This document shows, piece by piece, positions 1 through 64,000 of a DNA stretch of 64,000 bases. The DNA comes from Pelosinus fermentans DSM 17108 (GTDB lineage Bacteria > Bacillota > Negativicutes > DSM-13327): positions 1,740,001-1,804,000 of the forward strand of contig NZ_AKVN02000001.1 of the NCBI RefSeq assembly GCF_000271485.2, written 5' to 3'. A program made the position numbers and the translations under genes. The notes below the pieces were generated by a model. The model did not search any database, was not told the origin of the DNA, and saw only the letters and a list, made by a program, of their open reading frames with translations. Positions within the stretch are counted from its first letter, which is position 1. Each line of letters opens with the position of its first letter.

Positions 1-108
1 CTATATAAGGAAGGCATTGTTGATTTTGATGTTAAGGTAACAACCCAGGACAAGCAAATCATATTAACAGGCGTTCCTAGTAAAGCGGAAAAGAAAAAAG
101 CCAAATAA
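1..108 (+). CDS. C-terminal end of an unidentified protein (partial)
   Basis: An open frame enters from the left edge and stops at TAA 106-108, giving the last 35 residues of a protein. The tail is Lys-rich (ends KAEKKKAK) after a short beta-like stretch. It lies 11 nt upstream of the HD-domain gene, and a GGAGG sits right after its stop, so the two are probably co-transcribed. The fragment is too short to name a family. Confidence 0.6.
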   Translation, partial: LYKEGIVDFDVKVTTQDKQIILTGVPSKAEKKKAK

Positions 109-119
109 GCGGAGGTCCC

Positions 120-914
120 ATGAAGGAACATGCTTTTTTATTTCTTAAAAACTGGTTTCATGGTTATGTTGAGGGTTTTTATTCTACTGATGAGCAGTTG
201 CAATTTCACATTCGATTAAAAGAAGAGCATACGATGCGAGTATTGGAAAATGCAGTGAGAATTGGTACATGGTTAACTTGTTCTTTTGAACAGATGCAGC
301 ACATCAAAATTGCTGCTTTACTTCATGATATTGGAAGATTTCAGCAATATCAGACGTATAGAACCTTTAATGATGTAATGTCTGTGAATCATGCTCAGCT
401 AGGATTGGACGTATTGCAGGAAACGGGCAGTCTGCAGGCTGCAGGACTAAGTGATCAAGAAAAGAGGATTGTGAAAAATGCTGTACTATACCATAATCGG
501 CGTCAGTTGCCAATCGGTGAAAATGAAGAGTGGCTAATTCCTGCAAAGATTATTCGTGATGCCGATAAGATAGACATCTTTTCCATGTTAATCACGAAAG
601 ATAAGGATAATAAGATCCCTCTGCCCCAGGAGTTAGGAAATGCTGATGTGTATTCAGCAAAGATCGTTGAGGATATACTACAGGGGAAATTAGTGGAGTA
701 TCCAGACATTAAGACAGGAAATGATTTAATGCTTTTTCGTTTGTCTTGGATATATGATATCTACTTTTCCTATTCTTTTTCCTATATGGTAGAGCAAGGG
801 TACATTGATAAGCTGATTGCTGCTCTGCCTGCTCGAGAGGAGATTGCGTGTGTGCATCAGTGTTTACGGCAGTATGCCAGAGAGCATGCTATTTCAAAGA
901 ATGATTTTGATTAG
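120..914 (+). CDS. HD-domain metal-dependent phosphohydrolase
   Basis: A 264-residue soluble protein with the HD superfamily pattern: His37 in a helix (EEHTMRV), the His69-Asp70 pair in LLHDIGRF, a later YHNRR, and an Asp in RDADKIDIF near residue 148. This fits a divalent-metal phosphohydrolase. Substrate is unknown; the family covers nucleotides and signalling nucleotides. No second domain is visible. The start follows GGAGGTCCC immediately after the upstream gene. The fold call is solid; a specific function cannot be given. Confidence 0.85.
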   Translation: MKEHAFLFLKNWFHGYVEGFYSTDEQLQFHIRLKEEHTMRVLENAVRIGTWLTCSFEQMQHIKIAALLHDIGRFQQYQTYRTFNDVMSVNHAQLGLDVLQETGSLQAAGLSDQEKRIVKNAVLYHNRRQLPIGENEEWLIPAKIIRDADKIDIFSMLITKDKDNKIPLPQELGNADVYSAKIVEDILQGKLVEYPDIKTGNDLMLFRLSWIYDIYFSYSFSYMVEQGYIDKLIAALPAREEIACVHQCLRQYAREHAISKNDFD

Positions 915-955
915 CAATCAGAAACCAAGGAGTAAGAAGTAGGAGTGAGGGGAAG

Positions 956-1483
956 ATGCAGGAAACGTTAGAATTGCCTGAAGGTACGTTTTTTATTCGG
1001 ATTGCTTCGCTAAGTGATATTGAGCAAATTACGGAAATTTATAATCAAGGCATACAAGATCGAATTGCTACATTAGAAACCAATACAAAAAGTGTTGAAG
1101 AAATGGCAGAATGGCTGAGAAGCAGGAGTTCCAGACATAAAGTATTAGTAATAGAAGATACAGAGAATAAGATAAAAGGCTGGGCTTCGCTCAATGTTTT
1201 TAATGCCAGAGAATGTTATCGGGGTGTTGCTGACTTATCCATTTATATTAAAAGAGAAGAACGGAATAAGGGGTTTGGCAAACATTTATTATTGGCCTTA
1301 ATTCAAGTGGCGAAAAAGGAAGATTTTTATAAGATGGTGCTGACTACGTTGGCTGTTAATCGTACAGGCCATAAACTCTACCATTCTCTTGGTTTTACAA
1401 AGGTTGGTACTTACGTAAAACAAGGAATGTTAGATGGAAAATGGATTGATGTACACGTTATGGAAAAATTTTTATTAGAATAA
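956..1483 (+). CDS. GNAT N-acetyltransferase, phosphinothricin acetyltransferase-like
   Basis: A 175-residue single-domain GNAT protein. The acetyl-CoA binding region is visible around residues 95-115 (LSIYIKREERNKGFGKHLL), followed by a conserved LYHSLGF and GTYVKQGMLDGKW block typical of the phosphinothricin/methionine-sulfone acetyltransferase (Pat/ArsN-like) subfamily. It would transfer acetyl from acetyl-CoA to a small amine such as an amino-acid analogue. It starts 41 nt after the HD gene with a GAGGGGAAG ribosome binding site, so it may be the last gene of that transcript. The true substrate cannot be read from sequence. Confidence 0.85.
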   Translation: MQETLELPEGTFFIRIASLSDIEQITEIYNQGIQDRIATLETNTKSVEEMAEWLRSRSSRHKVLVIEDTENKIKGWASLNVFNARECYRGVADLSIYIKREERNKGFGKHLLLALIQVAKKEDFYKMVLTTLAVNRTGHKLYHSLGFTKVGTYVKQGMLDGKWIDVHVMEKFLLE

Positions 1484-1497
1484 ATACTGGCATTTTC

Positions 1498-1527
1498 ACA
1501 ACTGTCTTTATAGACTGTTGTTTTTTA
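1498..1527 (+). terminator. Rho-independent terminator after the GNAT gene
   Basis: Arms ACAACTGTCT and AGACTGTTGT (one mismatch) around a 4-nt loop, followed by six T residues. It ends the HD/GNAT transcript. Confidence 0.75.
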
Positions 1528-1685
1528 TTGTGTCTATACGATATATGATGTAAATAACTTGAATATAAATTGTTACTGCCAGAGGGGGGAGTATTTCCCG
1601 GCAATACTTTTCTTGCTATGCAAGCTTAGCTATGGGGTGATAAGAGGATATGACCGGCACTTTTTAAAAGAAAGAAGATGAGAAA

Positions 1686-2144
1686 ATGTATACAACCACA
1701 CTCTGTTTTTTGCTTAAAAAAGATAAAATTTTACTGGGGATGAAAAAAACAGGTTTTGGTCAAGGAAAATATAATGGATTTGGTGGTAAAATTAAAGAGG
1801 GTGAAACAGTATTGCAAGCAACTGTACGGGAGCTGGAAGAAGAAAGTGGTATACAGGTGGAGGAGAAGCAATTGGAATACGCAGGTAAACTGGATTTCAT
1901 TTTTCCTGCAAGCCCTCAGCTGCGGCATGATGTACATATCTTTCAAGTGCGTATCTGGCAGGGGGAACCAGTAGAAACGGAAGAAATGAAACCTCAATGG
2001 TTTTCACAGTCCGATATCCCTTATGATGAAATGTGGCAGGATGACATCTATTGGCTGCCTGCAGTCTTGGCAGGAAAGACCATAGAGGGTACAGTAATCT
2101 TTGCCGAAAATAATGAAGATGTGGCTGAAGTCAATTTTATATAG
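1686..2144 (+). CDS. Nudix hydrolase, MutT/MTH1-type (8-oxo-dGTP diphosphatase-like)
   Basis: A 152-residue Nudix protein. The full Nudix box is present at about residues 38-60: G-x5-E-x7-R-E-L-x-E-E-x-G-I, beginning GKIKEGE and ending RELEEESGI. The preceding YNGFGGK and the overall length resemble MTH1/NUDT1-like 8-oxo-dGTP diphosphatases that sanitise the nucleotide pool. It stands alone: about 160 nt upstream hold no gene, and a strong hairpin follows. Specificity for 8-oxo-dGTP is inferred from family resemblance only. Confidence 0.85.
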   Translation: MYTTTLCFLLKKDKILLGMKKTGFGQGKYNGFGGKIKEGETVLQATVRELEEESGIQVEEKQLEYAGKLDFIFPASPQLRHDVHIFQVRIWQGEPVETEEMKPQWFSQSDIPYDEMWQDDIYWLPAVLAGKTIEGTVIFAENNEDVAEVNFI

Positions 2145-2160
2145 TAAGATTTAAGAAAGA

Positions 2161-2196
2161 AAGCCTTTTCTATGCTGCAAAACATAGGAAAGGCTT
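2161..2196. terminator. Bidirectional terminator between convergent genes
   Basis: AAGCCTTTTCTATG pairs with CATAGGAAAGGCTT across an 8-nt loop. It lies between the Nudix gene and the convergent small gene at 2210-2440 and can serve both. Confidence 0.75.
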
Positions 2197-2209
2197 TACT
2201 CTAATCAAG

Positions 2210-2440
2210 CTAGAAAGAACTGCGTCCTAATCGAGGGTGATATACTGGTCTTAAGCTGAGTTTTAATATAAAAGATAAGGCTTGTTTCATGTTGAGATCT
2301 TGCCGTCCCTTAGGTGTTTCAAGAACGCATAAGGGCTCTTCCATGCCAATTTCGCTGGCTGGCAGATATACATATTCTGCGGTGTTATTATCACCAAAAA
2401 TAGTGCCTGTCTTAAGATGTGCTATTGTCATTCTACTCAT
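2210..2440 (-). CDS. Small hypothetical protein, 76 residues
   Basis: A short minus-strand gene with a GAGGT ribosome binding site a few bases before ATG 2440. The product has no membrane segment, signal peptide or Cys. It reads as a small soluble mixed alpha/beta protein with a basic C-terminus (RPVYHPRLGRSS). I do not recognise a family. Terminators on one side and a long AT-rich spacer on the other suggest a stand-alone unit. Confidence 0.6.
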   Translation of the reverse strand: MSRMTIAHLKTGTIFGDNNTAEYVYLPASEIGMEEPLCVLETPKGRQDLNMKQALSFILKLSLRPVYHPRLGRSSF

Positions 2441-2526
2441 AGGTACCTCATAATATAATTTATAGTGTTTTATTGATTATATAATATTCGCCAAGTAAAA
2501 GTAACTAGATATTGAAAAATGTATCT

Positions 2527-2576
2527 TACAATTAAATTTATTAAATTTTCAAAATATATAATAAATTTAATTGTAA
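2527..2576. promoter_or_regulatory. Perfect 18-bp inverted repeat in the dcuC upstream region
   Basis: TTACAATTAAATTTATTA (2527-2544) is repeated in reverse complement at 2559-2576 with a 14-nt spacer. There is no T-run after it, so a plain terminator is unlikely. It sits 140-190 nt before dcuC and could be an operator or a structured leader. Confidence 0.4.
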
Positions 2577-2625
2577 ATGAAATGTACACCTGCAGGAGAA
2601 AATGAAGATCTATAGAACTATATAT

Positions 2626-2644
2626 AATGTATTTTAAATACATT
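2626..2644. promoter_or_regulatory. 19-bp palindrome upstream of dcuC (candidate operator)
   Basis: AATGTATTT-T-AAATACATT is a perfect 9-1-9 palindrome 70 nt before the dcuC start. It has the shape of a homodimeric regulator site. The regulator is unknown. Confidence 0.4.
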
Positions 2645-2713
2645 TACTGTAGGAAAATGAGTTGGTCTTCAGATGGTAAAGCGGAAAGGGATATATAGGA
2701 GGAAGGAATAAAA

Positions 2714-4081
2714 ATGTTAGGAATATTATTAGCACTTATTGTGACGTCAATGGTTGTCTACATGATTTTAAAGCAATACAAGACACAAGCTGTTTTAGTT
2801 TTTGGTGGTCTTATTCTTATGTCATGTGCTGTTATTTTTGGTTTGGGAACGATTTTGCCAGCTAAGGAGAGTACGGGACTCATTTGGTTTGATTTGTTTG
2901 AATTTATTAAAAAGACGCTGAGTGGCAGAGCCGCTGGTCTTGGTCTTAGTATTATGGCAGTAGGAGGTTTTGCCCGATATATGGACCATATTGGAGCTAG
3001 CAAAGCCTTGGTGAATATTGCCATAAAGCCATTGCAAAGACTTCATGCCCCCTATGTAATGTTGGCTGCGTGTTATTTAGTTGGTCAGGTATTAGGTTTG
3101 TTCATTAACAGTGCCTCTGGTTTAGGCATGCTGCTCATGGTTACCATGTTTCCTATTTTAGTACGTCTTGGCGTCAGTCGATTAGCTGCTACGGCGGTGA
3201 TTGGTACTACTTTGTGCTTGGATTGGAGCCCTGGAGATCCTGGCAGTGTCTTGTCAGCCAATACTGCTGGTATGGACATTGCGACTTATTGGACTCAGTA
3301 TCAAATTCCCGTTGCTTTAACGGTAATGGTGGTAGTTGCGGTATTACATTATTTTGTCCAACAGTGGTTTGATAAAAAACAAGGACACATTGTAGAGCGG
3401 ACAGATATAGTCGCGAATAAAACAGAAGAGGAACTTCCTCCAGGGATCTTTGCCTTATTGCCTGTTGTGCCTTTAGTACTGATTTTAGCCTTTAGTGATA
3501 TTGGCATTAAAGGAATCAAAATGGATATTGTGAATGCGATGTTTATTAGTTTATTTGTATCTATGATTTTTGAGTTTCTTCGTAAAAGAGATGTTAAAAA
3601 AGTCTTTGCTGATCTGCAAGTTTTTTTTGACGGCATGGGCATTCAGTTTGCTGCTGTAGTTACCTTGGTCGTAGCGGGGGAAACTTTTGCTCAAGGGTTA
3701 AAATCAGTGGGAGCCATTGAATCGATTATTAGTTCTGCTCAATCAGCAGGTTTTGGTGGAGCTGGCATGATTATTGTCATGGTATCGATTATTGCAGTAT
3801 CATCTGTGGTCATGGGGTCAGGCAATGCACCATTCTTTGCTTTTGTAGCTTTAACTCCTGTTGTAGCCGCTAAGATGGATATTGCTCCAGTTTTGATGCT
3901 ATTGCCAATGCATTTTGCTGCAAGTATTGCCCGCAGTATGTCCCCAATTACTGCGGTTATTGTAGTCGTTTCAGGTATTGCAAATGTATCGCCAATTGAT
4001 GTAGTAAAACGTACGTCGATTCCCATGATTGGTGCCCTTATTGTGAATGTGGCTGCTACCTTTATTTATTTCTATCGATAA
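2714..4081 (+). CDS. dcuC: DcuC-family anaerobic C4-dicarboxylate transporter
   Basis: A 455-residue integral membrane protein made almost entirely of hydrophobic helices, with the length and layout of the DcuC family (fumarate/succinate exchange or succinate efflux in anaerobic metabolism). Conserved-looking loops include LGLFINSASGLGMLLM, DWSPGDPGS and VMGSGNAPFFAF. The start is fixed by AGGAGGAAGGAATAAAA before ATG. It is monocistronic: two candidate palindromic control sites lie upstream and a strong terminator follows at 4091-4140. Substrate direction cannot be read from sequence. Confidence 0.85.
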   Translation: MLGILLALIVTSMVVYMILKQYKTQAVLVFGGLILMSCAVIFGLGTILPAKESTGLIWFDLFEFIKKTLSGRAAGLGLSIMAVGGFARYMDHIGASKALVNIAIKPLQRLHAPYVMLAACYLVGQVLGLFINSASGLGMLLMVTMFPILVRLGVSRLAATAVIGTTLCLDWSPGDPGSVLSANTAGMDIATYWTQYQIPVALTVMVVVAVLHYFVQQWFDKKQGHIVERTDIVANKTEEELPPGIFALLPVVPLVLILAFSDIGIKGIKMDIVNAMFISLFVSMIFEFLRKRDVKKVFADLQVFFDGMGIQFAAVVTLVVAGETFAQGLKSVGAIESIISSAQSAGFGGAGMIIVMVSIIAVSSVVMGSGNAPFFAFVALTPVVAAKMDIAPVLMLLPMHFAASIARSMSPITAVIVVVSGIANVSPIDVVKRTSIPMIGALIVNVAATFIYFYR

Positions 4082-4090
4082 TCAGGATGT

Positions 4091-4140
4091 AAGAGGCCCT
4101 CTCATTTTGTCTTTGAGGATAAAATGAGCGGGCCTCTTTT
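4091..4140 (+). terminator. Rho-independent terminator of dcuC
   Basis: Long hairpin (AAGAGGCCC...CATTTT paired with AAAATG...GGGCCTCTT) followed by T residues, 10 nt after the stop codon. Confidence 0.85.
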
Positions 4141-4211
4141 ACTTGTATTGAATAGGATAGAGAAAAGACTATTTATTAGTGGATACTTCTACTTGTGGAG
4201 GGTGAGATATA

Positions 4212-4487
4212 ATGTGGCGAAATATTCAACAGGTTATTTATTTCCCGAATAAATGTATTGGAGCCTATACTGCAATTTTTATTATAATTTGGCTAGGGGC
4301 TTGGATTATGAATGGATTAAAAGATACACAATTTGATTTATTTCAATTTCGTGATACTTATATTTGGCTGATGACACAATTGAATGCGACACATGCAATT
4401 AATTCTATCTGGAATACGCCGAAGGGGACTTGTCCAGGTGATTTAGGAATAAAAGACGATACGACAGGTAAGTCTAATTGTAGCTAG
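4212..4487 (+). CDS. Small membrane protein of unknown function, 91 residues
   Basis: A GTGGAGGGTGAG ribosome binding site precedes ATG 4212. One clear membrane helix spans about residues 18-35 (AIFIIIWLGAWIM). The rest is a short polar domain ending in GKSNCS, with a second Cys in KGTCPGD. I do not recognise the family. A hairpin at 4553-4582 probably ends the transcript. Confidence 0.6.
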   Translation: MWRNIQQVIYFPNKCIGAYTAIFIIIWLGAWIMNGLKDTQFDLFQFRDTYIWLMTQLNATHAINSIWNTPKGTCPGDLGIKDDTTGKSNCS

Positions 4488-4552
4488 TACATTGCGTCAT
4501 ATAAAGCATTGGAAAAGTCGGTATGAGTTAAGGTTGATGCTGCATTAGGTGA

Positions 4553-4582
4553 TTGGGGAAAAGAAATAGACCTTTTCCCCAA
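4553..4582 (+). terminator. Hairpin after the 91-residue gene
   Basis: TTGGGGAAAAG pairs perfectly with CTTTTCCCCAA across an 8-nt loop. The T-run after it is poor, so termination is likely but not certain. Confidence 0.6.
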
Positions 4583-4591
4583 GGCTATTTT

Positions 4592-4732
4592 ATGATAGAA
4601 TTTATGGATATAGAAGAATTTGGGAAAGAAAGATTTTTTATAATGATTGCAATGACGGGCGGTATATTGCGAAATGATACTGGCTGTAATGAAAAAGAAC
4701 TCATAAAAGTGGACATAAAGCCTCTAAAATAA
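4592..4732 (+). CDS. Possible 46-residue small ORF upstream of speE
   Basis: ATG 4592 (or ATG 4604) opens a short frame ending at TAA 4732, just before speE. Only a weak AAGG is available as ribosome binding site, and no family is recognised. It could be a leader peptide of speE or chance. Confidence 0.25.
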   Translation: MIEFMDIEEFGKERFFIMIAMTGGILRNDTGCNEKELIKVDIKPLK

Positions 4733-4773
4733 GAGTGATCATCGATAAAATAAAAAGTTGGAGGGAAGCAAAG

Positions 4774-5607
4774 ATGAACCTATGGATTAGCGAGGCGCAA
4801 ACAAAAGACTTAGAATTACGAGCGCGGGTAAAAGAAACATTATTTATGGGAAAGTCTGATTTTCAGGAGATCGCGGTAGTGGATTCTCACCAATTCGGCC
4901 GCATGTTAGTGCTTGATGGTGTATTTCAAACATCGGTGACTGATGAATTTATTTATCATGAAATGATCGTTCACGTTCCTTTATATACCCATCCTAGCCC
5001 TAAGAAGGTGCTAGTTATTGGCGGTGGCGATGGCGGTACAATACGTGAGGTTGTAAAGCATGAGTGTGTTGAGAAAGCAGAAATGGTTGAAATTGACGGT
5101 TTAGTGGTTGATGTCTGTAAAAAATTTCTGCCGGAAATTAGTGAAGCTATGATTCATAACCATCCTAAATTGGAGCTTAAAATTGGTGATGGAATTTCTC
5201 ATATGAAACAGGCTGAAAATAAATATGATATTATTATTGTAGATTGCTCCGATCCTATAGGCCCCGGTAAAGGCCTATTTACACCTGCGTTTTATACTAA
5301 TGTGTATAAGGCGTTAAAAGACGATGGACTGTTTGTACAGCAAACAGAATCTCCTTTTTATCACCAAGAGTTAATTACATATGTGAATAAAGAGATTCGC
5401 CAGTTATTTCCTATAACTAAAATGTATTTGGCGAACATTCCTACTTACCCTAGCGGATTACATTGCTTTACCATGGGTTCCAAGAAATATGATCCGATTC
5501 AATCTAGTGTGGAAAATCAGCAAGGGCTAACTACTCGATATTACAATAAAGACATTCACAGAAGCTCATTTGTGCTGCCGAATTTTGTACAAGAATTATT
5601 GAAATAA
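4774..5607 (+). CDS. speE: Spermidine synthase (polyamine aminopropyltransferase)
   Basis: A 277-residue SpeE. It transfers the aminopropyl group from decarboxylated S-adenosylmethionine to putrescine in the cytoplasm. Visible signatures: LVLDGVFQTS near the substrate site, the nucleotide-binding VLVIGGGDGGTIREV around residue 85, the acidic VEIDGLVVDVCK, and the catalytic-loop DCSDPIGPG. ATG 4774 is chosen over the in-frame GTG 4735 because GGAGGGAAGC sits at the right distance and the family starts close to LW-ISEAQ. No speD lies next to it in the window. Confidence 0.93.
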   Translation: MNLWISEAQTKDLELRARVKETLFMGKSDFQEIAVVDSHQFGRMLVLDGVFQTSVTDEFIYHEMIVHVPLYTHPSPKKVLVIGGGDGGTIREVVKHECVEKAEMVEIDGLVVDVCKKFLPEISEAMIHNHPKLELKIGDGISHMKQAENKYDIIIVDCSDPIGPGKGLFTPAFYTNVYKALKDDGLFVQQTESPFYHQELITYVNKEIRQLFPITKMYLANIPTYPSGLHCFTMGSKKYDPIQSSVENQQGLTTRYYNKDIHRSSFVLPNFVQELLK

Positions 5608-5702
5608 GACTGATCACTACTTTTTCGTAATAAAATTTTAAAAAGTTAGTTTACCCTATTGCATTTATGGTTAAGATAATATATAATGATAAATGTTGTT
5701 AT

Positions 5703-5778
5703 TCCTCGATAGCTCAGTTGGTAGAGCAATCGGCTGTTAACCGATCGGTCGTAGGTTCGAGTCCTACTCGAGGAGCCA
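5703..5778 (+). tRNA. tRNA-Asn (GTT)
   Basis: Acceptor arms TCCTCGA/TCGAGGA pair, the anticodon loop is CTGTTAA (anticodon GTT), the T-arm GGTTCGAGTCC is normal, and CCA is encoded. First of three tRNAs in tandem. Confidence 0.95.
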
Positions 5779-5783
5779 TATGT

Positions 5784-5858
5784 GGCCCGTTGGTCAAGCG
5801 GTTAAGACACCGCCCTTTCACGGCGATAACGGGGGTTCGATTCCCCCACGGGTCACCA
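5784..5858 (+). tRNA. tRNA-Glu (TTC)
   Basis: Acceptor GGCCCGT pairs with ACGGGTC (one G-T), the anticodon loop is CTTTCAC (TTC), the T-loop is GGTTCGATTCC, and CCA is encoded. Confidence 0.95.
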
Positions 5859-5868
5859 ACATAGTTAC

Positions 5869-5944
<76 letters not shown>

Positions 5945-5951
5945 AATTAGA

Positions 5952-6006
5952 GATGATAATGGGTATTAGAATGAAGATTCTGATACTCATTTTTTGTTAT
6001 CATCAT
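5952..6006 (+). terminator. Terminator of the tRNA cluster
   Basis: ATGGGTATTAGAAT pairs with ATTCTGATACTCAT, followed by TTTTTTG. Outer GATGATAA/TTATCATC bases extend the stem. Confidence 0.8.
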
Positions 6007-6162
6007 CCTATGTAATATGGATCAAGATAGACAATGAGCAGGAAAAAATCCATTTTGACCGAATTGTGAAAGTGAAAGGGTTCTGTTTGCTAAAAGGCAT
6101 ATCAATTAAGATGGCTGTGAAGCTTTCTTAATGTAAATAGGAAGTATAGGGGGCATAGTATA

Positions 6163-6681
6163 ATGGATGCAAGAGAGCGACGAGGACGATTGTTAGAGAA
6201 ACTAAGGGCAGCAGAGCAGCCATTGACAGGAACTTGGCTGGCAAAAGAGCTAGGTGTCAGCCGTCAAGTGATTGTCACTGATTTTGCTATTTTACGTGCT
6301 GCAGGAAATGTGATATATGCTACGCCTCAAGGATATCTATTGCCATTAGTAGAAAGTTCTAAGAGTATTAAAGCTACCCTAGCCTGTAAGCACGGCCAAG
6401 ATGAATTAGAAGAAGAACTATCTATTATTGTAGACAATGGTGGCAAGGTACTGGATGTCATTGTAGATCATTCCTTATACGGTGAGTTAAAGGCGAACTT
6501 AATGTTAGGATCTCGTCGTGAAATCGGAGAATTTCTGCATAAGTTAAAAGATGGCAAGGCAGAGCAGTTAGCAAGTATCACTGGTGGCGTACACTTACAT
6601 ACCATAGAGATACCTAATGAAGAAGTCTTGACTAAGATCAAAGAAGAGTTAAAGAGCAAAGGCATTTTAATGCTGTCTTAA
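6163..6681 (+). CDS. niaR: NiaR-type NAD biosynthesis repressor (HTH + 3H domain)
   Basis: A 172-residue two-domain regulator. Residues about 5-55 form a winged HTH (LAKELGVSRQVIVTDFAILRAAG). Residues about 75-170 are a 3H domain with conserved histidines in DHSLYGE, EFLHKL and GGVHLHTIEI, which bind metal and nicotinic acid in this family. NiaR represses de novo NAD synthesis and niacin uptake genes when niacin is present. None of those targets is adjacent. The start follows a weak AGGGGGCATA site. Confidence 0.88.
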   Translation: MDARERRGRLLEKLRAAEQPLTGTWLAKELGVSRQVIVTDFAILRAAGNVIYATPQGYLLPLVESSKSIKATLACKHGQDELEEELSIIVDNGGKVLDVIVDHSLYGELKANLMLGSRREIGEFLHKLKDGKAEQLASITGGVHLHTIEIPNEEVLTKIKEELKSKGILMLS

Positions 6682-6698
6682 AAAAACATATGAAAGCG

Positions 6699-6783
6699 AA
6701 CCGCAGAGGCGCAGAGAACACAGAGGAAAGATGGAGAATAGAGTTGGAAAATACCCCTCAGCGCACTCTGCGTCTCTGCGGTT
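6699..6783. repeat. Intergenic imperfect palindrome of the CGCAGAG type
   Basis: The arm AACCGCAGAGGCGCAGAG (6699-6716) is mirrored by CTCTGCGTCTCTGCGGTT (6766-6783) with one mismatch. The loop holds further CAGAGGAAAG. It lies between niaR and the lactate genes, contains no ORF, and looks like a dispersed palindromic repeat. Confidence 0.6.
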
Positions 6784-6821
6784 AGGGTTCTCCTTACAGA
6801 AACTTTGCGAACAGAGCAAAC

Positions 6822-6865
6822 AATAATAAGAGGTTGAGAGCAATCGCTCTCAACCTCTTATTATT
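6822..6865. terminator. Perfect 20-bp terminator stem ending the lactate-oxidation operon
   Basis: AATAATAAGAGGTTGAGAGC pairs with its exact complement across AATC, two bases from the stop of the minus-strand LutA/LutB-like gene. Its A/T-rich ends make it usable from either side. Confidence 0.85.
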
Positions 6866-6867
6866 TA

Positions 6868-9036
6868 CTAGTCTTTGATTTGTTCGGCAATAATTTCTGC
6901 AACATGCTTGATTTTAACATTAGGAGCTTGTTTATCCAATCCACCTTGAATTTGCATCATGCAAGCTGGGCAGGCTACAGCAATTACTTCAGCGCCGCTG
7001 TCTTTAATATTATCAATTTTCTTTTTTAAGATCGGCATAGATAGCTCTGTATACTTCACACCGAATGCGCCAGCCATACCGCAGCATTTATCGCAATCTT
7101 TCATTTCCACGAAATCATAACCAGGTGCAGATTCTAGCAATTGTCTAGGTTCAGTGTGCACATTAAGACCACGTTTCATATGGCAAGAATCATGATAGGT
7201 TACTTTTTGTCCGCCAGTAGTTTTGGTTAGACGGCCAATTTTATCATATTCACCAGCAATAAAGCTAGTAAATTCACGTACATTGTGAACTAGTTTCTCG
7301 ACTCGCTTGCTCCACTCTGGATCATCCTTAAACAGCTCTACATAGGTAAGGTGCCAAGTTTCAGCGCAAGTTGGGCAGGCAAACATAATATAGTCAGCTT
7401 TAGCTTCTTCAAAGGCAATAATATTTTGTTTGGCAATTTTTCTAGCTGTTTCATGGTCGCCCATACCTAATACTGGCTTACCGCAGCAGCTTTGATCTTC
7501 AGGGAAGACAACTTCCATATTGAGATCTTGCAGTACTTTATAGACGGATTCTCCCGTTTCAGGGAAGATAAAGTCGATATTACAACCACTGAAGAAGGCA
7601 ACACGTTTCACTGGTTTGTCTATCTTTTTAGTAACTTTTTTTACTCGATCTCTAAACGGTTTGTCTGCTACGGCTGGTAAACTTCGATCAGCTGCTAAAC
7701 CAGCAAAGAATAATGGTAGATGTCTAATAACACGTCCAGTGGTAAAAGGTTTTTGTCCAATTGAGGCTAAACGCAGTAAATTGTGGAAGACTTTTCGATT
7801 GGCAAGAACGTTTTCAAAGACTGCTTTTACACCAAAAGGCAGGCCATCTTGTTCAACGGATTTTGCTCGAAGATATTCAATCAGACCAGGAATATCAATT
7901 TTACCAGGACAGATTTCAGTACAACGGCGACAGCCAATACACATTTCATTGATTTGTTTGAAATCGTCCATGCTATTTAGGAGAGCAGTTAAGATGGCAC
8001 CAATGCCACCTGCATAAATATGACCGTAAACATGTCCGCCAACCAAGGTATAAACTGGGCAAACATTCAAACAGGAAGCACAGCGAACGCATTGGTAAAT
8101 TTGTTTTAATTTATCGTCTTTTGCTGCTTTTAAACGTCCGTTATCAAAAAGAATAACGTGAAGTTCTTTTTCTTGCTCCACCCATTGACCATCTTTTTTT
8201 ACTAAAGCAGGAGCAGCACCAGAAATCATACTCATATAACTGGTCATGAGCTGACCCGTTGCATTCCTTGGCAAGGTTCTTAAGATCGGCACGGCATCCT
8301 TAATGGTAGGAATCAATTTTTCATAACCAATAATGACGACTTGAATTGGTGGCAGCGTTGCTACTAAGCGAGCATTTCCTTCATTGGTTACCAAGCCGGT
8401 AGCACCGTTTTCTGCAATACCGAAATTAGCACCCGTAATACCCATATCCGCATGCAGGAATTCATCCCTTAGGGCGATTCTGGCTTCTTGTACCATATAA
8501 GCAATATCAGGCTCTATATCTTTATTGAGTTCTTGGGAAAAATACTTTGCAACCTGATTTCGATCTAAATGTATGGCAGGCATAACCATGTGAGATGGTT
8601 TATGTCCAGCAATGGAAATAATCCATTCCCCTAAATCTGTTTCTTTAACATGTAATCCTTTTTCTTCTAAAAAGTGATTCAAATGAATTTCTTCGGTAGC
8701 CATAGATTTGGATTTGGCAATTCGTTTAACGCCTTTTTCCTTGCACAGATTAAAGAGATATTCTTTTAATGCATCGCCATCTTTAGCGCGAAAGACTTTT
8801 CCGCCTCTTTTGGTTACTTGTTCTTCGAATTGATCAGCAATTTTCTCCAAATTTTCCACGGTAGCTATTTTCATATCTCTTACAGAGTTACGTAAGGCGT
8901 CGATGTCATCAACACTTTCATAAGCCTTAGCGCGAGCAATTGGGTACGCTTCTGCAAATCGATTTAGAGAACCGCGCAAGGTTTCATCCATTAATTTTTC
9001 GTTAATTTCTTGTTTTAGGTTACGATTGCTAGACAT
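6868..9036 (-). CDS. LutB-LutA (LldF-LldE) fusion: iron-sulfur L-lactate oxidation protein
   Basis: A 722-residue protein in three parts. Residues about 60-310 form a LUD domain (GITGANFGIAENGATGLVTNEGNARL). Then come two 4Fe-4S motifs (CVRCASCLNVCP and CIGCRRCTEICP, about 315-385). Residues about 480-720 carry two CCG repeats (SCCGKPVLGMGD and CDKCCGMAGAFG, plus CPTC and CPAC). LutB/LldF normally ends after the ferredoxin part and LutA/LldE is a separate CCG protein; here they are one chain. With LutC and a lactate permease alongside, the role is NAD-independent oxidation of lactate to pyruvate. GGGAGG inside the end of lutC sets the start and couples the two. Confidence 0.88.
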   Translation of the reverse strand: MSSNRNLKQEINEKLMDETLRGSLNRFAEAYPIARAKAYESVDDIDALRNSVRDMKIATVENLEKIADQFEEQVTKRGGKVFRAKDGDALKEYLFNLCKEKGVKRIAKSKSMATEEIHLNHFLEEKGLHVKETDLGEWIISIAGHKPSHMVMPAIHLDRNQVAKYFSQELNKDIEPDIAYMVQEARIALRDEFLHADMGITGANFGIAENGATGLVTNEGNARLVATLPPIQVVIIGYEKLIPTIKDAVPILRTLPRNATGQLMTSYMSMISGAAPALVKKDGQWVEQEKELHVILFDNGRLKAAKDDKLKQIYQCVRCASCLNVCPVYTLVGGHVYGHIYAGGIGAILTALLNSMDDFKQINEMCIGCRRCTEICPGKIDIPGLIEYLRAKSVEQDGLPFGVKAVFENVLANRKVFHNLLRLASIGQKPFTTGRVIRHLPLFFAGLAADRSLPAVADKPFRDRVKKVTKKIDKPVKRVAFFSGCNIDFIFPETGESVYKVLQDLNMEVVFPEDQSCCGKPVLGMGDHETARKIAKQNIIAFEEAKADYIMFACPTCAETWHLTYVELFKDDPEWSKRVEKLVHNVREFTSFIAGEYDKIGRLTKTTGGQKVTYHDSCHMKRGLNVHTEPRQLLESAPGYDFVEMKDCDKCCGMAGAFGVKYTELSMPILKKKIDNIKDSGAEVIAVACPACMMQIQGGLDKQAPNVKIKHVAEIIAEQIKD

Positions 9037-9040
9037 TATT

Positions 9041-9646
9041 TCAGACCTCCCTTATTTCTTCATCAATAGCGATAATCACTAGCTGGCTAGGTCCGTGTAC
9101 ACCGATCGTTAACACTCTTTCAATGTCTGATGTACGGCTAGGGCCAGTGATGAAGCTGATGTAACCGCGATCAAATACTTTGGAAATCGTTTCAAAAGCT
9201 GCTGTTATGGTAGGTACCACATTTGCACTATTCATTACGACGATCGATATGGGAGGGAGGGTCGTAATGAGACGCTGTTCAATAGCAAGGCCATCTTCAC
9301 AGACACTACCCGTTTCGGCAATGCCAAACTCCACACAGGCAATACCTATATCTGACGTATCGGCATGAGTTCGAATATCGGATTGCTCAGTGTATAAGTC
9401 TAAATTCATAGATTTTAGTATAGCAGGGAGGTCTAACGGGGATACTACTTCAGGAGTGGCTACCACTTTTTTGGCTTCGCTGGATTTTATGATTTCGACA
9501 ATTACTGACTGGGCTTCTGCTGCTGTTTTTACTCTAAATACCTTAGCTGCAACATTCTGGGCACGCATTGCAAATTCCTCAAAAAATTCGGTTCCGACGC
9601 TTTCGGGTGGGAAAGCTTGCTTCCAATTAGTACTTACTTTTTTCAT
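9041..9646 (-). CDS. lutC: LutC-like LUD-domain protein, lactate utilization
   Basis: A 201-residue LUD-domain protein with GIACVEFGIAETGSVCEDG and the C-terminal GPSRTSDIERVLTIGVHGP block seen in LutC/YkgG. It is the first gene of the minus-strand operon and ends 4 nt before the LutB/LutA fusion, whose ribosome binding site is inside lutC. LutC supports the LutAB lactate-oxidising complex; its biochemical part is not settled. The promoter region, shared with the divergent lactate permease, holds two operator-like sites. Confidence 0.88.
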   Translation of the reverse strand: MKKVSTNWKQAFPPESVGTEFFEEFAMRAQNVAAKVFRVKTAAEAQSVIVEIIKSSEAKKVVATPEVVSPLDLPAILKSMNLDLYTEQSDIRTHADTSDIGIACVEFGIAETGSVCEDGLAIEQRLITTLPPISIVVMNSANVVPTITAAFETISKVFDRGYISFITGPSRTSDIERVLTIGVHGPSQLVIIAIDEEIREV

Positions 9647-9696
9647 AAGTCACGTCCTCGCTTTTTGATAAAATAAAATATAAATTCTGGATGTAG

Positions 9697-9707
9697 TGGT
9701 CTGACCA
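9697..9707. promoter_or_regulatory. Operator 1 for a FadR/LldR-type regulator
   Basis: TGGTCTGACCA, an 11-bp palindrome with the GGTC-N-GACC core typical of FadR/LldR-subfamily GntR operators, 51 nt upstream of lutC in the divergent lutC/permease region. The probable binding protein is encoded at 11829-12611. Confidence 0.7.
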
Positions 9708-9832
9708 GTATATTCTAACTTCAAGATACAAAATCCTCCTTAAATGCGTGAAAAAACGTAAAATTTTATTTATTTGAATTTTTTAAATATATAGGCAGGA
9801 ATTTAGCCGAGTCTGTTGAAATATTATATCTA

Positions 9833-9843
9833 TGGTCAGACCA
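9833..9843. promoter_or_regulatory. Operator 2 for a FadR/LldR-type regulator
   Basis: TGGTCAGACCA, the exact reverse complement of operator 1, 136 bp away (about 13 helical turns) and about 120 nt upstream of the lactate permease. Paired sites could allow looping across both promoters. Nothing else is recognised in the 319-bp spacer 9647-9965. Confidence 0.7.
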
Positions 9844-9965
9844 CTAGTCCAGTGATATGGCTAAAATACTGGTTGATCAAAGAGAGGTGAGAGAAGATTA
9901 TACCAGTGATTAGGACTAATACGATTTAAAATAATGGAAAAACATAAAAAAGAGGTGTTTATTTA

Positions 9966-11594
9966 ATGACATGGACTCAAGTTTATGATCCGATGAACAA
10001 TTTGGCGCTTTCATCCCTTTTCGCAGCAATTCCTATTATTGTAATTTTCTATCTTTTAGCCATTCGCCGTACTCCAGGACAAATCGCAGGCGCACTCGCT
10101 GCAGCATCAGCAGTGTTAGTAGCAATTTTTGTATATCAAATGCCTGCAGGAATCGCAATCACTGCGACAGCTATGGGTGCTTTATATGGTGTATTCCCAA
10201 TTTTTTGGATTGTTCTTACCGCTATTTTCATCTACAACATGACAGTAGAAACAGGACAATTTGAAATTGTAAAAGACTCAATTGCGACGATTACCGATGA
10301 CCGTCGTTTACAAGCACTTTTAATAGCGTTTGGTTTTGGTGCTTTCTTGGAAGGAGCAGCAGGTTTTGGTACTCCAGTTGCGATTTCCGCGGGTATGTTG
10401 GTGGGTCTTGGGTTTAATCCTCTATATGCAGCTGGATTATGCCTGATCGCTAATACCGCCCCTGTAGCCTTTGGTGGTATTGGTATTCCTATTATTGTCG
10501 CTGGACAAGTGACTGGACTCGATACCATGAAAATTAGTGCCATGGTTGGTAGACAATTACCTTTCTTATCCATTATTATTCCTATCTGGTTAGTTGTATT
10601 AATGTCAGGTTGGAAAGCTGCAAAAGAAGTATTGCCTGCATGTTTAGTCGCAGGGATCTCTTTCGCTGGTGTACAATGGTTTTCTTCCAACTATATCGGA
10701 CCAGAACTTCCCGATATTTTATCTTCACTTGCTTGTATTATTTCTTTGACGATCTTCTTAAAATATTGGAAACCAAAAAGCATTTGGCGCTTTGCTAATG
10801 AACCAGCACCTACGCTTGTTGCAAATCGTGCAGCATTAACTTTCGGTAAAGTAATGAAAGCATGGTCTCCATTCATTATCTTGACTGTAATGGTTATCTT
10901 GTGGGGCTTAAAACCAGTAGTAGCGATTTTGGATGCTGTTACACTGAAATTCTTAGTACCAGGTTTGGATAAAGTCGTTATGCAGGTGGCTCCAATCGCT
11001 AAAGTGCCAACTGCGATGGCAGCTCTTTATAAACTTAACTGGCTGAGTGCAGCAGGTACGGCGTTGTTTATTGCTGCAATCATTACAGCATTTGTATTAG
11101 GCGTTGGACCTGGAAGATTTATTTCCATTTTCACAAAAACGTTAAAACAATTAACAAAACCTTTGATTACGATTCCTTGTGTTCTTGGTTTGGCTTATAT
11201 TATGAATTATTCCGGTATGAGCTCAACTCTTGGCTTATTCCTTGCAGGTACAGGTTCTTTCTTCCCATTCTTCTCCCCATTCTTAGGATGGCTGGGTGTA
11301 TTCTTAACTGGTTCCGATACTTCTGCAAATGCGTTATTTGGCAACTTGCAGGCTGTTACAGGAACACAAGTTGGTGTTGATCCTATTTTGACAGTTGCTG
11401 CAAACTCCTCAGGTGGTGTTTGCGGTAAGATGATTTCACCACAAAGTATTGCAGTAGCTACTGCAGCTACTGGATTAGTTGGTAAAGAAGGAGATTTGTT
11501 TGGCTTTACGGTAAAACATTCTCTCGTACTGGCTGTTATCGTTGGTGTTATGACTTATGTGCAAGCTTACTGGCTGCAATGGATGATCCCATAG
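9966..11594 (+). CDS. lldP: L-lactate permease (LctP/LldP family)
   Basis: A 542-residue polytopic membrane protein with typical LctP family length. Recognisable blocks: FWIVLTAIFIYNMTVETGQFE, FGFGAFLEGAAGFGTPVAI, a later LGVFLTGSDTSANALFGNLQ and SSGGVCGKMISPQSIAVATA. It imports lactate with protons. It diverges from lutC/lutBA, and the two GGTC-N-GACC sites between them argue for co-regulation. A strong hairpin follows at 11714-11750. AAGAGGTG precedes the ATG. Confidence 0.95.
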   Translation: MTWTQVYDPMNNLALSSLFAAIPIIVIFYLLAIRRTPGQIAGALAAASAVLVAIFVYQMPAGIAITATAMGALYGVFPIFWIVLTAIFIYNMTVETGQFEIVKDSIATITDDRRLQALLIAFGFGAFLEGAAGFGTPVAISAGMLVGLGFNPLYAAGLCLIANTAPVAFGGIGIPIIVAGQVTGLDTMKISAMVGRQLPFLSIIIPIWLVVLMSGWKAAKEVLPACLVAGISFAGVQWFSSNYIGPELPDILSSLACIISLTIFLKYWKPKSIWRFANEPAPTLVANRAALTFGKVMKAWSPFIILTVMVILWGLKPVVAILDAVTLKFLVPGLDKVVMQVAPIAKVPTAMAALYKLNWLSAAGTALFIAAIITAFVLGVGPGRFISIFTKTLKQLTKPLITIPCVLGLAYIMNYSGMSSTLGLFLAGTGSFFPFFSPFLGWLGVFLTGSDTSANALFGNLQAVTGTQVGVDPILTVAANSSGGVCGKMISPQSIAVATAATGLVGKEGDLFGFTVKHSLVLAVIVGVMTYVQAYWLQWMIP

Positions 11595-11713
11595 GTTCCC
11601 GGTAAAGGAATGTTATACTAGGGTCTAGACTTATGAAAGAAAATAGTATATCATAAAAGAAATATGATTATAAGTGATGTAATAGATAATCATCGTTACT
11701 AACACTTATCTAG

Positions 11714-11750
11714 TACATGGCGGGCGGCAAACTATGCAGCCCGCCATGTA
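11714..11750 (+). terminator. Terminator of the lactate permease gene
   Basis: TACATGGCGGGC pairs perfectly with GCCCGCCATGTA, GC-rich stem, short T tract after it. Confidence 0.75.
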
Positions 11751-11828
11751 TTTAACTGATAAATCGTACATCCTTATCACTGACATTTATAGATCTCTGC
11801 AATGATTAAGGGGAAGATGGGGGATTAT

Positions 11829-12611
11829 ATGTTTAAGCCAGTTAAAACAAAAAAAGTTTATGAAGAAGTAATCGAACAAATTAAGCAGCTTATTGTTATC
11901 GGGGAATTGCAGCCAGGTGACAAATTATTATCGGAACGTGAATTATCAGAGAAACTAAATGTTAGCCGCGCTTCTATACGAGAAGCATTCAGTGCCCTAG
12001 AAATAATGGGGATTATAACGATACGTCCAGGAGAAGGCAGTTTTGTACGTCAGGTGTCTTTTGAAGGAATGCTTGAGCCATTATCTTTTTTATTACATGT
12101 AAATGTTGATGATGCAATGAATTTATTAGAAGTAAGAAAAACGTTAGAAGTTGAAATTGCCGCGTTAGCAGCTGCGCGTGCTACGCCAGAAGATATAGAA
12201 GAAATGCGGGCTGCGCTGCATCGCATGGTAGATGAAGTGAATGATGGAGAAGTGGGTGACAAGGCAGATGCAGATTTTCATTTTGCTATACTGAAAGCCG
12301 CTCATAACCCTATTATGATTAAATTAATGGGAGCAGTTTCTGATCTAATGAATAGTACCTATCGGTTTTCCAGGCAAAAAATTTTTATGGAAGAAAATAT
12401 GCAGAATGTTTTGTATGATTCGCATTGTTCCATTTTTCATGCAATTGAACAGAAAAAACCTAGTCTGGCTCGAAAAAAAATGGGGAAACATATAACGATG
12501 GTAGAAGAATCATTAATTCAGCTCAAACGAGGCGGAATAACATCCTTAACTAAGAGTGAAAAGAACTTTGTACACAATAATATAAAAGCAGATTTTGGCT
12601 TTCCATCCTAA
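11829..12611 (+). CDS. GntR-family regulator, FadR/LldR subfamily
   Basis: A 260-residue regulator. An N-terminal winged HTH (KVYEEVIEQIKQLI ... SRASIREAFSALEIMGII, then RPGEGSFVR) is followed by an all-helical FCD effector domain with metal-ligand candidates (DADFHFAILKAAHN and DSHCSIFHAIE). LldR/FadR-type proteins of this class bind TGGTCNGACCA-like sites, and two such sites lie upstream between lutC and the permease. It is therefore probably the lactate-responsive regulator of this locus. I choose ATG 11829; in-frame starts at 11802 and 11817 exist. Confidence 0.88.
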   Translation: MFKPVKTKKVYEEVIEQIKQLIVIGELQPGDKLLSERELSEKLNVSRASIREAFSALEIMGIITIRPGEGSFVRQVSFEGMLEPLSFLLHVNVDDAMNLLEVRKTLEVEIAALAAARATPEDIEEMRAALHRMVDEVNDGEVGDKADADFHFAILKAAHNPIMIKLMGAVSDLMNSTYRFSRQKIFMEENMQNVLYDSHCSIFHAIEQKKPSLARKKMGKHITMVEESLIQLKRGGITSLTKSEKNFVHNNIKADFGFPS

Positions 12612-12631
12612 AAGGTTGGAGAGCTTTTTTT
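12598..12631 (+). terminator. Terminator overlapping the end of the GntR gene
   Basis: GCTTTCCA (inside the last codons) pairs with TGGAGAGC, followed by seven T residues. Confidence 0.75.
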
Positions 12632-12749
12632 AGATAAAAACATGTATGGTGAGTGGGGATTTCTAGCAAACTAACTATTGTCATGGAGAGAGAGAAGCGC
12701 TATAATACATACATGTGACAAGACAGATGTTATTACTTTGGAGGGCTTT

Positions 12750-14069
12750 ATGGATATTATTACTCGATTAGAAAATGTGCCTGTGACCAAATTCCATTAT
12801 CGTTTATTAGTAATTACGGGACTTGGGTGGATGTTTGATGCCATGGATACAGGCATTATTGCTTTTGTTCTTCCTACTCTTGCAACAGTATGGGGGCTGA
12901 CTAGTACTCAAGTTGGCTATATCGGCAGTATTGGTTTGGTGGGGATGGCGTTAGGAGCTGTATTGTCTGGATCAATGGCAGATCGTTTTGGACGTAAGAA
13001 AGTATTTTCAGCTACTCTTGTTATGTATAGTGTAGCTACAGGTTTGTGCGGCTTGGCATGGAACTTTGAATCCTTATTATTATTTCGGTTTTTGGTAGGT
13101 TTCGGTTTAGGTGGACAACTTCCAGTAGCAGTTACTCTAGTAAGTGAATATGCGCCGCCTACCGCTAGAGGACGTTTTGTAGTATTATTAGAAAGCTTTT
13201 GGGGGATCGGTTGGTTAGTTGCAGCTTTAATCTCTTATCTGGTGATTCCCAGCTATGGCTGGAATATCGCTTTTTTTATTGGTGCATTACCTGCTTTATA
13301 TGTATTTAAGGTTTGGAAGTCAGTACCAGAGTCAATTCCTTATTTACTGGGCAAGGGAAAAGTCAAGGAGGCTCATGATCTTGTTAGTAAGCTGGAAGAG
13401 TCTGCAGGAATAAAGCCTGCTGCCAGCATAATTGCGCCAGAGAATAAAGATATAACGCCAGCTGTTTTTGCAGATCTCTGGAAAACGCAGTTTATTAAAA
13501 GGACAATTATGTTGTGGATATTATGGTTTGGCATTGTGTATTCTTATTATGGAATATTTACTTGGCTGCCTTCATTAATGGTAGGGCAGGGCTATACTGT
13601 TATTAAAACTTTTGAATATGTGCTAGTTATGACATTGGCCCAGTTACCAGGATATTTTGCTGCAGCCTATCTCGTAGATCGTATAGGGCGTAAAGCTACT
13701 TTATCCGGTTTTTTAGCGGCTTGTGCTGTGTGTGCTTATTTCTTTGGACAGGGAGGAAATGCAGCTACTGTATTATGGTGGGGCAGTATGATGTCATTTT
13801 TCAATTTAGGAGCATGGGGAGTCGTATATACCTATACTCCAGAGTTATACCCTACGAAAGTTCGTGCTTATGGGTCTGGCTGGGCAGCTGCTGTAGGCCG
13901 CATTGGCGGCATTTTGGCACCTACGGTTGTCGGTTATATGATAGCTGAAAATGACGGCTTTAATAATGTGTTTATGATGTTTACCATTGTGATGTTAGGA
14001 GTAGCGGTTATCGTTTGGTTATTAGGTGAAGAGACAAAAGGCAAGTCTTTGCAAGAAATTAGCAGCTAA
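12750..14069 (+). CDS. MFS transporter, metabolite:H+ symporter type
   Basis: A 439-residue major facilitator protein with 12 predicted helices. Motif A is visible as GSMADRFGRKKVF between helices 2 and 3, and the second half has DRIGRKAT. The C-terminal GWAAAVGRIGGILAP block resembles the sugar/aromatic-acid/NiaP group. GGAGGGCTTT before ATG 12750 sets the start; an in-frame ATG at 12678 has no such site and would add 24 odd residues. Position after the lactate regulator might suggest an organic acid, but the substrate is not determinable. Confidence 0.85.
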   Translation: MDIITRLENVPVTKFHYRLLVITGLGWMFDAMDTGIIAFVLPTLATVWGLTSTQVGYIGSIGLVGMALGAVLSGSMADRFGRKKVFSATLVMYSVATGLCGLAWNFESLLLFRFLVGFGLGGQLPVAVTLVSEYAPPTARGRFVVLLESFWGIGWLVAALISYLVIPSYGWNIAFFIGALPALYVFKVWKSVPESIPYLLGKGKVKEAHDLVSKLEESAGIKPAASIIAPENKDITPAVFADLWKTQFIKRTIMLWILWFGIVYSYYGIFTWLPSLMVGQGYTVIKTFEYVLVMTLAQLPGYFAAAYLVDRIGRKATLSGFLAACAVCAYFFGQGGNAATVLWWGSMMSFFNLGAWGVVYTYTPELYPTKVRAYGSGWAAAVGRIGGILAPTVVGYMIAENDGFNNVFMMFTIVMLGVAVIVWLLGEETKGKSLQEISS

Positions 14070-14138
14070 GTCTTAGTTGTTGCCTACCTGCTGTTTTTGA
14101 TGCTATAATAACGTATCATTAAGTAAGGTGGTTTTGAT

Positions 14139-14528
14139 ATGGGAATTAATATGTTGATTGGATTAATAGCCGCGTATTTTATATATAATGATGCAAAAAA
14201 ACTAGGACAGCCTTTTTTTACCTCACTATTATGGGCTGTAGCTAGTATTCCGATGTCCATTGTAATCGTCCCATTATATTTGTTACTTGGCCGTAAACCC
14301 AATATAGACAGGCAGCGAAAGGCTGATCCGGATATCATTGATATAGAAGCAACTGTGGTAGAAGAGACGACCCCTTGTCCTATGTGTGGCAGTAAGGTCC
14401 AGGAGAGTTTTTTAGTATGTCCTTATTGTAAGCATACTCTGCAGTTAAAATGTCAGTCTTGTGGGAATGAGATAGAACGGGAATCTAAAGTTTGTCCTTA
14501 TTGTCAGTCTCAGATCGATTATAAATGA
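14139..14528 (+). CDS. Membrane-anchored double zinc-ribbon protein
   Basis: A 129-residue protein. The N-terminal half has a hydrophobic region of two helices (about residues 5-50). The C-terminal half carries two zinc ribbons: CPMCGSK ... CPYCKH and CQSCGNE ... CPYCQSQ (eight Cys). Such small proteins are common and uncharacterised. AAGGTGG precedes the ATG. It stands between the MFS gene and tRNA-Arg. Confidence 0.7.
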   Translation: MGINMLIGLIAAYFIYNDAKKLGQPFFTSLLWAVASIPMSIVIVPLYLLLGRKPNIDRQRKADPDIIDIEATVVEETTPCPMCGSKVQESFLVCPYCKHTLQLKCQSCGNEIERESKVCPYCQSQIDYK

Positions 14529-14609
14529 TGATAGCTTACATCGACAATTGATTAGACAGGATATTAGTTTTATGATATAATAAATTTTGTGACTAAAACT
14601 CATTAATGT

Positions 14610-14684
14610 GCGCCCGTAGCTCAGGGGATAGAGCATTGGCCTCCGAAGCCATGTGCGCAGGTTCGATTCCTGCCGGGCGCACCA
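14610..14684 (+). tRNA. tRNA-Arg (CCG)
   Basis: Acceptor GCGCCCG pairs with CGGGCGC, the anticodon loop is CTCCGAA (CCG), and CCA is encoded. A broken tyrosine integrase begins about 140 nt downstream, so the 3' end of this tRNA is the likely attachment site of a former integrative element. Confidence 0.93.
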
Positions 14685-14822
14685 TATAGAAACTTAAGCC
14701 TTCCAAGGCACCTTTATAGAGCATAACACTATTTCCTATGCGCTAAACTCTAGAGTCTTTCTAGGGTTTTCTTTTCGTTCTCCTCGTAGAATATAGGAGG
14801 GTGAGCAGGATGGAGTTAGGAC

Positions 14823-15278
14823 ACGCAAAAAACAATATTTATAACTGCCAAGAAGAGCAAGAGTGTTACCTCTAGTACCTTAGTGACTTATGAAAGGAAT
14901 CTAAAGAGGTTCTTTCCATTACCTATTAGACCCAATTGGGAGAGTCCTCAAGAGAACCTTAATGCAATATTTAAGGATGCGTGAAGAATATCTCAAGGGA
15001 GAATCCTGCAAGTGGCTCTTTGTAACGCCTAGGGCTACCAGAAGGATGATCATTGCTTGTTTAGCTAACCTCTTTCAGAAACTAAAGAAAACCCTTAAGC
15101 TGGCAGGTGAAAAGGTGTCTTGCCACACCTGGAGGCATCCCTTGCTAAGAACTATCTATTGAATGGTGGTGATATCTTTAGCCTATAGAAGATTCTAGGG
15201 CATGCGTATATTGTGACCACTAAGAATTATTTACATTTGAATGATAAAGAGGTTAAGAGTCAGCACGCAAAGTTTTAG
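14823..15278 (+). pseudogene. Degenerate tyrosine recombinase (phage/ICE integrase)
   Basis: Three frames must be joined. 14823-14984 gives an N-terminal SAM-like part (VTSSTLVTYERNLKRFFPLP). 14962-15162 gives the middle, ending in the catalytic-box SCHTWRH. A third frame up to 15278 gives LAKNYLLNGGDIFSL, an in-frame stop, then KILGHAYIVTTKNYLHLN, the expected GH-x(n)-Y end of the catalytic domain. At least two frameshifts and one nonsense codon make it inactive. It sits just after tRNA-Arg, the classic integration position. Confidence 0.8.
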
Positions 15279-15390
15279 CCCTTTAGATAATAAAGACTGG
15301 CTGTATTAATGACTAGAACTACTATTAATTATTGAGGACATATTGTATAATATAAGTACCTAAGATGCGTGGAAGGGGTCTACTAGAATT

Positions 15391-15644
15391 ATGGAAAAGA
15401 TACTACAACAAATCCTAGAGGAACAAAAGAAAACCAATACACGCCTTGAAGCTATTGAGGGTCGTTTAGACAACATCGAAGGAAACCTTGCAGAGAACAC
15501 AAGGTTTATTCATGCGCTATCCCAAGATGAGCACGTACAGCAACCAAAGAGGATATTGCTACTGTAAATGTTAGTATAGAGACACTGAATACTCGCCTAT
15601 TCAAGCAAGAGGTAGAGTTAACAGTATTAAAAACCGCAAAGTAA
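15391..15644 (+). pseudogene. Frameshifted coiled-coil protein of a mobile element
   Basis: ATG 15391 opens a heptad-rich helix (RLEAIEGRLDNIEGNL). The frame breaks near 15540, and the neighbouring frame continues in the same style (IATVNVSIETLNTRL) to TAA 15644. The intact protein would have been about 84 residues, like small coiled-coil proteins found next to integrases. Confidence 0.55.
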
Positions 15645-15744
15645 TTCTTATAGGAACTTCATGGCATTACGCTGTGGGTATCCTATTTTTTTTGTCCTAT
15701 TGGGATTCTCCTGGAGGTTGCCATAATACACCATTTAAGGATGT

Positions 15745-15918
15745 AATGCACAACATATCAAGGCGGTTCCCGGGCGAAAGACGGATGTCAAAGATGCGGA
15801 ATGGATCGCAGATGTAGAGCTGCAGAGGAATTTCAGTAAAGATGCTGCAGTAATTTATGAGCACCATTTTGGTGATAATAGATCAGGATGGGAAGTAAAA
15901 TATACTGGAATCGGATAA
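15745..15918 (+). pseudogene. Remnant of an IS110-family transposase
   Basis: The frame from 15745 reads AQHIKAVPGRKTDVKDAEW followed by IADV, the diagnostic KTD-x-KDA block of IS110/IS492 DEDD transposases. After about 24 codons the similarity stops and an unrelated in-frame tail runs to TAA 15918. No start or catalytic N-terminus is present, and ends of the IS are not visible. Confidence 0.7.
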
Positions 15919-16013
15919 GTTATTTTTCTTGTCTTAAGTAAATCGGCAAGCACTTGCCAATTTAAAAATCACCACCTTGCTCTTATGAGTTTGCGATATT
16001 TTTGTGTTTTATC

Positions 16014-16041
16014 ACTTTTAACACCTCAAAAACATATTATG
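16014..16041 (+). promoter_or_regulatory. Candidate sigma-K-like promoter of the 45-residue gene
   Basis: AC, 17 nt, then CATATTATG, one base off the sigma-K pattern AC-N16/17-CATANNNTA. It gives a short leader including the GGAGG site. An overlapping TATAAT at 16043-16048 would start transcription inside the ribosome binding site, so it is less likely. Confidence 0.35.
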
Positions 16042-16064
16042 TTATAATAAGGAGGTGTTAATTT

Positions 16065-16202
16065 ATGTCATACGGAAATTGCCATGAAGACGAAAATAGA
16101 ATAGAAAGATTAGAACTTGAAGTCGAAGAGATAGAAAGAATAGAACAAGAGCTCTTTCGAATAATTCGTGAATTGGCTGATGAAGATGATTGTCGTAGAT
16201 AA
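16065..16202 (+). CDS. Small acidic helical protein, 45 residues
   Basis: A strong AAGGAGGTG site is followed by ATG 16065. The product is almost all charged helix (RIERLELEVEEIERIEQEL) after a short start containing SYGNCHEDE, with a second Cys near the end. It is flanked by a promoter-like sequence and a hairpin terminator, so it looks like a complete small gene. No family is recognised. The sigma-K-like promoter hints at a spore or spore-coat association. Confidence 0.6.
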   Translation: MSYGNCHEDENRIERLELEVEEIERIEQELFRIIRELADEDDCRR

Positions 16203-16213
16203 CTTTTAGGTTA

Positions 16214-16238
16214 GCCCGCCAGTGTAATTGGCGGACTT
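16214..16238 (+). terminator. Terminator of the 45-residue gene
   Basis: CCCGCCA pairs with TGGCGG across a short loop and is followed by ACTTT. Confidence 0.65.
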
Positions 16239-16480
16239 TACATATGTACTATGCGAGCAACAAGCACAGGACAAAAAACGTACTGCAAAACAAGCTTGAT
16301 CTTAGTAATCAAAATACTGAAATGTTGGCGAACTTTATAACTTCATCAGATTTCATTCTGATCCCTCAGTCTTAATTTATTGAAATAAGGTATTCTCAAC
16401 TTAGGAAAAGGTTCTTTTTTATTTCAGATAATACTATCTTCAATTTTAAAAGAGAATTGCTTGGCTTTGGCAAGGGAAAA

Positions 16481-16520
16481 GCTGTCGTCAGCGATATTAT
16501 TATATCGCTAATGCGACAGC
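16481..16520 (-). terminator. Hairpin terminator of the 129-residue gene
   Basis: GCTGTCGTCAGCGATA pairs with TATCGCTAATGCGACAGC (small bulge), 10 nt beyond the minus-strand stop codon, with TTTTCCC following on that strand. Confidence 0.7.
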
Positions 16521-16529
16521 CTCATCTAC

Positions 16530-16919
16530 TCATTTTAAAAACTTTATAGTAACATTATGGACGTATTTCATTTTAGTCGTAATTGGATCTTTGATAAAAT
16601 TCGGTTCATCTGCAATCATGTTTTCAACAGTACTTTTTTCAAGAATTACATATGGCTTAACGATTCCAAAAGGAGTATGTATTTCTGAAGAAAGTGCCCC
16701 AGCTTCAAGATGAGAAATGGTTGCTCCATTGAAATAAACAGTGTACTCACCAATGGTACTTTCGTTTAGGGTAATGCGTATCCCTATGTGGTTCTTCTTG
16801 TCAGACATTATTTTTTCGGCAATTGAATATAGCGAACTATGGTTATTCATAAACGCTTCAAATGTACGCTTGTAAAAAGGCATAAACTCTTCCTGCATTA
16901 ACTTGTCTGCATCAGCCAT
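16530..16919 (-). CDS. Hypothetical protein, possibly SCP2-like
   Basis: A 129-residue soluble protein with GGAGGGATTATATG as start signal and its own terminator. The pattern of short strands (IGIRITL, EYTVYFNG) followed by a helix with VENMIADEPNF and a closing beta strand (HNVTIKFLK) is faintly like sterol-carrier-protein-2 domains, but this is only an impression. It lies inside the decayed island and may be a passenger gene. Confidence 0.55.
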   Translation of the reverse strand: MADADKLMQEEFMPFYKRTFEAFMNNHSSLYSIAEKIMSDKKNHIGIRITLNESTIGEYTVYFNGATISHLEAGALSSEIHTPFGIVKPYVILEKSTVENMIADEPNFIKDPITTKMKYVHNVTIKFLK

Positions 16920-17521
16920 ATAATCCCTCCATAAATTTGTTGTTTTTTTATTCTAACCCATAATCAAATTATTATTTGCTCATAAATAAAAACATCATGA
17001 AAACAATAAGAATATTACAGCCGTGGGCGAGTCCAATCGCCTGCGGTGCTAAAAAGATAGAAACTAGATCCTAGGCAACTAGCTACAATGCCATACGATT
17101 CAGGAAGACTATACCAAGTATGGAACTGTTTACTTCCATGGTGGAAAAAGAATTATGGAACTAAGATTAGGGAAAGTAATTGCAATAGCCGGCCTAGCGG
17201 ATTGTCTTGAATAATCGGAAAAATATCGCAAAAAGAATAACTGATATGAAACTGCCTGAAGAACATATGAGAGAACGGGTTTATAAAGCTTTAACATTAA
17301 TTATGGGGAACAGCCTATACTACTCTTGGTCATATGTATATAGTAATGTTCCTCCGCAATGAATCCGTATATATTTGAATAATATGCTTCTAGAAAACCA
17401 TAGATACGTTTAGTTTGACTAGTTGATGATAAGCAACAAAAAGGATTAGAGAATATTATAGGTTTTTAAAAGGAAAGAGCAGTCTAAGGATATTTGGGTC
17501 TCTGATGTGTGGCACTATTAT
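16920..17521. other. Gene-free stretch with decayed coding traces
   Basis: About 600 bp with no convincing gene. Short frames such as 17246-17362 (38 codons) and an open stretch around 17090-17170 lack ribosome binding sites and are closed by stops. They may be remnants belonging to the island that begins at tRNA-Arg. Confidence 0.5.
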
Positions 17522-18169
17522 TCAGCATAATAAAGTGGCAATCGCACTGAGTGCGAAATAAGGACCGTAAGAGATAGTATCTTTGGGTCCTTTTATTTTC
17601 CCGAGCAGTAATACGGCACTAACAAATCCGCCGCTTAAAAAACCTAGAAATAAGGTAAATAATAATTTATCAGTACCTAGCCAGAGTCCGAGGACAAAAA
17701 GTAGTTTGATGTCACCACCGCCAACACCGCCTTTGGTTATAATTGCTAAAAGCAATAAAATACCGCCGCCAATCACTGCAGCAAAAAGACGGTTTAAAAG
17801 TAACGCTGGTAAAAATGGAGAAAAGCACAAGGCTAATACAAACAAGGGGAAAAGAATCTTGTCCAAAATGACCTGCTGTTCAAAATCCATGATACTGATG
17901 AGTACCATGAAAGTGATGAATATCCATAAAATAGCAAGCTGCAATCCATCAATCATTAAATAATAACTTAGGCTATAAAAGAAAAAAAGCAAACTAAACA
18001 AGTTTATTTCTCGCTTGATATGAGAGCCTGGCAATTTTTCAGGTTTTTCTAAGATAGAGATGGATTGGCATAAATAATATTGCATTATTTTCGATAGTAG
18101 TCGACTTACAATAAGTGTAAATATCACAAACAATAAAAAAATACATAAAAATTCAATTTGTTCAGACAT
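17522..18169 (-). CDS. Type IV prepilin peptidase (TadV/CpaA, A24 family)
   Basis: A 215-residue inner-membrane aspartyl protease with about six helices. The first catalytic Asp is in ISIMDFEQQ; the second is in the GxGD motif GGVGGGDIKLL. It cleaves the leader of Flp pilin and the TadE/TadG-like pseudopilins. It lacks the N-terminal methylase/zinc domain of PilD, as is usual for CpaA/TadV. It is transcribed away from the riboswitch-led Tad operon. Confidence 0.9.
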   Translation of the reverse strand: MSEQIEFLCIFLLFVIFTLIVSRLLSKIMQYYLCQSISILEKPEKLPGSHIKREINLFSLLFFFYSLSYYLMIDGLQLAILWIFITFMVLISIMDFEQQVILDKILFPLFVLALCFSPFLPALLLNRLFAAVIGGGILLLLAIITKGGVGGGDIKLLFVLGLWLGTDKLLFTLFLGFLSGGFVSAVLLLGKIKGPKDTISYGPYFALSAIATLLC

Positions 18170-18404
18170 AGAGGTCCGCCTTTCAAAGGAACCAGATTGC
18201 TATCTGGCATTATGTTCATTATATAATAAAATTTAAAAAAATATAAGAAAATCCCGGAACACTCTTGCCAATTATATTGATATTAAATAATTGTTATGAT
18301 TTGCTAATTTTTTTATTATTTTTATCTGAAGGGTCTTGTATATTTTGCTGTAATGAACTATTATTAGCATAAATATTTACAATTGTTTTAGAACAAAAAA
18401 ATTA

Positions 18405-18480
18405 TAATTGGCAAACTTGTCGAAAGATAAGGACGCAAAGCCGTGGGTCTAAAGAGCTATTCTATGACTGCCTGGTTGCA
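18405..18480 (+). ncRNA. Cyclic di-GMP-I (GEMM) riboswitch
   Basis: The conserved GEMM-I features appear in order: GGCAAAC, CGAAAGATAAGGACGCAAAGC split around the GAAA tetraloop region, GGGTCTAAAG, CTATGACTGCC, and GGTTGC closing P1. It senses c-di-GMP. An inverted repeat right after it (GGTTGCATAAA with TTTATGCAACC) overlaps the last aptamer bases and can act as the switching stem. It lies 120 nt upstream of cpaB, so the Tad pilus operon should respond to c-di-GMP. Confidence 0.92.
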
Positions 18481-18544
18481 TAAATAAATGATATACAATT
18501 TTAGTTGTATTCTTTTTATGCAACCGGGTATTTTTACGTTTTAG
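18474..18544 (+). promoter_or_regulatory. Riboswitch expression platform
   Basis: GGTTGCATAAA (18474-18484) pairs with TTTATGCAACC (about 18517-18527), sharing bases with the 3' strand of the riboswitch P1 stem. GGGTATTTTT follows, resembling a weak terminator tail. Mutually exclusive pairing would link ligand binding to read-through; direction (on or off) cannot be decided by eye. Confidence 0.55.
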
Positions 18545-18601
18545 AGAAAAGGAATATTTTGGTAAATATATTCCGTATGATTTTTGCTGGGAGGATTTAT
18601 T

Positions 18602-19483
18602 TTGAATTTGTCTGAACTGCCTAAAAGTATAATGGAAAAAATGACACCGAAGCAGCTGATTCTATTGGCTTTTGCGGCGAGTTTTTTAGTAGCATTACTG
18701 CTTTATTTTTATTTGTCAGGATTAGAAGATCATCAGCAGAAAAAGGCACAAGTATTTACAGATGTAGTTATAGCGGTAAAGGATATTCCTGAAAGAAGCG
18801 TAATACAAGAAGAAATGCTGAAAACCGTTCAGATGCCAACAGATTTGATACAACCCGATGCAATTATGGAGTTGAAATCCGCAGTGGGAAAAACTACTAA
18901 AATTAAAATTCTACAAGGGGATTCCGTAACGGCGAAAAAGTTATTTACCGATGCCGGGATGGAAGGGTTTATCGGCAGTATTCCTTATGATAAACGCGCA
19001 ATTTCCATTTCCATTACAGATACAACAGGAATTTCCGGTTTTGCCAAACCGGGAGATTATGTAGATGTAATGCTGATTACGGATAAGACCCAAAAGAATA
19101 CAATTTCAGGTGAAATGATTTTACAGAGTATCCTTTTGCTGGCGATTAATAAGAGCAGCGATATTGTAGATGACAAAAAAGAGGCAAAAAAAGAACAAAT
19201 GTCAACCGCAACGTTGGCCGTTTCTCCAAAAGATGCAGTCCAGCTTGCTGTGGCCCAGTCACAGGGAACAATCTATCTTGTGCTTCGACCTTTTAAACCT
19301 AAAGATAGCTTTATTCTCCAAACCGAAGTGCTAGCTCATCAGTATGGACAGGCAGCGGCAGAACCGGCGCCAGCCAGACCAGTTCAGGCTCCTTTGCCTC
19401 AGGAAACGCCAGTAATGAAAATACCGTCATACAGTATCCCTGTTATTCGCGGCAATGTGGTGAATACAGTTGAGGTACGATAA
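18602..19483 (+). CDS. cpaB: Flp pilus assembly protein CpaB (RcpC)
   Basis: A 293-residue protein with an N-terminal membrane helix (ILLAFAASFLVALLLYFYL) followed by a SAF domain (VAVKDIPERSVIQEEML) and a beta-rich RcpC-type domain (AISISITDTTGISGFAKPGDYVDV). The C-terminal tail is Pro-rich. CpaB is a periplasmic component that joins the secretin. The start is TTG 18602, six to seven bases after GGGAGG; the frame extends to TTG 18584 but with no ribosome binding site. First gene of the riboswitch-controlled Tad operon. Confidence 0.9.
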   Translation: MNLSELPKSIMEKMTPKQLILLAFAASFLVALLLYFYLSGLEDHQQKKAQVFTDVVIAVKDIPERSVIQEEMLKTVQMPTDLIQPDAIMELKSAVGKTTKIKILQGDSVTAKKLFTDAGMEGFIGSIPYDKRAISISITDTTGISGFAKPGDYVDVMLITDKTQKNTISGEMILQSILLLAINKSSDIVDDKKEAKKEQMSTATLAVSPKDAVQLAVAQSQGTIYLVLRPFKPKDSFILQTEVLAHQYGQAAAEPAPARPVQAPLPQETPVMKIPSYSIPVIRGNVVNTVEVR

Positions 19484-19495
19484 GGAGCAATGGCA

Positions 19496-20770
19496 ATGAA
19501 GAAAATACCAAAAATATGCAGACAACTAATTTTTTTCGCCTGGGCTATGGTTTTCATGGCAGGGACTGCGATGGCTCAAGTAAGTATTTCAATGGATGTA
19601 AACCAGTCTACATGCCTTACTACCGGTGGGGAGATTACACGAGTTGCAATTGCCAATCCGGAAATTGCAGATATAACCATAATTTCCCAAGATGAGATGC
19701 TTGTTGTTGCAAAAAAAACGGGAACAACGACATTATACATATGGACAAATGATGGAATGCGTCAGGAATACGCAGTTAACATACGTGATCATGATACCCA
19801 AACCTCGATGGCAGTGGAAAAGATGATCGGCTATGCAGGGGTTGACGTAGAAAAGATAGGCAATAAGGTTTTGCTAAAAGGCAAAGTCAAAAATCAGCTG
19901 GAAAAAAGCCGTGCAGAAAAAATAGCAGAAATGTATGGTGAAAAGGTTGTTAATTTGCTGGAAATGACCCATCCTGATCAAATTCAGATTGAAGCGAAAA
20001 TCTTGGAGATTTCCACAGACAAAGTGAAAAAATTAGGCATACAGTATGCTAATGCTTCCGATATTGATACAGACAGCGGAATCGTAACAATCGGGCAAAC
20101 CGGTATGTTTGGCTTCGGACAGACCTTTTCCAATTCCCGTGATTCATCCAAGTCAAAGATGGGCGGTTATGCCGATATCAATGCAACGCTCCAGGCATTA
20201 ATCACAAACGGTGATGCCCAAATTCTGTCCCAGCCAAGTATGGTTACCATGAGTGGCGAAAAAGCAAATATTCTTATCGGTGGGGAAATTCCAATTCCAA
20301 TGAGTAATTCCGATGGGCAGATTACTGTAGAATGGCGGGAATACGGAATTAAACTTAATATTGAGCCAAGTGTTGATATAGACAATAAGATCACAAGTAA
20401 GGTGAATGCTGAAGTGAGTACACTTGACAGCTCTTCAGCGGCGGCGATTAATCTGAGCAGCGGCTTGTCGATACCGGCTCTGCGCTCACGCAAAGCAGAA
20501 ACGGTTATTCACCTGTCGTCAGGCAGCACCATGGCGATTGGCGGACTTCTCAGTTCGGAAGAAGGCAAACAAGTTTCAAAAGTTCCATTTCTGGGTGATA
20601 TTCCTATCTTAGGCAAGTTTTTCCGCAGTACGGCTACAAGTAAGGAAAAAAAGGAAATTATTATATTAGTGACACCAACGCTGGTAGATGAGACAACACC
20701 GATCAACATGTCAGATGAAATGAAGAAGCTGCTGAAAGGATCAAAAGTAGAGGAAACAGATATAAAGTAA
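19496..20770 (+). CDS. cpaC: Tad/Flp pilus outer-membrane secretin CpaC (RcpA)
   Basis: A 424-residue secretin. A signal peptide (MKKIPKICRQ ... GTAMAQ) precedes an N0-type pilus domain, a BON-like segment, and the C-terminal secretin core with DINATLQALITNGDAQILSQPS, GEIPIPM, YGIKLNIEP and SGSTMAIGGLLSSEE ... VPFLGDIPILGKFF. It forms the outer-membrane channel for the Flp pilus, which shows that this cell has an outer membrane. ATG 19496 is preferred over ATG 19490 because AAGGAG then has an 8-base spacing. Confidence 0.95.
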   Translation: MKKIPKICRQLIFFAWAMVFMAGTAMAQVSISMDVNQSTCLTTGGEITRVAIANPEIADITIISQDEMLVVAKKTGTTTLYIWTNDGMRQEYAVNIRDHDTQTSMAVEKMIGYAGVDVEKIGNKVLLKGKVKNQLEKSRAEKIAEMYGEKVVNLLEMTHPDQIQIEAKILEISTDKVKKLGIQYANASDIDTDSGIVTIGQTGMFGFGQTFSNSRDSSKSKMGGYADINATLQALITNGDAQILSQPSMVTMSGEKANILIGGEIPIPMSNSDGQITVEWREYGIKLNIEPSVDIDNKITSKVNAEVSTLDSSSAAAINLSSGLSIPALRSRKAETVIHLSSGSTMAIGGLLSSEEGKQVSKVPFLGDIPILGKFFRSTATSKEKKEIIILVTPTLVDETTPINMSDEMKKLLKGSKVEETDIK

Positions 20771-20779
20771 AGATAAAGC

Positions 20780-21616
20780 GTGGTGAAGCAAAAGGTGGAA
20801 GAAGAAATCAGAAGCGGTATCATCATGACGGTATTTAGTACCGCATCTGCTGTTGGAAAAACGCTGCTGAGTGTTAATATGGCAGCTGAACTGGCGAGAA
20901 GCGGCTACAAAGTCTGCGTGGTAGATCTGGATTTACAGTTTGGCGATATCTGCAATTATTTGCATTTGTCTCCCCAAAAGACGATTTATGACGCTCACAA
21001 GGCGGCTGAAAATACTGTAGGCCAGTTGGATTACGGTGAATACATGACACCTTATGAATATGAAGATACAGTTTTTTCCGTATTGGCAGCACCACTAAAA
21101 ATGGAAGAGGCATATAACATTCCGACTCAGGCTGTGATTGAAGTGCTTGCTGGAATTCGTGGGGAATATGATTATGTGGTGCTTGATACGACAGCTACGT
21201 TTAGTGATCTGAATTTGGCAGTGATGGATTTGAGTACCATGATCACGTTTGTCGGAATTGTGGATTTTATTCCTACGATTAAGAACATGAAAGTTGGCTA
21301 TGATACCATGCGCAGTATCGGCTATGAAAAAAATAAAATTCGGTTTGTTCTAAATCGCAGCAATTCCAAAACCCATATTGAACTGCAGGATGTTGAGCAG
21401 CTATTGGAAGAGCGCTTTTACCATATCTTGCCCAATGATTTTCTAACTGCCATTGATTCTATTCATCAGGGAATTCCCTTGGTCATTAATGATGAAGAGA
21501 CAGTGTTAAGCAGGGGAATGCAGGAACTGATTGAGAAATATACAAATCGTGCACGGCAAAGAAGCAGCAGGAAAAATGCCTCATTATCATCTTGGGTAAA
21601 GCGGTTATTTAAATAA
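20780..21616 (+). CDS. TadZ/CpaE-like ATPase, first of two
   Basis: A 278-residue MinD/ParA-fold protein without a receiver domain. The P-loop is STASAVGKTLLS: it keeps GKT but lacks the signature Lys of the deviant Walker A (KGGxGKT). A DLDLQFGD block follows, and YVVLDTTATF replaces the usual DxxP switch. Such atypical ATPases position Tad machinery at the pole. GTG 20780 has only a weak ribosome binding site, so translation may depend on the preceding secretin gene. A second, fuller CpaE follows directly. Confidence 0.82.
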   Translation: MVKQKVEEEIRSGIIMTVFSTASAVGKTLLSVNMAAELARSGYKVCVVDLDLQFGDICNYLHLSPQKTIYDAHKAAENTVGQLDYGEYMTPYEYEDTVFSVLAAPLKMEEAYNIPTQAVIEVLAGIRGEYDYVVLDTTATFSDLNLAVMDLSTMITFVGIVDFIPTIKNMKVGYDTMRSIGYEKNKIRFVLNRSNSKTHIELQDVEQLLEERFYHILPNDFLTAIDSIHQGIPLVINDEETVLSRGMQELIEKYTNRARQRSSRKNASLSSWVKRLFK

Positions 21617-21639
21617 TAAAGGGAAAGGAGGAAATAGCC

Positions 21640-22761
21640 ATGCCGGAATATCGTGTCCTGCTGATTGAACAGAATCGTATTATGATGGAGCGTTTATCTA
21701 GTGTAGTGCGAAACACAAAGAATTTTCAGCTTGTTTCCAGAGCCATGGATGCGCGGGAAGCTTTAGGACAAGGCGGTGTTTTTGTCCCCAATCTGATTTT
21801 ATTAGATATTGATGCCCAGGAGAGTATGCAGCTTGTACGTGAATTTGTGCGTGCATTTCCCCAAGCGGGGATACTGGCCTTGAGTAGCCAATGGAATGCC
21901 CAGGCGGCCAGTACCATTGTCAAGGCAGGGGCCAAAGGGTATTTAATCAAGCCCTTTACAAGTGAAGAACTAATTGCCGCCATTAATACCTTTGGTAACA
22001 GTGGCATGGGGATGATTAGCGAAGTAATGACCTTTTTCAGTCCTAAAGGAAAAAGCGGCAAAACGACTTTGATTGCTAATTTGGGGATGGCTCTGGCACA
22101 AAAAAGCGGACAGAATGTGGCCATTATTGATGCCGATTTACAGTTCGGAGATATGGCAGTGTTTTTTAATCTCGATCCTCAAAGTACGATTGTGGAAGCA
22201 ACGCGGGATATTAAGTTCTTGTCGCCTATTTCCCTCAATTCTTATTTCATGCCTATAGCCGAGCATGTCAGGGTGCTTTGTGGTACAAAACGCCCCGAAT
22301 TTGCTGAAGATGTAAGTCCGAAAGCCTTTACTGATATGATCAGCATGGCCCGCAGTTTGTTTCGCTATATTTTAGTTGATGTCCCATCAGCTTTTAATCC
22401 CATTTCCGTTGCCGCTGCCGAAGCATCTGAGCGGGTTTATCTTGTTTCGATGATCAGTGGAGGTTATGAAGGTAAGCACATGCGGCAGGCGTTGGAGATT
22501 TTTAAAGCCTGGCCGGATTATGAGACAAAAGTAAAGACCATTTTTACAAGGGTTGAGCCATGTGATATACAAAAGCAGCAGCAATTAGAAACGCTGATCG
22601 AATATCCTGTATGCAGCATCCTGCCCAATGAATACCTGCTTGTTTCCGAAGCGGCTAATAATGGAAGAATGGCAGTGGATATCAAACCCGAATCACCTCT
22701 GGCCCGAAGTATTGATCTGCTGGCCGCTCAAATTTGCGGCAGACCGCATAAGGTGGGATAA
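21640..22761 (+). CDS. cpaE: CpaE/TadZ: receiver-like domain plus MinD-type ATPase
   Basis: A 373-residue protein. Residues 1-120 form a response-regulator-like domain: the candidate phosphoacceptor is Asp56 (LILLDID) and the Lys is in YLIKPF, but the acidic pair is reduced (LLIEQN), so phosphorylation is doubtful. Residues about 130-370 form a MinD-type ATPase with a canonical SPKGKSGKTTL loop and IDADLQFGD. It localises the pilus machine. AAAGGAGGAAATAGCC precedes ATG. Confidence 0.9.
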   Translation: MPEYRVLLIEQNRIMMERLSSVVRNTKNFQLVSRAMDAREALGQGGVFVPNLILLDIDAQESMQLVREFVRAFPQAGILALSSQWNAQAASTIVKAGAKGYLIKPFTSEELIAAINTFGNSGMGMISEVMTFFSPKGKSGKTTLIANLGMALAQKSGQNVAIIDADLQFGDMAVFFNLDPQSTIVEATRDIKFLSPISLNSYFMPIAEHVRVLCGTKRPEFAEDVSPKAFTDMISMARSLFRYILVDVPSAFNPISVAAAEASERVYLVSMISGGYEGKHMRQALEIFKAWPDYETKVKTIFTRVEPCDIQKQQQLETLIEYPVCSILPNEYLLVSEAANNGRMAVDIKPESPLARSIDLLAAQICGRPHKVG

Positions 22762-22764
22762 ATC

Positions 22765-23724
22765 ATGCTGATCGTAGCCTTACTCAGCGGCATGCTGGTA
22801 TTTATCATTTTCCTAGTCTTAATTGAATACTTCGGTAGAGGAAAAACCCATATCACTCGCAAAGTTCTGCGTTATACAGAAGATGCAAGGGATATGAACG
22901 ATGTCGAGAAGAAAAATGACCATGTTGAAAAATTCATGAAGTTTATCCGGTATTTAGGCTTGAAAGTCCGTGGGGCACCTCAGGCAAAAAGTCTTGAAGT
23001 CAAGATGCAGCAGGCGGGTTTTCCCTTGCTGGGATCGGAGTTTCTTGCTCTTGTTGGTGTTGCAGTTCTCTCTGCAGGCATTCTTGGAATGATGCTGACT
23101 ATGAAAGTGCTCTATGCCATGGCCTTTGGTATACTGACAGGATTGGGATGCTTTCTGTATCTGAATATCCGAATTGCCAATCGGCAGAAGGAGTTTAGCA
23201 ATCAGCTGGGTGATGTGCTGATCATGATGTCTAATGCCATGCGTTCCGGTTTCAGTTTTATGCAGGCTATGGATTTGATTGCTAAAGAGATGAAACCGCC
23301 GGTTTCTGTGGAGTTCTTTAAAACCATAGCGGAAATCCGCCTGGGGGCAGATACAGAAACGGCTTTGCTTAATATGGGGAAACGGGTGCAAAGCTCAGAT
23401 CTGGATCTTGCTGTTACCGCCGTTCTTATTCAGCGTCAGGTTGGCGGTAACCTGGCTCAAATCCTGGATACCATTGCCGGAACCATTAATGAACGAATTA
23501 AGATGAAACAGGAAATCAAAACCCTGACAGCCCAGGGACGTCTTTCCGGCTGGGTGCTGGCAGCGTTGCCCTTTGTGATTGCAATCTTTGCTTCTATTGC
23601 AAGTCCAGGATATATGCGGCCATTTATTGATGAGCCGATAGGGCGCGTGATGTTGGCAAGTGCACTTATTTCTGAGCTGATAGGTTTTTTGATTATACGT
23701 AAAATTGTCAATCTTGATGTCTAA
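22765..23724 (+). CDS. tadB: Flp pilus inner-membrane platform protein TadB
   Basis: A 319-residue protein with a T2SSF domain: helices near residues 1-20, about 90-130 and 255-315, and the cytoplasmic block QLGDVLIMMSNAMRSGFSFMQAMD typical of TadB. It pairs with TadC (25883-26827), from which it is separated here by flp, the TadE-like gene and tadA. It begins 3 nt after cpaE. Confidence 0.9.
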   Translation: MLIVALLSGMLVFIIFLVLIEYFGRGKTHITRKVLRYTEDARDMNDVEKKNDHVEKFMKFIRYLGLKVRGAPQAKSLEVKMQQAGFPLLGSEFLALVGVAVLSAGILGMMLTMKVLYAMAFGILTGLGCFLYLNIRIANRQKEFSNQLGDVLIMMSNAMRSGFSFMQAMDLIAKEMKPPVSVEFFKTIAEIRLGADTETALLNMGKRVQSSDLDLAVTAVLIQRQVGGNLAQILDTIAGTINERIKMKQEIKTLTAQGRLSGWVLAALPFVIAIFASIASPGYMRPFIDEPIGRVMLASALISELIGFLIIRKIVNLDV

Positions 23725-23776
23725 AGCTTGTTTTAGCAAGCTTTTGCATAAATTATTATTCAAGGAGGAAATAATT

Positions 23777-23977
23777 ATGTTAACTTACTTAAAACATCTC
23801 AAAATCCATTATTTGAATGAAAAAGGTCAGGGCATGGTAGAATATGCGGTAGTTGTTGCAGTGGTTATTGCTATTGGAGTTGCCTTACTAGGTGATGGTG
23901 GCGCTGGTACAATTACTGAAACAGTAACAAATCTCTATACTACCGTTTTTGGCAGGGCAGCAAATATAGGACAGTAG
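23777..23977 (+). CDS. flp: Flp-family major pilin
   Basis: A 66-residue class IVb prepilin. A short basic leader ends in EKGQG, followed by the hydrophobic MVEYAVVVAVVIAIGVALL helix with the conserved Glu5 and Tyr6. Cleavage is expected after GQG by the TadV peptidase at 17522-18169. ATG 23777 with AAGGAGGAAATAATT is the real start; the open frame extends upstream into tadB without a signal. A hairpin right after the gene probably raises its level over downstream genes. Confidence 0.92.
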   Translation: MLTYLKHLKIHYLNEKGQGMVEYAVVVAVVIAIGVALLGDGGAGTITETVTNLYTTVFGRAANIGQ

Positions 23978-24007
23978 CCGAATAGAGAATTTGTTTAGTA
24001 ACTGGGA

Positions 24008-24048
24008 AAGAAACAGTCTTTTGGTGGAACAAAGGACTGTTTCTTCTT
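24008..24048 (+). terminator. Intra-operon hairpin after the pilin gene
   Basis: AAGAAACAGTC pairs with GACTGTTTCTT and is followed by CTTT. As flp is the most abundant subunit, this partial terminator would keep pilin mRNA above that of tadE/tadA/tadC. Confidence 0.65.
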
Positions 24049-24076
24049 TAAAAAACTTGCAAGGGAGGTTTTTCTC

Positions 24077-24484
24077 ATGATGTATTTTAGGAATAACCGC
24101 GGCCAGGCTATGGTTGAATTTGCAATTATTATTCCTTTCTTCTTCTTTATGCTCTATGCTTGCTCTTACTTGGGAATGTTTTTTCATGATTATCTCATCT
24201 TAAATGAAATGACCCGTAATATTGCCCGACAGGCATCAGTGGGAATATCTCTTGATACCATAAAAATTAATTACAGTAATCAGACGTTTTTGACAAGCGT
24301 TTATATATTTGATTCAAATACAAATGTCCAATTGGTAACTGAGCCAGAAAATGAAAATGATACATCGGAAGGGCAGAATGTCACCGTTACATTGACGGCA
24401 TCGCGGAATGTGACGAAAGACAGCTTTTGGGAAGTGCTTCCCGAAACCATTTCTTCATCATTAACGATGCGCAAGGAGGAATAG
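24077..24484 (+). CDS. TadE-like pseudopilin
   Basis: A 135-residue protein that begins NNRGQAMVEFAIIIPFFFFML, the TadE leader and hydrophobic segment with the conserved Glu, followed by a helix and a small beta domain. It is processed by the same prepilin peptidase and acts as minor pilin or assembly factor. AAGGGAGG precedes the start. It ends 2 nt before tadA. Confidence 0.85.
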   Translation: MMYFRNNRGQAMVEFAIIIPFFFFMLYACSYLGMFFHDYLILNEMTRNIARQASVGISLDTIKINYSNQTFLTSVYIFDSNTNVQLVTEPENENDTSEGQNVTVTLTASRNVTKDSFWEVLPETISSSLTMRKEE

Positions 24485-24486
24485 CA

Positions 24487-25881
24487 ATGTCATTATTGGA
24501 ACGCCTGGGGAAGAAAGAAGGCTTGGAAGAATCCAAACCGATTTTTGCCGGACGGAAAAATAGTTCTACAGATGATCAATACCAAGAATTGAAGCTGGAC
24601 ATCCATCGGCGTATTGTGGATGAAATGAATATCGAACAGCAGCAGATTTTGATGAATGGTCAGCAGGATCGCCGTGAAATTGAAGGCATCATAGCAGAGT
24701 ATTGCAATCGGGTGCTGGATGAGAATCCCTTTGCCGTTCCCCGGGGAGACCGAACGGCGATTGTGGCGGATCTTTTGGATGAAATGCTGGGGCTGGGACC
24801 CATTGAGCCCCTGCTCAAGGATGAAACCGTTACGGAGATTATGATTAATGGACCGAAGCATATTTTTGTGGAACGCTTAGGTAAACTCCATCTTACCAAG
24901 GTGCAGTTTCATGATGATATGCATTTAATGAATATCATTGAACGAATCATTGCCCCCTTGGGCCGTCGGATTGATGAAAGCTCGCCCTTAGTTGATGCAA
25001 GACTAGAAGATGGTTCCCGTGTCAATATTATCATTCCCCCTCTGTCTCTGATCGGTCCTTGCGTGACCATTCGTAAGTTTAACAAAGACCCATTAACTGT
25101 GGAAAACTTGATTGGCTTTGGCTCCTTGAGTGAAACCATGGCAGGTTTTTTACGTGCCTGCATTGCGGCTCGCCTCAATATTGTCGTATCAGGGGGAACG
25201 GGGTCTGGTAAGACGACGACCCTCAATGTGCTTTCTTCCTTTATTCCTTCGGATGAGCGCATTGTTACTATTGAAGATGCGGCGGAACTGCAGCTGATGC
25301 AGGAGCATGTCGTCACTTTGGAGAGCCGTCCTGCCAATATTGAAGGTTCAGGGCAGATTACCATCCGGGATTTGGTTCGCAATGCACTGCGTATGCGCCC
25401 TGATCGAATTATCGTCGGCGAAGTGCGATCAGGTGAAGCGCTGGACATGCTCCAGGCCATGAATACAGGGCATGACGGTTCCTTGACCACAGCCCATGCC
25501 AATAGCCCCCGGGATGTATTAAGTCGTTTGGAGACTATGGTGCTGATGGCAGGCATGGATTTGCCCGTAAGGGCCATTCGCGAGCAGATTTCCTCGGCAG
25601 TGGATCTGATTATTCAGCAGTCCAGAATCCGGGATGGCAGCCGTAAGATTACCTATATCACAGAGGTCCAGAACATGGAAGGGGATGTCATCATTTTGCA
25701 GGATTTATTCCGTTTCATGCAGACCGGGGTTGATGAAAGCGGGAAGATCCTGGGAAATTTTGAGTCTACAGGAATCCGTCCTAATTTCATGGAAAAGATG
25801 GAAACAAACGGTATTAAGATTCCGAAGAATTTATTCAGCCTTGGCAATGAAATGCCAAGGGATGAAGATTGGGGGCAGTAA
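24487..25881 (+). CDS. tadA: Flp pilus assembly ATPase TadA (CpaF)
   Basis: A 464-residue type II/IV secretion ATPase. N-terminal helices (DEMLGLGPIEPLL, VTEIMINGP) lead to the Walker A loop GGTGSGKTTTL, the Asp box TIEDAAELQL, Walker B RPDRIIVGEVR and the His box LTTAHANS. It powers pilus assembly at the inner membrane. ATG 24487 is preceded by AAGGAGGAATAGCA; an upstream in-frame ATG at 24427 lies inside the TadE-like gene and is not needed. Confidence 0.95.
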   Translation: MSLLERLGKKEGLEESKPIFAGRKNSSTDDQYQELKLDIHRRIVDEMNIEQQQILMNGQQDRREIEGIIAEYCNRVLDENPFAVPRGDRTAIVADLLDEMLGLGPIEPLLKDETVTEIMINGPKHIFVERLGKLHLTKVQFHDDMHLMNIIERIIAPLGRRIDESSPLVDARLEDGSRVNIIIPPLSLIGPCVTIRKFNKDPLTVENLIGFGSLSETMAGFLRACIAARLNIVVSGGTGSGKTTTLNVLSSFIPSDERIVTIEDAAELQLMQEHVVTLESRPANIEGSGQITIRDLVRNALRMRPDRIIVGEVRSGEALDMLQAMNTGHDGSLTTAHANSPRDVLSRLETMVLMAGMDLPVRAIREQISSAVDLIIQQSRIRDGSRKITYITEVQNMEGDVIILQDLFRFMQTGVDESGKILGNFESTGIRPNFMEKMETNGIKIPKNLFSLGNEMPRDEDWGQ

Positions 25882-25882
25882 G

Positions 25883-26827
25883 ATGGCGTTATGGATTGCC
25901 CTTGCCTCTGGATTTTTTTTGTTTTTGTTTTTTTATTTGTTTGTGATTACCAAGATAGCTCCCAAAACTCAGGTTAAGGAACGGGTACAGCGGCTGCGCC
26001 GTCCTGCTACTTTGGATGAACAGGTCCGCTTTGAAAGTGAAAATCTGAATAAACCTTTTACGGAACGTATTATTCTGCCTTTTTTTCATCAGATCGAAGA
26101 ATGGATGATTCGTATAGCTCCCGGGCGTATTTATGAAATGCTGGCAGACCGAATTATGCGTGCTGGAAAACAGTATGTATGGAGTGTTAATGCCTTTGTT
26201 TGTTTTTGGATGATTTCTTCTGTTGCTTTTATGGTGGTTATGGTATTTTTTGCTTTCTACGTAAAGCATATGGCTTTTATTCAGGGCTTTGCTCTGGTGC
26301 TTTGTGCCCTGATTTTAGGAGCAGCATTACCCGTTGTATTTTTGGACTCGCTGATTGCCAAGAGGAGGAAGTTGATTTTGCGTCAGCTTCCCGAAGTCTT
26401 GGATTTACTCTGCGTCAGTGTCCAGGCGGGTCTGTCCTTTGATGGTGCCATGGCGAAGGTAGCAGACAAAATGAAGGGACCATTGATTGATGAATGCACT
26501 AAAATGCTGCGTGATATCCGCATGGGGATGACACGAAGGCAGGCTTTAACCAATATGGCAGAACGATGCCGGATTCAGGAAGTGCATCTATTTACAGCGG
26601 CCGTTGTTCAGTCCGATCGTCTGGGAGTCAGTATGGCAAAGACCTTAGTTGTGCAGTCAGAAAATATGCGGGAAAGAAGACGCCAGACCGTTAAGGAACA
26701 AGCCTTAAAAGCACCTGTGAAAATGCTGTTCCCCTTGGCAGTATTTATTTTCCCCGCATTATTCGTTGTTGTTCTTTTGCCAACGGTTTTTTCAATTTTG
26801 CGTAATTTGGGGTCGATTTCAAAATGA
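25883..26827 (+). CDS. tadC: Flp pilus inner-membrane platform protein TadC
   Basis: A 314-residue T2SSF protein. The cytoplasmic block LRQLPEVLDLLCVSVQAGLSFDGAM and the closing helix (VKMLFPLAVFIFPALFVVVLLPTVF) identify TadC. It begins 1 nt after tadA (GGGGGCAGTAAG ATG) and ends in an ATGA overlap with the next gene. The open frame upstream of 25883 runs through tadA and is not coding. Confidence 0.9.
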   Translation: MALWIALASGFFLFLFFYLFVITKIAPKTQVKERVQRLRRPATLDEQVRFESENLNKPFTERIILPFFHQIEEWMIRIAPGRIYEMLADRIMRAGKQYVWSVNAFVCFWMISSVAFMVVMVFFAFYVKHMAFIQGFALVLCALILGAALPVVFLDSLIAKRRKLILRQLPEVLDLLCVSVQAGLSFDGAMAKVADKMKGPLIDECTKMLRDIRMGMTRRQALTNMAERCRIQEVHLFTAAVVQSDRLGVSMAKTLVVQSENMRERRRQTVKEQALKAPVKMLFPLAVFIFPALFVVVLLPTVFSILRNLGSISK

Positions 26828-27192
26828 GAAAAATATACCTATCACTTCAAGATTCTGCCGCCGACAATGTACTGGAATTTTCTGTGGCAGATACATTTCT
26901 TTCTCGTTTAAAAGGTCTTCTGGGAACAACATCATTAGCAGAGAATCAAGGACTGCTGCTATGTAATTGTAACAGCGTTCATATGATCGGGATGCGGTAT
27001 GTCCTTGATATTGTCTATTTGGATAAAAATGGCGTCATTTTAAAAATAGTAGAAAACCTCAAACCCTGGCAGGTGAGTTGTTGCTGGTCAGCGAAAGATA
27101 CACTGGAAGTAAAAAGCGGAACCATACAGCGTCTTAGCTGGAAGGGAGGAGATCAATTGCAGTTAAATAAAAAAGGAGCGAAATCATCATGA
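26824..27192 (+). CDS. DUF192 family protein at the end of the Tad operon
   Basis: A 122-residue protein with the DUF192 signature: SRLKGLLG near residue 27, then LLLCNCNSVHMIGMRYVLDIVYLDKNG split around the conserved H-M-x-GM, and a closing PWQ. There is no signal peptide here, unlike many DUF192 proteins. Its start overlaps the tadC stop (ATGA), so it is co-translated with the pilus genes. Function is unknown. The terminator stem at 27165 begins inside its last codons. Confidence 0.85.
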   Translation: MRKIYLSLQDSAADNVLEFSVADTFLSRLKGLLGTTSLAENQGLLLCNCNSVHMIGMRYVLDIVYLDKNGVILKIVENLKPWQVSCCWSAKDTLEVKSGTIQRLSWKGGDQLQLNKKGAKSS

Positions 27193-27211
27193 TTTCGCTC
27201 CTTTTTTATTT
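27165..27211. terminator. Bidirectional terminator shared by the Tad operon and the TadG-like gene
   Basis: A nearly perfect palindrome (AAAAAAGGAGCGAAATCAT with its complement) flanked by A- and T-runs. The left arm holds the last codons of the DUF192 gene, and the right end touches the stop of the convergent TadG-like gene. Confidence 0.9.
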
Positions 27212-28460
27212 ATTCTGTCAGTCTTACCTTGCCTGAACCGCCGCTGCCACCTGACCAATGAGAATTCTGATATGTTCGGGCACCTTGCCCTAAAGAGACA
27301 CTCTGCCCAATAAGATAGCCGTTGATTGTTGTGCCGCCACCATTTACTGTAATACTTCCGTGGGGAGCAAGTGCATTTACATTAATCATGTTTCCGCCAC
27401 TGATCATGATATTGCCGGTTAAAGAGATCAGAGTAATTGTTGCGGTATTGGAAAAGGTAATGGATGAAAAATTGAGTGCAATATCTCCTGTTGCAACAAT
27501 TACTACATCATTATTTACTACGCCGCCATTAGAATTGGGACCGGAAATAATATTTTTTGTACTGTAGCCACTACCCAAATTTCCCTCTACATATAATGGG
27601 GAAGTAAGCTTTAAAGCATCAACCCCACTACCGCCTGCAGCAGAAGCTGGATGAGAAGTAGAAAAGGTATTTACTTTATTGGTGAGAGCATCAATTTTAG
27701 CTTTTACAGTTGGGTTGGTTTCAGTAATATCAATTTTATCTGTGCCATATGAAAACTTAGGTGCCAAAACCTGATTTGCGGTTTTATTTAAACCTCCAAT
27801 ATCATATTTTTCGGCTGTTATGGTAATAGGAGCATTAATTTCTGTTCCTGTGCTTGGAATATTATCGGTACCATAGCCCTTTTCACTATTTTTGTCAAAT
27901 TGAAATATTCCGTTTACATGGATTGGCCCATTAAATTTATTACCGCCAGAACCCCATTCGCCCATTAAATAAAATGTTCCATCACCACCGGAGATAATAC
28001 TATGATCAAATATACCAAGGGAGCTGCTGCTATAAGAAGCTATCGCATGTACAGTAAGCTTTATAGGATCGTCACTGAATTTGAACAAAGAAATGACAGA
28101 GCTCATAAATGGTAGCTGTGAATAGTGTATCGACTCTTCAATCTTTACACGAATTTTTTTTGCACTATCTTCATTAGGAAAGCTGATCTCGATTCCGTTA
28201 CCGATCCCAATGCCTCCATCCGAAGCCTTCTTGTTTTTTTCTATGTATGTTAAAGCCAGTTGCTGCGCATCTGTTTTGCCCACACCAAGTTTTGATGCAC
28301 CTGCCAGTACGGCGGCATCAGCAACATTTTGCATATGGGATCGTTGGACATAGAGATAGCCGCAGTCAACGGCAATCGCGCTGATAGCAAAGAGAAAGGG
28401 AATGGTAAAAGCCATAAGCATAAGAATAGAACCCTTTTGATTGAAATGAAAACGGTTCAT
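27210..28460 (-). CDS. TadG-like pilus/pseudopilin protein
   Basis: A 416-residue protein starting HFNQKGSILMLMAFTIPFLFAISAIAVD, the TadG-type N-terminal helix, then YVQRSHMQNVADAAVLAG, the family's second conserved block. The rest is a large secreted region rich in Gly, Asn, Thr and Ser, with beta-helix-like repeats toward the end (ITVNGGGTTINGYLIGQSV). It faces the Tad operon tail to tail, so it has its own promoter, as often seen for TadG. GGAGATATTTCC precedes the start. Confidence 0.82.
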   Translation of the reverse strand: MNRFHFNQKGSILMLMAFTIPFLFAISAIAVDCGYLYVQRSHMQNVADAAVLAGASKLGVGKTDAQQLALTYIEKNKKASDGGIGIGNGIEISFPNEDSAKKIRVKIEESIHYSQLPFMSSVISLFKFSDDPIKLTVHAIASYSSSSLGIFDHSIISGGDGTFYLMGEWGSGGNKFNGPIHVNGIFQFDKNSEKGYGTDNIPSTGTEINAPITITAEKYDIGGLNKTANQVLAPKFSYGTDKIDITETNPTVKAKIDALTNKVNTFSTSHPASAAGGSGVDALKLTSPLYVEGNLGSGYSTKNIISGPNSNGGVVNNDVVIVATGDIALNFSSITFSNTATITLISLTGNIMISGGNMINVNALAPHGSITVNGGGTTINGYLIGQSVSLGQGARTYQNSHWSGGSGGSGKVRLTE

Positions 28461-28753
28461 GGAAATATCTCCTTATATAGTAAGAATCAGCTTCTGATGA
28501 TTTATTATATAATGGATATAACATTATTTTCAAGAAATAGCTAAAAAACATTTTATTATTATAGTATGGAAAGTTTATTTTCTTTCTTTCTTTCTTGCGA
28601 TCTGCTGATGAATCTTATGTAAAAAAATCTGAAAAAGAATTAAAACTAAACTGTTTCTGGAACTGAGTGCATCCTTCTCTACAGTTGTGCTTTCCAAAGG
28701 ATCAGATTGCATAGAGCTTCGGATTCAAGCATAATAAGAAGTTTATAAAGATA

Positions 28754-28786
28754 GACCCGGATATGATGTTGCATCATATCCGGGTC
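28754..28786. terminator. Isolated strong hairpin
   Basis: GACCCGGATATGATG and CATCATATCCGGGTC pair perfectly around TTG. It lies downstream of no plus-strand gene and about 300 nt upstream of the TadG-like start; the T-run is weak. Confidence 0.5.
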
Positions 28787-29073
28787 TCGTTAGTATGTTT
28801 GATTATACAAAGCATTTCATTAGCGCATGCATTTTTTTATGGTTGATAAATAGCAGTTTCTTTTTGTGAGAACTGCTCAAATATTGAATCAGAGTAGTAT
28901 TTAAAAATTCAAAATGCAATCACTTGAGTAATGGATAACATTTCTACTTTGCATGACTATATACTTATGGTAACCTGTTATTGTCGTCTAGAAAAGTTCA
29001 TATATTGTAGATATAAAATTATTGTATTATAAAGACTAAAACAATTTTAATTACCTGAAATTGTGCACTAATT

Positions 29074-29108
29074 CCAGGTTGCAATTGCAACTTGGTAATT
29101 TTTTTATT
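29074..29108 (+). terminator. Terminator-like hairpin in the leader of the envelope operon
   Basis: CCAGGTTGCAA pairs with TTGCAACTTGG (one G-T) and is followed by TAATTTTTTTATTT. It is 155 nt before the outer-membrane gene, so it could be an attenuator or the end of a small RNA. Confidence 0.5.
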
Positions 29109-29262
29109 TACATAAAATATTATAACAAAGTTAATTATTTGAAGAATTTTCATAATATCTATCATACATAGTACATAATCGCTTATACGCTGCAATTTAA
29201 ATCAAATAAATGATTATCACGGTTTAACATAAACCTATTTTATCAGGGTGGTGAGTTAGTAA

Positions 29263-30522
29263 GTGAAAAAAAAATTTGGATTATTGTTTGCAATGGCAAC
29301 TGTAATCAATATGGCTACAGGGAACCATTTTGATGGTGAGCCAAATGGGAACGTGGTACATGCTTCAACAAAAGCCATGGATATGAATGAAGTTGATCCT
29401 AATTCTACTGCTGTGTTGCAAGGAAATCCTGAAAAATTGGAAGCTGAAATTACGCAGCTCACAACGGAAATCATAGTACATACAGAGAGCAATGCCATCG
29501 GTATTGACAAGAAAACAACGTTTCTTAGGAATAATGCTGATATTGAATCTAAAGCAACGAGTAGACTTAACTATGCTACTGATGCTGACCATACATCATT
29601 TCTTAATACAGGTTATATTGATCAGGAAACCTATACAGCTCTCATAGATGAATTGATGCACGTGGGGATGCGAAGTAAGCATTCGGACAACAAGGTAAAT
29701 TTTGATGGGGAAATTCGTTATCATTATGCATCTAACAATGGTTCCGAGCGCTGGGATCGGGATTCATCCGGAATTCGTATATATCTTGGGGCGGATGCTG
29801 TACTTAATAAGGATTGGCATGCTTATGGTGTGTTGGAAAGTAAACAGAGTTTAAGGAATTATAATAATGAATTTAAGCTTTCACGTTTATATGTGGTAGG
29901 AAAAGTTGGTACATCCACAGTAACGGCTGGTTCTTTTGGTTATTTAATGGCAGAAGGAAATATTTATGATAGCGGCTTTGAAGGGATTCAAATTGATTTT
30001 GGAGGACCGGTACAATACAGGCTGAGCTACGGAGAAACCAATGATACAAAAGAAACAGCGATTGCCACAGCACGGTATGAGGATTTTGATTATAACCTAG
30101 AGGCTGGCGTGTATCATTATCAGAGGGATGACAGCAAGCAAAACACGATTTGGACGATTGGTGGAAATTATAATTTCAGTAATTTCAGCATAGGAGCCAT
30201 GGCTTTAGGCTCGAGTTTAAAAGATAGTAAGGGAAATAGCAATGGTTATGTATTGAGCCTTAGCTATGGAGAGCTAAAATCATGGAGACCGGGCACTTAT
30301 GAGATAGTTGCTAAATCTTATAACCAGCCGGCAGGTACGTATATTGCTCATGGGATGAATGGTATAGGAAGTTCAATGCAGGGTTTTAAAGGCTATGGAG
30401 TGGGAATAAACTATACGCTTAAAGAAAACTTTGTCGCAGGTATAGAACATTACAAACTGACAGATAGAGTTTCTGAAGCCAAAGGTGACACTTGGTGGAG
30501 CCACTTAACGTATTATTTTTAA
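29263..30522 (+). CDS. Outer-membrane beta-barrel (porin-like) protein
   Basis: A 419-residue secreted protein starting at GTG (GGTGGTGAGTTAGTAA before it). A short basic, hydrophobic start is the likely signal peptide. From about residue 130 alternating polar/hydrophobic strands dominate (GEIRYHYASN, RIYLGADAV, WTIGGNYNFSNFSIGAMAL), and the chain ends HLTYYF, with the C-terminal Phe used by the BAM machine. It heads the polysaccharide operon, where an export porin would be expected. No lipoprotein box or S-layer homology domain is seen. Confidence 0.75.
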   Translation: MKKKFGLLFAMATVINMATGNHFDGEPNGNVVHASTKAMDMNEVDPNSTAVLQGNPEKLEAEITQLTTEIIVHTESNAIGIDKKTTFLRNNADIESKATSRLNYATDADHTSFLNTGYIDQETYTALIDELMHVGMRSKHSDNKVNFDGEIRYHYASNNGSERWDRDSSGIRIYLGADAVLNKDWHAYGVLESKQSLRNYNNEFKLSRLYVVGKVGTSTVTAGSFGYLMAEGNIYDSGFEGIQIDFGGPVQYRLSYGETNDTKETAIATARYEDFDYNLEAGVYHYQRDDSKQNTIWTIGGNYNFSNFSIGAMALGSSLKDSKGNSNGYVLSLSYGELKSWRPGTYEIVAKSYNQPAGTYIAHGMNGIGSSMQGFKGYGVGINYTLKENFVAGIEHYKLTDRVSEAKGDTWWSHLTYYF

Positions 30523-30550
30523 ATGAATAGGTAAGTGAGATGAAATAGGT

Positions 30551-31873
30551 ATGGAAACAATTGAAAGAATTCGAGCCAAAAAAGATTTTTTAGCAGTTGT
30601 CGGACTTGGTTATGTAGGTTTGCCGCTTGCGGTTGCTTTTGCTGAAAAAGTTAAAACCCTGGGATTTGATATTAACCAAGAAAAAATTAGTATCTACCAA
30701 AAGGGAATCGATCCTACTAATGAAATTGGTGATGAAAAAATCCAAAATTCAACCTTAGAATTTACCACAGATCCAACAAGACTAAAAGAAGCCAAGTTTA
30801 TTATTGTAGCTGTTCCAACGCCTGTCAATGGTGATAAAACGCCTAATTTGGTACCGATTATCAATGCCAGTAAAATAATAGGAAGAAATTTATCCCAAGG
30901 CAGCATAATTGTCTTTGAATCCACAGTATATCCAGGAGTTACAGAAGACGTTTGCGGTCCTATTTTAGAAAAGGAGTCAGGTTTAGTATGCGGCAAAGAT
31001 TTTAAAATCGGATATTCTCCTGAACGGATTAATCCTGGAGATAGGGTGCATACACTTGAAAATATTCAAAAAATCGTTGCGGGTATGGATGAAGAAACAG
31101 TGGAGAACATTGCGGCTGTCTATGAGCTGATTATTCATGCAGGTGTTTATCGAGCACCCAGTATCAAAGTAGCAGAGGCAGCAAAATTGGCTGAAAACGC
31201 CCAAAGAGATATTAATATTGCTTTTATGAATGAATTGGCAATGGCATTTGATCGAATGGGAATCAGTACCAAAGAAGTGATTGATGCCATGAATACCAAA
31301 TGGAATGCGTTAGGCTTTTATCCTGGATTAGTGGGTGGTCATTGTATTGGTGTCGATCCCTATTATTTTATTTATCAGGCCAAAATGCTGGGCTATTACT
31401 CACAGATTATTGCCGCTGGCAGAAAAGTCAATGATAATATGGCGATTTTTGTCACCGACAATATTATAAAAAAAATGATTCAATCCAATATAAATGTAAA
31501 AAAATCTAACATTTACATTATGGGAATCACTTTCAAAGAAAATTGTCCGGATATGCGCAATTCAAAGGCGGTAGATGTTTGTAAACATCTTGCCACATAT
31601 GGAATCAAAGTAAAGGTGGTAGACCCTATTGCTGATAAAGCAGAATTTAAAAAAGAATTTGATATGGATTTAGTAGATCTAAAAGATGTTCGAAACGCTG
31701 ATTGTCTGGTATTTTTAGTAGCGCACCAACAATTTAAGGATTTGCGGACAACGGATTTTAGAAAGTTCTTTAAATCGCAAAAGTTACAAACAAAAGATGT
31801 CTTTATTGATATTAAAAGTATATTTGAGCAAAAGGCCATAGAAGAAGAGGGATATTCTTACTGGAGTCTTTAA
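30551..31873 (+). CDS. UDP-N-acetyl-hexosamine 6-dehydrogenase (VipA/TviB/WbpA-like)
   Basis: A 440-residue nucleotide-sugar dehydrogenase. The N-terminal Rossmann motif is VVGLGYVGLPLAVAFA; VAVPTPVNGDKTPNL, ESTVYPGVTE and GYSPERINPGD follow, with the catalytic Cys in GGHCIGVDPYYF. The C-terminal third has GITFKENCPDMRNSK. These features place it with the dehydrogenases that turn UDP-GalNAc/GlcNAc-type sugars into uronic acids rather than with UDP-glucose dehydrogenase. It would supply an acidic amino sugar for the polymer made by the neighbouring genes. Exact sugar not determined. Confidence 0.9.
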   Translation: METIERIRAKKDFLAVVGLGYVGLPLAVAFAEKVKTLGFDINQEKISIYQKGIDPTNEIGDEKIQNSTLEFTTDPTRLKEAKFIIVAVPTPVNGDKTPNLVPIINASKIIGRNLSQGSIIVFESTVYPGVTEDVCGPILEKESGLVCGKDFKIGYSPERINPGDRVHTLENIQKIVAGMDEETVENIAAVYELIIHAGVYRAPSIKVAEAAKLAENAQRDINIAFMNELAMAFDRMGISTKEVIDAMNTKWNALGFYPGLVGGHCIGVDPYYFIYQAKMLGYYSQIIAAGRKVNDNMAIFVTDNIIKKMIQSNINVKKSNIYIMGITFKENCPDMRNSKAVDVCKHLATYGIKVKVVDPIADKAEFKKEFDMDLVDLKDVRNADCLVFLVAHQQFKDLRTTDFRKFFKSQKLQTKDVFIDIKSIFEQKAIEEEGYSYWSL

Positions 31874-31891
31874 TGATAGGAGGTGATATAC

Positions 31892-34516
31892 GTGAAAAAT
31901 AAAAAAATGATATTAGTACTGGTTCTATTTATCAGTATTTGCCTCATTGGGATATTTTTCTTTAAAAACATTTTTATTAAGCCGACTGGCGGTGACTATC
32001 GCAATATTAGGGATTTAGATAGTTCTTATCATGCTGAGGCAGAAATTGAAGAAGCGTTAGCAAAGATAAAAAATAGTCAAGAAAAAGCAACTGTAATCAT
32101 GGGCAGAAATAATGGTCAGCGTCAGATTGCTTTGACTTTTGATGGCCTAACAGATCGCACTAGCGTGCAGCAGATTTTAGACCTATTAAAAAAATATAAT
32201 ATGAAAGCAACATTTTTTGTAGATGGGATGCAGACAGCTGAAGATCCGCAAACAGTAGTAAATATTAAAAAGGCAGGGCATAAAATAGAAAACTATTCAT
32301 TTTCCGGCATTAATAAAATGGAGACTCTGCCTATGGAAAGAGTAGTGAAAGATTTCAGCCGGGCACAAAAAATCATCAAAGTGATCACCGATCAAGGGCC
32401 AAATCTTTTAAAATGCAATGATACTAAATATACGGATCAATTGTTACAAGCAGCAAAAGCCTGCGGCTTTAATAGTGTAGTGAAAACTGATGTCTTTTTG
32501 AATGTGAAACAAATGAATTCTCTTGTGGCAGCAGACACATTTGTCGACAAGCTTAAACCGGGAAGCATCGTTTCTGTTAAACTAAAATCGAATGCTGAAC
32601 CGATTACAAATGAACCAGGAAAAACGGATTTACAACCGGCAATTGACAAACAGCCCGGATTAAAAGAACTGTTACAAGAAGCAGACTTGAGAGAAAAGGA
32701 AACGATTGAAGCAGTAGAAAAACTTTTAATTGCTCTTAGCAAGGCAAATTATACTGCAGTCTATGTGGAAGATTTCGCAGCTGACGATCGTATTCAAAAG
32801 TCAGCAAAAACCGCTTTGCTTGACTCCTCTTTTCTGGTAAAAGCAGCTTCTTACCTGCAAGAACAAAGTACATCTTTATTTACCTTACCAACAGCTTTTG
32901 CAGCAGACATTGCGGATAATCATATAAAAGAAATTAAGATCATTTCTACTATAGAACCTGCGATTCCCTATACCTTCGGAGGATTAACCAATGAAATTGT
33001 GGTGAATGATGTACTCGGAAGATTGCATGATCTAGGGATAAAAGCAACTTTCTTTGTGGCGGAAGTAGAAATGAAAAAATATCCTGAAACGCTGCGGAGA
33101 ATCATCGAAAATGGACACGAAATTGGGATTGCCATAAGACCGAAAGATGGAGAAACCTTTGAGGAAACCCGAAAATCGATTATGAGTGCTCGCAAGATAT
33201 TACATGAACAATTTGGCGTGGACACAAACTTGATAAAGCAACCATGGGGTGCTGTATCGGATTTAACAAAAGAAGCCACTTCTAGCTTAGAATGCAAATT
33301 GATCGGTCAATCTGTCAACGTTGTGCAAAGTAAACACAAAGATTACACTTCAGCTGATCAAGTTATGGCAGAGATCTTCGGCAAATCCATGTTTTCTTTA
33401 GGTAGGGGACAAATTGTACATTTTAGAATGGATTATTATACAAATGATCGATTGATTGGTGATTTGGTTGAAACCATTAAACAACGTAAAGTGGATAACA
33501 TTGCCTATGTAACATCTTATGATAATCCTGCGAGCAATCCGGATAATAATTCGCAGTATACCATTAAGCCAGTAGGAGAAATTCTCAATCACGATAATTT
33601 TATTTATCAGTATCCGGTAGATTCGGGTAATGTTCCGACCCGCATAAGAAATCACTGGCATGGACTAAAGATTGATCAGCATAATTTCCTGGTTGAGACC
33701 TCTAAACGCTATATAGGGAACAGAACTGTTACTTACGAAGACCGTATGCTCGGTTTTTCTAAAATGGATATCCGCCGTCTGGATAAGAGTGGATTCATAC
33801 ACACCAAAGATAAGGTTATTTTCCTTACCTTTGATGACTGGGGAACAGATGCAGCAATCAATAAAATACTATATGTCTTGCGTAAGCATAATGTTCCAGG
33901 GACATTTTTTATTCTCACGAACAATGTACTCAACAACCCCAATCTGCTCCGAACCATTGCTATGCAGGGTCATGATATCGGAGGCCACTCTGATAAACAT
34001 AAGCCAATGGTAATTAATGATCCCAAAACTGGTAAGCTAACCCAAACCCAAGGTAAAGAAGAATATACTAAAGAACTTTCGACATCATATCAAAAATTGC
34101 AAGATGTTATAGGAGATGTGACGATCAACGGCAAACCTGCTTTGACCGGATTTTTCCGTCCACCACAGTTGGCAATCAGCAAAATGGGCGTTGAAGCGTT
34201 GTTTGAAACAGGTTATGAATATATTATTAATGGTTCATGCAGCACAAATGATTATAAAGCTGAAAATGTTCCTCAACTTATAAGAACAATTGAAGATGGA
34301 GTATATACAAAAGAAGGTGAAGTAAAAAAGGGTGCTATCTTAGTCATGCATATGTCAGATACCGCTGCCTATACTGCTGCGGCCTTAGATATACTGCTGA
34401 CTGCAAATGAAGCCAAAGCAGATTCAGATCCTTCCAAATTTAAAGTAGGCAGGTTATCAGACTATTTAGTTGATGGCTATTCGCAAATCAACCGAAAAAT
34501 TGCTGAATTGAAATAG
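31892..34516 (+). CDS. Membrane-anchored polysaccharide deacetylase with three NodB-like domains
   Basis: An 874-residue protein with an N-terminal signal anchor (MILVLVLFISICLIGIFFF). Three NodB-like units are seen. Unit 1 starts near residue 80 (IALTFDGLTDR), unit 2 near 359 (YTFGGLTNEI), and unit 3 near 645 (IFLTFDDWGTD). Only unit 3 has the Asp pair, a GGHSDKHKP zinc motif and FFRPP; units 1 and 2 lack the His-x3-His pair and are probably binding or structural. It likely removes acetyl groups from an extracytoplasmic hexosamine polymer. GTG 31892 follows TAGGAGGTGATATAC. Confidence 0.85.
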   Translation: MKNKKMILVLVLFISICLIGIFFFKNIFIKPTGGDYRNIRDLDSSYHAEAEIEEALAKIKNSQEKATVIMGRNNGQRQIALTFDGLTDRTSVQQILDLLKKYNMKATFFVDGMQTAEDPQTVVNIKKAGHKIENYSFSGINKMETLPMERVVKDFSRAQKIIKVITDQGPNLLKCNDTKYTDQLLQAAKACGFNSVVKTDVFLNVKQMNSLVAADTFVDKLKPGSIVSVKLKSNAEPITNEPGKTDLQPAIDKQPGLKELLQEADLREKETIEAVEKLLIALSKANYTAVYVEDFAADDRIQKSAKTALLDSSFLVKAASYLQEQSTSLFTLPTAFAADIADNHIKEIKIISTIEPAIPYTFGGLTNEIVVNDVLGRLHDLGIKATFFVAEVEMKKYPETLRRIIENGHEIGIAIRPKDGETFEETRKSIMSARKILHEQFGVDTNLIKQPWGAVSDLTKEATSSLECKLIGQSVNVVQSKHKDYTSADQVMAEIFGKSMFSLGRGQIVHFRMDYYTNDRLIGDLVETIKQRKVDNIAYVTSYDNPASNPDNNSQYTIKPVGEILNHDNFIYQYPVDSGNVPTRIRNHWHGLKIDQHNFLVETSKRYIGNRTVTYEDRMLGFSKMDIRRLDKSGFIHTKDKVIFLTFDDWGTDAAINKILYVLRKHNVPGTFFILTNNVLNNPNLLRTIAMQGHDIGGHSDKHKPMVINDPKTGKLTQTQGKEEYTKELSTSYQKLQDVIGDVTINGKPALTGFFRPPQLAISKMGVEALFETGYEYIINGSCSTNDYKAENVPQLIRTIEDGVYTKEGEVKKGAILVMHMSDTAAYTAAALDILLTANEAKADSDPSKFKVGRLSDYLVDGYSQINRKIAELK

Positions 34517-34582
34517 TGATAATCATGTTTGACGCAGCAAAAGTATAAATCATCTTTTAATGAAATGACGAAGTGATTTAAT

Positions 34583-34609
34583 CTATGCTGCTTTAATCAG
34601 CAGCATAGA
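34583..34609 (+). repeat. Intercistronic hairpin before the glycosyltransferase
   Basis: CTATGCTGC pairs perfectly with GCAGCATAG around TTTAATCAG-type loop bases, ending 19 nt before the start. No T-run follows, so it may tune mRNA stability or translation. Confidence 0.45.
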
Positions 34610-34628
34610 AATGGCAAGGAAGTGGATA

Positions 34629-36452
34629 ATGGATAAGATAAAAACAGAAGAGGATATTTTACTTGTTGCTAAACCTGATCGCAGGCTGATTTCTAAAGTA
34701 CCTGATAAAGAACAGTTGCGTACCAATGTAGACAGACGCCGCGTTAAGGGGATTGAGGATACTAACGATATAGCAGCTCTTGCCGAAAATGAAAAAATGG
34801 GCAGACGGTACTTGGTAAATTATGATGTTTCCATCCAATATGTTTCTTCTGGAAAAAAAGTAACATGTCTGGGAAAAGGCGTTGATATATCAACTACCGG
34901 TATGTTGCTTGAGGTTTCGTCAGAAGTGGCCTTAGATTTGAGCTTGGCATCCAAAATCAAACTCAAGTTTGTCATAACGCCTGGCACGATGCCGGAAGGT
35001 TATGAAATGAAAGTTGATATTGCTGCCCAATATATTCGCTTTGGCAAAAATGCAGAAGGGAAAACTCTGTGCGGAGTAGCATTTTTAGAATCACTTGCAC
35101 AATATGCAGCAAAGAAGAAAAATTGGTATATGCTCTCTGCAGCTTCATTTTTCCTATTCTTTATCACTGCCTGCATTCTTCTGATGAGAGCAGAAAGCGT
35201 ACTTTATTTTAAATTTAACAAAATATTGTATATGTACAGCATTATTGCAGCTAGCTTTTTGCTGACCCGATACCTGTTTGGTTCTTTTTATCGCTCTGTT
35301 CCCATAGATAAAGACTTTACACCCGGAGTCACAATTATTGTTCCTTGCTTCAACGAGGAACAGTGGATACAAAGAACGATTTTAGGCTGCATTAATCAAG
35401 ATTATCCCATCAACAAACTAGAAGTGATTGTTGTAGATGATTGCTCTAATGATAAATCCGTTGAGAAAATTAAAGAAATGATAGAAGAACTAAAGAGCAA
35501 GGAACAACGCTATGATGTTGAAAACAGGCTTCATTATATTGTTCAGGCAACAAATGCAGGTAAACGGGAGGCATTGGCAAAAGGAGCACTAATGGCACAG
35601 CATGAATTAATTGTGTTTGTTGATTCGGACAGCTTTTTAGATCCTTTTGCTATTCGAAATATTGTCCAGCCCTTTAAAGATACAAAAATGGGCGGCGTTT
35701 CCGGCAGAACCGATGTTGCCAACACCTATACCAATGTACTTACGAAAATGCAGGCTGTACGCTATTACATTGCCTTTCGTATCATGAAGGCTGCAGAAAG
35801 CTATTTTGATGCGGTCACCTGTTTATCTGGTCCTCTCTCATGTTACAGAAAAGATTTGCTTCTTAAATATATGGATGATTGGCTAAATCAACGATTTTTT
35901 GGGGAGAAAGCTACATTCGGCGATGACCGAAGCATGACAAATCTTATACTAAGAGAAAATCGTACGGGTTATCAGGATTCTGCGATATGTAATACCATTG
36001 TACCTAATACCTATAAGGTTTTTTTGAAACAACAGATGCGCTGGAAACGCTCATGGCTTCGAGAATCCCTAATTGCAGCCGGATTTATGTGGAAAAAGGA
36101 ACCATTTATGGCCTTATCTTTTTATATGGGCGTACTTGTACCCCTCTTGGCACCGATTATTGTAATTTATAATTTAATTTACATTCCAATTACACATCGC
36201 GTGTTTCCTTTAACCTTTATGATCGGTATTCTTTTAATGGCTTTGCTCATGAGTATGGCTCAATTGTTTCTAAGAAGAAGCTCAACATGGATTTACGGAT
36301 TGTGGTTTTGCTTATATTATGAGGCCGTACTTTTGTGGCAAATGCCTATTGCTTGGGTTACCTTCTGGAAGACGACATGGGGAACTCGCATGACTCCAGC
36401 GGATCTTGCAGAGCTGTTAAAGAAGAATCGCAAAAAGCAAGAAAGGGCATAA
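34629..36452 (+). CDS. PilZ domain fused to a processive family 2 glycosyltransferase
   Basis: A 607-residue protein. An N-terminal PilZ-like domain (about 55-155) has GRRYLVNY and the D-x-S-x-x-G motif DISTTG at about 86-91, which bind c-di-GMP. Two helices follow (about 168-185 and 205-220), then a GT2 domain: VTIIVPCFNEE, VIVVDDCSNDKS, DSDS, the FGDDRSM acid site, and QQMRWKRSW (QxxRW, the processive synthase mark). More membrane helices lie at the C-terminus. It resembles hyaluronan/PgaC-type synthases. AAGGAAG favours ATG 34629 over ATG 34611. Confidence 0.9.
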   Translation: MDKIKTEEDILLVAKPDRRLISKVPDKEQLRTNVDRRRVKGIEDTNDIAALAENEKMGRRYLVNYDVSIQYVSSGKKVTCLGKGVDISTTGMLLEVSSEVALDLSLASKIKLKFVITPGTMPEGYEMKVDIAAQYIRFGKNAEGKTLCGVAFLESLAQYAAKKKNWYMLSAASFFLFFITACILLMRAESVLYFKFNKILYMYSIIAASFLLTRYLFGSFYRSVPIDKDFTPGVTIIVPCFNEEQWIQRTILGCINQDYPINKLEVIVVDDCSNDKSVEKIKEMIEELKSKEQRYDVENRLHYIVQATNAGKREALAKGALMAQHELIVFVDSDSFLDPFAIRNIVQPFKDTKMGGVSGRTDVANTYTNVLTKMQAVRYYIAFRIMKAAESYFDAVTCLSGPLSCYRKDLLLKYMDDWLNQRFFGEKATFGDDRSMTNLILRENRTGYQDSAICNTIVPNTYKVFLKQQMRWKRSWLRESLIAAGFMWKKEPFMALSFYMGVLVPLLAPIIVIYNLIYIPITHRVFPLTFMIGILLMALLMSMAQLFLRRSSTWIYGLWFCLYYEAVLLWQMPIAWVTFWKTTWGTRMTPADLAELLKKNRKKQERA

Positions 36453-36453
36453 G

Positions 36454-38325
36454 ATGATGACAATAGCAAATGAAAAATTTACTGCCCAAAAAGATAGAAG
36501 AAAAAAAATACGTGTAGTGATGCAGATTATAATCCTCCTTACACTGCTTGCTATTTGCATCACCGCATTATTTACGTTAAAAGCGTATCATCCGTATACA
36601 TCGCAAAATACAAACGTTTCCGGAGATAAGGGCTTTGTTGCCCTTGCCTATTTCGGTGTAGAGCGAAACGGTAATCAAAATCTAATCGGGGCGGGACGTT
36701 TATATGGACATTTGCAGGCATTAAAAGATTTGGGTTATGTAACGGTCACACAAGAGGATGTTTTAAACTACTACCAAACAGGTAGAAATCTGCCGGAAAA
36801 ATCTCTCTTTTTGATTTTTGAAGATGGCAGAAGAGATACAGCTATTTTTTCACAAAAAGTTTTAGAAGATTTGAATTTTAAAGCAACCATGCTGACATAT
36901 CCGGAAAAATTTAAAGGAAAAGATACGAAATTTTTAATGCCGAATGAGCTGAAAGAACTTGAGAAATCAACTTTTTGGGAAATGGGTACCAATGGATACC
37001 GACTGGCATTCATTAACGTATTTGACAGATACGATAATTACCTTGGAGAATTAGATCCATTGAAACACGCTCGCGTTGCGCCTTATTTGGGACGTAAATA
37101 TAATCACTATTTGATGGATTATATTCGTGATGAATATGGTATTCCGAAAGAAAGTTATAACAGGATGAAAGAGCGGATCTCTTATGATTATGAAGCTGTA
37201 AGAGATAGTTATACAAAGTACATTGGGTACGTACCTGGAATGTACATCTTGATGCACTCCAATACAGGAAGCTTTGGCAATAATGATAAAGTAAGTGCTG
37301 TGAATGAATCTTGGATTAAAACATTATTTAAAATGAACTTTAATAGGGAAGGTTTTTCCTTTAATCAGAGAAACAGCAGCCTTTATGACTTAACCAGGAT
37401 GCAGCCCCAGGCCTATTGGTACACCAATCATTTGTTGATGCGTATCAAATATGATATCAATCAAGACTTGGAATTTGTCAAAGGCGATTTGAACAAACAA
37501 AAAGCATGGGAAACCCTTAAAGGGGCTTTGGAAATTCAAGAGGAGACGATGATCCTAACCTCTTTGCCAAAAGACAAAGGTTTATTGCGCTTAAAAGATA
37601 GTAACGAATTTAAAGACCTCAAGCTTTCTGTAAGAATGAAGGGAAACAAACTTGGTCTGCAAAAGATATACCTCAGGGCAGATGAAAATTTAAACAGATC
37701 CTTGTCTGTATATATTCTCAATAATGTTCTATATGTTACGGAAAAAAACGACGGTGCCGAAAGGGAACTGTTTAAATTAAGCTTAGATAAGCATGATGGT
37801 AAAGAAAGGTTATCCATTCCTGAAGATAAAAAAGCGGCTGAAATGCGAGAACTGGAAACCTTCGTAAAATATGCCGATTCCGCTGAAACAGCAAAGATCT
37901 ATGCAGAACGATTGAGAGATAAGAATATGGAGAATGCTCCTGCCGTGACAGAAGGTGCCGAGGAATATATACCGGACCTTAGTGTTAATGCAAAAGGTGA
38001 CCGTGTGCTGTCACTATCTCTCAAGAAAAATCGGATCAGCATTATGATGGATGGAAAAGATGCTGCTATTGATTTACCAGTATCTGAACCAAAGGCAGGC
38101 TCTGTTTATCTGGAAACAGCATGGGGCGGTTATGGCTGGAGTCAAAGAAATTTGGCCGATGATGTGTATGATGGTGTGTTTGAAAAGCTTATGATCACGG
38201 AAAATACGGGAGCAGAAACCGAAAAAATTTTATTTGATAGTCGACTGCAAGGATTTGATGCTTTCAAATTTAAAGTAGGGCAGCTGTGGGAAGCCCTTAT
38301 AAATTGGTTTATTATAAAATTGTAA
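36454..38325 (+). CDS. Membrane protein with NodB-like domain and C-terminal lectin-like domain
   Basis: A 623-residue protein. A membrane helix spans about residues 23-43. Residues about 60-300 resemble a polysaccharide deacetylase/TIM-barrel fold (FVALAYFGVE, LFLIFEDGRRDT, NFKATMLTYPEKF), with no clear zinc triad. The C-terminal part from about residue 340 has short beta strands and ends with a pattern like a LamG/concanavalin fold (GSVYLETAWGGYGWSQRNLADDVYDG split in two). It starts 1 nt after the glycosyltransferase stop, so it is translationally coupled. Probable role is polymer binding or modification; family naming is tentative. Confidence 0.7.
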   Translation: MMTIANEKFTAQKDRRKKIRVVMQIIILLTLLAICITALFTLKAYHPYTSQNTNVSGDKGFVALAYFGVERNGNQNLIGAGRLYGHLQALKDLGYVTVTQEDVLNYYQTGRNLPEKSLFLIFEDGRRDTAIFSQKVLEDLNFKATMLTYPEKFKGKDTKFLMPNELKELEKSTFWEMGTNGYRLAFINVFDRYDNYLGELDPLKHARVAPYLGRKYNHYLMDYIRDEYGIPKESYNRMKERISYDYEAVRDSYTKYIGYVPGMYILMHSNTGSFGNNDKVSAVNESWIKTLFKMNFNREGFSFNQRNSSLYDLTRMQPQAYWYTNHLLMRIKYDINQDLEFVKGDLNKQKAWETLKGALEIQEETMILTSLPKDKGLLRLKDSNEFKDLKLSVRMKGNKLGLQKIYLRADENLNRSLSVYILNNVLYVTEKNDGAERELFKLSLDKHDGKERLSIPEDKKAAEMRELETFVKYADSAETAKIYAERLRDKNMENAPAVTEGAEEYIPDLSVNAKGDRVLSLSLKKNRISIMMDGKDAAIDLPVSEPKAGSVYLETAWGGYGWSQRNLADDVYDGVFEKLMITENTGAETEKILFDSRLQGFDAFKFKVGQLWEALINWFIIKL

Positions 38326-38346
38326 TCAATAGGAGGAAGTGAATGC

Positions 38347-39381
38347 ATGAGCAGCATAGGTTATAAAATTATCAAAACAGTTATTTTTGCATCGGTTTTT
38401 ATTATCTTGATTGGCTGCAATTATGATAATCAATCTGCTGTTAATGCAGTCGCAAAAGAACCAACAAAAATATCAGCATGGTTAGCCTATTGGGACTTAG
38501 GTGCCGGGGAAAAAGATTTAGAAAGAGTTGGAAAGAAAATAGAGAAACTTTCTTATTTTGGCGCATATTTCGATAGTAATGATCGCCTTTTCATACCCAA
38601 AGAGCTCAGTAATAAAAAAATCGAATTGCAAAAGAAAAAGGGAAAATATGAAACCTACCTTACTTTTGTCAATGATAAGCAGAATTCTGATGGATCGGCT
38701 GTGATGAAAGATACAGAAGTCCTTCGCAGGTTATTTTCCGATGATGCGTCTATGGAGAAACATATTGATGAAATCATTACATTGACATTGCAGGGTGGAT
38801 ATGATGGTATTGAAATCGATTATGAAAGAATATGGAAGGACGAAACCATTGGACAGACTTTTTTGCAATTTGCGGATAGATTGTATGCAAAAACCCTGAA
38901 AAATAATTTAAAACTAAGGATTGTACTGGAACCGAGTACACCCTTTTCTGCTATTGATTTTGTCAAGGGTCCGGAATATGTCGTTATGCTCTATAACCTT
39001 TTTGGATTGCATAGTACACCCGGTCCTAAAGCCAATAAGGAGTTTATTCAAAAAACAATAACACAAATGGAAGCTTTGTCGGGTGAGAAATCGGTAGCAT
39101 TTTCAACTGGCGGATGTCTATGGGGCGATAACGGTGAAAAAAGATTCCTGACAGAAGTGGAAGCAAAGACCCTGGCTGCTATATATGATAGTGAAACCCG
39201 AAGAGATGAAGAAAGCCAATGCGTAGTTTTTGATTATAAAAGTGAAGGCGTATCGTATCAAGTCTGGTATGCGGATGTGAAAACGTTAAATTACTGGATG
39301 AGGATTGCGAAAGAGCAGGGGGCTAATCATATCAGTCTGTGGCGTCTAGGTGAGAATGTGGATATCGACAAAATAAGATAA
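38347..39381 (+). CDS. GH18-like glycoside hydrolase lipoprotein
   Basis: A 344-residue protein with a lipoprotein signal (VFIILIGC, Cys about residue 23). The TIM-barrel catalytic signature is YDGIEIDYERIW, matching the DxxDxDxE-like motif of family 18 and close relatives with Glu as acid. WLAYWDLG and ISLWRLGEN are other typical barrel elements. It would cut the polymer or peptidoglycan at the cell surface. It ends the operon; the original terminator beyond it is split by an IS. AGGAGG sits 10 nt before ATG 38347. Confidence 0.82.
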   Translation: MSSIGYKIIKTVIFASVFIILIGCNYDNQSAVNAVAKEPTKISAWLAYWDLGAGEKDLERVGKKIEKLSYFGAYFDSNDRLFIPKELSNKKIELQKKKGKYETYLTFVNDKQNSDGSAVMKDTEVLRRLFSDDASMEKHIDEIITLTLQGGYDGIEIDYERIWKDETIGQTFLQFADRLYAKTLKNNLKLRIVLEPSTPFSAIDFVKGPEYVVMLYNLFGLHSTPGPKANKEFIQKTITQMEALSGEKSVAFSTGGCLWGDNGEKRFLTEVEAKTLAAIYDSETRRDEESQCVVFDYKSEGVSYQVWYADVKTLNYWMRIAKEQGANHISLWRLGENVDIDKIR

Positions 39382-39390
39382 GAAGTTTCA

Positions 39391-39411
39391 AAAAAAGAGC
39401 CCCTCAAATAG
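39391..39411 (+). terminator. Left half of a split terminator, with target duplication
   Basis: AAAAAAGAGCCCC then TCAAATAG (39404-39411). Joined to the sequence after 40248 it restores GAGCCCCTC-AAATA-GAGGGGCTC with a T-run, so an IS landed in the loop. Confidence 0.8.
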
Positions 39412-39526
39412 GAGGGCACTGAAAAAGTCTCTTTGAAGCCAAAAAGGTATAGTCCTTCAAGAAAACAGAGGAGACTGTACCTTTTTTGCTGTATAATGAA
39501 GGTATTAAAGGGAGCAGGTGAGTCAA

Positions 39527-40110
39527 ATGATTCAACAACAACAATCTATGGTTTTAAGTCCCTATATAGAGCTCTATAACTTGATTATTTCCAAAGATAA
39601 TATATTGCGGCAAATCAACGAACTTGTAGATTTCTCTTTTGTGTATGAGGAATTGAAAGAGCACTATTGTCTGGATAACGGCAGAAATGCGATTGACCCG
39701 ATCCGGATGCGGGCATGTATGTATGCAAGGCCGGTCACATGGCAATCTGTAAAGCGCGGCAAGGGAAAAAAAGCGTTGGGAGAAACCAAGCTGATACGTA
39801 CTATTTCGATATTGAGCTTTGCAAACGATGCCCGTTGAAAGAAGGGTGCTACAAAGAGGGAGCCAAAAGCAAAACTTACTCGGTGAGTATCAAATCTGGT
39901 GAGCACACCGGACAAATGGCGTTCCAGGAAAGCGAGTACTTCAAGGAAAAGGCGAAGGAGCGCTACAAAATTGAAGCAAAGAACAGTGAGCTCAAACACA
40001 GACACGGGTATGACACAGCGTCATCTTCGGGTCTTGTTGGCATGGAGTTACAAGGGGCAATGGCGATCTTTACTGTGAATATAAAGAGAATATTGAAACT
40101 GATAAAGTAA
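39527..40110 (+). pseudogene. Transposase with internal deletion, IS1182-type
   Basis: The N-terminal piece (ELYNLIISKDNILRQINELV ... NAIDPIRM) is typical of IS1182-type transposases. It runs directly, out of frame, into the C-terminal piece: AGHMAICKARQGKKSVG, a zinc-finger-like CKRCPLKEGCYKEG, KAKERYKIEAKNSELKHRHG and a terminal helix. The DDE catalytic core between them, several hundred bases, has been lost. Confidence 0.85.
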
Positions 40111-40141
40111 GAGACAAGTTATAAAGGTTTTCTCAGATAGT

Positions 40142-40185
40142 ACAAGACGACCCTTATCCCTAAATTGGGACAAGGGTCGTCTTGT
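40142..40185. repeat. Hairpin inside the right end of the IS
   Basis: ACAAGACGACCCTT pairs with AAGGGTCGTCTTGT, 30 nt after the transposase stop. Probably the element's own terminator. Confidence 0.65.
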
Positions 40186-40240
40186 GTTTCGTACTCTTTT
40201 GCTTTTCCCTCATCAAAACCACAAGTTTTTCAGTGGCCTC

Positions 40241-40261
40241 TCAAATAGAGGGGCTCTTTTT
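40241..40261 (+). terminator. Right half of the split terminator
   Basis: TCAAATAG (second copy of the duplication) then AGGGGCTC and a T-run. It completes the terminator of the envelope operon begun at 39391. Confidence 0.8.
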
Positions 40262-40329
40262 TTGCTTTTAATGGAAAGTGCTAGATGACTATGTAGTAGA
40301 ATCATTGCTAAAGTAAGGAGCAAAGACAA

Positions 40330-40440
40330 TTAGCAGCATGATGATGAGTCATCTTCACAAAAGCCAAATAATAGGATAATGATAATGATAATAATCACGG
40401 ACCAGTTGTTACCTCCGCGTCCACCACATCCAAAACCCAT
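40330..40440 (-). CDS. 36-residue Gly/Ile-rich small membrane protein
   Basis: Minus-strand ATG 40440 with a strong AAAAGGAGG. The product begins MGFGCGGRGGNNW, then seven Ile in a row and LLFGF as one membrane helix, and ends in an acidic, Ser and Cys tail (CEDDSSSCC). The layout resembles the short Gly-rich, one-helix YjcZ-type sporulation proteins, but identity is not proven. A sigma-K-like promoter stands at 40481-40508. Confidence 0.7.
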   Translation of the reverse strand: MGFGCGGRGGNNWSVIIIIIIILLFGFCEDDSSSCC

Positions 40441-40480
40441 AACAAGACCTCCTTTTAGAGCGAGTTACTATCTATATTGC

Positions 40481-40508
40481 TATAGTATGATATAGATAAT
40501 AATTTTGT
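40481..40508 (-). promoter_or_regulatory. Sigma-K-like promoter of the 36-residue gene
   Basis: On the minus strand: AC, 17 nt, CATACTATA, an exact fit to AC-N16/17-CATANNNTA, 41 nt before the start codon. Confidence 0.5.
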
Positions 40509-40532
40509 AGATTGTCTTTTTAGAATAAGTTA

Positions 40533-41615
40533 TTAAGAATTGAATAATTTTTCGAAATACTCTTTGTTATAGAGGACGCTGGGATGATTAGGGACATAGG
40601 ATTCGGCATTTTTATTATGTTCTAAAGCGGTCTCGTTTTCACCAAGTTTGGAATAGCAAACACATAGCTGGAGATGAGGCAGCCAAGTTGAGCAAGCGTA
40701 GTTCTTAAGAGAGGAATGATTACTTGAATCTTTTAAGTCAAGTGCTAGCTTATACCAGAATATAGCAAGAGAATATTTTTGGGAGTTGAGAAAATGATAG
40801 CCAAGACGACAGCAAAAGTCTGGTCGAGGTGTATCATATTCAAAAGATTGATATATATATTTTAACTTCTGTTGTTCATCCCTAAGGAAAGCAAAACAAT
40901 CTGATAGTTTGCCACAGGCAGAAATATTATCTTCTACCCAACCTAATTTAGTATCCAAAAACTTTTGATAGTACTCGACAGCTTTTTCATATATGTGGTG
41001 GTCTACTAATTCATTCGCATAATAAAAGAGATCTCTGGGAGAGAAGACTTCGCCATCTGCAATACGCTTTTCATAGATTTTTAGATTGCGGTCAGCGGTA
41101 TCGCATCTTTCTTTTTTATGGGTAACAGTAACATCACTGTCTATGATTTTACCATTTACAGCCAGATATTCATGTACAGCTCCAATCCATTGGAACTGTC
41201 TTGCTCGTTTGACTAATCTATTTCTACGTAGACTTGAAACAATATTGCCATTAGCATCTGATGCCAGATTATAATTCATCGTTACAGAATCGACGGTAGA
41301 GTCAAGGTCTTGCTTTAAAAGCAGCAGTTTTTGTAAATCATTTTCAAGTAAAACATCATCAGCGTCTAGCCACATTATATAATCTTGTGTTGCATGACTA
41401 AAAGCGAAGTTACGGGCTGCTCCAAAGTCGTCGATCCATGTAAAATCATAAATTTTTTCAGTGTATCTTGCTGCGATTTCTTTCGTTTTATCTGTAGAGC
41501 CTGTATCCACTATAGTGATTTCATCCATGGCATTTTTGACAGATTCAAGGCAACGGCCTAATGTGTTTTCTTCATTCTTTACGATAAGACATAAACTTAT
41601 TGTAATCAAATTCAT
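40533..41615 (-). CDS. Family 2 glycosyltransferase with C-terminal TPR-like helices
   Basis: A 360-residue protein. A GT2 domain at residues about 4-200 has ISLCLIVKNEENTLGRCLES, EITIVDTGSTDKT, ARNFAFSHA and the DxD-type WLDADD. The C-terminal half is helical with TPR-like spacing (AVEYYQKFL, LAIFWYKLAL, ALEHNKNAE). It lacks membrane helices, so it is a soluble glycosyltransferase of the SunS-like/surface-protein type. Location beside two collagen-like genes with the same promoter motif suggests it glycosylates their Thr residues. The start is uncertain (GTG 41618, ATG 41615 or TTG 41609). Confidence 0.85.
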   Translation of the reverse strand: MNLITISLCLIVKNEENTLGRCLESVKNAMDEITIVDTGSTDKTKEIAARYTEKIYDFTWIDDFGAARNFAFSHATQDYIMWLDADDVLLENDLQKLLLLKQDLDSTVDSVTMNYNLASDANGNIVSSLRRNRLVKRARQFQWIGAVHEYLAVNGKIIDSDVTVTHKKERCDTADRNLKIYEKRIADGEVFSPRDLFYYANELVDHHIYEKAVEYYQKFLDTKLGWVEDNISACGKLSDCFAFLRDEQQKLKYIYQSFEYDTPRPDFCCRLGYHFLNSQKYSLAIFWYKLALDLKDSSNHSSLKNYACSTWLPHLQLCVCYSKLGENETALEHNKNAESYVPNHPSVLYNKEYFEKLFNS

Positions 41616-41768
41616 CACCTACTTATATTTATAAGCTTTATTGATGGTTCAGAGTAGTGGCATTTTTATCAGGTTAGCATTTGTAAGATCATATTATAGT
41701 AAGTTTTATAGCAGAGAAATTAATAGGATTGAAAGTTTACCCCCTCTCAAAATAACTTAGGACCATAG

Positions 41769-41799
41769 TATAATATGTAAATGGTGATGATAATGTGTC
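41769..41799 (-). promoter_or_regulatory. Shared 31-nt sigma-K-like promoter, copy 1 (glycosyltransferase)
   Basis: The minus strand reads GACACA ... ATCACC ... ATTTA then CATATTATA, with AC 17 nt before CATATTATA. Copies 2 and 3 precede the two collagen genes. It is about 150 nt upstream of the glycosyltransferase start. Confidence 0.55.
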
Positions 41800-41930
41800 A
41801 TAAGTATAAGAACAAGAAGAAATTCTATAATATAAATGAGTTCTATGAATGGGAACAGGTTAGTGGGGGAGTTATTCTTTTTTAGTATGATCGAGAATGT
41901 ATGTTTCCCAAAGTTACTATGTAGTTAAAT

Positions 41931-41971
41931 AGAATATTGGCCGAGACTCCTAAAGTCTCGGCCAATATTCT
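41931..41971. terminator. Bidirectional terminator between collagen-like and glycosyltransferase genes
   Basis: AGAATATTGGCCGAGACT pairs perfectly with its complement (18 bp) around a 5-nt loop. It ends the minus-strand collagen transcript. The rest of the gap 41616-42104 holds only the promoter at 41769. Confidence 0.8.
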
Positions 41972-42104
41972 ATTTGTTGCTATTCTTTTTTGTTATGATT
42001 TTATGATCATGGTTATTGTGAGCTTATAGTTAATTAAAATAGGAACTGCCATATATATTATCCAAAGAGAACAGCATTAAGAGCCCTGGTAAGTGCTGTA
42101 GCAC

Positions 42105-44274
<2,170 letters not shown>

Positions 44275-44444
44275 TCACTAAATTTAATTAAGCTTCAATG
44301 GAGCTAAAAGACTGAGTTTTAAGTTTTTCAGCAAAAAAACTAGCTACCATATGCGCTTCTTTAGTAATACTCTGTGCTGGATTAGCAGCGTCCAAGGGAT
44401 ATACATTAAAGTGAACCCCTTTTTTAGAAAGAGTATTTATGAAA

Positions 44445-44475
44445 TATAATATGTAAATAGTGATAGTAATGTGTC
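44445..44475 (-). promoter_or_regulatory. Shared 31-nt sigma-K-like promoter, copy 2 (collagen 1)
   Basis: Minus strand GACACA ... ATCACTATTTA then CATATTATA, with AC-N17 before the -10-like block. It is about 190 nt upstream of ATG 44256. Confidence 0.55.
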
Positions 44476-44577
44476 TTATAACAAAAAATTGATGTTATTT
44501 TAAATCAGGATTTTGTTTTTCTTTTTACAGAATGGTTGTAATTTTCGTTAGGTGGTATTGCTATTTTCTCATTTTTT

Positions 44578-44936
44578 TTGACAAAAATAAAAAAAAAGTA
44601 CTATAAATAATAGGCTTTGCTCCTTGACCGAATGGCCATAAGAATCTTCTTTATAATGTGTGAGCCTTGATTTACGACCTACGGCACAGAGAGCTACTTG
44701 TGGGCATTTGTTTTGCGTGGACGTAGCTTAAGCAAATATGAATAAGTGAGGATGATTAGATAGAATATTTTGTTAGATGGTGCAGTCAGCAAAAATCATC
44801 GGATTTATGCAGCGAATTTTAGATTTTTTTGCTATGCTAAAAGTGAAAATGGCTGTGGTTTGCTTGCAATACTATGACAGCCTTGGTCTTGAAATGGCAA
44901 AGAAACAATATCCGTTTACGTTTTAGTAACGATTAT
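44578..44936 (+). pseudogene. Decayed duplicate of the thioesterase promoter region and murI
   Basis: 44578-44760 copies the region 46795-46980 upstream of the thioesterase (the promoter spacer is shortened from 17 to 15 nt). It then jumps to the murI leader (AGATAGAATATTTTGTTAG, as at 47418), and 44803-44926 copies codons from the middle of murI (as at 47602-47730) with several substitutions and small frameshifts. The thioesterase gene and the murI N-terminus are deleted. It is non-functional. Confidence 0.88.
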
Positions 44937-44940
44937 TTTA

Positions 44941-44970
44941 AGAGGAATGAAGCCTGTGGTTCATTCCTCT
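44941..44970. terminator. Hairpin downstream of collagen gene 2
   Basis: AGAGGAATGAA pairs with TTCATTCCTCT. It can end the minus-strand collagen 2 transcript 54 nt past the stop. Confidence 0.65.
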
Positions 44971-45023
44971 ATTGTGTTTTTATTCAAAAAAATTCCTTGC
45001 TGTAGGGGGCTGATGATACTATT

Positions 45024-46574
45024 TTAACTACTTATTAATGCAATCCGAATAGAAGCATTGACGTTAGTTTGTGTTCCTCCTGCTAACGTTTGCAAGGTAA
45101 CTGCAGCAGCACTAGTATGATTTCTAACAGTTAATACATCACCAGCAGCAGCGGTGATAATTAACGTACCTGGATTAGGTTGCGTACCAGCCCCAGAGCC
45201 ATAGGTACTGCCGGCAACAGGAGCGCCGTTTTGGAAGAGGGTGAACTGGTTTGGCTCTACACCTGCAACTATGAATGAGATTTCATAATCACCAGCACTA
45301 CCAAGTACAATAGAAGTTGTTCCTGGTGCATGGGTAATGGCGCCTACAATAACACCGTTATCGCTAAATGTTATATCTGCTTCTAGTGCAACAACTTGAG
45401 CAGCTAAATTATAGACGTAGGCGTATTCCGATAAGCCAAGAAGTCCGGTCGCGCCAGTAGCACCCGTAGCTCCCGTTGTGCCAGTAGCGCCAGTAGCTCC
45501 AGCATCGCCAGCAGCACCAGTAGCTCCAGCATCGCCAGTAGCTCCAGTAGCGCCAGTAGCGCCTGCAGCACCAGCATCGCCAGTAGCTCCAGTAGGACCG
45601 GTAGCTCCAGTAGCGCCAGCAGCGCCAGTAGCGCCAGTAGCGCCAGTAGCTCCAGCATCGCCAGTAGCGCCAGTAGCTCCAGCATCGCCAGTAGCTCCAG
45701 TAGCGCCAGTAGCGCCTGCAGCACCAGCATCGCCAGTAGCTCCAGTAGGGCCGGTAGCTCCAGTAGCGCCAGCAGCACCAGTAGGGCCGGTAGCGCCAGT
45801 AGTTCCAGTAGCGCCAGTAGCTCCAGCATCGCCAGTAGCTCCAAGAGCTCCAGTAGCTCCAGTAGCTCCAGTAGCTCCAGTAGCTCCAGTAGCGCCAGTA
45901 GCTCCAGTAGCTCCAGTAGCTCCAGTAGCGCCAGTAGCACCAGAATCGCCAGTAGCTCCAGTAGCGCCAGTAGCTCCAGCATCGCCAGTAGCTCCAAGAG
46001 CTCCAGTAGCGCCAGTAGCTCCAGTAGCTCCAGTAGCGCCAGTAGCACCAGCATCGCCAGTAGCTCCAGTAGCGCCGGTAGCTCCAGCATCGCCAGTAGC
46101 TCCAGTAGCTCCAGTAGCGCCGGTAGCTCCAGTAGCGCCGCCAGCAGCACCAGTAGGGCCAGCAGCACCAGTAGGGCCGGTAGCTCCAGTAGGGCCGATA
46201 GCACCAGTAGGGCCGATAGCACCAGTAGGGCCGATAGCACCAGTAGGGCCGATAGCACCAGTAGGGCCGATAGCACCAGTAGGGCCGGTAGCTCCAGTAG
46301 GGCCGATAGCACCAGTAGGGCCGATAGCACCAGTAGGGCCGATAGCACCAGTAGGGCCGGTAGCTCCAGTAGGGCCGATAGCTCCAGTAGGGCCGGTAGC
46401 TCCAGTGGGGCCGATAGCACCAGTAGGGCCGGTAGCTCCAGTGGGGCCAGTAGCTCCAGTGGGGCCAGTAGGCTTAGTAGTATCGATACAACAGCAGTTT
46501 GCTGGAGATGTGCATAGTGGGAACTTAGGAACTATAGGTGAGAATCTAGTCATTGATGTATCGTCAAAGGACAT
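45024..46574 (-). CDS. BclA-like collagen-repeat spore-surface protein 2
   Basis: A 516-residue protein. A short N-terminal leader ([16 protein letters not shown] ... [10 protein letters not shown]) has a Cys cluster. From residue 36 to about 380 there are Gly-X-Y triplets: first [12 protein letters not shown] units, then GAT/GDA units. The last 135 residues are a BclA-type C-terminal domain ([43 protein letters not shown]) that forms trimeric jelly-roll heads. Such proteins make hair-like exosporium filaments. ATG 46574 follows AAAGGAGGTCAATCTTATT; the frame upstream crosses the promoter and is not coding. Confidence 0.9.
45430..46470. repeat. Coding tandem repeats of collagen gene 2
   Basis: Gly-X-Y coding units; 46160-46460 is very regular in 18-bp units (GPTGAI type), while 45480-46130 is a mixture with 27/36-bp blocks. 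The regularity suggests recent expansion by slippage. Confidence 0.9.
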
Positions 46575-46613
46575 AATAAGATTGACCTCCTTTAGTAAAA
46601 TATTAACTCTTAT

Positions 46614-46644
46614 TATACTATTTAAATAGTGATAACATTGTGTC
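46614..46644 (-). promoter_or_regulatory. Shared 31-nt sigma-K-like promoter, copy 3 (collagen 2)
   Basis: Minus strand GACACA ... ATCACTATTTA then AATAGTATA (one base off CATANNNTA), 40 nt upstream of ATG 46574. Confidence 0.55.
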
Positions 46645-46794
46645 GTCATTATGTAAGCATAACAACAAAAGATTAGCTCCTATTTAAAATTGGATATATA
46701 TCCATCAGAGGACTTTACAACAGGATTCAAATTTCTTAGTATTTATAATAGGCCTAACTTCAAGAAGTAGTGCTGTGATTTGTCAAAAGTTTTT

Positions 46795-46823
46795 TTGACA
46801 AAAATAAAAAAGAAAAGTACAAT
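46795..46823 (+). promoter_or_regulatory. Sigma-A promoter for the thioesterase-murI unit
   Basis: TTGACA, 17-nt spacer, TACAAT. It gives a leader of about 155 nt before the thioesterase start. The duplicate at 44578 keeps TTGACA but has a 15-nt spacer. Confidence 0.75.
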
Positions 46824-46987
46824 AAATAATAGGCTTTGTTCGTTGATCGAATGGCCATAAGACTCTTCTTTATAATGTGTGAGCCTGATTTACGACCCAC
46901 GGCATAAGATAGCTGCTTGTGGGCCATTTGTTTTGCGTGGACGTAGCTTATGCTAATAAGCAAATATGAATAAGTGAGGATTCAATT

Positions 46988-47401
46988 ATGATTACGGTAC
47001 GAGAGAAAGTTCGCTTTGTTGAAACAGATATGATGGGTGTTGTACATCATGCTAACTATTTTCGTTGGTTTGAAATGGGGCGAGTAGAATATTTAAGACA
47101 GGTTAACATATCTTTGCTTGAAATGATGGCTGATAACATTGTTTTTCCAATTACTCATGTAGATTGTCAGTATCGTGCTTCTGCCAAATTTGATGATCAT
47201 ATTTTAATTGAAACAACAATGACGGAAGTATCACCAGTAAAAATGGTTTTTACATATAAAATTGTTCGGGAAGCCGATGGTGTACTATTAGCTACAGGAA
47301 GTACTCAAAATGTATTTACCGATAATCAGGGGAAAATTATTCGCTTGCCTAGTAGGTACATTTCAAATTTAAAAATGGGTTTTGAAAGTGTAAGAGAATA
47401 A
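46988..47401 (+). CDS. Acyl-CoA thioesterase, YbgC/4HBT hot-dog family
   Basis: A 137-residue hot-dog thioesterase. The family signature is VRFVETDMMGVVHHANYFRWFEMGR, split here as RFVETDMMGVVHHANYF with the catalytic Asp, then RVEYLR. It hydrolyses acyl-CoA or hydroxybenzoyl-CoA-type thioesters; the substrate is unknown. AAGTGAGGATTCAATT precedes ATG. murI follows 54 nt later, likely in the same transcript. Confidence 0.9.
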   Translation: MITVREKVRFVETDMMGVVHHANYFRWFEMGRVEYLRQVNISLLEMMADNIVFPITHVDCQYRASAKFDDHILIETTMTEVSPVKMVFTYKIVREADGVLLATGSTQNVFTDNQGKIIRLPSRYISNLKMGFESVRE

Positions 47402-47455
47402 GTGTATATAAAAAAATAGATTTAGATAGAATATTTTGTTAGGAGGTGCAGTCAT

Positions 47456-48268
47456 TTGAGTACTAATGCACCAATTGGTATCTTTGATTCTGGAATTGGT
47501 GGTCTTACTGTTGTTAAAGAGCTTATGGAAATCATGCCTGGAGAAAATTTGATCTATTTTGGGGATACAGCGCGTACACCTTATGGGTCTAGGCCTCCAG
47601 CCGAAATTATCGGATTTATGCAGCAAATTTTAGGCTTTTTTACTATGCAAAAAGTGAAAATGGCTGTGGTTGCTTGCAATACTATGACAGCCTTGGGCCT
47701 TGTAATGGCAAAGAAACAATATCCTTTTACGCTGGTAGGTGTTAATACAGGGGCAGATATGGCCCTGGCTGTTACCAAAAGCAAAAAAGTAGGGGTTATT
47801 GCGACAAAAGCTACCATTGAAAGCAAGAATCATGCCAAGGCTATTGGGAGAAAAGATGCTGCTGTACTTGTTTATTCTCAGGCTTGCCCAAAACTTGTAC
47901 CATTAATTGAACAAGAGCAGCTTGAAGGACCTGAAATTGAACTGGCAATAGCTGAATATCTGCTGCCGATGAAAAAACAGGGAGTGGATGCAATCATTTT
48001 AGGTTGTACTCATTATCCTCTTGTGAGTTCAGTGATTGAAAAAGTTATAGGTAATAAGATTGTCGTTATTGATCCTGCTAGAGAGACTGGATTGGAGGCA
48101 CAATACTTACTGCAGCAGCAAAAACAATTATCTTCATTAAATCAGGGAAACGTTAGATTGTGTTTTTCTGCAGATGTGGAACGGGCAAAAAGAATTGCAG
48201 GCTTTCTATTTGATACAGAAAAGGTAGAATTTGAATTGGTAAATTTAGAGAAGTTTGCAGTAGTTTAG
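47456..48268 (+). CDS. murI: Glutamate racemase
   Basis: A 270-residue racemase that makes D-glutamate for peptidoglycan. Start motif GIFDSGIGGLTVVKEL, catalytic Cys pair in VVACNTMTAL and ILGCTHYPL, plus YFGDTARTPYGS. It starts with TTG 47456, 6 nt after AGGAGGTG. A decayed partial copy of this gene lies 2.8 kb upstream at 44803-44926. Confidence 0.95.
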   Translation: MSTNAPIGIFDSGIGGLTVVKELMEIMPGENLIYFGDTARTPYGSRPPAEIIGFMQQILGFFTMQKVKMAVVACNTMTALGLVMAKKQYPFTLVGVNTGADMALAVTKSKKVGVIATKATIESKNHAKAIGRKDAAVLVYSQACPKLVPLIEQEQLEGPEIELAIAEYLLPMKKQGVDAIILGCTHYPLVSSVIEKVIGNKIVVIDPARETGLEAQYLLQQQKQLSSLNQGNVRLCFSADVERAKRIAGFLFDTEKVEFELVNLEKFAVV

Positions 48269-48330
48269 TCATTTATATAGGAGTAATAAGGAAAGTTTCA
48301 TAGTCCTATGGGGTAAAATTTGGTATACTA

Positions 48331-48924
48331 ATGAAGGAAAAAACTTCTGGAGATGGGGGCCTTGGTGTGGAAATCTTGGTGACGATAGTAATAATAGCTA
48401 TAATTATGGCAATAGCAGTGTGGTTGTTTATTGCCAAACAAGGTGATGCTGACTTTGAATTTAAAGTGAATGAGCGTACGGAATTTAAATTAGTTGACCA
48501 AACCGAAAAAACAGCTACTTTTTCTTGTGAAGTAGCATTTATCAATAAAGGTTCACAGGATGGTACGATAATGGATGCTTATCCTCGTCATTTACTGCCC
48601 TATGAACAATTTGATGGTGTTGACGTAAATTCTAGAATGGAACTTACTACAGCACTCCGAACCGATAATTATTTTGAAGCTGTGATTATTCCTAAAGGAA
48701 CGGGTGGAATCGTTATTGTTACGGTTACATTTACGGCGAAGACAGGTAATATTAAAGATGCTTTGCAAAATTTATATGATTTGTCTGTAGATATGCCGAT
48801 TGATATTGTATATCAGATTGTAGCTCGTACTCCGTGGTATATTCATAAGGCACGTATGATTATGAGTTGCGATGAAATCAATAGGGCTATGCAGGCAAAA
48901 GGTACTGCGAAATGGGAGGGCTAG
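48331..48924 (+). CDS. Single-pass membrane protein of unknown function
   Basis: A 197-residue protein with one membrane helix (EILVTIVIIAIIMAIAVWLFI, about residues 14-33) and a beta-rich extracytoplasmic domain (FSCEVAFINKG, AVIIPKGTGGIVIVTVTF). The family is not recognised. It ends 2 nt before the CofE-like gene, suggesting linked function. The start is uncertain: ATG 48331 has no good ribosome binding site, and GTG 48367 after GGGGGCC is an alternative. Confidence 0.65.
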   Translation: MKEKTSGDGGLGVEILVTIVIIAIIMAIAVWLFIAKQGDADFEFKVNERTEFKLVDQTEKTATFSCEVAFINKGSQDGTIMDAYPRHLLPYEQFDGVDVNSRMELTTALRTDNYFEAVIIPKGTGGIVIVTVTFTAKTGNIKDALQNLYDLSVDMPIDIVYQIVARTPWYIHKARMIMSCDEINRAMQAKGTAKWEG

Positions 48925-48926
48925 TA

Positions 48927-49604
48927 ATGGCAGAACTTGAACTCAAACCAGTAGGTACGCGTATTTTAACAGATAAAGACAATATTGTAGATATGATTGA
49001 AAAGTATACCAAAGAGGATATTGGACCGGATGATGTAGTATCGGTAGCTGAGAGTGTCGTTGCGATTACCCAGGGACGTGTGGCAAGGCCCGAAGATTTT
49101 AAAGTGTGCTTTTTAGCGAAGATTTTATGTCGCTTTGTACCTCAAAAAGGTAGTTTATCTAGTGTATACGGTATGCAGTCATTAATGGATGCAGAAGGTA
49201 AGTGGCGCGTTTTATTTGCCATGATTATAGGAATGTTTGCCAAAATTGTGGGGAAGAATGGTGTGTTTTATGAACTGGCAGGTTCACATGCTGCTCTAGT
49301 TGATGATGTTACGGGCACAATGCCTCCATTTGATAAATGTCTGGTATACGGGCCTTTGGAGGCAAATAGCGTAGCAGAGGAAATTAAGCGTCGATTAGGC
49401 TGTTATGGTGCAGCAGTGGCAGATGTAAATGATTTAAAACGAGCATTGGTAGTAGGTGCTTCAGCAGGTCTTGATCCTAAGAAGTTGGCACATATTTTGA
49501 TTGATAATCCTTTCGGTAACGCTTCCCAACGGACACCGATTGTTATTATTAAAAATTATGCAGCAGTAGAGAGAAGGACAGAAAATCTTCTTTCTATTGA
49601 GTAA
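48927..49604 (+). CDS. CofE-like (F420-0:gamma-glutamyl ligase family) protein
   Basis: A 225-residue protein with the fold hallmarks of the F420:glutamyl ligase family: LKPVGTRILTDKD at the start, PDDVVSVAESVVAITQGR, GKNGVFYELAG and a late VYGPLEANSVAEEIKRRLG. No other F420 genes are present here, and F420 is not expected in this group, so it may join glutamate to something else. GGGAGGGCTAGTA fixes ATG 48927. It is followed by a strong terminator. Confidence 0.8.
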   Translation: MAELELKPVGTRILTDKDNIVDMIEKYTKEDIGPDDVVSVAESVVAITQGRVARPEDFKVCFLAKILCRFVPQKGSLSSVYGMQSLMDAEGKWRVLFAMIIGMFAKIVGKNGVFYELAGSHAALVDDVTGTMPPFDKCLVYGPLEANSVAEEIKRRLGCYGAAVADVNDLKRALVVGASAGLDPKKLAHILIDNPFGNASQRTPIVIIKNYAAVERRTENLLSIE

Positions 49605-49610
49605 TTGATT

Positions 49611-49648
49611 AACAAAGAGGATAGAATACAGCTATCCTCTTTGTTATT
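49611..49648 (+). terminator. Terminator of the murI-CofE-like unit
   Basis: AACAAAGAGGATAG pairs perfectly with CTATCCTCTTTGTT, followed by ATTTTT. Confidence 0.88.
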
Positions 49649-49713
49649 TTTGCTGTAAAATTAACTAATACGATAGGTCTAAAAATGTATGGAATTTGTG
49701 TTGGAGGAATGAC

Positions 49714-50691
49714 ATGGCTAATATTGGTATTACTACAACCGTACCTGTGGAGATTATTTTAGCAGCCGAAAATGTGCCAGTAGATTTAAATAATGTATTT
49801 ATTACTGATAAAGAAGCCAATCGATTAGTAGAAGGAGCTGAAGATGCAGGTTACCCTCGTAATATATGCGGCTGGATTAAAGGTTTATATTCTGTAGTCG
49901 TAGAGAGGGGAAATATAGATACAGTACTTGCAGTTACCCAAGGAGATTGCAGTAACACTCATGCCTTAATGGAAACTTTGCAATTGGTAGGTGTGGAGAC
50001 CATTCCCTTTGCGTATCCTTTTGATCGGGATTATGATCTTTTGAAATTGCAGATGGATAAATTAATTACAGCTTTAAAAACGGATTGGGAGCAGGTTATG
50101 GCTGTAAAAAAACGCTTAGATGGGGTCAGAAGTAAAATTGCTGAAATGGACCGCCTTACCTGGCAGGAAAATCTAGTAAGTGGCTGGGATAACCACTTAT
50201 TTCAGGTTAGCTGCAGTGATTTTAATGGAAATGTGAATGAATTTGAGCAGGATATTGATCAGTTTTTACTAAAAACAAAGTCTGCCAATGAATTTACAGA
50301 AGATATCCGCTTAGGGTATATTGGTGTTCCGCCTATTTTTAATGATCTATATAGTCATTTTGAAAAGATGGGAGCAAGAGTTGTCTTCAATGAAGTGCAG
50401 CGGCAGTTTGCCATGCCTTATCAAGTAGAGGATTTAGTGGAACAATACAGACTGTATACCTATCCTTATGGTGTATTTCAGAGAATTGAAGATATTAAGG
50501 GAGAAATAGAAAAACGTAATTTGGATGGTATTGTGCATTATGTCCAAAGTTTCTGTTTCAGGCAGATTGAAGATATGATCTTTAGGGAAAAATTAGATAT
50601 ACCCATACTAACCATCGAAGGAGATAAGCCGGGTAAGCTTGATGCCAGAACGAAACTTCGAATGGATAGTTTTTTGGAAATGCTGCGATGA
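49714..50691 (+). CDS. 2-hydroxyacyl-CoA dehydratase (HgdB/BcrC)-like iron-sulfur protein
   Basis: A 325-residue protein of the HgdB/BcrB/BcrC and double-cubane-cluster protein superfamily. Candidate cluster cysteines are in YPRNICGWIKG, TQGDCSNTHALMETL and YVQSFCFRQIEDM, positions typical of the family. Only one such subunit is encoded, whereas dehydratases have two. ATG 49714 follows TTGGAGGAATGAC. It is first in a tightly coupled operon with its ATPase activator. A reductase of the double-cubane type is an alternative to a dehydratase. Confidence 0.82.
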   Translation: MANIGITTTVPVEIILAAENVPVDLNNVFITDKEANRLVEGAEDAGYPRNICGWIKGLYSVVVERGNIDTVLAVTQGDCSNTHALMETLQLVGVETIPFAYPFDRDYDLLKLQMDKLITALKTDWEQVMAVKKRLDGVRSKIAEMDRLTWQENLVSGWDNHLFQVSCSDFNGNVNEFEQDIDQFLLKTKSANEFTEDIRLGYIGVPPIFNDLYSHFEKMGARVVFNEVQRQFAMPYQVEDLVEQYRLYTYPYGVFQRIEDIKGEIEKRNLDGIVHYVQSFCFRQIEDMIFREKLDIPILTIEGDKPGKLDARTKLRMDSFLEMLR

Positions 50692-50701
50692 GGTGAAAGA
50701 T

Positions 50702-51466
50702 GTGTTTTGTGGTATCGATTTAGGCAGTCGTAGTGTAAAATTAGTTATAATGGATCAAGAAGGTGTAAACCGTTCTGAAATCTTTGAAACCGTACAGTTT
50801 TATCGAAACTATGGACAGCCTGGGAAAAATGGATTAATTGTTGACTTTGCCTCTGTGGGTGTAGGGGAATTTGATAAGGTGGTTGCTACTGGCTATGGAC
50901 GTAATACCATCAATATTGTAGGAGCTACTGTCATTGCAGAATTAAAAGCACACGTGATAGGAGCCATGTGGCAGACGGGACTTAATAATTTTACTTTATT
51001 GGATTTAGGTGGACAGGATAGTAAAGTCATTAAAGTGCGTAAAGGTAAAATGGTAGATTTTGCGACAAATGATAAATGCGCTGCCAGCACAGGGCGATAT
51101 TTAGAAAATATGGCAACGGTTCTCGGGATTAGTTTAGCAGAGCTTAGCAGTTATAAGGAAAATCCTGTAGAGTTGTCTGCAACTTGTGCTATCTTTGGAG
51201 AGTCTGAGCTTATTGGACGTATTGTGGAAGGTTATAGCGTTCCAGAATTGGCAGCTGGCGTTAATTATACGATTTTCAAGAGAATCAAACCGATGCTCCA
51301 TTCTCTTGCCAGTGAAGTGATTGTCTTTACAGGAGGCGTGGCTTTAGGAAAAGCCATTGGACAAACCATCTCTTCTGAACTTGGAGTAGAGGTTGTTGTA
51401 CCAAAGTATCCGCAACTCAATGGAGCAATCGGCTGTGGGGTTTATTCCTGGGAAAAGAGGGGATAA
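50702..51466 (+). CDS. HgdC/BadF-type ATPase (activator of radical dehydratase or double-cubane protein)
   Basis: A 254-residue ASKHA ATPase. Phosphate-binding segments GIDLGSRSVKLVIMD and LLDLGGQDSKVIK, the adenosine motif VFTGGVALGKAIG, and the two Cys that hold the bridging 4Fe-4S cluster of the dimer (NDKCAASTGRYLE and SATCAIFGESEL) are all present. It passes electrons to its partner with ATP hydrolysis. The partner is almost certainly the product of the gene 10 nt upstream. GAGGTGAAAGAT before GTG 50702 sets the start. Confidence 0.9.
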   Translation: MFCGIDLGSRSVKLVIMDQEGVNRSEIFETVQFYRNYGQPGKNGLIVDFASVGVGEFDKVVATGYGRNTINIVGATVIAELKAHVIGAMWQTGLNNFTLLDLGGQDSKVIKVRKGKMVDFATNDKCAASTGRYLENMATVLGISLAELSSYKENPVELSATCAIFGESELIGRIVEGYSVPELAAGVNYTIFKRIKPMLHSLASEVIVFTGGVALGKAIGQTISSELGVEVVVPKYPQLNGAIGCGVYSWEKRG

Positions 51467-51467
51467 T

Positions 51468-53132
51468 ATGTTCTTGGGGCTTGATGTTGGTGGGACATTT
51501 ACAGATGGTGTAGTAGTAGCAGATGGGAAAGTAGTCAGTATGGTTAAGACTCCTACTACTAAGGAGAATCTATTGCAATGTATTTTGACAGTAGTAGATA
51601 AGATGGTGGAGGATACTGGCAGTAAGGCGTTTGAACGGATTGCATTATCCACGACAATTGTAACCAATGCAATAGTGGAAGGTAATATCGACCAGGTTGG
51701 CCTATGCATTATGCCAGGACCAGGGATGAATCTAAAGGATATTCTGCCAGTCGCACCTTATATCTTATCTGGTTATATTGACCATCGTGGCCGTGAAATG
51801 GCTCAGCCTAATAAAGAGGAAGTACTGAGTGCCTGTCGTCATTTTTCTTCTTGTGATGTATTTGTTGTTTCGGGGAAATTTGCTGTTCGTAATCCTTGTT
51901 TTGAATCAGCAGTGACGGATTGGATACAAGAGCAAGCCAGCCCTATGCATATTAGTGCAGGAGGAAAAGTTTCAGGTTCGCTTAATTTTTTAAGACGTAC
52001 TAATTCGGCTTATTATAATGGGGCTGTATGGCGGCATTTTAATGCTTTTGCTACGGCAGTAGAAGAAGCATTAAAGATGCGTGGGATTTATAGTCCTGTT
52101 TTTGTGTTAAAAGCAGACGGAGGTACACTGCCTTTATCAGTAGCCAGAAATTATCCTGTAGAGGCTATTTTTACTGGACCCGCTGCCAGTACTATTGGTA
52201 TTATGGGTATGAATGGAGATGCTGCCGTTTCTGGAATTTCTCTTGATATTGGGGGCACTACTACCGATATTGCATTGTGGCAAAAGGGAAGACCTGTTTT
52301 AGCAAAAGAAGGGGCAGCTGTTGCTGGACATAGAACTGGAGTTCAAGGATTTCGCCTTAAGTCTGTCGGAATCGGCGGTGATAGTTTGGTTTTCTGGGAG
52401 AACCATGTATTGAAGGTAGGACCGATGCGTCATGGCCCTGCTATGGCGGCAGGAGGTCCTAAGCCGACTGTGACTGATGCTATGGTAGCGGCGGGGTTCA
52501 TTGATTTTGGCGATCGTGCCTTAGCAGTAAAGGCAATGATGCTGCTTGCTTTACAAGGGCAAAGCCCAGAGGCGATGGCGAGTCAAGTAATAGATAAGGC
52601 AGTGGATGGCATTTGCCAGGCGATAGCCGATTTGCTGGACGAACAAGCTGCTGAACCTTTATATCATGTAGAAGAAATTGTTTGTGAAACAAAATTTGTA
52701 TTAGAAAATATAATTGGTGTAGGCGGCGGAGCGGCAGGTCTTGTACCTCTGGTTGCTAAAAAGCTGGGAATTAGCTATACACTTCCTGAGAATGGGAAGG
52801 TTGCTAATGCCTTTGGTGCGGCGGTAGCAAGGCCAACTATTGCTATTACTCTTCGTGCTGATACTGCAGAAGGACATTATACCGTTCCAGAATTAGGGAT
52901 CAAAAATAGACTGCCTCGAGGGAATTTTTCCTTACAAAATACTTATGAGTTAGCAGAAAAACATTTGGCAGAGTTAGCCCAGAGAAATAGTATTTCTGTC
53001 GGTGAAACGCAAATCGTACAATCAGAGGAATTTAATATGGTTCGTGGTTTTACTACAGTGGGAAAAATTATGACCTGCCGCTTGCAGGTAAAACCTGGCG
53101 TGCTGCAGTATGGTGAGGAGGAGTTATGTTGA
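51468..53132 (+). CDS. Hydantoinase/oxoprolinase (HyuA)-like ASKHA protein
   Basis: A 554-residue protein. N-terminal FLGLDVGGTFTDGVVV and the central ISLDIGGTTTDIALW are the nucleotide-binding marks of HyuA/oxoprolinase/acetone carboxylase A-type proteins; STTIVTNAIVEG and GVGGGAAGLVPLVA add to this. It is shorter than HyuA (about 680) and has no HyuB partner, so it is not an ordinary hydantoinase. It starts 1 nt after the ATPase gene and overlaps the next gene by 7 nt, which implies a joint function. Confidence 0.85.
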   Translation: MFLGLDVGGTFTDGVVVADGKVVSMVKTPTTKENLLQCILTVVDKMVEDTGSKAFERIALSTTIVTNAIVEGNIDQVGLCIMPGPGMNLKDILPVAPYILSGYIDHRGREMAQPNKEEVLSACRHFSSCDVFVVSGKFAVRNPCFESAVTDWIQEQASPMHISAGGKVSGSLNFLRRTNSAYYNGAVWRHFNAFATAVEEALKMRGIYSPVFVLKADGGTLPLSVARNYPVEAIFTGPAASTIGIMGMNGDAAVSGISLDIGGTTTDIALWQKGRPVLAKEGAAVAGHRTGVQGFRLKSVGIGGDSLVFWENHVLKVGPMRHGPAMAAGGPKPTVTDAMVAAGFIDFGDRALAVKAMMLLALQGQSPEAMASQVIDKAVDGICQAIADLLDEQAAEPLYHVEEIVCETKFVLENIIGVGGGAAGLVPLVAKKLGISYTLPENGKVANAFGAAVARPTIAITLRADTAEGHYTVPELGIKNRLPRGNFSLQNTYELAEKHLAELAQRNSISVGETQIVQSEEFNMVRGFTTVGKIMTCRLQVKPGVLQYGEEELC

Positions 53133-54445
53133 ATGCTCAAAAGTTAGGACTGGTATTTTTTCCAGCTTTTGACTGGGCGATTAGCCCAACTCATCCTGAG
53201 CGGGAGGAACGTTTGTTATATACCCGTGATCAGATTGTAGAAGAAGGACTGCTGGACATGCCAGCGATACGGGAATATAAGCCTAAAATCGCTAACCTTC
53301 AGGATCTTGAAAGAGTACATGTGGGAGTGCCTGATATAACATCTTTGATTACCAATGCTCATTTGGTGTCAGCAGGTGGAGCGATTGCAGCTGCTGATGC
53401 GGTAATGAAGAAGGAAGTACAGCGGGCTTTTGCCTTAGTACGCCCGCCAGGACATCATGCTATGCGCATCGTTCATGGGACTCGTGGATTTTGTACTATT
53501 AATATGGAAGCGATTATGGTCGAATATTTGCGCAGAACCTATGGCATTAATAAAGTTGCCATTGTTGATACAGATGTGCATCATGGTGATGGTACCCAAG
53601 ATATCTTTTATCATGATCCTGATACATTATTTATTTCCTTCCATCAGGATGGGCGGACCTTATATCCGGGGACTGGTTTTACCAATGAAATGGGCAGTCC
53701 TAATGCTCTTGGTACTACAGTAAACATACCTTTGCCGCCAGGAACGACAGACCGCGGTCTTCATGAAGTACTGGATCATCTGATTATGCCAATTTTGGGA
53801 GATTTTAAACCTGACATTATTATTAATTCTGCCGGACAGGATAATCATTATAGTGATCCTTTAGCGAATATGGCAATTACGGCACAGGGTTATGCACGAT
53901 TGGCTGATACACTAAAGGCGGATATTGCTGTATTGGAAGGCGGATATTCCATTGAAGATGCTTTGCCTTATATAAATGTAGGGATTGTATTAGCCATGGC
54001 AGGAATGGATTATAGTAAAGTTATTGAACCTAATATTGCAGATTGCCCTTCCCAAACTTCTTCTGTCACTCACTATATAAAAGATGTAATCAAGGAACGC
54101 CAAGATATGTGGGGGAGAAAAGAAAAGCTGCAGCGTGAAGCAATTATGAAGCATGGTGAATTCTGGCAGACAGAACGCAGTATCTATTATGATGATGTAG
54201 GTATTAATGAACAGCAGAAAGAAAGAGTACGCTTATGCCCTCATTGTTCTGGATATGTAACAATTGAAACGAAGGCGCGCAGTAGTCTTCATTATAAAAC
54301 AGCTTATATTGGTATGATTCCTCAGAAGGCTTGCCCGGTTTGTCTAAAAGCAGCTTATGATGTGGTACATGCAGCAAAGAAACAAGGTAATTATCAGCAC
54401 TATATGGTGCAAAATAAACAGAAAGATCGGCTGGAAAGATTATAA
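53126..54445 (+). CDS. Histone deacetylase-family amidohydrolase with C-terminal zinc ribbon
   Basis: A 439-residue protein. Residues about 1-310 form an HDAC/acetylpolyamine amidohydrolase domain: SPTHPEREERL, RPPGHHA, the zinc ligands DTDVHHGDG and GQDNHYSDPLANM, and LEGGY. The rest is unusual: a charged helix, then a zinc-ribbon-like pair CPHCSGY and CPVC about 40 residues apart. It overlaps the HyuA-like gene (ATGTTGA), so it is translated with it. Possible substrates are acetylated polyamines, acetoin-type compounds or acyl-lysines; none is proven. Confidence 0.88.
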   Translation: MLNAQKLGLVFFPAFDWAISPTHPEREERLLYTRDQIVEEGLLDMPAIREYKPKIANLQDLERVHVGVPDITSLITNAHLVSAGGAIAAADAVMKKEVQRAFALVRPPGHHAMRIVHGTRGFCTINMEAIMVEYLRRTYGINKVAIVDTDVHHGDGTQDIFYHDPDTLFISFHQDGRTLYPGTGFTNEMGSPNALGTTVNIPLPPGTTDRGLHEVLDHLIMPILGDFKPDIIINSAGQDNHYSDPLANMAITAQGYARLADTLKADIAVLEGGYSIEDALPYINVGIVLAMAGMDYSKVIEPNIADCPSQTSSVTHYIKDVIKERQDMWGRKEKLQREAIMKHGEFWQTERSIYYDDVGINEQQKERVRLCPHCSGYVTIETKARSSLHYKTAYIGMIPQKACPVCLKAAYDVVHAAKKQGNYQHYMVQNKQKDRLERL

Positions 54446-54468
54446 CAATGTGTATAAAATAGAACTAG

Positions 54469-54505
54469 TACCTCATCTGCGCTAAAACTATAGATATTTG
54501 AGGTA
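54469..54505 (+). repeat. Inverted repeat before rph
   Basis: TACCTCA at 54469 and TGAGGTA at 54499 can pair, 26 nt before the rph start. No T-run; possible weak terminator or leader element. Confidence 0.35.
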
Positions 54506-54531
54506 TATATATTGTAGGAGGAGTCGAATAG

Positions 54532-55275
54532 ATGAACCGACCAGATGGCCGAAAGGCTGATAAAATGCGTCCGTTAAAAATCACTCGTAATTATTTAAAA
54601 TATCCAGAGGGATCGGTGCTGATAGAAGTGGGCAATACGAAGGTAATATGTGCTGCCACAATTGAGGATAAAGTACCACATTTTATGAAGGGTTCAGGTG
54701 AAGGATGGATTACTGCTGAATATTCTTTGTTGCCTCGCTCTACGCAGGTGCGTAATATTCGTGAGTCTGCTAAAGGGAAAATAACAGGAAGGACTCATGA
54801 AATTCAGCGGCTAATTGGCAGAGCATTGCGGAGTGTGGTTGACTTAAGAGCATTAGGGGAAAAAACAATTTGGATTGATTGTGATGTTATACAAGCAGAT
54901 GGCGGTACTCGGACGGCTGCGATTACAGGAGCGTTTGTGGCCTTGGTCGATGCAGTTAATAGTATTTATACCAATCATGAAAAACCTTTCCCTGTAAAAG
55001 AGTTCTTAGCAGCGATTAGTATTGGTGTTGTAAAAGATACGGTGATTGCTGATTTGTGTTACGAAGAGGATTCGGCAGCAATTGTGGATATGAATGTTGT
55101 AATGACTGGGAGCGGCCAATTTGTAGAAGTGCAGGGAACAGGTGAAAAACGTCCTTTTAGTCGACAGGAGCTGAATGAAATGCTGGCTGTTGCAGAAAAA
55201 ATGGTAGGGGAATTAATTGATTATCAAAAAGATATTCTAGGACCTTTATCGTGGAAAATCGGACGTGAGCCATGA
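54532..55275 (+). CDS. rph: Ribonuclease PH
   Basis: A 247-residue phosphorolytic exoribonuclease that trims tRNA 3' ends. Visible family blocks: [64 protein letters not shown] and [26 protein letters not shown] precedes ATG. The gene overlaps rdgB by 4 nt (ATGA), and rdgB overlaps the phosphodiesterase gene, a common Firmicute arrangement. Confidence 0.96.
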
Positions 55276-55868
55276 AAGAATTAGTGGTAGCAACTACGAA
55301 TAAAGGGAAAGTTGCCGAGATTGCCTTAGCTTTGGCCGACTTACCTGTCAAAGTGTTAGATTTAAGTGATTTTGGTGATATTCCTGAGGCTGTGGAAGAT
55401 GGTGATAGCTTTATGGCAAATGCTCAGCTAAAAGCTAAACATTATGCCCACTATACGGGAAAGGCCTGTTTAGCGGATGATTCTGGGCTAGAAGTGGATG
55501 CATTAGGAGGCTTGCCAGGCATTTATTCTGCACGTTTTGCCGGGGAAAATGCTAATGATGCTGCAAATAATCAAAAATTGTTAGCAGAATTAGCAGGTGT
55601 TGTCCCTGAAAAGCGCACTGCTAGATTTCGTTGTGTTTTGGTACTTGCTGACATTGATGGGGCGATTATGACTGCTGATGGAGTAAAAGAAGGGATTATT
55701 GGTCAAGAACTGCGTGGTTTAGGCGGCTTTGGTTACGATCCATTGTTTTATATGCCTGAAATGGAGAAAACCATGGCTGAATGTTCAAAGCGTGAAAAAA
55801 ATGAAATTAGCCATAGAGGGCAAGCACTGAAGATTATGAGCAAGATACTGGGAGAGTATTTAAAATGA
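55272..55868 (+). CDS. rdgB: XTP/dITP diphosphatase (HAM1/RdgB)
   Basis: A 198-residue nucleotide house-cleaning enzyme that removes ITP, dITP and XTP. Start [13 protein letters not shown], then [23 protein letters not shown] (split here), [13 protein letters not shown] and the end block [18 protein letters not shown] are all family signatures. Translationally coupled on both sides by ATGA overlaps. Confidence 0.95.
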
Positions 55869-56341
55869 AAATAGGGGTCATGAGTGATACCCATGGCGAC
55901 CATGCGGCTGTCAGGCAAGGGATAAAAGCAGCAGGTTCTATGGATATGTGGCTGCATGCAGGAGACTATAGCCAAGATGCAAGCTATTTGGCTAAGTTAG
56001 TGAATGTTCCTGTTTTTGCAGCGAGAGGAAATTGTGATGGCCAGGCAGCTGCTAAAATTGATGAATTTATAGAGGTGTCTGGTAAAAAAATATGGATAAC
56101 CCATGGACATCGTTATGGTGTAAAGCAAGGTGTCAGTCAATTGGTGGAATGGGGCAGGCATTATGAGGTGGACATTGTAATTTATGGACATACGCATATC
56201 CCGGATAGCCACTGGGAAGAAAATTTACTTATTTTCAATCCGGGCAGTGCTGCTGAACCACGCTCTGGATATGGTAGCTGTGGTATTTTAAACATAAATC
56301 CTGAAGGGAAAATAACAGGAGAGATTCTTACATTTGAGTAA
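55865..56341 (+). CDS. YfcE/MJ0936-type metallophosphoesterase
   Basis: A 158-residue calcineurin-like phosphodiesterase: GVMSDTHGD (first metal site), HAGDYS, RGNCDG, ITHGHRYG and YGHTHIPD in order. Members hydrolyse model phosphodiesters; the natural substrate is uncertain. Last gene of the rph-rdgB unit, followed by a terminator. Confidence 0.92.
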   Translation: MKIGVMSDTHGDHAAVRQGIKAAGSMDMWLHAGDYSQDASYLAKLVNVPVFAARGNCDGQAAAKIDEFIEVSGKKIWITHGHRYGVKQGVSQLVEWGRHYEVDIVIYGHTHIPDSHWEENLLIFNPGSAAEPRSGYGSCGILNINPEGKITGEILTFE

Positions 56342-56362
56342 GAAAGTAAAATAAGAATATAG

Positions 56363-56404
56363 AATGAGGGTCTGCTCTACATCTTGTGTAGAACAGACCC
56401 TCAT
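56363..56404. terminator. Bidirectional terminator between convergent units
   Basis: AATGAGGGTCTG and inner TCTAC pair with GTAGA and CAGACCCTCATT. It separates the rph unit from the convergent symporter gene. Confidence 0.85.
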
Positions 56405-56436
56405 TACGATAAAAGGTGCTTAGTTTAATGGTTTAC

Positions 56437-57687
56437 TCAATCATAATTCTTGGTATAAGCGACTTTTAATACTTCATCTGGCAATTCATTTTCCCAACGC
56501 GCTACAACTACAGCAGCCACGCAGTTACCGATCAAATTGCAAGCTGTACGAGCCATATCAAGGATACGGTCAACTTCAAGGATAATACCAATGCCTTCTA
56601 CGGGCAAACCGAAGGCTGCTGCGGTACCGGCAATAACAATCAAGGAAGCGCCAGGCACTGCTGCAATACCTTTTGTAGACATCATTAATGTCACAAGCAT
56701 AATCAATTGAGTTTCGATTGGGAAGGGGATATTATAAACCTGAGCGATAAAGATAACAGCTAAAGCACTATACAGTGTGGAACCATCTAAGTTAAATGTG
56801 TAACCCGTCGGCAGCACGAAAGTAACGATATGCTTTGGAACGCCAAACTGCTCTAATTTTTCCATTGCAATTGGCAATGCTGCTTCGCTGGAGGCAGTGG
56901 AGAAAGCAATCAAGATCGGCTCTTTTATAGCTCTTAAGAGCTGGAAGAAATTCATACGGATAATTAATGAAGCACAGGCTAATAACAACACAATAAAAAG
57001 TACTAATGCAAAATACAAGGAACCGATCAGCTTGGCTAGAGGAATTAGCATACCCAAACCGAATTTGCCTACTGTGTAGGAAATGAGGGCAAAAACACCA
57101 ATAGGAGCTAGTTTCATGACATACCAAGTAAATTTGAACATGATTTCAGCAACGCTGATTGCTAATGTAACGGTTGGTTTTCCTTTTTCTCCCATAGCAG
57201 CTGCTGCTACACCGAAGAAAGTAGAGAATAAAATGATTTGCAGCATATCGCCGCGTCCCATGGCATCTACCACGTTGGTAGGTACAATGTTAACGATCAT
57301 TTGCGTCATATCAATGGTCTTTGTGGCTGCTGCTGCTGCGGAACTCACATCAGTACCTGTTGCGATTGCGACACCTGCACCAGGCTGGAATATATTTGCG
57401 ACAGCCAATCCAACGAAGAGAGCCAACGTTGTAGCGACTTCAAACCAAATAATTGCTTTGGCGCCTAAACGGCCTAGTTTTTTAAAGTCACCAGTACCTG
57501 CAATACCCATAATTAATGAACTGAAAATTAAAGGTACCACAATCATTTTAATCATACGGATAAATGTATCACCGACAGGCTTTAATGCTTGTCCATAGAC
57601 TGGGAAGATATAACCGAACACAACACCTAGAATAAGAGCAATAAAAATTTGAGTTGTCAGGCCTATTCCCTTTTTTCCTTTTTCCAT
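56437..57687 (-). CDS. Dicarboxylate/amino acid:cation symporter (GltP/DctA family)
   Basis: A 416-residue DAACS transporter. The re-entrant loop HP1 motif is ASSEAALPIAME, TM7 carries PTGYTFNLDGSTLY, HP2 is STKGIAAVPGAS, and TM8 carries RILDMARTACNLIGN, whose Asp and Arg bind acidic amino acids; Arg here favours glutamate/aspartate or C4-dicarboxylates. AGGAGGATTCGTTT precedes ATG. It is divergent from the GlnK/GlnL-like genes, its probable regulators. Confidence 0.9.
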   Translation of the reverse strand: MEKGKKGIGLTTQIFIALILGVVFGYIFPVYGQALKPVGDTFIRMIKMIVVPLIFSSLIMGIAGTGDFKKLGRLGAKAIIWFEVATTLALFVGLAVANIFQPGAGVAIATGTDVSSAAAAATKTIDMTQMIVNIVPTNVVDAMGRGDMLQIILFSTFFGVAAAAMGEKGKPTVTLAISVAEIMFKFTWYVMKLAPIGVFALISYTVGKFGLGMLIPLAKLIGSLYFALVLFIVLLLACASLIIRMNFFQLLRAIKEPILIAFSTASSEAALPIAMEKLEQFGVPKHIVTFVLPTGYTFNLDGSTLYSALAVIFIAQVYNIPFPIETQLIMLVTLMMSTKGIAAVPGASLIVIAGTAAAFGLPVEGIGIILEVDRILDMARTACNLIGNCVAAVVVARWENELPDEVLKVAYTKNYD

Positions 57688-57734
57688 AAACGAATCCTCC
57701 TATAAATTTTTGATTACTTGGAAACACCAAGAGA

Positions 57735-57768
57735 TAAAGTAATCAAGATATTGCCTTGATTACCTTTA
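57735..57768 (-). promoter_or_regulatory. Inverted repeat in the symporter upstream region
   Basis: TAAAGTAATCAAG pairs with CTTGATTACCTTTA around ATATTGC, 48 nt before the symporter start. Next to it is TACTGCACTGCACAGTA. Either may be an operator for the adjacent two-component system. Nothing else is recognised in the gap 57688-58005. Confidence 0.4.
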
Positions 57769-58005
57769 CTGCACTGCACAGTAAAGAGAAAATATTTTTA
57801 ATGATGAAATACTTTCTTCTCCTAGTATAGAATGTAACCATCTGCTAAACTACAGAAAACAACTGAAAAAAATTATTATGCAATTCAGAATTATATAAGA
57901 ATAGCTTTTTGGTGCGATGAGGATTATAATATTGTATGTCGAATTTTGCATTTGCAATGAGCGGCTAAATCGTTCACAAAAGGAGGGAGTTTTCTGTTAT
58001 CTATT

Positions 58006-59358
58006 TTGCTAAAAAAAGTGCATGATGTTTTTAGGGGTATACAAGATTTATTTCATAAATATAAATCTCTTATCAATACAATATTGCTTGTTTCCTTAAC
58101 TGGTATCGTATATATTTATCCTTTTGGCAGCTATTTTCGTTTTACCCTAGCGATTGTGCTGTTAATTGTCTTTTTATTATATTTTGAGCAGTTTCCCATT
58201 TTATCTGGTACAATCTTGACAGGAGCAGTAATTGTATTTTTCCGTACGACAACGGATTTTTTAATAAGCGGTCATGATTATAGGACTGCCATCATGTATA
58301 ACTTACCTTCTCTGGCATATTATATCTCTTTTGCTGTACTCTTTTACTTATTTTCCATTCGAAAGTACAAAGATCACATATTGGTTCTTATTCTCTTATT
58401 GAGTGTGGTTGATATCCTAAGTAATATGGTCGAACTTTTTTGCCGTTCCGAATTGATTGGTGCAAAATTTGCAGTGGTTTTTCCAAGTATTGTAGTCGTG
58501 GCTATTGTACGGGCTTGTTTAGCTTTTGTTGGGTATTATGCGTTAAAGCAATATCAATCCTTTATTCTTGCCAATGATCAGGCAAAGCGCTATATCGAGC
58601 AAACTCTTATGGTTGCTAAATTGAAAAGCGAGTTATTTTATCTGGAAAAATCCTCTCAGGATATCGAAAATGTTATGGAGAAGGCCTATTGGCTTTATAA
58701 GCAATTAAATTCTAAGGTACAATTCGATAGAGAGCACGAACATTTGCCTGCAGAGAATGCTCTTGCAGTTGCAAGAGAAATACATGAGATAAAAAAAGAT
58801 TACTATCGAGTCATTACAGGAATTGAAAATATTCTTAGACCCTCAAGCAGGGCTCAAAAGATAAAGCTATCAGAAATACTGTTTATCATTGAACAAAATA
58901 CAATACGGTACTTGAATGTAATTGATAAAAAAATTGATATAACCTATGAGTTAGCAGATGATTTTCTTACAGATAAGCATTATACCCTGGTATCCATATT
59001 AGATAATCTCATTATGAACTCAATTGAGGCCTGTGGTGATGATGGAATTATTAAGGTAATTGAAACCAGCTCCAATGACACTCTATATTTTTCTGTGGAA
59101 GATAATGGGGTTGGTATTGATGAACAAGAATTTGAACTCATTTTTAATCCTGGTTATTCTACAAAATTTTCGCCCCGTACTGGTAAAATTTCAACAGGAC
59201 TAGGTTTGGCCCATGTGAAAAATTACATTGAGTTATTAGGCGGAACTATTCGTGTGGAATCGCAGCCTGATGTATGTACTCGGTTTTTAATCGCGTTACC
59301 TCGCTCGGGCGTACTGATTTCTAACAAAGGTGCTGATTTTTCTGTACCTTACTCTTAA
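58006..59358 (+). CDS. glnK: Sensor histidine kinase, GlnK (YcbA)-like
   Basis: A 450-residue membrane kinase. The first about 190 residues hold six hydrophobic helices (TILLVSLTGIVYIY, FTLAIVLLIVFLLYF and others) with no periplasmic domain. The phosphoacceptor region is VAREIHEIKKDYYRVITGIENI, broken at His; the ATPase part has NLIMNSIEAC, VEDNGVGID and GLGLAHVKNYIELLGG. The His box matches the DcuS/GlnK class. AAAGGAGGGAG is 17 nt before TTG 58006 and 6 nt before an in-frame CTG at 57994, so the start is unclear. Partner: the next gene. Confidence 0.88.
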   Translation: MLKKVHDVFRGIQDLFHKYKSLINTILLVSLTGIVYIYPFGSYFRFTLAIVLLIVFLLYFEQFPILSGTILTGAVIVFFRTTTDFLISGHDYRTAIMYNLPSLAYYISFAVLFYLFSIRKYKDHILVLILLLSVVDILSNMVELFCRSELIGAKFAVVFPSIVVVAIVRACLAFVGYYALKQYQSFILANDQAKRYIEQTLMVAKLKSELFYLEKSSQDIENVMEKAYWLYKQLNSKVQFDREHEHLPAENALAVAREIHEIKKDYYRVITGIENILRPSSRAQKIKLSEILFIIEQNTIRYLNVIDKKIDITYELADDFLTDKHYTLVSILDNLIMNSIEACGDDGIIKVIETSSNDTLYFSVEDNGVGIDEQEFELIFNPGYSTKFSPRTGKISTGLGLAHVKNYIELLGGTIRVESQPDVCTRFLIALPRSGVLISNKGADFSVPYS

Positions 59359-59418
59359 TGATATATATTGGAGTAAACGATTTATAATAAAGTATTTTTA
59401 TAAGAAAGTGGTGCTAAT

Positions 59419-60279
59419 ATGTCGTTACGTTTTGTGATTGTTGATGATGATCTTGTAATTTGTAGAATTCTACAAAAAATTATTGAGCAAAATCAATTAG
59501 GTACTGTTGTTGAGCAATGCAATGACGGCTTAAAGGGTGAGAGGATCATTCGGGAATATCAGCCGGACATTGCATTGGTTGATTTGTTACTGCCAGGTCA
59601 AGATGGAGTGGAACTTATTGAAAAGGTGTCTGCTGCAGCGACCAATACTTCATTTATCATGGTTTCTCAAGCCACGAGCGAACAATTAATTACGAAAGCT
59701 TATGAAGCCGGTATTGAGTTTTTTATTCATAAACCCATTAATGTCTTAGAAACGGTATCTGTAATCAATAAAGTGCAGGAACATCGTAAGTTGAAACAAA
59801 TTATGTCTTTGATGCATCAAACCATTTCCCAATATCCTCATGTCCGTCCTGCTGTTGAGGAAGGACCGAAAAATCTGCAGAAGACTCGCATTTACAAAGT
59901 CTTTTCTGATTTAGGAATTATTGGTGAGGCAGGTGTAAAAGACATTTATCGAATGGTACAGCTAATTCTGAAGAAAGGTACAGAAAGTAAGTCTTATCAG
60001 TTATGTGATATTTATCAGCAAATGTCAGAAGGAATGGAGCAGGATGCCAAGGCAATTGAGCAGCGAGTGCGTCGTGCTACAACGAAAAGCTTGCACAATC
60101 TTGCCAATTTAGGGATTGATGATTATTACAATGAAATCTTTCAGTCCCATAGTTCTTCATTGTTTGATTTTAAAGAAGTACGCCAGGAGATGAATTTTAT
60201 TTTGGGAAAAAGCCAATATCGAGGAAAAATCAATGTCAAAAAATTCATTGAAGGGCTATTATTTATTGCAGAGGTCTGA
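59419..60279 (+). CDS. glnL: Response regulator, GlnL (YcbB)-like
   Basis: A 286-residue response regulator. The receiver has VIVDDD, phosphoacceptor Asp55 (LVDLLLPG) and Lys105 (FIHKP). The C-terminal half is the YcbB-type output domain (YKVFSDLGIIGEAGVKDIY, EQRVRRATTKSLHNLANLG), as in Bacillus GlnL, which activates glutaminase and glutamine transport genes. Here it lies between a divergent acidic-amino-acid symporter and an asparaginase gene, so those are likely targets. AAGTGGTG precedes ATG. Confidence 0.9.
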   Translation: MSLRFVIVDDDLVICRILQKIIEQNQLGTVVEQCNDGLKGERIIREYQPDIALVDLLLPGQDGVELIEKVSAAATNTSFIMVSQATSEQLITKAYEAGIEFFIHKPINVLETVSVINKVQEHRKLKQIMSLMHQTISQYPHVRPAVEEGPKNLQKTRIYKVFSDLGIIGEAGVKDIYRMVQLILKKGTESKSYQLCDIYQQMSEGMEQDAKAIEQRVRRATTKSLHNLANLGIDDYYNEIFQSHSSSLFDFKEVRQEMNFILGKSQYRGKINVKKFIEGLLFIAEV

Positions 60280-60294
60280 TGGATAAGATGGTAA

Positions 60295-60330
60295 GTGGGT
60301 GCTACAACATAGGAGGTTGTAGCACCCCAC
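60295..60330 (+). terminator. Hairpin after the response regulator
   Basis: GTGGGTGCTACAAC pairs with GTTGTAGCACCCCAC (one slip). It separates the two-component genes from the asparaginase gene; the T-run is weak. Confidence 0.65.
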
Positions 60331-60486
60331 ACTATTTATCAGAGGATATATGCTAAAATTAGTAGTTTATTGAATATTCTTAATCTTTTGAGTATGTTGC
60401 GGTTTTTAGAAAGGATTTTGGATAGAGCTATACGAAGTAGCATCTTGATTGTCTTATGATGATCAAATTTTATAAGGGGTGGTATT

Positions 60487-61566
60487 ATGAAGAAACGTAT
60501 TCTCGGTATTTTTGTAACCCTTTGTCTCTTACTGGTCTGTTTACAGGTAGTCGCTTTTGCGGCAGAAACTCCAGAAAAACCTAATGTTGTAATTCTTGCA
60601 ACAGGAGGAACCATTGCTGGTGCAGGTGTCAGCAGTACTACAACTGTAGGGTATACAGCTGCTGTTACTGCCGTAGACAAACTTATTTCTAATGTCCCCG
60701 AATTGACTAAAGTTGCAAATGTACGGGGAGAACAAGTTTTTCAAATTGCCAGTGAAAGTATAACCATGGAAAATTGGTTAACTCTGGCCAAACGTGTCAA
60801 TCAACTTCTTGCTCAAGATAACGTAGATGGCATCGTTATTACTCATGGAACAGATACATTAGAAGAAACCGCATATTTTCTTGATCTAGTAGTGAAAAGT
60901 GAAAAACCGGTTGTACTTGTTGGCTCGATGCGTCCTGGTACTGCAATGAGTGCTGACGGTCCTCTCAATTTGTATCGTGCTGTTATTCTTGCTGGTACGA
61001 AAGAAGCTGCTGGCAGCGGTGTCATGGTAATGCTCAATGACACGATCCATTCCGGACGAGAGGTAACAAAAACGATCACTGACCGTGTTGATACGTTTCA
61101 ATCACCAATTAGCGGTGCACTAGGGGTATTTACTGGTGATAAACCTGTATTCTATCGTCAATCCTTACGTAAAAATACGGTGGCGACGGAATTTGATGTC
61201 ACTAACCTGACGTCATTGCCTCGTGTTGATATTGTGTATCATTATGCCGGCAATGCTGGTACTATGATTGATGCTGCTGTACATGCTGGTGCAAAAGGAA
61301 TTGTTCATGCTGGAACCGGTAACGGCAGTATTGGAAAAGCGGAATATCCTGCAGTTGAGAATGCTCTTAAGAATGGCGTAGTTGTTGTAAGGAGTGCCCG
61401 TGTTGGCAGTGGGATTATCGCTCGTAATGGGGAAGCAAATGATGACATGTATGGTTTTATTGCCAGTGATAACCTGAATCCCCAGAAAGCGCGCATTTTA
61501 TTAATGCTGGCTCTCACCAAAACTACTAATGTAAATGAAATTCAACAAATGTTCTGGAAATATTAA
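60487..61566 (+). CDS. ansB: Periplasmic type II L-asparaginase
   Basis: A 359-residue enzyme with a signal peptide (MKKRILGIFVTLCLLLVCLQ ... AFAAE). Both catalytic Thr motifs are present: ILATGGTIAGAG and VITHGTDTLEETAYFL. VGSMRPGTAMSADGP and AGNAGTMIDAA are further family blocks. It hydrolyses asparagine (and some glutamine) to aspartate and ammonia outside the inner membrane. The aspartate could then enter by the symporter at 56437-57687. AAGGGGTGGT precedes ATG. Confidence 0.93.
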   Translation: MKKRILGIFVTLCLLLVCLQVVAFAAETPEKPNVVILATGGTIAGAGVSSTTTVGYTAAVTAVDKLISNVPELTKVANVRGEQVFQIASESITMENWLTLAKRVNQLLAQDNVDGIVITHGTDTLEETAYFLDLVVKSEKPVVLVGSMRPGTAMSADGPLNLYRAVILAGTKEAAGSGVMVMLNDTIHSGREVTKTITDRVDTFQSPISGALGVFTGDKPVFYRQSLRKNTVATEFDVTNLTSLPRVDIVYHYAGNAGTMIDAAVHAGAKGIVHAGTGNGSIGKAEYPAVENALKNGVVVVRSARVGSGIIARNGEANDDMYGFIASDNLNPQKARILLMLALTKTTNVNEIQQMFWKY

Positions 61567-61597
61567 AGTCATACTGGATTGAATTTTGTATATGCAA

Positions 61598-61670
61598 TGA
61601 ACCGCGAGGATGGATGACGCTATGTGTCTGTAAACACGATGGTGCCGCCAAAATCCATGCGGTTCTTTTA
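61598..61670 (+). terminator. Probable terminator of the asparaginase gene
   Basis: GAACCGC...GGATGGAT can pair with ATCCATGCGGTTC around a long, itself folded, loop, followed by TTTT. Confidence 0.5.
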
Positions 61671-61818
61671 AAAAAAATGGCAGCAGTAGTTTTTTGAATA
61701 TTTATAATACTTTCTGTATGATGCTATGAGACGGGTTGCATTTTTGCGAAAAATATGACATAATTAATCATGGTTAATAAATTGGATTAATGGATTAAGC
61801 CAATTGTGAGGTGCGATT

Positions 61819-62775
61819 ATGATTTTACAGCGAGTGGGTATTCCGATCTATTTGCAAATTAAAACATACATTTTGGATAAAATAAAATCTGGAGAGTATG
61901 TATCGGGTGCTAAAATACCTACAGAAAGAGAATTGTCTATCGAATTAGGTGTGAGTCGCAATACTGTCAGCGCTGCTTACAAAGAACTTTTGCTGGAGGG
62001 TGTGCTCGAAGCGCAGCAAGGACGTGGAACGTTTGTAAAGACGGCTACGGATGATGCGGAAGCGGAAGTCGTCGGTGGAAGACGGGAGAGATTGGTCAAA
62101 ATTATTGATGATGCCATGGCAAAAGTAGTAGAGCTAGGTTTCACAGTAGATCAATTTGCGGCAATTGCCAGTATCCGGGCCATTGAAAAGAATCAAGCTG
62201 TTAAAGAATTGCGAGTGGCTGTTGTTGATTGTGCTTCTGAATTCATTCAACGCTTTATTAACCAGATTGGTCAAATTGCAAACGTACGATTTGAAAGGGT
62301 AATCTTAGCAGAATTAATTGAAGGACGAACTCCCATTGAATTATTGCAGGCTTGTGACTTAGTTGTTACGACGTTGGGGCATCAAGCAGCAGTTGTTGGC
62401 TTACTGGGAAAGGCAAGTAAAGTAATTGGCGTAGCTACGGTTCCAAATCTTGATGCAGTTATCAAATTGGCCCGCTTGCCGGCAAACACGCAAGTGGCAA
62501 TTGTGGCAAAGAGCGATGCATTTGTATCCAATCTGCAAAATTTACTGGAGAAGACATCAATTAATCATTTGGATTTTACAATAGTCCAATCAAGTGATTT
62601 CTCAGAGATTAATAGGATGATTGCTAATTATAAAGCAGTAATTGTCAGTGAAGAACGTGAAATACTTGTACGCCAAATGGTGAGTGAAAGTCAGGAAGTG
62701 ATTACGTTCTATTATGAAATTGATCGCGGTTCCTTGAACCAGGTTCTGATGAAGTTAGTCAGTCAAGCACTTTAG
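61819..62775 (+). CDS. GntR-family regulator upstream of glutamate mutase
   Basis: A 318-residue protein. The N-terminal winged HTH of the YtrA/FrlR-like type is clear (IYLQIKTYILDKIKSGEY, PTERELSIELGVSRNTVSAA, GRGTFVK). The C-terminal about 200 residues do not look like the usual FCD or UTRA domains; they have Rossmann-like alternation (LRVAVVDCASEF, CDLVVTTLGHQ, VIGVATVPNLD), hinting at a ligand-binding domain. It is 48 nt upstream of glmS and probably controls it. Confidence 0.85.
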   Translation: MILQRVGIPIYLQIKTYILDKIKSGEYVSGAKIPTERELSIELGVSRNTVSAAYKELLLEGVLEAQQGRGTFVKTATDDAEAEVVGGRRERLVKIIDDAMAKVVELGFTVDQFAAIASIRAIEKNQAVKELRVAVVDCASEFIQRFINQIGQIANVRFERVILAELIEGRTPIELLQACDLVVTTLGHQAAVVGLLGKASKVIGVATVPNLDAVIKLARLPANTQVAIVAKSDAFVSNLQNLLEKTSINHLDFTIVQSSDFSEINRMIANYKAVIVSEEREILVRQMVSESQEVITFYYEIDRGSLNQVLMKLVSQAL

Positions 62776-62823
62776 ATAGTAGAAATACTAGATATAGATT
62801 TTAATAGCAAAGGAGTAGTTAGG

Positions 62824-63240
62824 ATGGAAAACAATAAAGTAAAAGTGGTTTTGGGGGTTATTGGAGCTGACTGTCATGCAGTAGGTAACAAAATTTTAAA
62901 CTATGCCTTTACTTCCGCAGGATTTGAAGTAGTTAATTTAGGGGTGTTGGTTCCTCAAGAAGAATTTGTAAATGCAGCTATTGAAACGGATGCAAAAGCC
63001 ATTCTCGTCGCTTCCTTATATGGACATGGGGAAATTGATTGCCGGGGATTGAGAGAACGCTGCCGTGAGTCCGGCTTAGGTGACATTTTATTATATGTTG
63101 GCGGAAATTTGGTAGTTGGTAAAACTGATTTTACGGAAGTACACGATAAATTTATTGAAATGGGTTATGACAGAGTCTATGAGCCAGGCATACTTCCTGA
63201 TCAAGTGGTCATTGATTTAAAGAATGATTTAGGTTTATAA
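62824..63240 (+). CDS. glmS: Methylaspartate (glutamate) mutase, small B12-binding subunit
   Basis: A 138-residue cobalamin-binding subunit. The DxHxxG motif is DCHAVG at about residues 15-20, with [12 protein letters not shown] and [10 protein letters not shown] as the other B12 loops. With the GlmE subunit it converts L-glutamate to threo-3-methylaspartate, the first step of glutamate fermentation by the methylaspartate route. AAAGGAGTAGTTAGG precedes ATG. glmL follows. Confidence 0.95.
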
Positions 63241-63250
63241 GGGAGTCTTG

Positions 63251-64000
63251 ATGATGAATCATATTTTACTGATTGATTTTGGGAGTACTTATACCAAAAT
63301 TACTGCAGTGGATGTTGACAATGAAATAGTATTAGGCACTGCTCGTGGTATAACTACTGTAGAAACTGATATTATGAATGGACTAAATCAGGCGATCGAT
63401 GCCTTGTTCCTCAAGACGGGTAAACTAACATTTTCAAAAGTATTAGGCTGCTCTAGTGCAGCCGGTGGATTGAAAATGGTAGCCGTTGGATTGGTGCCTG
63501 AACTTACAGCAGAAGCTGCCAAACGTGCGGCTCTAGGTGCTGGCGCCAAAATTATGGGTGTATATGGTAACGAATTAAATGAATATGAAATACAAGAAAT
63601 AGCTCAGTTGCAACCGGAAATTATTCTATTAGCTGGTGGTACCAATGGCGGTAATAAAGAAGTGATTCTGCATAATGCTAGAATGCTTACTACCCTTGGC
63701 AAAGATATTCCTGTCATTGTGGCAGGTAATAAATCGGTAGCACCTCAAGTAGTCAGGACATTATTGGAAGCCATGACGGAGGTAGTACATACTGAAAATG
63801 TAATGCCGAAGTTAAATGAACTAAATATTGAGCCTGCACGTGAAACGATTCGCGGTGTATTCTTAAGGCGGATTGTGGAAGCGAAAGGTCTCAATAAAGC
63901 AAATCAGTTTGTTGATGATGTTGTTATGCCTACGCCGGCGGCGGTATTAAAGGCTGCAGAACTCTTAAGCAAAGGTACCGAATATGAGTCTGGTCTAGGT
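63251..64000 (+). CDS. glmL: Glutamate mutase-associated MutL/GlmL ATPase (partial)
   Basis: A frame begins at ATG 63251 (or the next codon, ATG 63254) after AAGGGAGTC and runs off the right edge; 250 residues are visible. LLIDFGSTYTKITAVD is the ASKHA phosphate loop, and LGCSSAAGGLKMVAVGL and ILLAGGTNGG match the GlmL family. GlmL is found with glmS and glmE and is thought to protect or repair the B12 enzyme. glmE is expected just outside the window. Confidence 0.92.
   Translation, partial: MMNHILLIDFGSTYTKITAVDVDNEIVLGTARGITTVETDIMNGLNQAIDALFLKTGKLTFSKVLGCSSAAGGLKMVAVGLVPELTAEAAKRAALGAGAKIMGVYGNELNEYEIQEIAQLQPEIILLAGGTNGGNKEVILHNARMLTTLGKDIPVIVAGNKSVAPQVVRTLLEAMTEVVHTENVMPKLNELNIEPARETIRGVFLRRIVEAKGLNKANQFVDDVVMPTPAAVLKAAELLSKGTEYESGLG

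Follow-up and report, generated by a model that had tools for sequence, protein, structure and literature searches.

In Bcs systems the gene next to that of BcsA encodes BcsB, which is anchored in the membrane and has a carbohydrate-binding domain, and in Has operons a UDP-sugar dehydrogenase gene lies beside the synthase gene; class I hyaluronan synthase systems are not known to include a PilZ domain or a deacetylase. The PilZ domain of BcsA is C-terminal (PMC8461298), Ccs systems include the GH5 protein CcsZ and O-acetylation genes (PMC7710045), and RiGT2 of Romboutsia reportedly has a C-terminal BcsA-like PilZ domain and makes a mixed-linkage glucan (PMC10374906). In Listeria Pss and Bacillus ydaJKLMN the receptor is a degenerate GGDEF protein (PssE and YdaK), with PssD being orthologous to BcsB (PMC4125290, PMC5422440).

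The stretch of DNA analysed here (the window, 64,000 nucleotides of Pelosinus fermentans DSM 17108) contains six same-strand genes whose order had been described in the initial annotation; all six open reading frames were found intact on the + strand, 1–94 bp apart, downstream of two leader elements:

29003..29070, + strand: decayed c-di-GMP-I riboswitch aptamer (fossil), from alignment to intact aptamers
29074..29095, + strand: terminator-like hairpin, remnant of the riboswitch expression platform (9-bp stem followed by a run of T)
29263..30522, + strand: BAR, predicted outer-membrane 16-strand beta-barrel of OmpM fold, proposed polymer export porin (AlphaFold, fold match, co-occurrence)
30551..31873, + strand: UGD, TviB-like nucleotide-sugar 6-dehydrogenase (three UDPG_MGDP_dh domains, Pfam)
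31883..34516, + strand: NODB3, three NodB units (three Pfam stretches) and an N-terminal hydrophobic anchor read by eye
34611..36452, + strand: PZGT, PilZ-GT2 processive synthase (GT2 match, conserved catalytic residues)
36454..38325, + strand: PSD, PgaB-like pseudo-deacetylase with a CBM66-like domain and a long helix at both ends (predicted fold)
38347..39381, + strand: GH18-like lipoprotein (PF00704, 3e-8; lipobox LIGC read by eye)

Like Bcs and Ccs, this operon combines PilZ and GT2 in a single QxxRW-bearing chain and encodes a predicted membrane-anchored carbohydrate-binding partner next, but in PZGT the PilZ domain is N-terminal, the partner is of PgaB type and a deacetylase is present; PZGT scored only 34 bits against CelA (cut-off 699), and the BcsB family was not detected in any of 56 PSD partners at E-values up to 0.01 (Pfam). 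With RiGT2, PZGT has in common a Gram-positive GT2 synthase, D,D,D,QxxRW and PilZ. Pss and ydaJKLMN are likewise c-di-GMP-activated exopolysaccharide operons of Firmicutes, whereas here PilZ is on the synthase, and no GGDEF match was found in the six window proteins at E-values up to 1 (Pfam); in the Lactobacillus acidophilus gts operon, unlike here, a GT2 is paired with a degenerate EAL receptor. A processive GT2 beside a UDP-sugar dehydrogenase gene also recalls the class I hyaluronan synthases and HasB, a likeness suggested by sequence, and hyaluronan synthases gave the best PDB sequence matches to PZGT. With Pga/Ica the operon shares a GT2 synthase, a CE4-type domain, a hydrolase-type domain and, in diderms, an outer-membrane pore, PSD being PgaB-like in fold; different here are PilZ on the synthase, a PSD that lacks the metal site and carries a lectin-like module, a separate three-unit NodB protein, an OmpM-type barrel, a dehydrogenase, and the lack of a PgaD match in any of the six window proteins. 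The earlier opinion that the operon is distinct from known polysaccharide systems is supported. We found no description of an operon of this type among the titles and abstract openings listed in searches of the open-access literature, and as far as those searches reached it is a conserved system that is apparently unnamed and undescribed. We put at roughly 0.7 the probability that it makes exopolysaccharide as a synthase-dependent machine activated by c-di-GMP, and that no machine of its type was found described.

Four proteins make up the core: the NodB deacetylase with its several units, the PilZ-GT2 synthase, the PgaB-like pseudo-deacetylase that carries a lectin-like domain, and the GH18-like lipoprotein. 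Their genes are kept together in Negativicutes, Clostridia and Bacilli, frequently accompanied by one for a UDP-HexNAc-type dehydrogenase, and the operon or its relatives occur in Clostridium, Paenibacillus, Brevibacillus, Butyrivibrio, Lactobacillus and relatives of Selenomonas. Whether the genes stay together in relatives had been proposed as a check, and they do: the pseudo-deacetylase gene is immediately 3' of the synthase gene in 79/79 testable loci, the GH18 gene is downstream in 74/74 (including one, L136, in which it lies ~4.8 kb past its neighbour) and the NodB gene is nearby in 78/79, counts that lean towards presence, since loci with little flanking sequence entered them only where the gene itself was observed. 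The six-gene arrangement is far beyond chance. As 44 of the best 80 loci (of 122 found; 42 were not kept) come from Clostridia or Bacilli, the label of a system "in a diderm Firmicute" was too narrow; the operon is nearly identical in monoderms and diderms, the extra outer-membrane pore being seen in diderms only among the sampled loci. The operon is absent from one of eight Pelosinus genomes (G002, 89% complete). In another genome (G026) the synthase is split across contig ends.

The proposed PilZ-GT2 synthase with QxxRW was confirmed by a GT2 match and by residues D338, D340, D439, Q474, R477 and W478, which are invariant, as are S94 and G97 of the PilZ domain, in all 78 rows of an alignment from which 3 of 81 synthases were excluded by length. 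The PilZ domain of the window protein is below the Pfam cut-off (16.6 vs 22.5 bits); its DISTTG conforms to the DxSxxG motif of c-di-GMP-binding PilZ domains, the first residue being D in 70 rows and N in eight. Residues 1–110 of the window PZGT contain no RxxxR motif; R24, R25, R37, R42, R43 and R66 are invariant in 78/78 synthases. New support for c-di-GMP control comes from relatives, in 18 of which the operon is immediately preceded by a riboswitch of class c-di-GMP-I or -II, with no adjacent c-di-GMP riboswitch in 22 of the 39 loci scanned with Rfam. In the window genome the aptamer is decayed and the terminator is still present: the leader has no match to RF01051, which is matched in relatives, and the fossil aptamer aligns to intact ones of three Pelosinus relatives with its conserved core gone, scoring only 10 bits (E 0.08, filters off) against model R1. 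Both the position and the sequence of the terminator-like hairpin are conserved among relatives; it comes from promoter and terminator scans that gave no excess of sites over shuffles. GGDEF genes, common anyway, are in 28/28 operon genomes and 8/14 control genomes. Together the PilZ residues, riboswitches and GGDEF genes support the original view of a c-di-GMP-linked synthase operon, the product of which is probably a modified sugar polymer, made and exported when c-di-GMP is abundant.

UGD appears to be of the UDP-N-acetylhexosamine type, as annotated, by its Pfam domains, by a TviB score of 443 bits (below the cut-off of 592) as against 146 bits for TuaD (NCBIfam), which also sets it apart from HasB systems, and by its three nearest PDB sequences, which are Cap5O and HexNAc-type dehydrogenases. 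The suggestion that it implies an acidic amino sugar is weaker family-wide, since 15 of 24 testable Clostridia operons lack the gene. The idea that every core includes the dehydrogenase was rejected. Among 14 genomes without it in the fetched flank, five have a 56–61% homologue elsewhere and nine only a 36–38% one.

NODB3 does have three NodB stretches, as first read, but catalytic residues in unit 3 only: there the catalytic D, metal D and HxxxH are retained, by pattern, in 47/50 rows, the window included, while units 1 and 2 have catalytic motifs in 0/50 and yet are conserved. In PSD, called a NodB-like/lectin-like membrane protein, the PgaB-type NodB fold and the CBM66-like domain were both recovered (pLDDT 90; Z 22.5 to the PgaB N-domain and 18.8 to CBM66), but the HxxxH metal site is lost, its first His being Asn in 56/56 sequences and its second position His in just 2/56. 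That polymer machinery conserves deacetylase folds which are dead suggests that they may be of general use in guiding polymers. The GH18-like lipoprotein was also correctly called; D158 and E160, the last D and E of a motif that by eye is DxxExDxE, not DxxDxDxE, are invariant (75/75). The idea that deacetylase and hydrolase are on separate chains stands for the hydrolase-like protein, with the intact deacetylase residues being those of NODB3 and not of PSD.

The first gene had been read as an outer-membrane barrel, and structure prediction bears this out: BAR has no Pfam match, and AlphaFold gives 16 strands from residue 145 onward. By fold comparison of the predicted structure it is a 16-strand barrel of the type of Veillonella OmpM (OmpM1, Z 26.2, rmsd 2.5, 272 aligned; next non-OmpM match, Z 20.7), and by hhalign it matches a Pelosinus OmpM-like porin at 99.6%. 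The 50 fold matches listed for BAR include none of AlgE, PgaA and BcsC, which says nothing either way. The barrel is at the operon in 33/33 testable diderm loci and 0/31 monoderm loci, with two MAG contigs labelled Acholeplasmataceae assigned to the diderms by hand because one has the barrel and both cluster with diderm synthases in the tree; genome-wide, it was found in 0/30 monoderm genomes and 3/3 diderm controls. On this distribution the barrel looks like an envelope-specific export part. That BAR is instead an ordinary nutrient porin, 5' of the operon by chance, seems quite improbable. Its fold is that of OmpM; among solved structures it is closest to a porin for small solutes and may therefore be generally permeable; and tandem OmpM-like porins lie elsewhere in an operon-bearing genome. 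These, however, lack the conserved loop motif, operon barrels exceed 400 bits in 20/21 operon genomes (the 21st is in two pieces) as against a best score of 255 in operon-free genomes, and in 13 loci the riboswitch is 5' of the barrel gene, not 3' of it. Co-occurrence, diderm restriction and linkage (33/33) counter an unlinked porin.

The initial annotation had likened the operon to a rearranged Pga system, and a divergent PNAG operon, with the domains of the Pga/Ica machinery redistributed, would account for a deacetylase, a hydrolase-like protein, a synthase and a porin-like protein being encoded together and for PSD resembling PgaB in profile as well as fold. We nevertheless consider this unlikely and the rearranged-Pga reading unsupported: NodC gives PZGT the better score (183 bits, against 118 bits for PgaC, whose cut-off is 422; NCBIfam), PSD is not the active deacetylase-hydrolase fusion of Pga (TIGR03938, 23 bits vs a cut-off of 322), and BAR is not a detectable PgaA homologue, a PgaA-like protein giving an hhalign probability of 1.3 against its profile and PDB sequences no match at E-values up to 1. 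Moreover, pgaABCD-like operons were found separately in the two Negativicutes genomes looked at, one of them a Pelosinus genome with both operons, in which PgaB, PgaC and PgaD pass their cut-offs (the PgaC-like control at 541 bits vs 422). The NodC score and the hyaluronan synthase matches would also suit a beta-1,4 / beta-1,3 polymer resembling hyaluronan or chitin and destined for the cell wall or a capsule, the barrel serving only envelope maintenance. This too we regard as improbable, as joint control by riboswitch and PilZ is what one would look for in a matrix secreted under regulation, and barrel occurrence mirrors that of the synthase: across 60 genomes synthase, pseudo-deacetylase and barrel share one set of 21, and in the remaining 39 none of them reaches that strength.

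We return to the c-di-GMP-activated exopolysaccharide machine, a novel form of the synthase-dependent ones. Its gene content, conservation, lost motifs, predicted folds and riboswitches, and the confinement of the barrel to diderms within the sample, are results of computation; from these we infer enzymatic activities, polymer chemistry, a BcsB-like role and barrel export as follows. PZGT would polymerise a HexNAc-rich chain and thread it through its own membrane domain, UGD probably supplying some HexNAcA; PSD, on the outer face and anchored by its helices at both ends, may guide the chain in a BcsB-like role; unit 3 of NODB3 would deacetylate it, the dead units binding polymer; and the GH18-like lipoprotein may trim or free it. 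In diderm Negativicutes the OmpM-type 16-strand porin would take the chain across the outer membrane, monoderms doing without it. More tentatively, and at a little under even odds, one machine with the same core may be at work on both sides of the monoderm/diderm divide, the crossing having required a single addition, an OmpM tether-porin of the house turned polymer export pore, TPR-fused in Sporomusa and so PgaA/BcsC-like by convergence, with the decayed riboswitch of the window Pelosinus leaving PilZ control only or a silenced operon. For the Firmicutes, where few matrix polymers are known, this would be a further c-di-GMP-linked matrix system, widespread and apparently without a name, and as bacteria that have an outer membrane and bacteria that lack one share its core, what a synthase needs for outer-membrane passage and the change from tether-porin to export pore become testable.

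Operon barrels may differ from OmpM in their N-terminal parts: the SLH family was not detected by Pfam in 30 of them at E-values up to 0.01 (rows trimmed to 430 residues or fewer) nor in the N-terminal parts of six at E-values up to 0.1; the two Sporomusa barrels scanned have a long TPR-bearing N-terminal region. The N-termini of Selenomonas-type barrels are SLH-like by eye.

We interpret the six-gene operon as a new variety of synthase-dependent exopolysaccharide system whose enzymatic activities, polymer and export route are predicted. The six ORFs placed on one strand by the initial annotation were all recovered, with intergenic spacings of 1–94 bp, and in Pfam and NCBIfam searches of the window proteins one scored as a nucleotide-sugar dehydrogenase, another showed three NodB units, and two more were recognized as a GT2 and as GH18-like. 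No Pfam family matched the first protein or the fifth; for the fifth, NCBIfam gave a weak hit to the N-terminal part of PgaB. The dehydrogenase scored highest against TviB (443 bits, below the TviB cut-off), and its three nearest PDB sequences were Cap5O and HexNAc-type enzymes. Of 50 long homologs of the NodB protein (the window protein included), 47 show the canonical pattern in unit 3; none of the 50 shows it in unit 1 or unit 2. In the GH18-like lipoprotein, the motif's final D and E are unchanged in 75/75 sequences.

In the synthase the D, D, D and QxxRW residues are unchanged in all 78 sequences, as are the serine and glycine of the PilZ DxSxxG motif; six arginines of the N-terminal part are invariant in the same set, but there is no RxxxR. 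The nearest curated models were NodC (183 bits) and PgaC (118 bits), both far under cut-off, and the nearest solved chains were hyaluronan synthases. AlphaFold modeled the fifth protein (mean pLDDT 90) with a long helix at either end, a NodB domain of the PgaB type (Z 22.5, rmsd 3.0, 245 aligned) and a domain resembling CBM66 (Z 18.8, rmsd 2.4, 152 aligned). As its metal histidines are lost, the first being Asn in 56/56 sequences and the second position His in just 2/56, this protein is a pseudo-deacetylase; by analogy with BcsB it may guide the polymer.

Scanning named genomes for the synthase gave 122 loci, and the best 80, from Negativicutes, Clostridia and Bacilli, had synthase identities of 56–93%, the nearest named genomes being P. 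fermentans JBW45 and P. propionicus (93% each), which places the window in Pelosinus. Among testable loci, with all classes pooled and a short-flank locus entering only when the gene was seen, the pseudo-deacetylase gene lies immediately 3' of the synthase gene in 79/79, the GH18 gene lies 3' of it in 74/74, a NodB gene is nearby in 78/79, and the dehydrogenase gene is 5' in 51/67 (diderms 31/32, Clostridia 9/24, Bacilli 11/11). In Negativicutes, strong matches to the synthase, pseudo-deacetylase and operon-type barrel fell in the same 21 of 60 genomes and in 0 of the 39 others; the barrel was in pieces in one of the 21 and the synthase in another. Among eight Pelosinus genomes, one that is 89% complete (G002) had none of the three. 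Selenomonas-type loci have split NodB units, with one gene 5' of the synthase and another 3' of the GH18 gene. In six monoderm loci viewed ORF by ORF, including those of Clostridium carboxidivorans, Brevibacillus and Lactobacillus equicursoris, the flanking ORFs were unmatched to any of the six. The L. equicursoris genome (2.1 Mb) has 18 GGDEF matches in addition to the operon. Two contigs labeled Acholeplasmataceae (L083 and L085) hold the Negativicutes version of the operon, so these metagenome bins are probably mislabeled.

The system is conserved across the monoderm/diderm divide, and its OmpM-type porin is found in diderms only: the barrel gene is 5' of the synthase gene in 33/33 diderm versus 0/31 monoderm testable loci, and a barrel profile found nothing in 30 monoderm operon genomes, with 3/3 diderm controls positive. 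In a quick-method tree of 78 of 81 synthases, those with a barrel fall inside one starred group of 34 rows, whose two barrel-less rows are contigs starting within the NodB gene. The AlphaFold model of the barrel protein (mean pLDDT 69.8, residues 1–140 without confident modeling) shows 16 strands at residues 145–418, and the top solved fold match was Veillonella OmpM1 (Z 26.2, rmsd 2.5, 272 aligned; next porin 20.7). The window's own genome has six OmpM-like porin genes in tandem elsewhere (L139, G000:C1:836000-851000), with N-termini that are SLH-like by eye; five match the barrel profile at 76–115 bits versus 518 for the operon barrel, and these tandem porins are without the TYxxHxMNG loop motif seen in operon barrels. 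In five Sporomusa loci a long N-terminal region is fused to the barrel, with TPRs by Pfam in both of the two scanned, an arrangement that looks similar to the architecture of PgaA and BcsC. Residues ~229–241 and ~353–379 rank among the best-conserved parts of operon barrels; by a hand count of strands they coincide with loops 3 and 7, described as forming the OmpM1 constriction (PMC10628300), which is suggestive only.

We weighed several known systems as the operon's identity. That it is not pga was supported by a separate pgaABCD-like operon (L137) in an operon-bearing Pelosinus (G006), where PgaB, PgaC and PgaD exceed curated cut-offs and the porin gene has PgaA as its best family (103 bits, under the 367 cut-off); a Pga-like machine therefore coexists with the six-gene operon. 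Listeria Pss and Bacillus yda were rejected as they are described as relying on degenerate GGDEF receptors (PMC4125290, PMC5422440), and Ccs as it is described as a cellulose system with GH5 and O-acetylation genes (PMC7710045). In its main text, a survey of synthase-dependent operons (PMC7112194) does not mention Negativicutes, Selenomonas or Pelosinus; it describes pore loss as common in Gram-positives for other such systems, so barrel-less monoderms are not new in themselves.

From sequence, c-di-GMP control of the operon appears to be layered. GGDEF genes occur in 28/28 operon genomes tested and also in 8/14 control genomes, and the operon leader is the more specific evidence. Rfam scanning of 39 loci found an adjacent aptamer in 17 and none in 22. 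Aptamers of the c-di-GMP-I type sit directly 5' of the operon in 13 loci of Negativicutes, most of them Sporomusaceae, as well as in Acetobacterium and Anaerocolumna; c-di-GMP-II aptamers precede it in two Clostridium loci. None of the scanned Selenomonas- and Pectinatus-type loci has one adjacent. A model made from nine aptamers added Paenibacillus macerans; its matches in Cohnella and Fontibacillus were located elsewhere, not adjacent to the operon. Two Cohnella loci carry c-di-GMP-I aptamers in tandem ~1.8 kb 5' of the operon (L131:5091-5298 and L129:219-426), apparently ahead of a different gene. The gap from aptamer to the first possible start codon of the first gene is 18–207 bp in 17/18 loci and 812 in the remaining one; in 17/18 a T run is found no more than 60 bases further 3' (by eye; poor in L112), preceded by a hairpin in all eight aligned leaders. 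In Pelosinus relatives the terminator 5' arm overlaps the aptamer 3' end, a segment that the model structure shows as paired, and from this we infer an ON switch. The window has two features of this kind and a pilus gene run:

29003-29095, + strand: decayed riboswitch in the window leader, aptamer core lost, terminator retained
18400-18483, + strand: intact c-di-GMP-I riboswitch, just 5' of the Tad/Flp pilus gene run
18584-23724, + strand: Tad/Flp pilus gene run (RcpC, secretin, ATPases, T2SSF)

With its aptamer core lost and its terminator still present, the window leader is a regulatory fossil; the window operon may be silenced, or it may be transcribed from a promoter 3' of the terminator. 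The Tad/Flp riboswitch represents another output of c-di-GMP, ~11 kb 5' of the operon. Soon 3' of the GH18 gene is a transposase remnant (39518-40110, + strand; DDE_Tnp_1_6 at 39715-40110), and the window also encodes two long collagen-like repeat proteins:

42184-44256, - strand: collagen-like by eye, with shadow ORFs in other frames
45024-46649, - strand: matches Collagen, with BclA_C slightly under cut-off
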